Virus record (IMG/VR): IMGVR_UViG_3300019458_000615
Coordinates: 1 to 33,826 of that record
Direction: 5' to 3' (one strand)
From: a virus
DNA: 33,826 nucleotides
Part shown: one piece after another, positions 1 through 33,826 of the stretch
Numbering within the stretch: the stretch's first letter is position 1
Layout of the letters: every line of letters starts with the position of its first letter
The notes under the pieces: generated by a model
Told to the model about the DNA's origin: nothing
The model's database searches: none
The model's input: the letters and a program-made list of their open reading frames with translations, nothing else
Made by a program: the position numbers and the translations under genes

Positions 1-1161
1 ATGCCGAGACAGCGAACCGGATACGTCTACTTCGACAAACAGCGCAAGGCTTGGACAGCGCGTGTGGATTACAAAGATGAGTTGGGCAAGCCGCGCTTGC
101 TCAGGCGCCAGGTTGCAAACAAAACCGAAGGGAAGTTGCTGCTCAAACAATTGCTGCGCGAGATTGAGCAGCATGGCTCTCAAGTCATTGACGGCGCCAA
201 GCTCACGTTCGCCAAGCTCGCCGACATTTACCGCGATGAAAAGCTGATCGAGCCGGTCTATGAAGACGGCGTTCGCGTCGCGGGCCTTCGTTCGTTTCAG
301 GGTCAACGGCGCAGACTGGTAAACCTGACGGAATACTTCGGCGCGAAGCGTGTCGTCAACATCACCTACGGCGACATCCAAAAGTTCAAGCTCAAACGCC
401 TGAAAGACCCCAACAAGCGCGACGCTCAACAAGGTGTCGAAAGCACGCTGAAGGTCGCCACAGTCAACCGCGAATTACAACTGCTGCGCAACGTTCTCAA
501 TTTCGCCAAGCGCAAGGGCTGGATCGTTCGCAACCCGTTCGAGCTTGGCGAACCGCTCATCAGCATGGCGGCTGAGAAGAAACGAGACCGGGTTATCACC
601 AGAGACGAAGAGGCGCGGTTACTCACGGCTTGCGACACGAAACAGCGCGCGCATCTGAAGCCGATCCTGATCTGCGCGATGGACACCGGTATGCGCAAAG
701 GCGAGATTCTAAAACTGAAGTGGAAAGATATTGATCTGGACAGCGGCGTTATCAGACTCCGCGCCACAACCACAAAGACTGAACAATCAAGAACTGTGGG
801 CGTCACACGGCGGCTTCAGGCCGAACTACAGCGCCTGTGGGGCATCTCCCCGCGTAATCCTGACGGAAGCGTCTTCGGCATCGCCTGTGATGTCAAACGC
901 GCTTTCGCGGCGGCGTGCAAAGACGCGGGGCTAAGTGATCTGCGCTTCCACGATCTGCGCCACGCCGCCACGACGCGCCTAGTCGAGACGGGAGCTTTGC
1001 ACACGGCGGAAGCGATGAAGATCACTGGCCATCGTCAGCAGACCACGTTTGAACGATACGTGAACCCACAGGATGAAACCGCGCGTCGAGGCGCTGAAGC
1101 TCTTGACGAATGGTTACAGGGTGAGAACGTCGAACCGGAAAGACCGGAGTTGGTCAATTGA
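1..1161 (+). CDS. int: Tyrosine recombinase (phage integrase), 386 aa
   Basis: Site-specific recombinase that would integrate and, with a directionality factor, excise the phage. The catalytic set of the tyrosine recombinase family is visible: Arg232 in the GMRKGE context, His317 and Arg320 in FHDLRH, His344 in TGHR, and the nucleophile Tyr353 in FERYV. Residues 1-60 fit a basic arm-binding domain, about 65-180 the SAM-like core-binding domain, and about 195-365 the catalytic domain. Length is normal for the family. The window begins on its ATG, so its ribosome site and promoter lie outside. It is followed by an intergenic region with repeated sites and then an excisionase-like gene, the usual temperate-phage order. 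Confidence 0.96.
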   Translation: MPRQRTGYVYFDKQRKAWTARVDYKDELGKPRLLRRQVANKTEGKLLLKQLLREIEQHGSQVIDGAKLTFAKLADIYRDEKLIEPVYEDGVRVAGLRSFQGQRRRLVNLTEYFGAKRVVNITYGDIQKFKLKRLKDPNKRDAQQGVESTLKVATVNRELQLLRNVLNFAKRKGWIVRNPFELGEPLISMAAEKKRDRVITRDEEARLLTACDTKQRAHLKPILICAMDTGMRKGEILKLKWKDIDLDSGVIRLRATTTKTEQSRTVGVTRRLQAELQRLWGISPRNPDGSVFGIACDVKRAFAAACKDAGLSDLRFHDLRHAATTRLVETGALHTAEAMKITGHRQQTTFERYVNPQDETARRGAEALDEWLQGENVEPERPELVN

Positions 1162-1207
1162 TTATGATTTTAAACCGGAAACGGTGCGGAAAACTAAACG
1201 AAAACTG

Positions 1208-1235
1208 TTGTACCGATGGCACAGTTATGTATAAT
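1208..1235 (+). promoter_or_regulatory. Sigma70-like promoter in the int-xis intergenic region
   Basis: TTGTAC at 1208-1213 and a perfect TATAAT at 1230-1235 are separated by 16 bases. The predicted start is near 1242. No credible ORF follows before the terminator at 1470-1479, so the likely product is a non-coding RNA or a leader transcript. Confidence 0.55.
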
Positions 1236-1252
1236 GTGTATGACCAGTTCCC

Positions 1253-1315
1253 TCGGATTGAGATCGTTCTTCCGCCTAAGATCGGATTGAGAATGATACC
1301 GAGTGTGGATTGTGA
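1253..1315. repeat. Direct repeats downstream of int, candidate integrase arm sites / attP region
   Basis: The 11-mer TCGGATTGAGA occurs exactly at 1253-1263 and 1282-1292. A shorter relative, GGATTGTGA, lies at 1307-1315. The GGATTG cores start at 1255, 1284 and 1307, all in the same orientation. Short direct repeats beside int are typical of arm-type integrase or excisionase binding sites in attP. The crossover core itself cannot be identified without the host attB sequence or the other prophage end. The assignment is inferred from position and repeat pattern. Confidence 0.45.
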
Positions 1316-1400
1316 AATACGCACAAACCCGATGCACAATTTAAGTGCTCGAAATCGGGTTATGGCTGGTACCAGTGCTGCCGGTAGTTTACCGGCGAGA

Positions 1401-1479
1401 TGCCGCCAAAATGCACCCTTGCGTCTCAGGCTTATCAGGTCTGATGACTGAAGGGTTCGTTTTGGCGGCATTTTTTTTT
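1401..1479 (+). terminator. Long-hairpin Rho-independent terminator after int
   Basis: TGCCGCCAAAA (1401-1411) pairs perfectly with TTTTGGCGGCA (1460-1470) and is followed by nine T (1471-1479). The 48-base interval itself folds: ACCCTT (1415-1420) with AAGGGT (1451-1456), then GTC-TCAG (1423-1429) with CTGA-t-GAC (1441-1448). The result is one nearly continuous imperfect hairpin of about 26 pairs with an 11-base apical loop. It would stop int transcription and any RNA starting near 1242 before the next gene. Confidence 0.75.
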
Positions 1480-1582
1480 CGAGAGTGCGCCCATTTTTCC
1501 AGGACGCGCGCACTCTCGATTATCACTCAATTGGTTGAGCGGCAGCCTCTCGCGGGTTTGCCGTGAAAGGAGCTTGCACATT

Positions 1583-1855
1583 ATGACCGAGATTCTTGAA
1601 AACGTCACGCCCAGGCGTCGCAAATACAAACCTGCCAAGAAAGCGCCACAGCCGCCGATCAAAGGGATCGAAGTGAACCGAAACTATCGAGAGAGGGAGG
1701 CTGCGCAAGCCGCCAACTGCTCGAACTTCACGATACGTCGCGCGCGGATAAACGGCCATCTTCAATTTTACCGCGTGGGCCGAATAGTTCTCCACAGCGG
1801 CCAGCACCTGCTCGACTGGCTTGAGGCCGGCGGCAAAACGGGGAAGGTCAAGTGA
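1583..1855 (+). CDS. Excisionase-like / MerR-type helix-turn-helix protein, 90 aa
   Basis: Small basic protein with a winged-helix, excisionase-type DNA-binding pattern in its second half: REREAAQAANCSNFTIRRARINGH, then a wing-like strand FYRVGRIVLHS and a helix HLLDWLEAG. The first 30 residues are lysine- and proline-rich. The ATG at 1583 was chosen because AAAGGAG (1566-1572) lies 10 bases upstream; a longer in-frame start at 1535 lacks such a site. Position next to int suggests a recombination directionality factor, but such proteins can equally be transcription regulators. Its end overlaps the next gene by four bases. Confidence 0.7.
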   Translation: MTEILENVTPRRRKYKPAKKAPQPPIKGIEVNRNYREREAAQAANCSNFTIRRARINGHLQFYRVGRIVLHSGQHLLDWLEAGGKTGKVK

Positions 1856-2073
1856 GCATCAGCAACCCCAAAAAACTACTATCCTGCGCCGCGTGCGAGC
1901 ACGAAATCGTCGCCGCGTGGGGCTGGCTCTTCGTTGAGGGCCGCGCGCTCGATCTGTGCGCGAAGTGCGCTCGCACGATCCGGTACGCGCCGGACTCCGA
2001 ACGAGCGCGGCGGATTGCCCGAATCATTGAACAACATCACCCCTATCTACTGCGGAGCAAAGAGGCGGCGTAA
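1852..2073 (+). CDS. Small zinc-ribbon protein, 73 aa
   Basis: Short protein with two Cys pairs, CAAC near residues 12-15 and CAKC near 36-39, spaced as in a zinc ribbon. A basic helical tail (SERARRIARIIEQHH) follows. It starts with GTG in a GTGA overlap with the preceding stop and ends in a TAATG overlap with the primase-helicase gene, so the three genes look translationally coupled. Family not recognised. A DNA- or protein-binding accessory role in replication is inferred from context. Confidence 0.65.
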   Translation: MSISNPKKLLSCAACEHEIVAAWGWLFVEGRALDLCAKCARTIRYAPDSERARRIARIIEQHHPYLLRSKEAA

Positions 2074-5000
2074 TGAACGCAATATCTCGTTTCCCTGCCT
2101 TTCCATTTCCTGGCCTTTGGCGCAATGCCAACGGTGATTATCCCGTGATCATCATCGGCGATCTTGGCGACGCCAGCGGGCGCCATTTCGTCAAGGCGCA
2201 AGGCTCCGACGCTGGCATTCCGGCGGATGAGGTCAGCCCGCTTAATGGCTGTCGATTCGGTGGCGGCGGGATTCTCTTTCCCGATTTGCCAGCCATTCGC
2301 CGCAATCTGCCTGAACTGGTCGCGCTTGATCACTGGATTATTTGGCGCGCCGTTTGGACGGAGCAAAAGGGCGGCAAATGCAAGTACAACAAAGTGCCGA
2401 TCAACCCGCGCACTCTGGGCAACGCGCAATCAAACAACCCTGAGACGTGGGCGTCGTTTGAAGAGGCTGGCAGAGCATATCTGGCGAATGCTGATCAGTT
2501 CGCGGGCATTGGCTTCATGCTGGACGCGCCAGACACTGCGGCGGCTGAGTCGCTCAATCTCTGCGGCTTCGACTTCGACGGCGTCTTTGGCGCCGGGGAT
2601 GACGCCTCGCCCGCTTCCCTGCCCAATTTCGAGCGCGGCGTACTCGAAACTCTCAGCACCTATACAGAGATTTCGCCAACAGGCACGGGCTTGCGCGCGT
2701 TCGGGCGTGGACTGTTGCCGCCGCAGGGCCGCAAGAAAGGTAATTTCGAGTGCTATAACTCAGGGCGCTTTCTGACAGTCACCGGCCATTCACTCCACGA
2801 CGCGCCTTTGCCGATGCGCGAGGTTCAGGACGCAATCAATGTGATCCATCCGCAGATTTTTGGAGCGAAGTCTAAAGCAAAGCCCGAACCGAAAGTGAAA
2901 GCAGCGCCAACGAAGGCCACAGCGTCAGGTTTCAAGCTCGCCAGCAATGGCCGCTCCGCACTGTTGACCGACGATCAACTGTTATTCAAAGCCTTCAACT
3001 CGCAAGACGGCGCCGACATTCGGAAGCTCTGGAATGGTAACTGGTCAGCTTACGACGACGGCGAAGAAGGCCAATCGCGCGCTGACCTGGCGCTCGCCAA
3101 TTATTTGGTGTTCTACGCGAATGGCGACAAGACGCAGGTTGACCGGCTCTTTCGTCAGTCGGCGCTTTACCGTGACAAGTGGGATGAAAAACGTGGGCCG
3201 ATTACTTACGGCGAACTGACGATCAGCCGCGCGCTTGAGGGTCGAAGCGAAGTTGATTACTACAAGCCCGGCTACACGCCGAATTCCGCATCCGACCGCG
3301 AAGCGAATTCAAACGGTCTGGATGAATCGCGGGCTATTGCCGCCGAATTGCCCGGATTGCTGGAAAACAACCTGAAGGAGCTATACGCGCCGCGCATCAT
3401 GCACGCGCTGGCCGACCTGAAATACAACTCGGCTGGCGATTGGGCGATTGCCGCGAACACACTCAAACAACGTGGTCAACTGCGCGCTGTCGAGGCTGAA
3501 ATCAAGAAACAATGTCCACAACCGCGCAGGCCGCTGCGCTTGGTCAGCGACGACGATCAGCCAGAACTCCAATCCGTGGACGATTCCTTGACCGGCGCGC
3601 CGCTCGAAGGGCTGTCAGTTCCGTACTCTTATAGTCTCAGCTATCAATCGCTCGACAAAATCGTGGACACAACGGACGGGCCGAAGCCAATCAGGATTGC
3701 GCCGGGGCCGGTGCTGATAGTAGGCCGAACGCTCAGCATCGGTGATTATCCGACCGAAGGCTACCGCGTCGCGTGGTTTCGATCTGGCGAAGGCTGGCGA
3801 TCAATTGTTGTAGACGCCGGAGACATCTTCGACAAATCCCGCATCCTGACGCTGATTGACCGAGGGTTCCCTGTCACGTCTTCAACGGCGAAAGACCTAG
3901 TTGACTTCTTTGCGGCTTTCGCGGCGGTGAATCGCCAGCGATTGCCGGTTGTCCGCACAACGTCACAAATGGGCTGGCAAGGCAAGCGCGGCGAACTGGG
4001 CGTCGTCGCTGGCCGCGTCTTCATCAAGCCGGACGGAGAAGTAGTCGAGACTTCGGACTTGAATGACCCCGAAGGCTGGCGTGAAGACCTGATTCAGTAT
4101 CGCGCGTTCAGTCCGGGTGAAGAGCAATTGGTTGCGGGCTACAAACGCGAAGGCAGTCTTGAGCAGTGGAAAGAAGCTGTGGCTGTCATCAAAGATTACT
4201 CAATGCCGCGCGTCGCGTTCTACGCTTCGTTCACTTCGGTTATGTTGATGCTGCTCAAATGCCCGAATTTCACGGTCGACTTGGCGGGACTCACCAGCAA
4301 AGGCAAAACGACCAGCCAGATGATTGCGGCGTCTGTCTGGGGCGGCGTTGATGAGCGCGGCAATGAATCAAACCTCCATTCGTGGGACTCAACGAAAGTT
4401 GGCGCTGAGCGACTATCAGCCGTGATCAACCATCTTCCAACCATCCTCAACGACACCAGCCGCGCGCCGAAGCCCGAAGTGGTCAAACAGATGCTCTATC
4501 AAGTCGAAGAGGGCAAGGGCCGAACTCGCGGAACGAGGACGGGAATCGCCACGACTCCGAACTGGCATACGGTGATGATTTCGTCAGGCGAGCGCCGCAT
4601 CACAGACTTTGCGCCCGAAGGCGGCGGCGTGATCAATCGGGTGATCCAACTCTACGGGGCGCCGTTCGGCGACCGCAATGAGGAATTGGTCGTGAAGCTT
4701 CGCGGCGAACTGCAAGACCATCATGGCCACGCCGGAATTGAATTCGCGCGCTGGGTGATCCTCAACAAAGACCAGAAGGCCGCCAGCGGCAAAACAAATC
4801 TTGAAGAATGGCGCGAAGAGTACAAGCGCGAACGCCAGGCGTACATCAGAACCGCCGAAAGTGGCTCCGACGCTTCGCGGTTGGCCGAATTCGCGGCGGC
4901 GTTGAAAGTCACCGCCGGGCTTGTGCATCAGGCGCTCGATCTGGAATGGGAGTTTGCCGACCCGCTGGCCAATCTCTGGGGAGCGATCAGCGAAGGAGCG

Positions 5001-5405
5001 AAAGACCCTCTCGGCGCAGCAAGGGCGTTGGATCATCTGCTGACAATCGCCGCGACCAGACCTACCCAATTCTATGGCCGCCATCTTCTACACGACGACA
5101 GGCGCACCCCGAAGGAACCGGCGGGCGGTTGGTTTGGTGTGTGGGATGAGGGCGACGATTACAAATTTATCGCTTTCTCTCCGGTGCGACTGCGCGATGT
5201 ACTCACCGCGCTGGGGCTGGATTATCTCGCCATCATTGAACAGTGGCGCAAGCACGGCTGGCTCGACGTTGCGCCAGGCCGTAAGGATTTCAAAAAACAG
5301 AAAGGGATGAACGGTGACAAGGTGTGGCTGTACGTCATCAACCGCGCGGCGATCAGCGAACTCGCAACACTGATGGGCGGCGGCGACGAAAGGGGTGACG
5401 AATGA
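2073..5405 (+). CDS. Primase-polymerase fused to DUF927-type helicase, 1110 aa
   Basis: Large replication protein. The N-terminal part resembles NrS-1-type archaeo-eukaryotic primase-polymerases: WIIWR at residue 88, a KVPINP stretch, a GIGFML segment, and the acidic DFD at Asp167-Asp169, likely metal ligands. Residues about 300-375, ending in RLFRQSALYRDKWDEKRG, match the helix-bundle region that follows the polymerase domain in NrS-1-like proteins. From about 530 on it looks like a DUF927 phage or plasmid ATPase, with Walker A GLTSKGKT at 739-746 (Lys745) and a candidate Walker B ILND at 791-794. It would prime, and possibly extend, and unwind at the origin. The ATG overlaps the preceding TAA. 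No separate DNA polymerase was seen. Confidence 0.85.
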   Translation: MNAISRFPAFPFPGLWRNANGDYPVIIIGDLGDASGRHFVKAQGSDAGIPADEVSPLNGCRFGGGGILFPDLPAIRRNLPELVALDHWIIWRAVWTEQKGGKCKYNKVPINPRTLGNAQSNNPETWASFEEAGRAYLANADQFAGIGFMLDAPDTAAAESLNLCGFDFDGVFGAGDDASPASLPNFERGVLETLSTYTEISPTGTGLRAFGRGLLPPQGRKKGNFECYNSGRFLTVTGHSLHDAPLPMREVQDAINVIHPQIFGAKSKAKPEPKVKAAPTKATASGFKLASNGRSALLTDDQLLFKAFNSQDGADIRKLWNGNWSAYDDGEEGQSRADLALANYLVFYANGDKTQVDRLFRQSALYRDKWDEKRGPITYGELTISRALEGRSEVDYYKPGYTPNSASDREANSNGLDESRAIAAELPGLLENNLKELYAPRIMHALADLKYNSAGDWAIAANTLKQRGQLRAVEAEIKKQCPQPRRPLRLVSDDDQPELQSVDDSLTGAPLEGLSVPYSYSLSYQSLDKIVDTTDGPKPIRIAPGPVLIVGRTLSIGDYPTEGYRVAWFRSGEGWRSIVVDAGDIFDKSRILTLIDRGFPVTSSTAKDLVDFFAAFAAVNRQRLPVVRTTSQMGWQGKRGELGVVAGRVFIKPDGEVVETSDLNDPEGWREDLIQYRAFSPGEEQLVAGYKREGSLEQWKEAVAVIKDYSMPRVAFYASFTSVMLMLLKCPNFTVDLAGLTSKGKTTSQMIAASVWGGVDERGNESNLHSWDSTKVGAERLSAVINHLPTILNDTSRAPKPEVVKQMLYQVEEGKGRTRGTRTGIATTPNWHTVMISSGERRITDFAPEGGGVINRVIQLYGAPFGDRNEELVVKLRGELQDHHGHAGIEFARWVILNKDQKAASGKTNLEEWREEYKRERQAYIRTAESGSDASRLAEFAAALKVTAGLVHQALDLEWEFADPLANLWGAISEGAKDPLGAARALDHLLTIAATRPTQFYGRHLLHDDRRTPKEPAGGWFGVWDEGDDYKFIAFSPVRLRDVLTALGLDYLAIIEQWRKHGWLDVAPGRKDFKKQKGMNGDKVWLYVINRAAISELATLMGGGDERGDE

Positions 5406-5421
5406 GCCAAGCGTCTTTCAA

Positions 5422-5739
5422 CTACCTTCGACTTTTCGACGCCTCGCGTCGGCGTTGTATTGTCAGCAGCACGCAAAGACCGGCCAACAGCAGCGGCGAA
5501 AGCGTGTACAGCGCGACGCTGCTGTACTTTAGCCATTCCATGTGTTGGATGACTCTTTTGGCACTGTCAATCTCCGCTGTCGACGCTTTCGGATCAGAGA
5601 TCACCTGGTCCCACTTCGACTGCTCGCGCGCAACCCCGTCGAGGTACTTAGGGAGCGCATACGCAGTGAAGGTAATGGCCGCAATCGTAAACACGATCAG
5701 AAACACATACATAAACCGGCTATTCATAAATTTTCCCAT
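5422..5739 (-). CDS. Small two-span membrane protein on the opposite strand, 105 aa
   Basis: Two hydrophobic segments, about residues 10-30 and 72-94, bracket a charged helical stretch rich in Glu, Lys and Asp. A basic tail RRREASKSRR follows. The ATG at 5739 was chosen because AAGGAG lies just upstream on that strand, whereas a longer frame to 5883 has no clear site. It is the only leftward gene inside the rightward early operon, and its 3' end abuts the primase-helicase gene. Topology resembles the leftward genes at 30238-32843. It could be a superinfection-exclusion or lysis-related moron. Family not recognised. Confidence 0.68.
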   Translation of the reverse strand: MGKFMNSRFMYVFLIVFTIAAITFTAYALPKYLDGVAREQSKWDQVISDPKASTAEIDSAKRVIQHMEWLKYSSVALYTLSPLLLAGLCVLLTIQRRREASKSRR

Positions 5740-5811
5740 TGTAGGTCTCCTTGAAATTGGGTCTGTAGACGCGCCTGACATTCTATTCATCCATTGAGGA
5801 GCGGCAAGAGT

Positions 5812-6054
5812 ATGAAGCAACCGACCATATCCACAAAGACGACCACGATCACGCCAAATGTCTACGTGCAAGGCTTCGGTCAATTCCCTTGTTCCCAGTG
5901 CCGGCGCAAGACCATTGGCAAGCTTGCTGATTACGTCATCGGCTCTTGCGGCGGCTACTACGCGAACTGTCTGCCGCTTTGCTCACGCTGCAATCGCCAA
6001 CGGTTGAAAGCCGCAGCAAAGCCTGAGCGCGCGACGATGGAGGCCAAGCGATGA
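5812..6054 (+). CDS. Small zinc-binding protein, 80 aa
   Basis: Six cysteines in a ribbon-like pattern: Cys27-x2-Cys30, Cys46, Cys53, and Cys57-x2-Cys60 in LCSRCNRQR. The last motif resembles the CxxCN of some HNH-like zinc fingers, but no HNH catalytic histidines were seen. The ATG at 5812 is supported by GAGGAG at 5796-5801. Immediately after it, an ATGA overlap starts an 18-codon reading frame (6051-6107) that runs into the next gene and may couple translation. Function unknown; it belongs to the early module. Confidence 0.62.
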   Translation: MKQPTISTKTTTITPNVYVQGFGQFPCSQCRRKTIGKLADYVIGSCGGYYANCLPLCSRCNRQRLKAAAKPERATMEAKR

Positions 6055-6090
6055 CGGTGTGTCTGATTCATCTTTCTTCGCAGGCGTCTT

Positions 6091-6387
6091 ATGAACTGCA
6101 AACGTAAAGGCAATCGCCGCGAGCATCAATCCATCGCGCTGTTAGAAGCCGCTGGCTACGCTTGCACGCGCGCCGCCGCAAGTCTAGGCGTGTTCGACAT
6201 CGTGGCGATCAGCGCGGCGGATGTGTTGCTCGTTCAAGTCAAGTCGAATCGCTGGCCGTCGTCGGCTGAGATGGAAGCGATCAAGAATTTTCGGGCGCCG
6301 TCCGTCGCTCGGAAGATCATTCACCGCTGGCGTGATCGTCAGCGGGAACCGGACATCAGAGACCTAACCGAACAAACAACCGACTAA
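6091..6387 (+). CDS. Holliday-junction-resolvase-like PD-(D/E)XK nuclease, 98 aa
   Basis: Compact nuclease of the archaeal Hjc / VRR-NUC-like type. Signature residues: basic start KRKGNRRE with Glu11, LLEAAGYACTRAAASLG, Asp36 in VFDIV, then Gln49-Val-Lys51 in LLVQVKSNR, matching the E...D...(E/Q)xK active site with the Gln variant. It could resolve recombination or replication intermediates, or trim DNA before packaging. The Shine-Dalgarno is poor, so coupling to the tiny upstream frame ending 6107 is possible. It sits between other small early genes and the SSB. Confidence 0.75.
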   Translation: MNCKRKGNRREHQSIALLEAAGYACTRAAASLGVFDIVAISAADVLLVQVKSNRWPSSAEMEAIKNFRAPSVARKIIHRWRDRQREPDIRDLTEQTTD

Positions 6388-6401
6388 CCGAAAGGATCAA
6401 T

Positions 6402-6803
6402 ATGCAGTGGAAGGAAATGTATCCGAAGGAGCATTTGACCGTTGACGATCTAGGCAAGAAACAGGTGACGGTGGAAATCGCGTCAGTCTACAAAACGACC
6501 GTCAAAGTCAAAGGCAAGCCCGTTGACGAATGGCGGGTGAAATTCACCGGCGCGAAGAAATATCTTCGGCTCAACGCTTCATTGGCTGAAGAGATTGGCG
6601 CAGCGACGGGGACAACCGACTCACAGGCCGCTGTCGGCAAGCGTGTCACGCTGTTTGCCGGGCCGCGCACGGCTTACGGCGAAACGCGCATGTGCGTTTG
6701 CGTCAAGGCCGCGCCGAACGCGCAACAACCAACCGAACAACCGGAACCGATGCCGGAAACAAGCAACCAATCCGAACAACCTGAAAGTGAGGTAACAGAA
6801 TGA
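6402..6803 (+). CDS. Phage protein, possibly OB-fold-like, 133 aa
   Basis: The first 100 residues are beta-rich with alternating strands (QVTVEIASVYKTTV, WRVKFTGAKKYLRLN, GKRVTLFAGPRTAYG, TRMCVCVKAAP). The last 30 are Gln/Pro/Glu-rich and acidic. Similar short proteins sit next to SSB genes in many phages and have been thought to bind single-stranded DNA; that role is inferred here. AAAGGA lies before the ATG, and the stop overlaps the SSB start (ATGA). Confidence 0.68.
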   Translation: MQWKEMYPKEHLTVDDLGKKQVTVEIASVYKTTVKVKGKPVDEWRVKFTGAKKYLRLNASLAEEIGAATGTTDSQAAVGKRVTLFAGPRTAYGETRMCVCVKAAPNAQQPTEQPEPMPETSNQSEQPESEVTE

Positions 6804-7249
6804 GTTTCAATAAAATCATTATCGTCGGGTATCTCGGTGCCGACCCTCAATTGAAATACACGCCGCAAGGCACGGCTCTTTGCAACTTCTCCGTCGCCAC
6901 GACTGAGAAGCGAAAGAACCGGGAAAGCGAACAGGAAGACGTGACGACCTGGTTTCGCGTGACAGCGTGGGGACGGCAAGCCGAAGCCATCAATCAGTAC
7001 TTCGCCAAAGGCTCATTGATCTACGTCGAAGGGCGCTTGAGGATCGAAGAATACACGAGCCGCGACGGGGAGCAACGATTCTCCGCTGAAGTCAACATGA
7101 GCGGTTTCGAGTTTGTCGGCAAGGCTGGCCAGGGCGAAAGCGAAACGGCGAAGCCGAAGGCCAAAGCGAAGGCGGCCAGCGCCTTTGACGATGACGATGA
7201 CAGAAGCGCCGGCGCCGCCGAACCCAGTGATGACGACATCCCCTTCTAA
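6800..7249 (+). CDS. ssb: Single-stranded DNA-binding protein, 149 aa
   Basis: Classic bacterial-type SSB. The OB-fold spans about residues 1-110 (FNKIIIVGYLGADPQLKYTPQG, WFRVTAWGRQAEAINQYFAKGSLIYVEGRL). A Lys/Ala-rich linker follows, then an acidic tail ending DDDIPF, the protein-interaction tip. It would coat single strands during phage replication and recruit partner enzymes. The start overlaps the preceding gene by four bases and is preceded by GAGG. Confidence 0.96.
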   Translation: MSFNKIIIVGYLGADPQLKYTPQGTALCNFSVATTEKRKNRESEQEDVTTWFRVTAWGRQAEAINQYFAKGSLIYVEGRLRIEEYTSRDGEQRFSAEVNMSGFEFVGKAGQGESETAKPKAKAKAASAFDDDDDRSAGAAEPSDDDIPF

Positions 7250-7277
7250 GCAACCATCAAATTGAAAGGAAATAGCA

Positions 7278-7616
7278 ATGAGCAAGCCGAAACAATGGAA
7301 ATCCAAACAACCGCTGAACGGGGGGCCAGTGATCCCGCCGGACGTTCCCGTCGTTCCTGAAATCACACAGGCCGGCGTCGGCGCCGCTGATGCGACCGGC
7401 CCCTCCCTGTTCTGTACGCTGTCGCTCGATCCGAAGGAAACGCTGGCCACATATCAGGCTCTCCGGTTCTACTCGCGCGGCATCACGTCGCAAGAGGCGG
7501 ACGCGCTCGAAATGCTGGAAATCGTGGTCGGCGTGATGAAGGCGCTGAGACCGGCGGCGCAGAGGGCGGCGGCGCTCTTTCAGCCACAGCAACCGCAGAA
7601 CGGGCAAGCCGGTTAG
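7278..7616 (+). CDS. Hypothetical phage protein, 112 aa
   Basis: No recognised family. The N-terminal 45 residues are Pro/Val/Gly-rich and probably unstructured. Residues about 50-100 are helical (ETLATYQALRFYSR, SQEADALEMLEIVVGVMKALRPAAQRAAALF), and the tail is Gln/Pro-rich. A good GAAAGGA site lies upstream. It is the last gene of the early operon before the promoter region at 7634-7681. Confidence 0.62.
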   Translation: MSKPKQWKSKQPLNGGPVIPPDVPVVPEITQAGVGAADATGPSLFCTLSLDPKETLATYQALRFYSRGITSQEADALEMLEIVVGVMKALRPAAQRAAALFQPQQPQNGQAG

Positions 7617-7633
7617 CTGCCCCGGAAGTGCGC

Positions 7634-7681
7634 CTTTTTGACACAAATTACTTGACATCGCCAGGTACTTTTCGACACAAT
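7634..7681 (+). promoter_or_regulatory. Promoter with tandem operator-like repeats before the XRE-type gene
   Basis: TTTTTGACACAA (7635-7646) and TTTTCGACACAA (7669-7680) are 11/12 identical and 34 bases apart. Between them lies TTGACA (7652-7657), 18 bases upstream of CACAAT (7676-7681), a plausible -35/-10 pair. The second repeat covers the -10. The predicted start is about 7688, so the ATG at 7690 may be nearly leaderless. The block CTTTTTGACACAA-N4-CTTGAC recurs at 13065-13087 before the scaffold gene, suggesting one shared regulator. Confidence 0.6.
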
Positions 7682-7689
7682 GCCCGGCG

Positions 7690-7983
7690 ATGATTCAAGG
7701 TGAATACATCAACACTGAACGGTTGGCGGCAGCGGCGGATCGCAAGGGCACGCATTCGCTCCCGTCAACCGTTCAGCTTACCGAACCGCAGTTCCGCGCA
7801 TTCCTTTCCACACTCGCCAGCCAAGCGGGTTCAATGGCTGAACTCGCGCGCCAACTCGACGTGACCGGCCAGTTCATCGGCGAAATCATCAACGGCAACA
7901 AACGACCCGGCGCAAAGCTTCTCGACAAATTGGGCGGGAAGATGACCCGCGTCTATGAAATCCCTTTAGCGACAGATGAGTGA
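7690..7983 (+). CDS. Cro/XRE-like helix-turn-helix regulator, 97 aa
   Basis: Residues about 35-90 carry a Cro/CI-type fold: FLSTLASQAGSMAELARQLDVTGQFIGEIINGNKRPGAKLLDKLG, with recognition helix near GQFIGEIING. The final segment TRVYEIPL is typical of small Cro-like proteins. It has its own promoter and flanking repeats (7634-7681), and no Shine-Dalgarno is seen before the ATG, which fits a leaderless message. Its stop overlaps the small terminase start by eight bases. It probably regulates itself and perhaps the structural promoter at 13.1 kb. Confidence 0.78.
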   Translation: MIQGEYINTERLAAAADRKGTHSLPSTVQLTEPQFRAFLSTLASQAGSMAELARQLDVTGQFIGEIINGNKRPGAKLLDKLGGKMTRVYEIPLATDE

Positions 7984-8446
7984 GCAGCTTGAAACAATCC
8001 TGACCAATGATGACCGCGTTCGCTGCGCGCTCTCCATTGCGCAAGTCGAGGGCGGCTTGCCGGCGCGACTTGATGAGGCGGCGGCGGTCCTACAGGTGAG
8101 CGTCATTGATCTGGTCGCAATGCTGAACGATCAGGCATTCATCAAGCTTGTCCGCGGCTTTACTCAGGCGAAAGCTTCCCTTGCCTTGCATGGCAAAGGC
8201 ATTGAACGGCTGACCGAAATCGCAGCCTCGAAAAACGACAAGACCGCGCTGTTGGCGATTCAGGCGCTCGGCAAACTCACGGGCGATTTCAAACCAGCGC
8301 GATCTGTGGATGTCAAAGTCACGTTTGAAGATTTGCGCAAGCGTTCGGGCGGCCATCGTGACCCGCTCAGCGGCATGTTCGACATCAAAAATGTGGTGGA
8401 CGCCGAAGTCGAGGCCGAAGTGAACGAAGGAGCGGGCGATGAATGA
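7976..8446 (+). CDS. Terminase small subunit-like protein, 156 aa
   Basis: Recognised by position directly before the large terminase and by its layout. An N-terminal helix-turn-helix-like segment (ARLDEAAAVLQVSVIDLVAML) is followed by a helical oligomerisation region (HGKGIERLTEIAASKNDKTALLAIQALGKLTGDFKP) and an acidic tail. It would recognise the packaging site and load the motor. It overlaps its neighbours on both sides by eight bases, indicating an operon. Sequence similarity alone would be weak. Confidence 0.74.
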   Translation: MSEQLETILTNDDRVRCALSIAQVEGGLPARLDEAAAVLQVSVIDLVAMLNDQAFIKLVRGFTQAKASLALHGKGIERLTEIAASKNDKTALLAIQALGKLTGDFKPARSVDVKVTFEDLRKRSGGHRDPLSGMFDIKNVVDAEVEAEVNEGAGDE

Positions 8447-10367
8447 AACCGTTGAACAACCCTGCATCGCTCTCGACTACCTTGAGCGCGCGTCGGCTGA
8501 TGCGGAGCGCGTGAAGCCCGAAATTACGCAGTGGCGCCGTGATCCCGACGGATACATCTCGCGCCGGTTCATCGCGCTGAGTGAGTGGGATTTTCCGGCT
8601 TATGCGGCGGGAAATATCAAGATTCAAAACAAAGTCGGCAGGCTGGTTTACTTCAACTTCAACCGCGTTCAGCGTCAATTGTGGAAATGGTTTCTGGAAG
8701 ACCTGGCGGCGGGCCGTCCGATTCGCTGGTACATCCTGAAGGCGCGTCAAATGGGCGTGTCAACCTGGATTCTGGCGCTTTTCTATTGGCTCACTTCGAT
8801 GCGCCCGAATCGAAACGCTTTGATCACCGCGCACGATGAAGCGTCAACCCAGAATTTCAACTCTCGCATTCGCTCGATCCACGCGGAGTCTCATCCGCTC
8901 TTGAAGTCGCAAACGATCCTGGAACGACGCGACGTGATCCAGTTCGGGAATAAAACGACGGAACGGCAAAAGGGCGCCGGGGCCGGACTCGATAGCCGCT
9001 TGATCTTCTCGACGGCGCAGCGCGGAGAGCTGGGCCGGTCGTACAACTTCCACGCCGTCTTGCTTTCTGAGTTTGCGATCTGGCCGGAACTGGGCATTGA
9101 CGTGGCGTCACAGATGGTCGCGCTCAATCAAACCATCGCCGAACTGCCGGGCACGATCGTGATACTTGAGACGACGGCGAAGGGCGAAAATGCCGCGACT
9201 GAGATGTACCGCGACCAGTCAAACGGCTACCGGAAGATTTTCATCACTTGGGTCGCGTTCGACGATTACCGCTCACCGATGCGGCGCGGCGAAAAGCTTG
9301 AGGACATCTGCACAACCGACGAAGTGGGCGGCAGGCCAACGCGCTACGGGAACGAAGTCGAAGAAGCGCGATTGATCGAAGACGCCTTGCGCATCTGGTA
9401 TGCCGAAGACATCAAGGCCGCGACGGACGCCGATGAATGGATGCGCGCAGAGGTTCAGGCGCGGCTCAACTGGCGACGGCAAACGATAGACAAAAAATGT
9501 CTGGGCAATGTCCAACAGTTCCGCAAGGAATATCCGACGATTGCGGCTCACGCCTTCGCGTCCACGTCGCGGGTTATCTTCGATCAGCATTCAGTCAACT
9601 TGATGCGCGAACATCTGGCCGCTGAAGCTCTGCCGGCGCGCCGCTTTCATTACGATCACAACCCGGAAGAGACGGACGCAAACAAAAAGTTTCAGCTTTC
9701 GCCGTTCGGCCAGGTTCACGTCTACAAGATGCCGGAAGCCGGGCAAACCTACGTGATGGCGGGCGACCCTGGAATGGGCATTCCGAACTCAGGCGACCCG
9801 TCCGCGCTGATTGTGTTGGCCGTTCCCGACCTGGAAGAAGTCGCCAGCTTCAATCAAATCATCACCCCGGACAAATTCGCGGAACTGGCTTTCTACCTGG
9901 GGCGAATCTACAACACCGCGCTGCTCGGCATTGAAAACAACGAACGCGGCGGCTACGCGGCAAACCTGATTCTGTCGAAGCAGATGCACTATCCGCGACT
10001 GTATTACCGCTTCGATCCCTTCGACAAGAAAGCGACGGCAAAGCCCGGCTTCAACACAACCGACACAAACAAATCTGTGATGGTCTCGGCTACGCAGCAA
10101 ACCATCCGTGATCACGAAATCTTGCTCAGAACCCCCGCGCTACTCGAACAGCTTGACCATTACGTTTTGCTCCCGAACGGGACAATGGGCGGCGCGCCGG
10201 GATGGAATGACGATCTTATTTCCGCGCTGCTCATCGCCGTTCATCTCTCGACAAAGATTCACATGTACGCGCAACCGCCGGAGAGCGCGCCGAAAGGCTC
10301 TTTCGCTTGGCACGCGCAGAGGCACGCCGAACGCCAGAAACCGGGAATGTTTGGCTACAAACGCTGA
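8439..10367 (+). CDS. terL: Terminase large subunit, 642 aa
   Basis: DNA packaging motor with ATPase and nuclease domains. Walker A is a terminase variant, KARQMGVST at 101-109. A Walker B-like hydrophobic strand ends in acid at VLLSEF (Glu211), and a coupling-type ETT motif follows in VILETTAKGEN. The RNase H-like nuclease domain starts near 440 with AGDP (Asp443), then IENNE (Glu499) and WNDD (Asp591, Asp592), the three metal-binding clusters. Length is at the upper end of the family. It would cut and translocate DNA through the portal encoded at 10604. Confidence 0.93.
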   Translation: MNETVEQPCIALDYLERASADAERVKPEITQWRRDPDGYISRRFIALSEWDFPAYAAGNIKIQNKVGRLVYFNFNRVQRQLWKWFLEDLAAGRPIRWYILKARQMGVSTWILALFYWLTSMRPNRNALITAHDEASTQNFNSRIRSIHAESHPLLKSQTILERRDVIQFGNKTTERQKGAGAGLDSRLIFSTAQRGELGRSYNFHAVLLSEFAIWPELGIDVASQMVALNQTIAELPGTIVILETTAKGENAATEMYRDQSNGYRKIFITWVAFDDYRSPMRRGEKLEDICTTDEVGGRPTRYGNEVEEARLIEDALRIWYAEDIKAATDADEWMRAEVQARLNWRRQTIDKKCLGNVQQFRKEYPTIAAHAFASTSRVIFDQHSVNLMREHLAAEALPARRFHYDHNPEETDANKKFQLSPFGQVHVYKMPEAGQTYVMAGDPGMGIPNSGDPSALIVLAVPDLEEVASFNQIITPDKFAELAFYLGRIYNTALLGIENNERGGYAANLILSKQMHYPRLYYRFDPFDKKATAKPGFNTTDTNKSVMVSATQQTIRDHEILLRTPALLEQLDHYVLLPNGTMGGAPGWNDDLISALLIAVHLSTKIHMYAQPPESAPKGSFAWHAQRHAERQKPGMFGYKR

Positions 10368-10377
10368 GAGGCAAAAA

Positions 10378-10599
10378 ATGATTTATATCCTGTGCAACAA
10401 CTTTGCCCGCGCAGTAACGCCAGATGAGCGGCGGACGCCGAAAACCCGCGACCGCGCGCTGAGGGACACGATAGATAAGGCCAAAGACGGGGACATCCTG
10501 ATGATTGACGACCCGGATAGAGCGGAAGACGCGCTCGGATTGATCCTAGTAAGCGGAAAGAAGATTGAAATCTGGGAAGTGGAATTTGTGACGGAGTGA
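10378..10599 (+). CDS. Small hypothetical protein, 73 aa
   Basis: Short charged protein beginning MIYILCNNFARA with a central acidic helix-turn segment (DTIDKAKDGDILMIDDPDRAEDALGLI) and a beta-like end. The ATG at 10378 was chosen because GAGAGGC lies just upstream and it falls after the large terminase stop. The same frame is open further upstream but would lie inside terL. Tight packing between terL and portal supports a real gene. Family unknown. Confidence 0.62.
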   Translation: MIYILCNNFARAVTPDERRTPKTRDRALRDTIDKAKDGDILMIDDPDRAEDALGLILVSGKKIEIWEVEFVTE

Positions 10600-10603
10600 G
10601 AAT

Positions 10604-12541
10604 ATGCCACGAAAGAAGAAAACATACGAAGGCCACGAAGCCAAGACCTACAAGCCAGGCGTTCGGCGCGTGCAAACGCCGCTCTCTACCGAAACCGGCG
10701 ACGGCAAGCGCGATGGCCACATCTGGCTTTCACGCCTCGCCAAGACCGCGCGCCAACGTGAGGAAATGCGCAACGGCGCGAAGGACTGGCGCAGATATTA
10801 CGAATGGTTCGAGGGCGAGCAGTGGATGGAACGCGGGATGGAAGGCCATTCTCTCGCCACAGACAACGCGCGCAACACCGCGACAGTCAACGTCACGGGC
10901 AGCATCGCGCTTTCGTATGCGCCCTTCCTAATCAACGGCGACATCAAGTTTAAGCTGAAGGCGCGCAAGCCGTCTGACGTTGTCTCATCTGACATTCAGC
11001 AAAGCCTACTCAATTACGAATGGCAGGAACGCGGAATGACGGCTCAGGCCAAAGAGATTGTGCAAGATGTCGTCACCATTGGACACGGCATCGGCAAGAG
11101 CGGTTACGTTGTGGAAGTGGATGAAGCCAGGCGCAAGAGTGACGGCGCAATCAATTACAAAGATTACATCCGTCAAGACGCGGCTTTTATCGAGCGCGTT
11201 GATCCGCTGATGTTTCTCTTCGATCTGACGGCGAAGGATGGAACGCTCAAGACCGCGCGATGGTGCGCCGAATGCTTTCACGCGCCTTACGATGACGTGA
11301 TGGCCAACGCCGAATATGATCAGAAAGTTTTGCAGCAAATCAGCGCGGGCAACTACTCGCCAACGACGCGCGCCGGCTTCGACAACCATGATGACCCGGC
11401 TTGGGGCCAGCGATTGACGGCGGCTGTGCCGGAGGACCGGCTTGTAGCTCTGTGGGAAATCTGGGACAAGAAATTCAGAAAGCGGTACATCTTCGCTGAA
11501 GGCGTACCGGAGCCATTGATTGAGGAAAGCTGGCCATACGACTACCTCGACGGCTTCCCTTACGTCAAGCTTGACTACATTCGCATCGCCAACAAGCCTT
11601 ACGGAATGGGCGTGATGCGCCAGGCCGAAGACCAGCAAATCCAACTCAACCGCATCCGCACAGCGCAGTTTAATCACGTTCGATCACATCAACGGAAGTT
11701 TCTGGCCGTCGCCGGCGCAATCGCTCCCGAAGAAATCAAAAACTTCGGCGATCTGCCCGACGGCGCAGTCATCACCGCCGAACGACCGGACGCCATTCAA
11801 CCGATTCCAGATGCGCCGATGTCTGCGGACTTTCAAGTAGTCGAGGCGCGCATCGCGTCAGACATCGAACAACTCACCGGAGCGGACGCGCTCTTACAAG
11901 GCAGGCCGTTGCCATCCCGAACGACGGCGGGCGAAGTCTCCGCGCGAACAAACATCCTGCGATTGAAGGCTGACGACCGGGTCTCAGCCGTCGAGGGCGG
12001 CATAACCGAACTGGCGCGCCAAACGCTTCAGCATTTGAAGGCTCACCGGACTTTGCCCGATGTCGTCAAGATCGTTGGCGCTCAGGGCGCTTACTGGCAA
12101 GAGTACACGCCGGAAGATATTCAAGCCGACGTAGACGTGAGCGTTGAGTATTTTAGCGCGCCGAAGTTCGATCCCGCGCTTGACCGTCAACAGCGGCTGC
12201 AAATTCTCCAGCTTGGCGTACAGGCGTTGCCCGCGATGCAAGCGGCGGGCGCGCAAGACGCGCTCGACGTTCCGGCGCTGTTCGGCTGGGTGCTCGAATC
12301 GTTCGAGCAGAAAGACGCCGGGCGCTTTTTCAAACCGGCGCTGATACCGCAAGCGCCGCTTGAAGAGCAGACGCCGGGCCAGGGCCTACCGCCAGCGTTG
12401 GCCGGACAGATGGCGCCAACGCCTGTTCCCGAACAACCGAGCACGGGCGGCGTACCGGGCGAAGGACTGAACCCGGAAGATTTGATGATGATGCTCAGAG
12501 GCGGCGGCGTCGCTGGTAATGGCGCTCTGCCGCAAATCTAA
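10604..12541 (+). CDS. Portal protein (podovirus / P22-like type), 645 aa
   Basis: Dodecameric vertex ring through which DNA enters and leaves; assigned from size, position after the terminase and recognisable segments. These include an N-terminal RRYYEWFEGEQW, a beta-rich middle with WPYDYLDGFPYVKLDYIRIANKPYGMGVMRQAEDQQIQLNR, the helical stem-like ADALLQGRPLPSRTTAGEVSARTNIL, and a C-terminal helical then Pro/Gly/Gln-rich tail. GGAGTGAG precedes the ATG. The large size resembles P22-like portals rather than the compact HK97-type. Confidence 0.88.
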   Translation: MPRKKKTYEGHEAKTYKPGVRRVQTPLSTETGDGKRDGHIWLSRLAKTARQREEMRNGAKDWRRYYEWFEGEQWMERGMEGHSLATDNARNTATVNVTGSIALSYAPFLINGDIKFKLKARKPSDVVSSDIQQSLLNYEWQERGMTAQAKEIVQDVVTIGHGIGKSGYVVEVDEARRKSDGAINYKDYIRQDAAFIERVDPLMFLFDLTAKDGTLKTARWCAECFHAPYDDVMANAEYDQKVLQQISAGNYSPTTRAGFDNHDDPAWGQRLTAAVPEDRLVALWEIWDKKFRKRYIFAEGVPEPLIEESWPYDYLDGFPYVKLDYIRIANKPYGMGVMRQAEDQQIQLNRIRTAQFNHVRSHQRKFLAVAGAIAPEEIKNFGDLPDGAVITAERPDAIQPIPDAPMSADFQVVEARIASDIEQLTGADALLQGRPLPSRTTAGEVSARTNILRLKADDRVSAVEGGITELARQTLQHLKAHRTLPDVVKIVGAQGAYWQEYTPEDIQADVDVSVEYFSAPKFDPALDRQQRLQILQLGVQALPAMQAAGAQDALDVPALFGWVLESFEQKDAGRFFKPALIPQAPLEEQTPGQGLPPALAGQMAPTPVPEQPSTGGVPGEGLNPEDLMMMLRGGGVAGNGALPQI

Positions 12542-12554
12542 AAGGAGTGAATCA

Positions 12555-13016
12555 ATGCCGCTCTACTCTTTCAACTGTCCAATTCACGGCGCGTTCGATC
12601 TGCTTTTGCCGATGTCCGAATGGAACCGTGAAACCGCGCAATGTCAATGCGGCGCTGTGGCGGAACGACAGGCCGAACTCTGCGCGATGCGACCCGATTC
12701 GCTTTGGCACTTCGGCAAAGTCGTTGCGGACATCGGCGAAGTCAACTCATCGTCGAAGCTGGCCAGGATAAACCGCGACCGCAACATCGTCACAATCAAC
12801 GGCAGAGCGGACGCTGAAGCGATGAAGAAAACGGCGGCGGACGCGCGCAAGGGCTGGGATGCGCAACTCGAACGCGACACGCGAAAGCACTTTGAAGAAA
12901 TGTTCAGCGGCTCAGGCGTGGTTGATTCTGACGGCAACCTGTCGCCTGACGCGATGAGGCCGCAAGGCGGCGGCGATCTGAAAGGCGAATTCAGCGCCGA
13001 TCTGCTGGCCTCTTAG
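12555..13016 (+). CDS. FmdB-like zinc-ribbon phage protein, 153 aa
   Basis: The N-terminus MPLYSFNCPIHGAFDLLLPMSEW...CQCGAVAERQ matches the zinc ribbon of FmdB-like regulatory proteins (Cys8, Cys30, Cys32 and probably His11). The rest is charged and helical, ending in a Gly-rich linker. AAAGGAG at 12541-12547 fixes the ATG at 12555. Such proteins are common between portal and scaffold or capsid genes; their role in virion assembly is not known. The following 120 bases hold the promoter for the scaffold gene. Confidence 0.72.
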   Translation: MPLYSFNCPIHGAFDLLLPMSEWNRETAQCQCGAVAERQAELCAMRPDSLWHFGKVVADIGEVNSSSKLARINRDRNIVTINGRADAEAMKKTAADARKGWDAQLERDTRKHFEEMFSGSGVVDSDGNLSPDAMRPQGGGDLKGEFSADLLAS

Positions 13017-13064
13017 GTATGCGCCGCGCTCGAAAGATGCGGCTACGGTCAAAAGAGGGTGTTT

Positions 13065-13110
13065 CTTTTTGACACAAGGCGCTTGACTTGAAAAAGAACT
13101 TGCTGATAAT
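13065..13110 (+). promoter_or_regulatory. Promoter for the scaffold-capsid operon, sharing an element with 7634-7656
   Basis: CTTTTTGACACAA (13065-13077), four free bases, then CTTGAC (13082-13087) repeats the block at 7634-7656 with the same spacing. TTGACT (13083-13088) and GATAAT (13105-13110), 16 bases apart, form a good -35/-10. The predicted start is near 13117. AAGGAG (13126-13131) then serves the ATG at 13140. This probably gives the head genes their own transcript. Confidence 0.62.
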
Positions 13111-13139
13111 TCAGTACTTTACCGCAAGGAGTTTGATGT

Positions 13140-14192
13140 ATGGACAAAGTGACGATTCCAATTGAAGGCGCGAACGTCAGGCAGGGCGTGAACTACACGC
13201 GCGGGGCTGACGGCAAGATTATGCCAGCGGGCGGGCAGACCAGCCAAACAACGCCCGCGCCTCCCCTGCCCGATAGCCAGGCCGGACAGATGCAGGGCCA
13301 GGCCGTCGAGACGCAGCAACCGGCGCCGCCGCTTACACCGTTGCAGCAATTTCACCCCTCGCTTGATCCCTCGAAGGTCACGATGACTTTTGATGAAAAG
13401 ACCGGCAAGGTGCGCGTGATCCCGATTGCTGAGGCAGAAGCGGCGGCAGTTGAAGCGGAAGGTGAAACGGAAGATGTGGGCGATCTGCCGGACTTGGGAG
13501 AGCAACATTACAACATCCCCGGCGGGACACAGGACACGGCGCAGACAGCCACAGCAACCGCGCCAACCGCGGAAGCTCAGGCGCTGCGCGATCAGGTTGG
13601 CCAACTCACACAGATTGTCACGGCGATGGCTCAGGCTCAATTGAGCGGTAAGCCGTTGGCTGAAATGTTCGGAGCGCAACCGGCGCAACCCGCCGAACCG
13701 GACTTTTCGGAGCTTGACCTTTACGACCCGGCGCAACTCGCGGGCTTCATCAAGCAATCAGTTGGCGCAGCGATTCAAGGCGCGATTGCGCCACATCAAC
13801 AGACGATTGAAGGCGCGCGAAGGCGTCAGGAATACGACGCAACGGCGCTCAAGTTCGGCAACGAGCCAGACTTCAGACAGAAGTCAATCGCCGCCATTCA
13901 GCTTGTCGCCGATAACCCGGCTCTCACGATTGAGCAAGCCTACGGCGTCGTCAACAGGATTGCTCAGACTCTCACCCCGCAACTGACAGCAGCGGCGATA
14001 CCGCAACCCGCCGCTACACAAGCCACACGAACGCTGACAGCAGAGCAGGCGCAACAAAAGGCCGACCAAGCCAAGCGTTTGCCCGGCAACGGCGGAGTGC
14101 GAGGCGCAGGCAAACCGGAAATGCCCGCTCATATTCAAGGGCTGGGGCAGATGATTGCCTGGAACTTGCAGCAGGCTTCGCAAGGTAACTGA
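13140..14192 (+). CDS. Putative scaffolding protein, 350 aa
   Basis: Position directly before the major capsid gene and composition fit a scaffold. The N-terminal 130 residues are Pro/Gln/Ala/Glu-rich and low complexity. A helical, probably coiled segment (AEAQALRDQVGQLTQIVTAMAQAQL) follows, then an acidic patch, and the C-terminal half is helical and Gln/Ala-rich. It would guide capsid assembly and leave or be degraded before packaging. No protease was seen nearby. The identification rests on context. Confidence 0.68.
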   Translation: MDKVTIPIEGANVRQGVNYTRGADGKIMPAGGQTSQTTPAPPLPDSQAGQMQGQAVETQQPAPPLTPLQQFHPSLDPSKVTMTFDEKTGKVRVIPIAEAEAAAVEAEGETEDVGDLPDLGEQHYNIPGGTQDTAQTATATAPTAEAQALRDQVGQLTQIVTAMAQAQLSGKPLAEMFGAQPAQPAEPDFSELDLYDPAQLAGFIKQSVGAAIQGAIAPHQQTIEGARRRQEYDATALKFGNEPDFRQKSIAAIQLVADNPALTIEQAYGVVNRIAQTLTPQLTAAAIPQPAATQATRTLTAEQAQQKADQAKRLPGNGGVRGAGKPEMPAHIQGLGQMIAWNLQQASQGN

Positions 14193-14214
14193 GGCGAAGC
14201 GGGGAGAAGCCTAC

Positions 14215-15240
14215 ATGCTAGACACTTCTTTCAACCGTGTTGTGGCGACCAGTCTTAAAGGCTATTCGCGCGTCATCACGGATAACATCACCAGCAAACA
14301 GGTTCTGCTCTGGAAGCTTGGGCAGATGGGCGGCATCGAAACCCGACCCGGCGCATCTTCCATCGTCGAACCGATCATCTCAGCCGTCAACAGCACTGTG
14401 GCCAGCTACAGCGGCTTTGACCCGCTCAACACAACGGTTCAGAGCGGCATCGAGGCGGCGGAATATCCCTGGAAACAAGTGGCCGGAACGACAGGCTTGT
14501 CAGGAATCGAGAAGTTCAAAAACAGCGGCGCCGCGACTCAGGTAATCAACCTGTGGGACGCCGTCGGCAAACAGCTTTCGATTTCGATGCGCAAGTCAGT
14601 CAGCACAATGCTTTTCGGCGACGGAACGAGCAACGGCGGGAAGGACCTCGACGGCTTGCTTGTGGCCGTCGAAAACGGCGACGCCTGGTCAACCTATGGC
14701 CAGATTGATAGCAACGCTACGTCGAACTGGCGCAACCAGTTTATTGACGTGGCGGGCATTGACAGCGGCGGCAGTCCGGCGGCGGCGGAACTCGCTCTTT
14801 TCCGCGCCGGTATGACATCGCTTGTCAACGCTTGCACGGGCGGCGGCGACCGACCGCATCTCATCATCACCACGCAGACACTGCATGAGTATTGGGAGAA
14901 CAGAATCCTGATTCCCAATGAGCATTACGAGCGACGCGAAGCCGACGCCAACCTGGTTCAGAGCGGATGGGAAAACTTTATCTTCAAAGGCGTTCCCGTG
15001 TGCTGGGATGAAGATATGCTCCCGAACACTACCGGCGACGATGGGCAAGGGATGGTCGCGCTCAATCTCAATTATCTCAAATTCGTGATGGGCGAGGGCT
15101 ACGATTTCACGTTTACCGACCCGATCAGGCCGGACAACCAGGACGCTGAAACCGTGCAATGCCTGTTTTACGGCAACCTGATTCTGTCCAACCGGCGCCG
15201 TCAGGGCCGCGCGGACTTCGACACATCAAGCTCATCGTGA
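14215..15240 (+). CDS. Major capsid protein, 341 aa
   Basis: Shell protein, probably HK97-fold. Residues such as NITSKQVLLWKLGQMGG, the P-rich GASSIVEPI region, SISMRKSVSTMLFGDG, and the C-terminal YGNLILSNRRRQGRADF are typical of podovirus and siphovirus coat proteins of this class. The ATG at 14215 is preceded by GGGGAG (14201-14206); a longer frame from 14155 has a less convincing start within the scaffold gene. Scaffold before it and decoration protein after it support the role. The fold itself is inferred. Confidence 0.84.
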   Translation: MLDTSFNRVVATSLKGYSRVITDNITSKQVLLWKLGQMGGIETRPGASSIVEPIISAVNSTVASYSGFDPLNTTVQSGIEAAEYPWKQVAGTTGLSGIEKFKNSGAATQVINLWDAVGKQLSISMRKSVSTMLFGDGTSNGGKDLDGLLVAVENGDAWSTYGQIDSNATSNWRNQFIDVAGIDSGGSPAAAELALFRAGMTSLVNACTGGGDRPHLIITTQTLHEYWENRILIPNEHYERREADANLVQSGWENFIFKGVPVCWDEDMLPNTTGDDGQGMVALNLNYLKFVMGEGYDFTFTDPIRPDNQDAETVQCLFYGNLILSNRRRQGRADFDTSSSS

Positions 15241-15257
15241 GGAAGGAGTAAAACAAT

Positions 15258-15758
15258 ATGAACATCACACAGGGCATCAACCCCACTCAGGTTGACACAA
15301 CTCAACTCTTCCCGCTGGGCACGGAAGTGGACGACCCGCGCGCTCACGACTATCCGGGAAACCGGATTCGTTACATCAAAGCTGGGTCAGCGATTACGAT
15401 TTACGATGCGCTCAAGGTGAGTCTGACTCACACAAATGAACCCTGGGGACTCGTTCCGACCGCCGCTATTCAGGAACCGGTCGTAGGCATCGCTCACGTA
15501 GCTATTGCGTCCGGCTCTTATGGCTGGGTGACAGTGAAAGGCCGCGTTCCGAGTGCGACCGTCGCCTCAACCGGCTCGGCTGGCGCGAAGCTCGGCTCTT
15601 CGGCTTCAGCCGGTACGCTGGTTTCGCTCACTCAGGCAGACAGCAACTTTACGTCAAACGACTATCAAGAGTGTTTGGCGGCGGCGGCTGGCGTTGGGCT
15701 GATGGCTCTCGATTCGTGGGACAGCAACAACACGACGGTTGAAGTCTTGATCTCATAA
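15258..15758 (+). CDS. Capsid decoration / structural protein, 166 aa
   Basis: Small, Gly/Ala/Ser/Thr-rich beta-type protein. Its middle (VVGIAHVAIASGSYGWVTVKGRVPSATV) resembles the beta-barrel of head decoration or DUF2190-like proteins that stabilise shells. GGAAGGAG precedes the ATG. It lies immediately after the major capsid gene, the usual place. A strong hairpin follows it, at which the head operon may end or be attenuated. Confidence 0.66.
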   Translation: MNITQGINPTQVDTTQLFPLGTEVDDPRAHDYPGNRIRYIKAGSAITIYDALKVSLTHTNEPWGLVPTAAIQEPVVGIAHVAIASGSYGWVTVKGRVPSATVASTGSAGAKLGSSASAGTLVSLTQADSNFTSNDYQECLAAAAGVGLMALDSWDSNNTTVEVLIS

Positions 15759-15774
15759 CCGTCAAACCATAGAC

Positions 15775-15808
15775 AAGTAGAAGACCGCAAATTTGCGGCC
15801 TTCTACTT
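15775..15808 (+). promoter_or_regulatory. Perfect long hairpin between head genes and the methyltransferase-glycosyltransferase gene
   Basis: AAGTAGAAG (15775-15783) pairs with CTTCTACTT (15800-15808), and inside, CCGCAAA (15785-15791) pairs with TTTGCGG (15792-15798), with a single A/C mismatch. No T-run follows, so it may be a processing or stability element, or a weak terminator, for the abundant head transcript. The next ATG is 16 bases downstream with no clear ribosome site. Confidence 0.62.
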
Positions 15809-15823
15809 CACCCCGGTCAAACA

Positions 15824-17236
15824 ATGGAACAAATAAAACTCAACCTGATGGCGACGAAGCGGCAGGGCAACGCCGCGACTGAGTTTCTGAGAGGCGCAAA
15901 GGGCGTTATCCACGTTGGCGCAAGTTATGGCCAGGAACGCGACATCTACGCCGCAAAGGGCTTGCCCGTGATCTGGATAGAAGCGATTCCCACAGTGTTT
16001 GACCAGCTTCAGGTAAACATTGCGGGCTATCCGAATCAACGGGCGCTCAACTATTTGATAACCAACGCGGATGGTCTGACTTATGACTTCCACATCTCCA
16101 ATAACGACGGGTTCTCATCTTCGATCTTTGAACTGCAAGAGCATAAACGAGTCTGGCCGGATGTGAATTACACCGGCTCAATCAGACTGCAAAGCGCAAC
16201 GCTCAAGACCGTGATCGAACAACACGGCATTGACTTGAAGCTTTACGACACGCTGATTCTCGACGTTCAGGGCGCTGAGTTGCTGGCGCTTCACGGGCTG
16301 GGCGATCTGATTGACAAGTTTCGCTTCATTCGTTGCGAGGCGTCAGAAATCCCGCTCTATCAGCGCGGATGCGAGCTTAAAGACCTCGACGGCTTCTTTG
16401 CTGAACGAGATTTCAACCGAGCGCGGACGTGGAAGTACATTGACCCGAACAACGAGGCGGCAAGCTGTTTGTTCGAGGCGCTGTATGTGAAGAAATCGAA
16501 CGTTCCGCCAATCAAGCCGCTTTACATCCACGATCCACAGACGGACGCAAAGGCGCTTCACAAAGTGGCCGCCGTTACTACCGTTCCGCGCTTGGGCTTT
16601 CAGGCTCACGCGGGAACGCTCGAAAAGGCTTTCGCCGATCCACGAATCACGGTACTCAGAACGCGCGGCGTATTCTGGGAAATGGGCATACAGAACGGCA
16701 TAGACGCGCTCATCAAGCTGGGCTGTGACTATGTCATCACGGTTGATTATGACGGCATCTTTACCAACGAGGATGTCAAGGAATTGCTCAGGCTGATAGT
16801 GCGATACCCGGACGCCGACGCAATCGCCGCCTGGCAAGTGAAGCGCGGCAGTACAAAAAACGAGGTACTGGCCGGACTGCGAACGAGCGACGGCAAAATG
16901 GGCGCTGTCGTTTCCATTGAAGAGATGAAAGAGAAGGACTTGACCCGCGTTGATAACACGGTCTTCGGGCTGACGATCATCAAGACTGCGGCGATTTTGA
17001 AGATGAAGAAACCCTGGTTCATCAACACGCCGAACGCTGACGGCGATTGGCGCGAAGGCAAACACGATGCCGATAGTTACTTCTGGCACAAGTTCGGCGA
17101 AGCGGGCAACACGATCTATATGGCGAACCGTGTTCGCATCGGCCACTTGCAAGAGGTAGTGCTCTGGGTGGACGACGATTTCAATTTTTCAAAACAGGAA
17201 CTGTCTGAATTTTATAGAACGGGCAGACCGTTTTAA
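15824..17236 (+). CDS. FkbM-type methyltransferase fused to a GT-A glycosyltransferase, 470 aa
   Basis: Two enzymes in one chain. Residues about 25-225 fit the FkbM SAM-dependent methyltransferase family: motif I VIHVGAS (28-34), acidic Glu53 ending the next strand (WIEA), NNDGFSSS, and LDVQGAE (146-152). Residues about 240-450 resemble a GT-A glycosyltransferase, with TVDYDG carrying DxD at Asp308-Asp310 for metal and nucleotide sugar, and DADSYFWHKF plus His441 further on. It would add and O-methylate a sugar, on a virion protein or a host surface glycan. It sits between decoration and tail genes and is flanked by hairpins. No signal peptide or membrane segment was seen, so it should act in the cytoplasm. 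The substrate is unknown. Confidence 0.8.
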   Translation: MEQIKLNLMATKRQGNAATEFLRGAKGVIHVGASYGQERDIYAAKGLPVIWIEAIPTVFDQLQVNIAGYPNQRALNYLITNADGLTYDFHISNNDGFSSSIFELQEHKRVWPDVNYTGSIRLQSATLKTVIEQHGIDLKLYDTLILDVQGAELLALHGLGDLIDKFRFIRCEASEIPLYQRGCELKDLDGFFAERDFNRARTWKYIDPNNEAASCLFEALYVKKSNVPPIKPLYIHDPQTDAKALHKVAAVTTVPRLGFQAHAGTLEKAFADPRITVLRTRGVFWEMGIQNGIDALIKLGCDYVITVDYDGIFTNEDVKELLRLIVRYPDADAIAAWQVKRGSTKNEVLAGLRTSDGKMGAVVSIEEMKEKDLTRVDNTVFGLTIIKTAAILKMKKPWFINTPNADGDWREGKHDADSYFWHKFGEAGNTIYMANRVRIGHLQEVVLWVDDDFNFSKQELSEFYRTGRPF

Positions 17237-17239
17237 CGC

Positions 17240-17305
17240 TTTCCGGTCCGGCGTCGCGGCTCAATGTACGGGGTGCATTGGCGCTGTTTGAAGCCGGGCC
17301 GGAAA
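17240..17305 (+). promoter_or_regulatory. 13-bp stem with 40-base folded loop after the glycosyltransferase gene
   Basis: TTTCCGGTCCGGC (17240-17252) pairs with GCCGGGCCGGAAA (17293-17305) over 13 pairs with one U-G wobble. The loop holds a second hairpin, CAATG (17262-17266) with CATTG (17276-17280). There is no T-run. It starts four bases after the TAA of the preceding gene and ends ten bases before the GGAG of the next, so it could separate expression of the two or protect RNA ends. Confidence 0.58.
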
Positions 17306-17323
17306 CCTAACAATGGAGCAAGT

Positions 17324-17518
17324 ATGAAAGGCAAATCGAAACCGGCGAAGAAGGGGCAGCTTGTAACATCGGAGCATCCGCTCACCATCGCCGCGCCAGT
17401 GCAGGCGCCGGTGATCAGCGGGCAGCTTGTCGGCGGCTTCCCTGCTCTGTTCGGAGTAGGAACCGGCAAGGGCAAGGCGAAGAAATCGGGCAAGCCCAGC
17501 CGACGCAAAATGTACTGA
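17324..17518 (+). CDS. Small basic Gly/Pro-rich protein, 64 aa
   Basis: Lys-rich ends (MKGKSKPAKKG and KGKAKKSGKPSRRKMY) flank a hydrophobic Pro/Val/Gly middle (TIAAPVQAPVISGQLVGGFPALFGVGTG). The ATG at 17324 was chosen because GGAG lies at 17315-17318. It may be a minor virion or nucleic-acid-binding protein. Family not recognised, and a non-functional frame cannot be fully excluded, though codon use matches neighbours. Confidence 0.5.
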   Translation: MKGKSKPAKKGQLVTSEHPLTIAAPVQAPVISGQLVGGFPALFGVGTGKGKAKKSGKPSRRKMY

Positions 17519-17580
17519 GCAACTCGCACAGCGCGCGCTATATGCGTGAGCGCGACATCAATCTTTAATCGAGGATCATT

Positions 17581-18093
17581 ATGCCGAAGAAAGACATGAA
17601 CACCGCGCCGGGCCTGACAGCCGCAGGCGTGGCCGCACTTGAGCGCGAAGGCGCCGGGCTGACAAACGACGATGTGGCCACGATAAAAAGTATGCAGGCT
17701 GTGGCCGAAGCCGAAGCGCGCGCGCAAGCGAACGCTGTCACGCCGGGCAAGCGTCAATTCATCTTGCAAGAGATCAGCTTTCCGCAGACGCGGCAATACA
17801 CCGTCATCCGGCGGCGCGTTCAACTGACGCCGTCAATGTGTCGCGCGCGGGGCTGTGGCTATGACGCGGCGAAGGAGTGCGGCTTCCTGAATGGATGGAC
17901 CGACCCGCATCTGTCGCACGATCAGCCGCTACCGGATGGCCGGAAGCTGGGCGAGGCGATCCTTGCGCTGCTCGAAACGCACAACGCAACCGCGCACGTG
18001 ATCGAACAATCGCACATCATTGGTGAAGATGAGTTGATGGGAAGCAAACAGTGGGCGAACGTTCCGGCGCCCTTCCTGACGGCGCGAACTTAA
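17581..18093 (+). CDS. Hypothetical structural-module protein, 170 aa
   Basis: The N-terminal third is helical and Ala/Glu-rich (AAGVAALEREGAGL, VAEAEARAQAN). The middle has beta-like FILQEISFPQTRQYTVIRRRVQLTP and a Cys trio (CRARGCGYDAAKEC). The C-terminal region is helical. GAGG lies upstream of the ATG. It sits just before the adaptor gene, so a connector-related or minor structural role is possible. No family recognised. Confidence 0.6.
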   Translation: MPKKDMNTAPGLTAAGVAALEREGAGLTNDDVATIKSMQAVAEAEARAQANAVTPGKRQFILQEISFPQTRQYTVIRRRVQLTPSMCRARGCGYDAAKECGFLNGWTDPHLSHDQPLPDGRKLGEAILALLETHNATAHVIEQSHIIGEDELMGSKQWANVPAPFLTART

Positions 18094-18109
18094 ACCGCGA
18101 GGGCTGACA

Positions 18110-18817
18110 ATGGCAACTGTAAACGCAATCGCTCTGAGTCTCATCGCGGAGTTTGAAGAGAGCAGCGACGATAGCGGCTTCGTGACAAAAATCGAAACCC
18201 GCATCAATGAAGCTCTTGACGAAATTGCGATAGCGACAGACTGGAATACTTTCCGCACACGTTCATCCTTCAACACCGTGGACGGAACCGCGCAATATCA
18301 ATTGCCAGCGGGAGGCCGGGAGATCATCCAACTGCGTTTCACGTCAGATGGCTTGCCAATCTCTCATTGGACGATCCAACAGGCGGCGCGATCTGGCGCA
18401 CAGCTTGAAGATGAAGGCAAGCCGCGTTTCTGGCTTGAGGATGGCAACCTGGTCTCAGGCGCGAATGTGCTTTACCGCTTCAGGCTGGCGCCCGTGCCTG
18501 ACGCCGTCTATGCCATCGAGCACGAATATTTCTACCATCCGTCAGACGTGGCGTCAGCTTCAGTCTTGCCCGTTCAGGACCAGCACATCGTTTTAGTTAA
18601 AGACCGTGTGCGGGCCTACATCCTGGAAGGCGATGGCAAATACGACGCGGCGGACAGAGCGCAGCGGCGCTTTGAAACCAACCTGGCCAACCTGGTGAGA
18701 CGCGAAGGCCGCAAGACTGCGGCTGTCACGATCTTGAAGCCGACAGACTTAGGCGCAGTCAGGCGGCGCGACCGCGCGTTACTTGACCCGGCGCATTTCA
18801 ACAACGGGCTATGGTAA
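18110..18817 (+). CDS. Putative head-tail adaptor protein, 235 aa
   Basis: Fits podovirus adaptor or connector proteins that bind under the portal. It has an N-terminal helical block (NAIALSLIAEFEESSDDSGFVTKIETRINEALDEIA), a beta-rich centre (TAQYQLPAGGREIIQLRFTSD), an aromatic segment YAIEHEYFYHPSD, and a helical end (DAADRAQRRFETNLANLVRREGRK). Position between capsid and nozzle genes agrees. The family name is inferred from pattern and context. Confidence 0.68.
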   Translation: MATVNAIALSLIAEFEESSDDSGFVTKIETRINEALDEIAIATDWNTFRTRSSFNTVDGTAQYQLPAGGREIIQLRFTSDGLPISHWTIQQAARSGAQLEDEGKPRFWLEDGNLVSGANVLYRFRLAPVPDAVYAIEHEYFYHPSDVASASVLPVQDQHIVLVKDRVRAYILEGDGKYDAADRAQRRFETNLANLVRREGRKTAAVTILKPTDLGAVRRRDRALLDPAHFNNGLW

Positions 18818-18851
18818 AGCCCCGGTCAAACTTTTGACTAAGGGCAAAGTC

Positions 18852-18937
18852 TCAGGCGTTCATCGGCGATTCATCCTGACCGATGGTAACAAACAGCCAA
18901 ACTCCAAACATCCCGATGAACGCCTGATGAGTTTGGC
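18852..18937 (+). promoter_or_regulatory. Crossing RNA stems upstream of the nozzle gene (pseudoknot or two-state switch)
   Basis: Arm A1 TCAGGCGTTCATCGG (18852-18866) is perfectly complementary to A2 at 18913-18927 (15 pairs, 46-base loop). Arm C1 GCCAAACTC (18896-18904), inside that loop, is perfectly complementary to C2 GAGTTTGGC (18929-18937), outside it, so the stems cross. A third partner, CCGATG (18880-18885), can also pair with the CATCGG end of A1. C2 ends next to GAGG (18938-18941), the likely ribosome site for the ATG at 18949. Translational control of the nozzle gene is inferred. Confidence 0.6.
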
Positions 18938-18948
18938 GAGGCGGTAAG

Positions 18949-20580
18949 ATGGCATCAACCAACACGGATGAAATCGGAGTCAGGCCGGTATCAATCAGGG
19001 ATTGGTCTCGCGGCATCAACACCGCCTTGCCTGCGACCGAAATAGCCGACAACGAAGCGCAAGACATCCTCAATTTCGAGTTTGACGATTCGGGCAATCT
19101 CTCGACGCGGCGCGGCGTGACTGAGTTGATGGCTACGACCTACGCCGGACGCATCACTTCCCTGCACTACTTCACGGCTGAAGCCGGCGAGATTGGCGTA
19201 CTCTATACCACGTCAAACAAGCTCTACATCGTCGAGACGAACGGAACCGGAGTTACCGAGCTTACAAGCTCACTCACGCTGCCGTCTGATACTTTCTGGC
19301 AATGGGTCACGTTCGGCGGCTTGGCCATCGGAGTCAACAAGGCCACATCCGGCGACAATCCCGTCAAGGTGAATACTTCAAGCGTCGCTTCAGCGTTGGG
19401 CGGTTCTCCGCCGAAGGGCAAATACATTGAAGTCTGGAATAACCGCGTCTGGATCGTCTCGGCAACGGAACCGAATCAACTGTGGGGCAGCGCGCTGGGC
19501 TTGCCCGAAGATTGGACTGTGGACAACGACGCCGGCGCCGTGACTCTCGACATTGATCCCGACGACGGCGACCAGATAACGGGGCTGTTCGCCACGCGCG
19601 CCGCGCTGTACGTCTTCAAACGCAAGCGAATCTATAAGGTCGTTCCGATTGATCAGAACGAGGCGCCAACGCTGGTCAGCAACCTGAAAGTAGTTATCCA
19701 TGCGCAAAACATCGGATGCGTCAGCCCGTACTCAATCCGCCAGGTGCTGGACGACGTGGTTTTCTTGAGTGATCAGGGGCTTGCGTCGCTCACGTTGGTT
19801 GAAACCGCCGAAGATTTCAAGACGGCGCTTTACTCGCGCAACGTCGCGGAGATTGCCCGGACGCCGAAGACGACGGAAGAGATACCCGCGTTCGTGTTTG
19901 ACAACGCCTCACAGTATTGGCTCTCGCTGCCTGCCTCTATCTCGCTTACCGGTTCAGAGCAAGTCTATGTGATGGATTATCTCAAGGTGAATGAGCAAAT
20001 AGTCAGATGGACGCGCTTTGATGGAATGGTCGCGGGGACCGCCTTTACATCTTTCTTCAGCGCGTCAAGCAAGGTGTATCTCATCGGCGCGCAAAACGCG
20101 GCTGGCGCATTCCAGATTTTCAAGTATCAACCGCGCGCGACTACAGAATGGTTTTCGGATGATGGGTCGGCCTACTCGAAAACTATCACAATGAAATCTC
20201 TGAATGTTGACACGCCGCTTTTGAGAAAACATTTCCTTAAATGGGCTTTCGGCTTCGGGCTGTCAACTAACACCGTCGCGGTTGCCATTCAGTACTACCT
20301 TGACGGCGATCAGTCGAAGGGCGGCAGCTACTCTTTCAACCTGACAAGCTCAGGTGAGGGCGCTTTGTGGGATAGCGGGCTGTGGGATTCCGCCGTCTGG
20401 GATTCTGCCGTGATCGCGCCTCAAGACATTGTTCGGCGCTTGCTCACCAATAGTTCAGGGCAACGCGGGCAAGACATCACCTTTATCGTGACGAACGCGC
20501 AAGACGCTCAGGGCTTCGTGATCAAAGATTTTATGCTGTGGTTTTCAATGCTCAACGAAAAGAAAGTTTCGGAAGTTTAG
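18949..20580 (+). CDS. Tail nozzle / tubular protein (P22 gp10- or T7 gp12-like), 543 aa
   Basis: Large beta-propeller-type tail protein. It has the N-terminal RDWSRGINTALPATEIADNEAQDILNFEFD with STRRGV, typical of podovirus nozzle or 'stabilisation' proteins that plug the short tail. Repeated beta segments with aromatic ends follow (VWNNRVWIVSATEPNQLWGSA, ALYVFKRKRIYKV, VVFLSDQGLASL). Near the end is the repeat WDSGLWDSAVWDSAV. It follows the adaptor gene and the structured leader at 18852-18937. Confidence 0.8.
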   Translation: MASTNTDEIGVRPVSIRDWSRGINTALPATEIADNEAQDILNFEFDDSGNLSTRRGVTELMATTYAGRITSLHYFTAEAGEIGVLYTTSNKLYIVETNGTGVTELTSSLTLPSDTFWQWVTFGGLAIGVNKATSGDNPVKVNTSSVASALGGSPPKGKYIEVWNNRVWIVSATEPNQLWGSALGLPEDWTVDNDAGAVTLDIDPDDGDQITGLFATRAALYVFKRKRIYKVVPIDQNEAPTLVSNLKVVIHAQNIGCVSPYSIRQVLDDVVFLSDQGLASLTLVETAEDFKTALYSRNVAEIARTPKTTEEIPAFVFDNASQYWLSLPASISLTGSEQVYVMDYLKVNEQIVRWTRFDGMVAGTAFTSFFSASSKVYLIGAQNAAGAFQIFKYQPRATTEWFSDDGSAYSKTITMKSLNVDTPLLRKHFLKWAFGFGLSTNTVAVAIQYYLDGDQSKGGSYSFNLTSSGEGALWDSGLWDSAVWDSAVIAPQDIVRRLLTNSSGQRGQDITFIVTNAQDAQGFVIKDFMLWFSMLNEKKVSEV

Positions 20581-20583
20581 CTT

Positions 20584-21978
20584 ATGGCGACGCTGGCAAG
20601 ACTATATGATTTCACCGCCGGTCAGCCGATTGTATCGGGTGAAGTAGACGGAGAATTCAATCAGATAATCAACGCGCTCAACAGCACGTCAACGAACGTG
20701 AATCTGATTGTCCGCTTCTCTTCCGGGACAACGGCGCCGCTGAAGCTTGACCAGCTTGGGGCGGGCGTAGTTCAGACGTGGGCAGTGTCAGGCGTGGACA
20801 AGGCGACAGTGACGAACGCGGGCAGCTTCTCGACGGCTGGTCAGTTCATCTCAAGCTTGGCGACGGGAACCAAGCCGCTTGATGTTACATCCACAACTGT
20901 TTGTACTAACCTCAACGCCGATCTGCTCGACGGATTACATTCCAGCAGCTTCTTGCGGCTCGACAGCGCACTGGATCAGACGATGATCGGCAACCTGGTT
21001 TTAAGCCTGACCGCGCCTCAGCTTTACTTCATTGACACCGACCACAGTAAGCAGATGCGCATCGCGCTCGACAACACCGTGTGGAATTTCAACAACGATA
21101 CGGCGGGCGGGACTCCAATCTCCATCGCTACAGCGACCAATGTTGTGACGTTCGCGGCGATCCCCGTCTTGCCAGCTTCCACGCCAACAACCGACAGTCA
21201 GGCGGCGCGCAAGAAATACGTTGACGATCAGGATACGGCGACGCTCGCGCTGGCAGTGCGCAACGACACCGCCGGGCAGTCAGTCACCAGCAATTTCAAC
21301 ATCAGCGGGACCGCGCCAGCTTTGACATTTACCGACACAACCGCGAGCGCAGAAGACTTCTCTTTCACCCTCGACGCGAACGTGATCACAGCTAAGTTTG
21401 TGGGCGGCTCCGGGCTGATTGAGTTTGACTACAACACAGGCTCGCCGGAACTCCATTTCCTGGCGGGCCTGGCGCGCGTCGAGACTGACGCGGCTTGTGT
21501 GTTGGCGGGCATTCCGCGCACGTTGGTTGTTGATACCTCGACGGTCGGTAACGTGGGCGGCGGCGAAGATGACTTGATCAGCTACACCATACCGGCCAAC
21601 ACGCTGAAAGCGAATGGCGACTTTATGCGCTTCACAATGGGCGGCATCGCCAACACCGCCACGCTGCGCGTGAGGCTTGGCTCTACTGAAATCTTCGGGC
21701 TTGGACCAACGGAAAACAGCGCGTGTGAATGGCTCATTGACGCGACCATCGTCAGAAAGTCAAACACGACGGTCGACACCTATGTCGGCTACAGGCGCCT
21801 TCATACCGATTACAACGACAGCACGCCAGCCGAAACAAAAGTAGTGCGAAACCTGGCCGTGACTGTCAACAGCTTGACCGGCTCAACCAACGTCATCAAG
21901 GCGACAGCGGAATCCGCAGCCGCGACGACCAACGCGATTGTGCAAACTCTGCTCATCGGCGAAGTCGTGAATATGTAG
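20584..21978 (+). CDS. Tail fibre protein A, 464 aa
   Basis: Fibre-type protein with an N-terminal attachment segment (LARLYDFTAGQPIVSGEVDGEFNQIINAL) nearly the same as in the next gene. It carries the fibre motif NLNADLLDGLHSSSF, and the segment IPVLPASTPTTDSQAARKKYVDD, also shared with the next gene. The last 160 residues form a distinct Ser/Thr/Asn-rich beta domain, probably receptor binding. Only a short gap separates the two fibre genes. It likely determines host range together with its paralogue. Confidence 0.82.
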   Translation: MATLARLYDFTAGQPIVSGEVDGEFNQIINALNSTSTNVNLIVRFSSGTTAPLKLDQLGAGVVQTWAVSGVDKATVTNAGSFSTAGQFISSLATGTKPLDVTSTTVCTNLNADLLDGLHSSSFLRLDSALDQTMIGNLVLSLTAPQLYFIDTDHSKQMRIALDNTVWNFNNDTAGGTPISIATATNVVTFAAIPVLPASTPTTDSQAARKKYVDDQDTATLALAVRNDTAGQSVTSNFNISGTAPALTFTDTTASAEDFSFTLDANVITAKFVGGSGLIEFDYNTGSPELHFLAGLARVETDAACVLAGIPRTLVVDTSTVGNVGGGEDDLISYTIPANTLKANGDFMRFTMGGIANTATLRVRLGSTEIFGLGPTENSACEWLIDATIVRKSNTTVDTYVGYRRLHTDYNDSTPAETKVVRNLAVTVNSLTGSTNVIKATAESAAATTNAIVQTLLIGEVVNM

Positions 21979-21986
21979 GGGCTTTT

Positions 21987-24095
21987 ATGGCAGTACTCGC
22001 AAGACTCTATGATTTTACGCCGGGAATGCTCATTCAGAGCAGCCAGGTCGACGCGGAGTTTCAGCAACTGATTGACTTGCTGGCCGGAACGTCCACCAGC
22101 AAAGACGCGCTGATTAAGTACACTCACGCAACGGATGCGCCTTTGCGTATTGATCAGCTTGGCGCCGGACTGCTCGCGGAATGGAAGCTCAGCGGTACAC
22201 AGAAAGCGCGCATCAACAACGCGGGCGGCTTCCAAACGGTCCATCAATTCATCTCGACGCTCTCGACGGGAACGAAGCCGATTGATGTTACTTCCACGAC
22301 CCTTTGCACAAACCTGAACGCCGATTTACTCGACGGGATTGACGGCGGCTCGTTTCTGCGATCTGACGCGGCGGATGTGATGTCAGCGTCTGACGGTACT
22401 TCCCTGCTCGACATCAATCAAACCGGCGCTGGCGCAATCACGCGCTTTCAACAGGGCGGCAGTACAAAGGTCACGATTGCGAATAGCGGGCAAATTCAAT
22501 CAGCGGTCTCGACGGGAACCGCGCCTTTCAGCGTCGCGTCAACTACGGCCGTCAGCAATCTGAACGCCGACCAAGTGGACAGCTTACACGCTTCGTCTTT
22601 TGTCAGAACCGACAGCGCGTCAGAGCAAGGGATGATTGGCGATCTGCGCCTGACGAAGAGTAACGGCGCAGTCATCCTCAATAACTCAGGCGGAACCCGG
22701 ATTGCCGGACTCTTTCAGAGCGGCGACGGCTTCAGCCTGTCAAATTTCGTCGGCGGGACTGGCTTGCTCTCGTTCGATCTGACCACAGACGTGGGAACGT
22801 TCGTTCAAATCCCCGTCTTACCGGCTTCGTCGCCAACAACCGACAACCAAGCGACGCGCAAGAAGTACGTTGACGATCTGATTGCGACCTGTCTGAAAAA
22901 CAACGCGGCTGGCACGCTCTCCGCGAGTGACGCGACATCGTTGCTGGACATCAACCAGACGGGAGCGGGCGCGATCACGCGCTTCAGACAGGGCGGCAGC
23001 AACAAGGTTGTCATCGCCAACGACGGCCAGATTCAATCATCTGTGGCGGGCGGGACTGCGCCTTTCACTGTGGCCAGCACAACGCTTGTTTCAAATCTCA
23101 ACGCCGACCTACTCGACGGGCTGAACAGTTCTGTTTTTGTCCGCAACGACACGGCAGGCCAGACGATCACCGGCGATCTGACGATCAGCGGCGCAACGCC
23201 AACGCTCAACTTTACCGACACGACCAGCGGCGACGACGACTTTAGAATCTTCGCCGATGGCGATGTACTGACGCTCGAAATTCAGGGCAGCACAGACATT
23301 GCTACTTTTCGTTCATCCGGCTCAACCTTCGCTCTGCCTGTGACATTCAGCGACGATGTTGTGATCACAGACGACCATCTGCAAATCAACACATCGGCGG
23401 GACTGAACGCCAACAACCGCCTGACCGTCAACCACAACGAATCGCCGCAGACTGACGCGGCAGTCAGTCTGCGCAGCGGCGCAACGAACGTCACGCCGCT
23501 CGACCTGGTGACTGAGGCCAGCGCAAGCAACTCAGCTTTCCGCATCTGGGAAGATAACGACGCGACCGTCAGGACGCGCTTTTCCAGCGATGGAAAGATC
23601 GAAACCAGAGCGGGCAACGGTTCGACGCCTTCAACCGGCTTCGTGACATTGGGCGGGCTGTACTACCGTGATTTCACATCCCTCGGTCACGATGGAACCG
23701 GAACCGACACGCTACACTCAAAGACGCTTGAGGCTAACCTGTGGGGTGAAGACGGCGACACGTTACATGTCGTCTTCTGTGGCTCGTTCGCCGCGAACGC
23801 CAACAGTAAAAGCATTCTGGCCAGGGTCGCGGGAACTCAAGTCGCGGGCGGGACGGCGGCCTACAACGGCGCGGGCTGGCGGCTTGACCTGTGGATTACC
23901 CGGATTGACAGCGATTCAGTCAGGGTCAGCGGGCTATGCAATGGCGGCATCATCAACCCTGTAACCGACTACACACAGATTGACGGTCTCAACTTCGCCT
24001 CAACCATTACGGTTGATTGTCAGGCGATTGCGACCGCCGCTAACGACGTGGTCTATCGTTTCAGCACTATGTACAAGTACTCGAATCAATCGTAA
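21987..24095 (+). CDS. Tail fibre protein B with internal duplication, 702 aa
   Basis: Paralogue of the preceding fibre, with the same head type (LARLYDFTPGMLIQSSQVDAEFQQLIDLL) and several NLNADLLDG-like repeats. A segment of about 60 residues beginning LLDINQTGAGAITRF occurs twice, encoded near 22396-22572 and 22933-23109, about 179 codons apart. This is a tandem domain duplication that lengthens the shaft. The C-terminal 150 residues (from GLYYRDFTS) look like a beta jelly-roll receptor-binding tip. GGGG lies upstream of the ATG. Confidence 0.83.
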   Translation: MAVLARLYDFTPGMLIQSSQVDAEFQQLIDLLAGTSTSKDALIKYTHATDAPLRIDQLGAGLLAEWKLSGTQKARINNAGGFQTVHQFISTLSTGTKPIDVTSTTLCTNLNADLLDGIDGGSFLRSDAADVMSASDGTSLLDINQTGAGAITRFQQGGSTKVTIANSGQIQSAVSTGTAPFSVASTTAVSNLNADQVDSLHASSFVRTDSASEQGMIGDLRLTKSNGAVILNNSGGTRIAGLFQSGDGFSLSNFVGGTGLLSFDLTTDVGTFVQIPVLPASSPTTDNQATRKKYVDDLIATCLKNNAAGTLSASDATSLLDINQTGAGAITRFRQGGSNKVVIANDGQIQSSVAGGTAPFTVASTTLVSNLNADLLDGLNSSVFVRNDTAGQTITGDLTISGATPTLNFTDTTSGDDDFRIFADGDVLTLEIQGSTDIATFRSSGSTFALPVTFSDDVVITDDHLQINTSAGLNANNRLTVNHNESPQTDAAVSLRSGATNVTPLDLVTEASASNSAFRIWEDNDATVRTRFSSDGKIETRAGNGSTPSTGFVTLGGLYYRDFTSLGHDGTGTDTLHSKTLEANLWGEDGDTLHVVFCGSFAANANSKSILARVAGTQVAGGTAAYNGAGWRLDLWITRIDSDSVRVSGLCNGGIINPVTDYTQIDGLNFASTITVDCQAIATAANDVVYRFSTMYKYSNQS

Positions 24096-24104
24096 GGGGG
24101 CAGC

Positions 24105-25217
24105 ATGGCAGTTTCAAATTTGTCGGCTTGGCAGGGCTTTTTAAGTCAGAAATTCCCCGGCAAAAACGCCAGCTTCACGCCGGAGCAATTGGCGGCGGCG
24201 GCGGATGAATTCTTCGGCGCAATCCCGGTCCCGCCAGGCGCGCAAGTCATCTCCCGATCGGGCGCGGGCGTCGAGTATGTGGACGCGGAAGGATTCCGCC
24301 ACATCCTGCGGCGCGAACTCGACGGCAGAAGCCCGAACGCTGGCCAAGTGACGACGAACACCGACAGGCCGAACATTCCGCAGACAACAGGCCAGGCGTC
24401 CGGCTTGCTTGGCGCTCTGACGGGCGGCGCGCGCGGCGTGGTCGACCAGCAATTCGCCAACGCTCTTGCTCAGGCGCAGGGCCAGCGACCCGCCGCGTTC
24501 GATCCGGGCATACAGGGCTATCTCGATCAGATAAACCAACTGGCCGGACAGCTTCAGAACCCGGCGCAACTCTCCGCGCTCGATCCCGAAACGGCGGCGG
24601 CTCTCGCGGCCATCAATGAACGCGACCGGCTGGCGCTGTCCGAACAATTCGACAGCGAGTCAGCCCGTCAACTGGCGCAACTCTTCGGAAACCGCGTCAA
24701 TCAAAGTTCAATCGCGTCTAGCGCCGTTGGCCAGATGCTGCAAAAGCAGGGGCTGGTCTCCGCTCAACAAAAAGCGGACGCGGCACAACGCGAAATGTTA
24801 TTGCGCCAGTTTCTGACCGGACAACAGCAGCAGCAACGGGAGCTTGCTCTTCAGGGCTTGCTTGGCGCCGCCGGGACGGGCATTGAGGGCTTCAAAGCCT
24901 CGACAGGAGCGGCGCAGAATCAATTCGACAGCTTGCTTGATCTGCTCAACCAATTGAGCGGGCAGCAAACACAGCGCGACATTTCGAGCGCGCAAATCGG
25001 GCTTGGCGACCGGGAGCTTGACGAACGGCGCCGGCAAGCGAATCTCGGCTTCGAGTTGGATCAGCAGGAAGCCGACAGACGGCTGGCCGAATCGCGCGCG
25101 CTCCTGCCTAAGATACTCGCGGGCATCAACGCCGCTAGCTCAATCGCGGGCGGCATTGGCTCACTGGTGGGCGGTCTCGGCATCGGCAAACCAACGCCGC
25201 GCACAGTGGGCGGATAG
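24105..25217 (+). CDS. Internal virion / ejection-type protein, 370 aa
   Basis: Gln/Ala-rich, mostly helical protein (QQQQQRELALQGLLGAAG, LDLLNQLSGQQTQRDISSAQIG). It ends with a Gly/Ala hydrophobic segment, ILAGINAASSIAGGIGSLVGG, near 338-360 that could insert in membrane. This profile, and its place after the fibres and before two other large helical proteins, resembles podovirus proteins stored in the capsid and injected with DNA. AAGGGGG precedes the ATG. The role is inferred. Confidence 0.64.
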   Translation: MAVSNLSAWQGFLSQKFPGKNASFTPEQLAAAADEFFGAIPVPPGAQVISRSGAGVEYVDAEGFRHILRRELDGRSPNAGQVTTNTDRPNIPQTTGQASGLLGALTGGARGVVDQQFANALAQAQGQRPAAFDPGIQGYLDQINQLAGQLQNPAQLSALDPETAAALAAINERDRLALSEQFDSESARQLAQLFGNRVNQSSIASSAVGQMLQKQGLVSAQQKADAAQREMLLRQFLTGQQQQQRELALQGLLGAAGTGIEGFKASTGAAQNQFDSLLDLLNQLSGQQTQRDISSAQIGLGDRELDERRRQANLGFELDQQEADRRLAESRALLPKILAGINAASSIAGGIGSLVGGLGIGKPTPRTVGG

Positions 25218-25238
25218 CGAATCGAAGGAGCAACGAAG

Positions 25239-26378
25239 ATGAATCCGAACTACCTGGCAGTTTTACAGGCTCTGTCTCAACTTCCACGACCGCGTAATGA
25301 GGCGCAGATTGCGCCCGATACTTTGCCCGCGCCGTCAATTCTCTCTTCGCCTCGGCTCGAACCGCCGCCGATGGCGCCGTCAATGCCGATTGATCAGAAC
25401 ATCGTCAATCGGTATCTGGCGATGATTGGACCAGCGCCGAACGCGCCAACGCCGCAACCTGTCGGCAAGCTCGAACGAATCGCGACGGCGCTGCAAGCTT
25501 TCTCCGCTGGCGTTCAGGGCCAGGGGCCGCAGTTTCTGGCGGCGATCCGCGAACAACGCGAACGACCGCAACGCGAGTTTGAAGAGGCGCGCGCGCGATA
25601 CGATCAGCAAAAGCTCCAGCTTGGTTTGCGCGGAATGGAAGCGGCGCAATCCGCCGAAGAGAAACGCCAGGCCAGACAGCAAGCTGAAGCCGACCGGCAA
25701 TTTGAACTCGACGTGAAGGAGCGCGCGCGCCAGCTTGGTTTGCAGGATGAAAAAGAGATTGCCCTTTTCCGCGACGCTCTGACTGAGAAACGCGAACGCG
25801 AACGGCGCCAGGCTGAAAGCGAAGCGGCGGAAGTCGAAGCTCAGGCGAAGATGGAGCGCGACATCCGGGCGCAGGCCGACCGGCTCTTCGATGATTTCAA
25901 AGGCGCGGGCGGCGGCATCTCACGCGCTCAGGCGATCAGGTTCGCAAAATACGAAGTCTTGGGCGAACCGCTCACCGCTCAGGATCAGAAAGCTTACAGT
26001 CGCACAGTCGCGCCAACAAAGCAGGGCGTGGCCGGCGACAGCGCAAAAAACAAACTCGCGCGCTTTGAAGTACTGAAAGGGCAACTAGGCGCGGCGCGCG
26101 CGCGTGGTGATGTCGAGACAGAGCGCAACATTCTCCGCAACCTCGACGCGCTCGCGGCAAAGATGCCGTCTTACATCGAAACCGGTTACGATCCTTCAGG
26201 AATGTGGCCATACGCCAAAGTCAGAGGAACGAACCCGCAACCGCCACAGCAATCCGCGCCGCCGGCGCCGCCCGCAACCGAATCGCCGAACCGATCAGCG
26301 GCGCGCGCGAAGCTCGTCGCCAACGGCTACTCTGACGCCGAAGCGACGCAGGAACTCGACAGGCTGGGGATTAAGTGA
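25239..26378 (+). CDS. Coiled-coil internal virion protein, 379 aa
   Basis: The Pro-rich N-terminus of about 75 residues is followed by a long, highly charged coiled coil (about 110-225, Arg/Glu/Gln/Ala-rich, for example EEARARYDQQKLQLGLRGM and EKRERERRQAESEAAEVE). A smaller folded region and a Pro/Gln linker come next. The last 30 residues (SAARAKLVANGYSDAEATQELDRLGIK) look like a short helical SH3-less peptide-binding or UBA-like hairpin, as in many virion proteins. GAAGGAG precedes the ATG, and its TGA overlaps the next ATG. Probably an ejection-complex component. Confidence 0.62.
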   Translation: MNPNYLAVLQALSQLPRPRNEAQIAPDTLPAPSILSSPRLEPPPMAPSMPIDQNIVNRYLAMIGPAPNAPTPQPVGKLERIATALQAFSAGVQGQGPQFLAAIREQRERPQREFEEARARYDQQKLQLGLRGMEAAQSAEEKRQARQQAEADRQFELDVKERARQLGLQDEKEIALFRDALTEKRERERRQAESEAAEVEAQAKMERDIRAQADRLFDDFKGAGGGISRAQAIRFAKYEVLGEPLTAQDQKAYSRTVAPTKQGVAGDSAKNKLARFEVLKGQLGAARARGDVETERNILRNLDALAAKMPSYIETGYDPSGMWPYAKVRGTNPQPPQQSAPPAPPATESPNRSAARAKLVANGYSDAEATQELDRLGIK

Positions 26379-29050
26379 TGCCGCAGAAGAAACGAAAATC
26401 AGCAGAGGAGATTCTCGGCGTTCAACCGCCAGCGGGCGGGCGAAAATCCGCTGAGGAAATTCTCGGCATTTCTGCGCCGGCGCAACCCGCAACCGATGCG
26501 CCGGGCTTCCTCGAAAATCTCGCGCTCGGCGCCAAGCAAGGCGCGATTGATTACATCGTTGAACCGGCAATGACGCTTTCCGAAGCCGTTGGCCGGGCGA
26601 CCGCCGGCGACATCAAGCCGCTGATGCAAATTGCGGAACTCGCGGGCGCTGGCATAATCAAGCTCTCCGCTGGCGCCGGACCCTCGCCGCTCGCATTCCC
26701 AGAGCAGACACAGGAAATCACGCAAGCGGCGGACAAAATGATTGCTGATGTGAAGGCCGAACAGTCCGCAAGACAGGCCAATCAACCCGGCTTCACCCGG
26801 ACGAAGGCGGCAAAGCAGCGCATCGCCGAACGAGCGGCGCAAGACCCGTCGCTGTCCGGCAAGATCACACGCGGCGTTGCGGGCGGCGTCGTGGCCGCCG
26901 TTCCCGCTGTTGTGGCTGGCGTCGCTTCGGGCGGCTCTGTGCCAGCCATCGCCGCAACAACCGCGCTTCAGAGCGCAGCGCAACCCGAAAACCTGGCGCT
27001 CAACGTTGGTTTGAGCGTCGCTCCCGTTCCGGCCATCGCGCCGATCATCCGGCGAATCAGGGGCGCACGGGGCGGCGCAACTCCAACCGCTCAACCCTCG
27101 ACGGCGGCGGCTCAAGTTCGCGCAATGGGCGCTGTGGATGATCTGGCCGAAGGAGCGGCAAGGCAAACGGGCAGACAGACGCCAGAGGCGCTATTGGGCA
27201 TCCCTGAGAGCGCAATCGAACTCACAGCAGCCAGAGGCGGCAAGGTGAGTGCGGCTGTGGGGCCTGGCATCGAGGCGGACTTGGCGCTCAATGCGGGCGC
27301 AACCGTCGCGCCGGCGGAAAAAACGTCCATACTCGAAATCATCACGGCTGTGCGCAAGGCCGGACTCCTGACCGGCGTCAAAACGCATCTGCGCAACATC
27401 GCAGGAACCGGAGTCTTTCAACTCTCCGAAGAAGCCGCAAGACTGCCCGCGTCAGTCATAGACGCCACAATCGGCGCGATCACGAAGCGCCGGACGATTT
27501 CGGGGCCTTCCCTGACGGCAATGGGGCGATCAGCTTATGACGCCGCGACAAAGGGCATCAGAGAGGCCGGAAACATCATCCGCAACGGCATCTCAGAAAC
27601 AGACCTGGCGCGGCTGCAACTTGACCGCGAAATCAAAAGCGGCTCGAAAATCCTTGACGCTTACGTCAACGGGACTTTCAGGCTACTGAACGCCGAAGAT
27701 GTGGTCATCAGAACCTACGCTTACCGCCGCGCGATCGAAGACCGCATCGTGTCTCTGGCGAGAACCGAGGTAAAGCAAGGCAGGCTCGCGCCGGGCAAAC
27801 TCAGCGAACGTGTCCGCGAACTCCGCAACGCGACGCCGGAAGATATGGTCGCGGAAGCCATCGCGGACGCCGAAGTAGCCGTCTTCACAAACAACAACCT
27901 TGTAAGCCAGGCGCTGGGCAAAGCCAAAGACGAACTGGCGAAAACGCCGGGCGGCAAATGGGTGAATTTCGCTACTGACACCGTCATGCCGTTCACGAAA
28001 ACACCCACAAACATCATTGCCCGGATGCTCGAATACTCTCCGCTCGGCTTCGGCAAAAACGCCTACCAAGCGGCCGGGGCGATCACCAAACAGGCGTTCA
28101 CAGACGCGGAGCAACGGGCCTTCGCGCAAACGTTCGGACGGGCGTCCATCGGATCCGCTCTGATCGCGCTGGGCTGGAAATTGGGCGAAGCCGGATTGCT
28201 TACCGGACTCTATGAAGACGAAGCCAGCAAGCGAAGCCGGGATATGGCGGCAGGCCGGACGCCGGGAGCGATCAGAATCGGCGACACGTGGCGTCAGGTG
28301 ACGGGCTTCGCGCCGCTCGGCAACGTTCTGGCCATCGGCGCATCACTCGCCCGCGAATACGGCCAGGAACGAGCCGACGAATCCCAGACATCCGCGAAAA
28401 TGGCAGGCGTCGCCTTCAACGCCGTCGCAGAGCAACCGTTGCTCGAAGCCGCAAAATCACTCGCGCAACCTGGACCAGCATCCGAAACCGCCGGTAAGCT
28501 CGCCGGCAGCTTCATCCCAACAATGGTCAGCGACGTGGCCGAACTCATTGACCCACAGCAGCGCGACGCCAGAGGGCAAGGATTCACCGCGCAAATAGCC
28601 AAGCGAACGCCATTCGCTCGCCAGTCCCTGCCGCCAGCCGTAGACGCGCTCGGCAAGCCGCTCGAAGACCGCGCATCACAGATGATTGATCCGACCCGCG
28701 GAACGACAGCGCGCGAAGGTCCGTTGATGCTCGAATTGCTCCGGCTCGACATCGGCCTCGGCAAACTTCAAAAGAAGCCCAAAGAAAACGACACAGCCTA
28801 TCGGCAACGCCTCACCCGCTTCGGCGATCTGTATGAAGCTTTCGCCGCTGAACTGCTCACCAATGCCCAATACAGGCGCGCAAACGACGCCGTCAGGCGC
28901 AAGGCGCTCGATTCCCTTGCCCAGCGCGTCAAAGCCCAACTGAACGAAGAAACCACCAAAGGCCGCAAAGCGCCCGACCCTCGCTTCAGACTCAACGCGG
29001 GCACTCTCATGGACGCCGTTCTCAAAGCCGCGCGTCAAAATCCCAACTGA
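26378..29050 (+). CDS. Large ejection / polyvalent-type virion protein, 890 aa
   Basis: The largest structural-module protein after the primase. It begins with a tandem peptide repeat, KSAEEILGVQPPAGG then KSAEEILGISAP. Ala/Gly-rich hydrophobic stretches follow near 165-215 (GGVVAAVPAVVAGVASGG), then long helical regions. The segment near 527-557, MPFTKTPTNIIARMLEYSPLG, resembles the large polyvalent protein-associated domain LPD38, found in phage proteins delivered with DNA. A GTG three bases upstream is an alternative start; the ATG at 26378 overlaps the preceding stop. Function is inferred as DNA-ejection channel or injected cargo. Confidence 0.68.
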   Translation: MPQKKRKSAEEILGVQPPAGGRKSAEEILGISAPAQPATDAPGFLENLALGAKQGAIDYIVEPAMTLSEAVGRATAGDIKPLMQIAELAGAGIIKLSAGAGPSPLAFPEQTQEITQAADKMIADVKAEQSARQANQPGFTRTKAAKQRIAERAAQDPSLSGKITRGVAGGVVAAVPAVVAGVASGGSVPAIAATTALQSAAQPENLALNVGLSVAPVPAIAPIIRRIRGARGGATPTAQPSTAAAQVRAMGAVDDLAEGAARQTGRQTPEALLGIPESAIELTAARGGKVSAAVGPGIEADLALNAGATVAPAEKTSILEIITAVRKAGLLTGVKTHLRNIAGTGVFQLSEEAARLPASVIDATIGAITKRRTISGPSLTAMGRSAYDAATKGIREAGNIIRNGISETDLARLQLDREIKSGSKILDAYVNGTFRLLNAEDVVIRTYAYRRAIEDRIVSLARTEVKQGRLAPGKLSERVRELRNATPEDMVAEAIADAEVAVFTNNNLVSQALGKAKDELAKTPGGKWVNFATDTVMPFTKTPTNIIARMLEYSPLGFGKNAYQAAGAITKQAFTDAEQRAFAQTFGRASIGSALIALGWKLGEAGLLTGLYEDEASKRSRDMAAGRTPGAIRIGDTWRQVTGFAPLGNVLAIGASLAREYGQERADESQTSAKMAGVAFNAVAEQPLLEAAKSLAQPGPASETAGKLAGSFIPTMVSDVAELIDPQQRDARGQGFTAQIAKRTPFARQSLPPAVDALGKPLEDRASQMIDPTRGTTAREGPLMLELLRLDIGLGKLQKKPKENDTAYRQRLTRFGDLYEAFAAELLTNAQYRRANDAVRRKALDSLAQRVKAQLNEETTKGRKAPDPRFRLNAGTLMDAVLKAARQNPN

Positions 29051-29064
29051 AACCGGAGTGAAGT

Positions 29065-29280
29065 ATGCAACCGGAAACCATCGGAATGATCATCACAAAC
29101 CTCATCGTCATCGTGGGGGCGGTCTGGAGAATGTCCGCCGCGCTCTCCAAGATCGAAACCCAGCTCAGCCATCTGAATGAGAAAATGGGCCTCCATCAAA
29201 CCAATATCAGTCAGCGCGTCATCAGCCTGGAAGAAAGAGTAACCTACCTCGAAAGATCACTCCGGCCACAAAACGGGTGA
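29065..29280 (+). CDS. Holin-like small membrane protein, 71 aa
   Basis: One N-terminal hydrophobic span (about residues 6-24, IGMIITNLIVIVGAVWRM) is followed by a coiled coil (LSKIETQLSHLNEKMGLH, ISLEERVTYLERSL). CCGGAGTG precedes the ATG. Last gene of the late operon, where holins or inner spanins often lie. The topology is compatible with either. No endolysin was recognised next to it, so the lysis role is only suggested. Confidence 0.55.
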   Translation: MQPETIGMIITNLIVIVGAVWRMSAALSKIETQLSHLNEKMGLHQTNISQRVISLEERVTYLERSLRPQNG

Positions 29281-29440
29281 TTCGAATCGTTGCTCCAAGC
29301 CTCGCCTGATCCTTACCGCGGCGACCCGAGCGGCTCACAAACAGCCGAAAGCCTCCCGCATAACGCCCGAAACAGCCACTCGAATCACCAAACAGACCTC
29401 GATCGGACCAGCTTCGTTACAGGATCAGTGCGGAAACCCG

Positions 29441-29489
29441 GGCGGAATGGGGAAGAAAAGGGCGCAGAACGGCGGAATGGAGGCGGAAT
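29441..29489. repeat. GGCGGAATGG direct repeats, 30-bp spacing
   Basis: GGCGGAATGG at 29441-29450 and again at 29471-29480, exactly 30 bases apart, with a third partial copy GGCGGAAT at 29482-29489. They lie immediately before the first GTTGTTACC iteron (29510) and may be accessory protein sites of the same region. Confidence 0.55.
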
Positions 29490-29509
29490 CTTCCCGCGTC
29501 TTCCCTCGC

Positions 29510-29927
29510 GTTGTTACCCGTTGTTCCGCGATCTGCAAGCAGCTTTATTGTTACCGGAAGGGCGAAAACAGGCCATTTTCTCTAATAAACAGGCTGTTTT
29601 CTCTAATGAAATTGTTACTTGTTACCCTGTTGTTACCCTCGTTGTTACCACTTAAAGCGTTTGGGCGCAGCAGTTTAGGCCAAAGGTAACAAGGGTAACA
29701 ACAAAAACAGTGCATGTATATTTTTGGGGAAATAAAAGCGGGCCGCGAAGAGGACATCCACATCAAAAACTAATCTGTCATGGTCGCGCTTATAATTCCC
29801 TTCCCACATGAGACACTGTTTTTGTTGTTACCGTTGTTACCTTTAATATAAATATATCTATTTATTATATTTAAGTGGTAACAACAAAGGTAACAACAGG
29901 GTAACAACACGAAATGGTATTGTTACC
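29510..29927. repeat. GTTGTTACC iteron array around an AT-rich core, candidate replication origin
   Basis: Twelve copies of the core GTTACC are visible on one strand or the other. Forward copies (last six bases) are at 29513, 29550, 29621, 29632, 29644, 29827, 29836 and 29922. Inverted copies are at 29685, 29694, 29877, 29889 and 29900, giving thirteen when all ends are counted, most as the full 9-mer GTTGTTACC. Two forward and three inverted copies face each other across 29842-29876, a 35-base run almost purely A and T. Inward-facing iterons beside a melting region are the layout of iteron-controlled origins. Assignment as origin is inferred; no classical DnaA box is convincing. Confidence 0.66.
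29566..29607. repeat. Two tandem 21-bp repeats
   Basis: Each unit is AAACAGGC, two variable bases, then TTTTCTCTAAT. The units occupy 29566-29586 and 29587-29607 head to tail and agree at 19 of 21 positions. A 21-bp period is two helical turns, so bound proteins would lie on the same face, as in plasmid iterons. They sit among the GTTGTTACC copies. Confidence 0.7.
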
Positions 29928-30237
29928 TTTGGTGTGGCTGTTCCCTGCCGCCAGCCACCGGCTCGACGCGGTCAGCAACCAGCATCGCCCCCAGCCCGGC
30001 CCAGAACCCGCCACGCCAGCTTCGCCGCGACGCGCACAGCGATCACCGTTGCGCCCTGCGTGGCCGTCACTGTGCGGTTCCCTGCCGACGCCGGCAGGTA
30101 CAGGGCTGAATCAATGGCGGGCGATTCTGGCGCAAAAGCCCGGCGCGAACAGCGAAGGGCTACCAATTGCCCGGATGACCCATAGGGGTGTGGTATGCCG
30201 TTCGATCCCGCCCAGAAAATTTTCCAGCTTGGGTTTT

Positions 30238-30576
30238 CTATTCGATCGGCTTTGGGCTGTCAGATGAGAGCGTATTGGCTAGGTGACGAAGATAGGCCAT
30301 TAACCCGAACATGGCGCTGAAGATGGCGCTGGCGACGGCGGTCAACAGCCAGGCGCATCCGCGCAGTCCGATGATGATGTAGTTGTAGGCGTCGCCTCCG
30401 ACGATCTTTGTGTTGTCGTCGAAAGAATTATAGGTGTAGGCCACTTTCAACCCGTACCAGGCAAGCCCGGCGGTGAGGAATGCGAGGATGACAGATAGGA
30501 TGATCAGTTCGGCAGGCGCGTTCGGCGTATCGGGTTTTCCGCGTTCCACGTTGACTTCAATAGGTGTTGTGTTCAT
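30238..30576 (-). CDS. Two-span membrane protein, 112 aa
   Basis: Hydrophobic spans at about residues 24-46 (LIILSVILAFLTAGLAWYGL) and 66-94 (YIIIGLRGCAWLLTAVASAI). The polar N-terminus is Pro/Glu-rich and the loop between the spans is acidic. AAGGA (30585-30589) lies eight bases before the ATG. Last gene of the leftward block, separated from the others by a terminator at 30747-30771, so it needs its own promoter, which was not identified. No family recognised. Possible roles are exclusion of other phages or holin-like activity. Confidence 0.66.
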   Translation of the reverse strand: MNTTPIEVNVERGKPDTPNAPAELIILSVILAFLTAGLAWYGLKVAYTYNSFDDNTKIVGGDAYNYIIIGLRGCAWLLTAVASAIFSAMFGLMAYLRHLANTLSSDSPKPIE

Positions 30577-30746
30577 ACAGGGAGTCCTTGAGACGACAAT
30601 AATGATTGATTCGGATCAGGGCCGGGGACAGACCGTTTGCGTGTGTCGGACACGGGGAGGCGCTGAGCCGGTGGGATGGTACTACTGAGCCGCGTGTGAA
30701 GTGAAGAAAAAGTTTTCTGCACCCGCCACAGATCGTGTGTCGAGCA

Positions 30747-30771
30747 AAAGAAAAGGCCGGCCCAGCCGGCC
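30747..30771 (-). terminator. Rho-independent terminator for the leftward genes
   Basis: GGCCGGC (30755-30761) and GCCGGCC (30765-30771) form a 7-bp stem with a 3-base loop. Read leftward, it is followed by TTTTCTTTT (from about 30754 down to 30746). TCTTTT on the other side makes it partly bidirectional. It would end transcription of the 30870-31488 genes. Confidence 0.75.
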
Positions 30772-30869
30772 TGGTCTTTTCGCAATTGGAGTTGCTAAAT
30801 GGCGGTTGGATGGTATCGCAGGACTGGCCGCGGGCGCAAGGCTTCGCGATCGGCAGGGAAGGGAAGCGT

Positions 30870-31103
30870 TCAGGCGGCGACCAGTTCAGGGAACTCGGCA
30901 AGCTCAGGCGTCGCTTCGGCCACGTCAATGAGCATTGCCAGGATGTGCGGTTCGAGGTCGAGAAGTTCGCGGGCGATCCGGCGGACTTGGTCTGGATTCT
31001 CTGCGTTATCAAGTAACGCTTGGGCCAGACCGCCGATGCGCAGCGGAGCGAGCGCGTTTAACTCGAATGGCGGCGCTGATGATTCGGAGAATGTAGTCTT
31101 CAT
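30870..31103 (-). CDS. Small acidic Leu/Ala-rich protein, 77 aa
   Basis: Helical, acidic protein (PDQVRRIARELLDLEPHILAMLIDVAEATPELAEFPELVAA) with no recognised family. AGAGGT (31111-31116) lies seven bases before the ATG. Its first 95 bases overlap the end of the upstream leftward gene in another frame, which is unusually long for an operon. The terminator at 30747-30771 lies downstream. Strong ribosome site and protein-like composition support it. Confidence 0.55.
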   Translation of the reverse strand: MKTTFSESSAPPFELNALAPLRIGGLAQALLDNAENPDQVRRIARELLDLEPHILAMLIDVAEATPELAEFPELVAA

Positions 31104-31488
31104 CGTAGTTACCTCTCAGGTGTAGCCATTCATCGGGCATGATGAACCCGATGTACTCATAGACTGGTTTGCGTCTTTCCAGTTTCAGCCCATTCCGGGC
31201 CTTTGTCCAGTAGAAATACTTGCCGGGCGCGGGCGGCAAATCGGGGTTGCGCGGGCGTCCGCGTTGGCCGGCTTTTGTCGGCTTTTTCGCTGGCTTTTTC
31301 GTCCGTTTTTTCGTTGGCGAAAAACCAGTGTTCGGGGCATTTTTCGCTGACTTTTCTGTTGGCGAAAAATCGGGATTTGTTACCGGTTCGGGCGTTGGCG
31401 AAAAATGCGTTGGCGAAAAATCGTTACTGCCTGCGTTTGAAGGAGTTGGATTATTCGCCAACGGCGGCGGCGGCGGATTATTCGCCAA
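31009..31488 (-). CDS. Possible DNA-binding protein with Pro/Lys-rich N-terminus, about 159 aa
   Basis: The second half looks like a real domain: RGRPRNPD (AT-hook-like core), then GKYFYWTKARNGLKLERRKPVYEYIGFIMPDEWLHLRG and a helical end. The first 75 residues are low complexity with several FSPT motifs and Lys/Pro runs, produced by the repeat array at 31313-31515 being read in this frame. No ATG start exists; TTG at 31488 is used here, but the frame stays open upstream into the end of the membrane-protein gene, so the true start is uncertain. A protein binding the repeats in its own gene is possible. Confidence 0.45.
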   Translation of the reverse strand: MANNPPPPPLANNPTPSNAGSNDFSPTHFSPTPEPVTNPDFSPTEKSAKNAPNTGFSPTKKRTKKPAKKPTKAGQRGRPRNPDLPPAPGKYFYWTKARNGLKLERRKPVYEYIGFIMPDEWLHLRGNYDEDYILRIISAAIRVKRARSAAHRRSGPSVT

Positions 31489-31515
31489 CGGTTGGCCGAG
31501 CGATTTTTCGCCAAC
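31313..31515. repeat. GTTGGCGAAAAAT repeat array, four direct then three inverted copies
   Basis: Forward copies start at 31313, 31358, 31394 and 31409. The last three are identical over GTTGGCGAAAAAT; the first matches 12 bases. Inverted copies end at 31462 and 31489 (ATTCGCCAAC form) and 31515 (ATTTTTCGCCAAC, exact). A degenerate inverted copy lies at 31339-31351. Read leftward the copies fall in different frames (FSPT, LANN, VGEKS), so conservation is at DNA level. The four-then-three inward arrangement resembles the other array at 29.5-29.9 kb. Confidence 0.7.
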
Positions 31516-31562
31516 GCATGCGGGCTGTGGCTTCGCTGTTTGCCCGGAACTCAGCGAAGCCG

Positions 31563-32411
31563 TTAAGGGAGTGTGGGCAGCCCGTTGTTGTAACGGTTCT
31601 GTCGGGGTTGCGGTGTCGCGGGCGCAGAGAAAGTGGGCGCAGGTGTGGACGTGTGCGACGCTGGCGGCAGAGTCACATCAAGTTCGCGCGCCAGTTCTTC
31701 ACGCAGTTTTGGATTTGAGATGCCGGCGACGAGGGCATATTTGCGCTCTTCGACTTGGACCAATTTTTCGACTTCAACGAGCATTTCCTGTTCGCGTTTT
31801 GTCGCTTCGCGGCGTCTATCGAGTTTGGCTTGATCCACGATGGATTGAGCGCGCATCAGTTCGAGTTGAGAGGCGGCTTTGGCGCGTCCGACCACGATAG
31901 CGGTATGGGCGGCGGCTTGTTTCAGCCGGATGATGTTTTTCGGATGCGTCATCGTGATAGCGATCACACTAAGGCCGAGCAGCGCCGCCAGAAGGGGGAA
32001 GGCGACAAGGCGCGAGTAGTCGCGGACAGTTTCCGACACGTCGGCGATCCCGATTAAATCGAGGATGGAAAACGTGCCGTGAACGAGCGCGAAGCCCATC
32101 AGGAGCGACCCGCACACACCGAGCGACAAGCGAAACCATCCGCTACTACGCGAGAAGTTATGTGTTGCGTAAAGGGCGATGGCTTCACACATGACGGCGG
32201 CGCATCCGGTCGCTTGTCCCCAGATGCCAGGAACAGCGTGAGCGAACAGCCTGTAGTTCAGGAAGGCGAGGCCGACGAAAAACACATACTTGAAAATCTG
32301 CGGCAAGGTCTCACTGGGGATTTTGAACTCCTTCGCCTCAGCCTCAAGTATTTGCTTGTCGGTATTTGCCTCCTCGTCGCGGTTCAGCCAGTTTTTGATC
32401 GAGTCAAGCAT
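31563..32411 (-). CDS. Four-span membrane protein with cytoplasmic coiled coil, 282 aa
   Basis: Spans at about residues 40-58, 66-84, 92-116 and 133-153. A long charged coiled coil (160-246: KAASQLELMRAQSIVDQAKLDRRREATKREQEMLVEVEKLVQVEERKY) and a Pro/Thr tail follow. AAGGAG (32418-32423) lies six bases before the ATG. The 4-TM-plus-helix layout recalls DUF2637-like plasmid or phage membrane proteins, but identity is not certain. It lies downstream of a terminator hairpin at 32437-32468, which may attenuate its expression. It could be a sensor, exclusion or anchoring protein. Confidence 0.7.
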   Translation of the reverse strand: MLDSIKNWLNRDEEANTDKQILEAEAKEFKIPSETLPQIFKYVFFVGLAFLNYRLFAHAVPGIWGQATGCAAVMCEAIALYATHNFSRSSGWFRLSLGVCGSLLMGFALVHGTFSILDLIGIADVSETVRDYSRLVAFPLLAALLGLSVIAITMTHPKNIIRLKQAAAHTAIVVGRAKAASQLELMRAQSIVDQAKLDRRREATKREQEMLVEVEKLVQVEERKYALVAGISNPKLREELARELDVTLPPASHTSTPAPTFSAPATPQPRQNRYNNGLPTLP

Positions 32412-32430
32412 TGTGCACTCCTTTTATAAA

Positions 32431-32468
32431 GCAAAAGCCGGAGCGATGGCGTCGCCGTTCGCTCCGGC
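32431..32468 (-). terminator. Terminator/attenuator hairpin between two leftward membrane genes
   Basis: GCCGGAGCGA (32437-32446) and TCGCTCCGGC (32459-32468) form a perfect 10-bp stem with a 12-base loop. Read leftward it is followed by TTTTGCTTT. The T-run is interrupted, so read-through is likely. The ribosome site of the 282-aa gene starts only about 13 bases further on, so the hairpin may act as an attenuator. Confidence 0.68.
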
Positions 32469-32489
32469 GCGAGTAGGGAAGTCAGGCGG

Positions 32490-32843
32490 CTACTTGTCCG
32501 CGCCTGCAATGTCAGCCAGCCGCTGGTTCAGGCGATCAATTCGGCGGTCCATCCAGCGGTCAATCGCGTGGACGGCCAGGACACTGGCGATTTGAAGAAG
32601 CCACATGGCGACAATGGCGGTGGTGACGTGGAGCACGGCATCAGCCGAAGCGTAGGCCGGCCAGTACATCAGCGCGAGCGCGTGAAGCCACCAGCCGCCG
32701 AAGGCTGCGGCCAGGCCAAAGATGACGGCTTCGGTCAGTCCGTAGCCGCGCGGCGTCAGTGGGGGCTTACCCGCGTTGATGTTCATCCGCATGTCTGTCA
32801 TTGCAGCGTTGGCGTCTTTGACTGCTTCTTTCAGGTTATCCAT
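32490..32843 (-). CDS. Two-span membrane protein, 117 aa
   Basis: Polar helical N-terminus (MDNLKEAVKDANAAMTDMRMN), spans at about residues 36-58 and 68-92, then a basic amphipathic C-terminal helix (DRWMDRRIDRLNQRLADIAG). The ATG at 32843 was preferred because the sequence before it reads less like protein. A longer start at 32957 is possible and would sit about five bases after a predicted leftward transcription start. First leftward gene, next to the shared control region at 32965-33074. No family recognised. Confidence 0.65.
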   Translation of the reverse strand: MDNLKEAVKDANAAMTDMRMNINAGKPPLTPRGYGLTEAVIFGLAAAFGGWWLHALALMYWPAYASADAVLHVTTAIVAMWLLQIASVLAVHAIDRWMDRRIDRLNQRLADIAGADK

Positions 32844-32964
32844 TGTCTTCGATTGCCTCGTTGTTAGGCCGATGTGATTGCGCGCGCATCGGCGGATACC
32901 ACTTGCTTCCACGCGCGAAAGCCAGAACGCGAAACTGTTGAAGGCATCGTTTGCCATCAGATAG

Positions 32965-33074
32965 TTGTAGTCTCTCCAAACATCTGGCCATTGTCAAGCA
33001 AATTACCCGTAGTGGCTACAAAAAACTCTTGACAGCGCCCGCCATTGACGTTAGTCTCTTGTAGACTCTACAAT
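32965..33074. promoter_or_regulatory. Divergent control region with three dyad operators
   Basis: Perfect dyad TTGTAG-ACT-CTACAA at 33059-33073, dyad GTAG-TGG-CTAC at 33009-33019, and TTGTAG-TCT-CTCCAA with one mismatch at 32965-32979. Centres lie at about 32972, 33014 and 33066, spaced 42 and 52 bases (four and five helical turns). The rightward promoter is TTGACG (33045-33050), 18 bases, TACAAT (33069-33074), whose -10 is inside a dyad. The leftward candidate is TTGACA (complement of 32992-32997) with GAGACT 17 bases on, overlapping the left dyad. Auto-regulation by the 33083 gene is inferred. Confidence 0.62.
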
Positions 33075-33082
33075 TCGCCCGT

Positions 33083-33322
33083 ATGGGCAGAAAGAAGGGA
33101 AAGCTTGTGACACCAAGACAATACGCGACGATGCACGGGGTTCCGTACACGACGGTGATGTATTGGCTTCAGAGCGGTAAAATCAAAACGGCGGTGAAAT
33201 ATCAGACGCCCACAGGCCATCATTGGGAATTGCCGGACGACACGCCCGCGCCGCCGAAGCTGCGACCTGGCCCGAAGCGGGGGGCGAAGAAAAGAGCGAA
33301 GCAGAAAAGCGGGCAGGACTGA
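33083..33322 (+). CDS. MerR/excisionase-type helix-turn-helix regulator, 79 aa
   Basis: Residues about 9-50 form a winged-helix DNA-binding unit: LVTPRQYATMHGVPYTTVMYWLQSGKIKTAV, then wing YQTPTGHHWELP. A basic AT-hook-like tail RPGPKRGAKKRAKQK follows. The -10 box ends at 33074, so transcription should begin within a few bases of the ATG at 33083, with no ribosome site, suggesting a leaderless message. The dyads at 33009 and 33059 are likely targets. It could be the lysis-lysogeny regulator or a second directionality factor. Confidence 0.74.
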   Translation: MGRKKGKLVTPRQYATMHGVPYTTVMYWLQSGKIKTAVKYQTPTGHHWELPDDTPAPPKLRPGPKRGAKKRAKQKSGQD

Positions 33323-33367
33323 TCAAAGGACCAAAAAGTTAGTGGTAGACAAAAGGGGAAGAAAATA

Positions 33368-33826
33368 ATGGGCGACTTACTGGCCGGCGGGTTTAGAGGC
33401 GGCGGCGACCGCAGAGCTTTCACTGATGACGATCTGGCGACACTGACTGAGTTGCTGACTCAAGGCGCAGTCGAGGTCGAGATTCACGGTGATGAGATCG
33501 TTCTGCTCCCGATAATGGCGGAGGCTGATTCGTATGCTGTGGTGAAGATAAAGCTGGCGAACGTGATTGCCGCGACGGTTGACCACATCAAGCAGGACGC
33601 CACTGATGGCGCTCACCAAGCATACTGTGAGTTATATGGACTCGCGGGGTTGCTCAGAGAGGGGGCGGTACTTGCCGAGGCGACGGCGCGGGCTGTTGCG
33701 CCGAACAGGTGGCGTGATATTGAGACGCCGTATTTCATTCGTTCGGAGGATCAGTTTGCGGACTGGCATATACCGAAGGATGGCGAAGAAGAAAACGGCG
33801 AGAGTCAGCATGACCAAGAGAATTAA
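33368..33826 (+). CDS. Hypothetical acidic protein, 152 aa
   Basis: Gly-rich start (MGDLLAGGFRGGGDRR), an acidic helix (FTDDDLATLTELLTQ), a beta strand VEVEIHGDEIVLLPI, a helical middle, and an acidic polar end (DGEEENGESQHDQEN). GGGGAAGA precedes the ATG. The stop is the last codon of the window. In a circular genome it would lie directly before int. No family recognised. Confidence 0.62.
   Translation: MGDLLAGGFRGGGDRRAFTDDDLATLTELLTQGAVEVEIHGDEIVLLPIMAEADSYAVVKIKLANVIAATVDHIKQDATDGAHQAYCELYGLAGLLREGAVLAEATARAVAPNRWRDIETPYFIRSEDQFADWHIPKDGEEENGESQHDQEN

Follow-up and report, generated by a model that had tools for sequence, protein, structure and literature searches.

An exactly mirrored iteron array as the probable SaPI/PICI-type replication origin of a phage encoding a primase-polymerase/DUF927 helicase

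Replication origins of the P4 and RepA types contain short iterons, located close to an AT-rich element, that are recognised by the initiator. For the PICIs, it is reported that rep together with ori replicates a plasmid autonomously, that the origins are located 3' of rep, and that, as of 2018, no other known bacterial replicon was organised in this manner (PMC6092414). The C-terminal domain of the SaPI Rep recognises iterons just downstream of rep, and Rep appears to bind its own origin as two hexamers, while the short iterons bound by Cch2 of SCCmec follow closely after its own gene (PMC7581432). The polymerase of phage NrS-1 begins at TTTGGTTA, and such sites were suggested by the authors to be a possible origin (PMC8718748, PMC7102993).

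The sequence analysed here (the window) is a complete IMG/VR virus record of 33,826 bp, which is classed as linear and contains terminase, portal, and major head genes. GTTACC was found 21 times in the record, against 5.2 copies expected and a maximum of 11 in 100 shuffles. Thirteen copies are located in 29513-29927 and eight in the remaining 33.4 kb, in agreement with the cluster of about a dozen copies, and with the coordinates, given by an initial annotation made from the sequence alone. The 9-mer GTTGTTACC occurs 17 times in the record with at most one mismatch (3.5 expected), and a record-wide check confined all nine exact copies to 29510-29927, which holds four one-mismatch copies as well and represents the strongest k-mer cluster of the record (log10 E about -28). 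The array occupies a region devoid of plausible genes, with the rightward structural genes, which end at 29050 and are followed by a 71-aa ORF extending to 29280, on one side and the leftward ORFs beginning at 30238 on the other. No Rfam family was matched and no tRNA was found in searches of the record. The genes to the right of the array (30238-33826) are without family matches, and the right end of the record therefore may not belong to the phage. A second repeat cluster is present in this region at 31262-31517, where GTTGGCGAA occurs in both orientations with seven exact copies in 350 bp (log10 E about -12). It lies partly within the leftward ORF 31009-31488, in which it is read as FSPT repeats, and partly outside, and includes a 19-bp perfect inverted repeat.

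Ten of the iterons form an exact mirror image, >11>12>[35]<9<[121]>9>[35]<12<11<, in which the mirrored coordinates each sum to 59526 and the dyad centre is at 29763 (Table 1). The gap series of 11, 12, 44, 9, 130, 9, 44, 12, and 11, together with the orientations, is thus an exact dyad, and it was reproduced in 23 of 200,000 shuffles of the same gaps and orientations. The initial annotation had correctly recognised that forward copies on one side of a nearly pure A/T segment (29842-29876) point towards inverted copies on the other and that a second set (29510-29702) has the same forward-then-inverted order, but it missed that each set encloses exactly 35 bp and that one set is the inverted copy of the other. 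When the left half was compared with the inverted right half, the iteron blocks agreed at 29 of 32 and 17 of 18 positions, the 35-bp spacers at 16 of 35, and the core halves at 23 of 61, indicating that the iterons and their distances are kept and the intervening sequence is not. Across the record, the lowest stability of any 35-bp window falls essentially at positions 29841-29875, the AT-only stretch having a stability of -0.88 per step against a record mean of -1.52 (sd 0.11), and the central core is also of below-average stability. Directly left of the dyad, two tandem 21-bp repeats (AAACAGGCCATTTTCTCTAAT, 90% identical) occupy 29566-29607 and may be a further binding site or what is left of a terminator.

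Table 1. Coordinates of the iteron array, the putative initiator, and other replication-related or mobility genes in the window
Feature	Position	Strand	Remarks
Tyrosine integrase	1-1161	+	
Putative initiator, 1110-aa primase-polymerase plus DUF927 (MCM-like) helicase	2073-5405	+	Homologous to SaPIbov1 Rep and SCCmec Cch
N-terminal primase-polymerase part	2307-3287	+	NrS-1-type HBD at ~3072-3254
DUF927 helicase domain	3669-4559	+	PF06048, E=5.5e-35
C-terminal HTH, HTH_56, Cch type	5118-5339	+	E=0.0019, below curated cut-off
Single-strand DNA-binding protein	6800-7249	+	PF00436, E=2.4e-34; likely replication partner
Two extra iterons outside the dyad	29510-29555	+	Forward, at 29510 and 29547
Left outer iteron cluster	29618-29649	+	Three forward iterons at 29618, 29629, 29641; spacing 11 and 12 bp
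Left 35-bp spacer	29650-29684		51% A+T
Left inner pair	29685-29702	-	Inverted iterons, 9-bp spacing
Central core	29703-29823		121 bp between the inner pairs, 59% A+T; holds dyad centre 29763
Right inner pair	29824-29841	+	Forward iterons, 9-bp spacing
Right 35-bp spacer	29842-29876		33 of 35 bases A/T; "core" of the initial annotation
Right outer iteron cluster	29877-29908	-	Three inverted iterons at 29877, 29889, 29900; spacing 12 and 11 bp
Extra iteron outside the dyad	29919-29927	+	Forward

A helicase profile built from the helicase of the 1110-aa protein and 19 relatives matched SaPIbov1 Rep (8tch; E 2.7e-78) and SCCmec Cch (5dgk; E 3e-50), in both cases over nearly the full length. The AlphaFold model of the protein (mean pLDDT 75) likewise had 5dgk and 8tch as its top fold matches (E ~1e-27), with the eukaryotic MCM family far behind, and a single-sequence model of its C-terminus was helix-turn-helix-like at low confidence (pLDDT 54). 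No close relatives of the protein were found in viral_contigs or genome_contigs, so the pairing of this protein with the GTTGTTACC iteron leans on distant relatives with identities of 17-33%. A Holliday-junction-resolvase-like protein is also encoded near the initiator gene. The putative initiator is a self-loading primase-helicase of the SaPIbov1/Cch type, and the plasmid-type iteron origin initially proposed is thus not supported. The suggested phage-plasmid lifestyle likewise finds no support: the phage carries an integrase, and searches of the tested ORFs (several of them without any family) against Pfam and PHROGs turned up neither partition genes nor a plasmid Rep gene. Among the virion structural genes, an FkbM-type methyltransferase (PF05050) is encoded at 15824-17236. 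The nearest named phages to the major head protein (14155-15240) are the Myxococcus phages Mx9 and Mx8 (31-34% identity), and one Bradyrhizobium and one Ruegeria phage are also among its matches.

The array was compared with those of 18 other DUF927 loci from a SaPI-like element, phages, and plasmids, a convenience sample that includes the near-duplicates L016 and L017. In 16 of the 18 loci, an iteron array begins 2-188 bp past the helicase stop codon. The two exceptions are L018, with a weak GGGAAC cluster 664 bp away, and L021, with other repeats near a second Rep gene. The iterons across these loci are AGTTCCC, AGTTACC, CGGTTACC, TTGTTACC, GGTTACA, GTTCCCC, TTGTGACA, GTTTCACC, TTGGTTCA, and GTGTATTCA, most of which have GTT(A/C)C in common. 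The layout is largely common as well: inner tandem pairs (8-9 bp) flank a core of 43 to ~120 bp, and an outer cluster with iterons at 11-13 bp follows 28-48 bp outward from the inner pair, the AT-rich part usually, but not always, being the middle. According to this layout, the two 35-bp segments of the window are spacers and 29703-29823 is the core. The AT-only core of the initial annotation is thus AT-rich and flanked by iterons as described, but it is one of two equal inner-to-outer spacers and does not lie at the centre of the array.

The closest structural relative of the phage, G001 (L006/L013), whose terminase is 62% identical, is without DUF927 and has no GTTACC cluster. It contains GCTACCA repeats in a 297-aa ORF (3683-4576), which may be its replication protein, and an exchange of the replication module appears to have taken place. 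Two isolate prophage contigs, L003 (2477-2830) and L004 (~9058-9420), each carry about 12 TGTTACC(G) iterons that lie within the 3' part of the coding sequence of another primase-helicase, which has Toprim-like and ATPase parts. In these contigs the GTTACC core goes together with a different helicase and is located in coding DNA. In a Geobacillus plasmid (L007, CP128451.1), the replication region apparently occurs twice, with CHC2 genes at 2496 and 9171 and DUF927 homology at two places, which suggests a tandem dimer or an assembly duplication.

The layout was also sought by geometry alone. The viral_contigs were scanned for two 9-bp-spaced GTAAC pairs facing two GTTAC pairs, in either polarity, across a core of 75-105 or 100-130 bp, and at least 119 and at least 120 stretches were detected, whereas motifs permuted without a change in composition yielded 12 and 14. 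Among the matches listed, two or more further copies were present nearby at 240 of 248 places. At 108 of 235 loci among the matches listed, the 3' end of a primase-helicase gene is no more than 500 bp away from the centre of the array, against 15.5 expected from random positions in the same loci, although the former count is somewhat generous because the primase-helicase set was defined from those same loci. Pfam analysis of 68 diverse adjacent proteins detected VapE-like (27), DUF5906 (27), DUF927 (20), HTH_56 (17), D5_N (7), and AAA_25 (6) domains. In the scan loci, the distance from the inner pair to the outer iterons is most often 34-39 or 46-48 bp, two maxima that differ by about one helical turn, and it is 37 in the window by the same measure. 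Some of the scan matches are not origins, since repeat-coding genes, collagen-like or glycine-rich, mimic the GTTAC geometry and were caught too (L028, L220, and similar loci).

The array, the homology of the putative initiator with both Cch and the Rep of SaPIbov1, and the recurrent location of such arrays next to primase-helicase genes together indicate that 29510-29927 is very probably the phage replication origin and of the SaPI/PICI type. In this respect the initial annotation, which had called a probable phage origin, is well supported by sequence comparison with the 18 DUF927 replicons and by the geometry-only scan. The best joint explanation, to which we assign a probability of roughly 0.86, is that the array is an origin read by the phage's own primase-polymerase/DUF927 helicase acting as two rings. 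The C-terminal HTH of the 2073-5405 protein would read the GTTGTTACC iterons, and two helicase rings, for which the exact mirror layout suggests a head-to-head arrangement, may load one on each half-origin, consisting of the inner 9-bp pair, the 35-bp spacer, and the outer 11/12-bp triple. The loaded rings would then melt the DNA and move apart, and the fused primase-polymerase would begin synthesis with the phage SSB. Analogy with the relatives suggests that first melting may take place in the central core 29703-29823, whereas the stability profile instead favours the right spacer 29842-29876.

The separation of the array from the initiator gene counts against the origin reading and is unlike 16 of the 18 DUF927 relatives. 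In the linear record, the array lies 24 kb downstream of the end of the initiator gene at 5405, beyond the structural genes, and is thus not immediately 3' of rep as in the SaPIbov1/PICI type. No iteron array was detected near 5405 by the k-mer cluster search of the record. If the record is circular and complete, the array would be located upstream of the integrase and ~6 kb upstream of the initiator gene. A candidate origin that is unlinked from the initiator gene is an unusual feature, and the position of the least stable DNA in an outer spacer is a second one.

Among the alternatives, it is conceivable, though we consider it doubtful, that 29842-29876 is the true unwinding core, as initially proposed, that only the right module is an origin, and that its left counterpart is either a degenerate or a regulatory copy. 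The base composition and minimal stability of this segment agree with such a reading, as does the published description of PICI origins as two iteron sets flanking an AT-rich segment (PMC6092414). However, both spacers are exactly 35 bp long though they agree at less than half of their bases, so it is the length and not the AT sequence that is kept, and in the relatives a segment of this length is found between the inner pair and the outer cluster and not in the middle of the origin.

Readings in which the array serves no helicase loading are far less probable. Inverted iteron clusters occur in partition sites and operators too, and weak promoter-like matches are present at 29695 and 29843, so the array could be an operator or partition site bound by a repressor or ParB. 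This is very unlikely, as the tested ORFs contained no recognisable ParA/ParB or large regulator and arrays of such geometry are found where primase-helicase genes end much more often than chance would predict. We regard as the least probable that the GTTGTTACC copies are primer-start recognition sites of the NrS-1-like primase-polymerase, a possibility raised by the NrS-1 HBD of the 1110-aa protein: similar arrays also accompany DUF927 helicases whose primases are unrelated or separate, e.g., of the CHC2 or DnaG types. The NrS-1 motif itself was rejected as the meaning of the repeats, with 0 exact copies in the window and one-mismatch copies at chance level, none of them in the array.

It is quite possible, though we would put it at somewhat short of even odds, that the plan of an outer cluster, a spacer of ~37 or ~47 bp, a 9-bp inner pair, a core, and the mirror image of these is a general loading platform for self-loading primase-helicases (DUF927/MCM-like, VapE-like, and D5) in phages, plasmids, and islands, largely independent of the iteron sequence, and that it is used here in trans, far from the initiator gene, with the melting site shifted into one outer spacer. 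The detection of the layout by geometry alone offers a means of finding origins in phages that have not been cultured, and the PICI-type layout is now found in complete phages and plasmids. The exact symmetry and the spacers kept in length but not in sequence offer a clean test of two-ring loading of an MCM-like helicase and of the melting site. If the origin assignment is right, the separation from the initiator gene implies that the usual linkage is not obligatory.

Compared with the known systems, the locus stands apart from the P4 and RepA types in that no P4-alpha or RepA/pi-type initiator was recognised in the record. It shares with the NrS-1 phage the related primase-polymerase and HBD domains, but the C-terminal helicase of NrS-1 belongs to another family and the NrS-1 start motif is absent here. 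The Cch of SCCmec is a DUF927 helicase of the same fold as the putative initiator; in contrast, SCC elements are not phages, and the origin of Cch2, a helicase of another family, has only three AAGTG iterons. The SaPIbov1 replicon and the PICIs have in common with the window a DUF927/MCM-like Rep with a C-terminal HTH (the HTH_56 match here being below the cut-off), two sets of short iterons around a putative unwinding region, and GTT-C-C iterons (AGTTCCC in the related element PT1028, GTTGTTACC here). Unlike in these elements, the candidate origin in the window is unlinked from rep, its AT-richest segment is an outer spacer, its ten iterons form an exact dyad, the Rep is fused to an NrS-1-like primase-polymerase, and the carrier is a phage with terminase, portal, and capsid genes and not a helper-dependent satellite. 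The phages and plasmids compared here do appear to have the PICI-like origin organisation, judging from their sequences. The same layout of outer cluster, spacer, inner pair, core, inner pair, spacer, and outer cluster is found in the Thermoanaerobacterium phage THSA-485A, the Faecalibacterium phage Epona, the Roseburia phage Jekyll, the Streptomyces plasmid pFP4, and the Geobacillus plasmid pSJEF4-2-2. In these DUF927 phages and plasmids, unlike in the window, the array directly follows the helicase gene and the core is usually the AT-rich part, while Jekyll and Ruminococcus phages carry nearly the same iteron, TTGTTACC, as the phage studied here.
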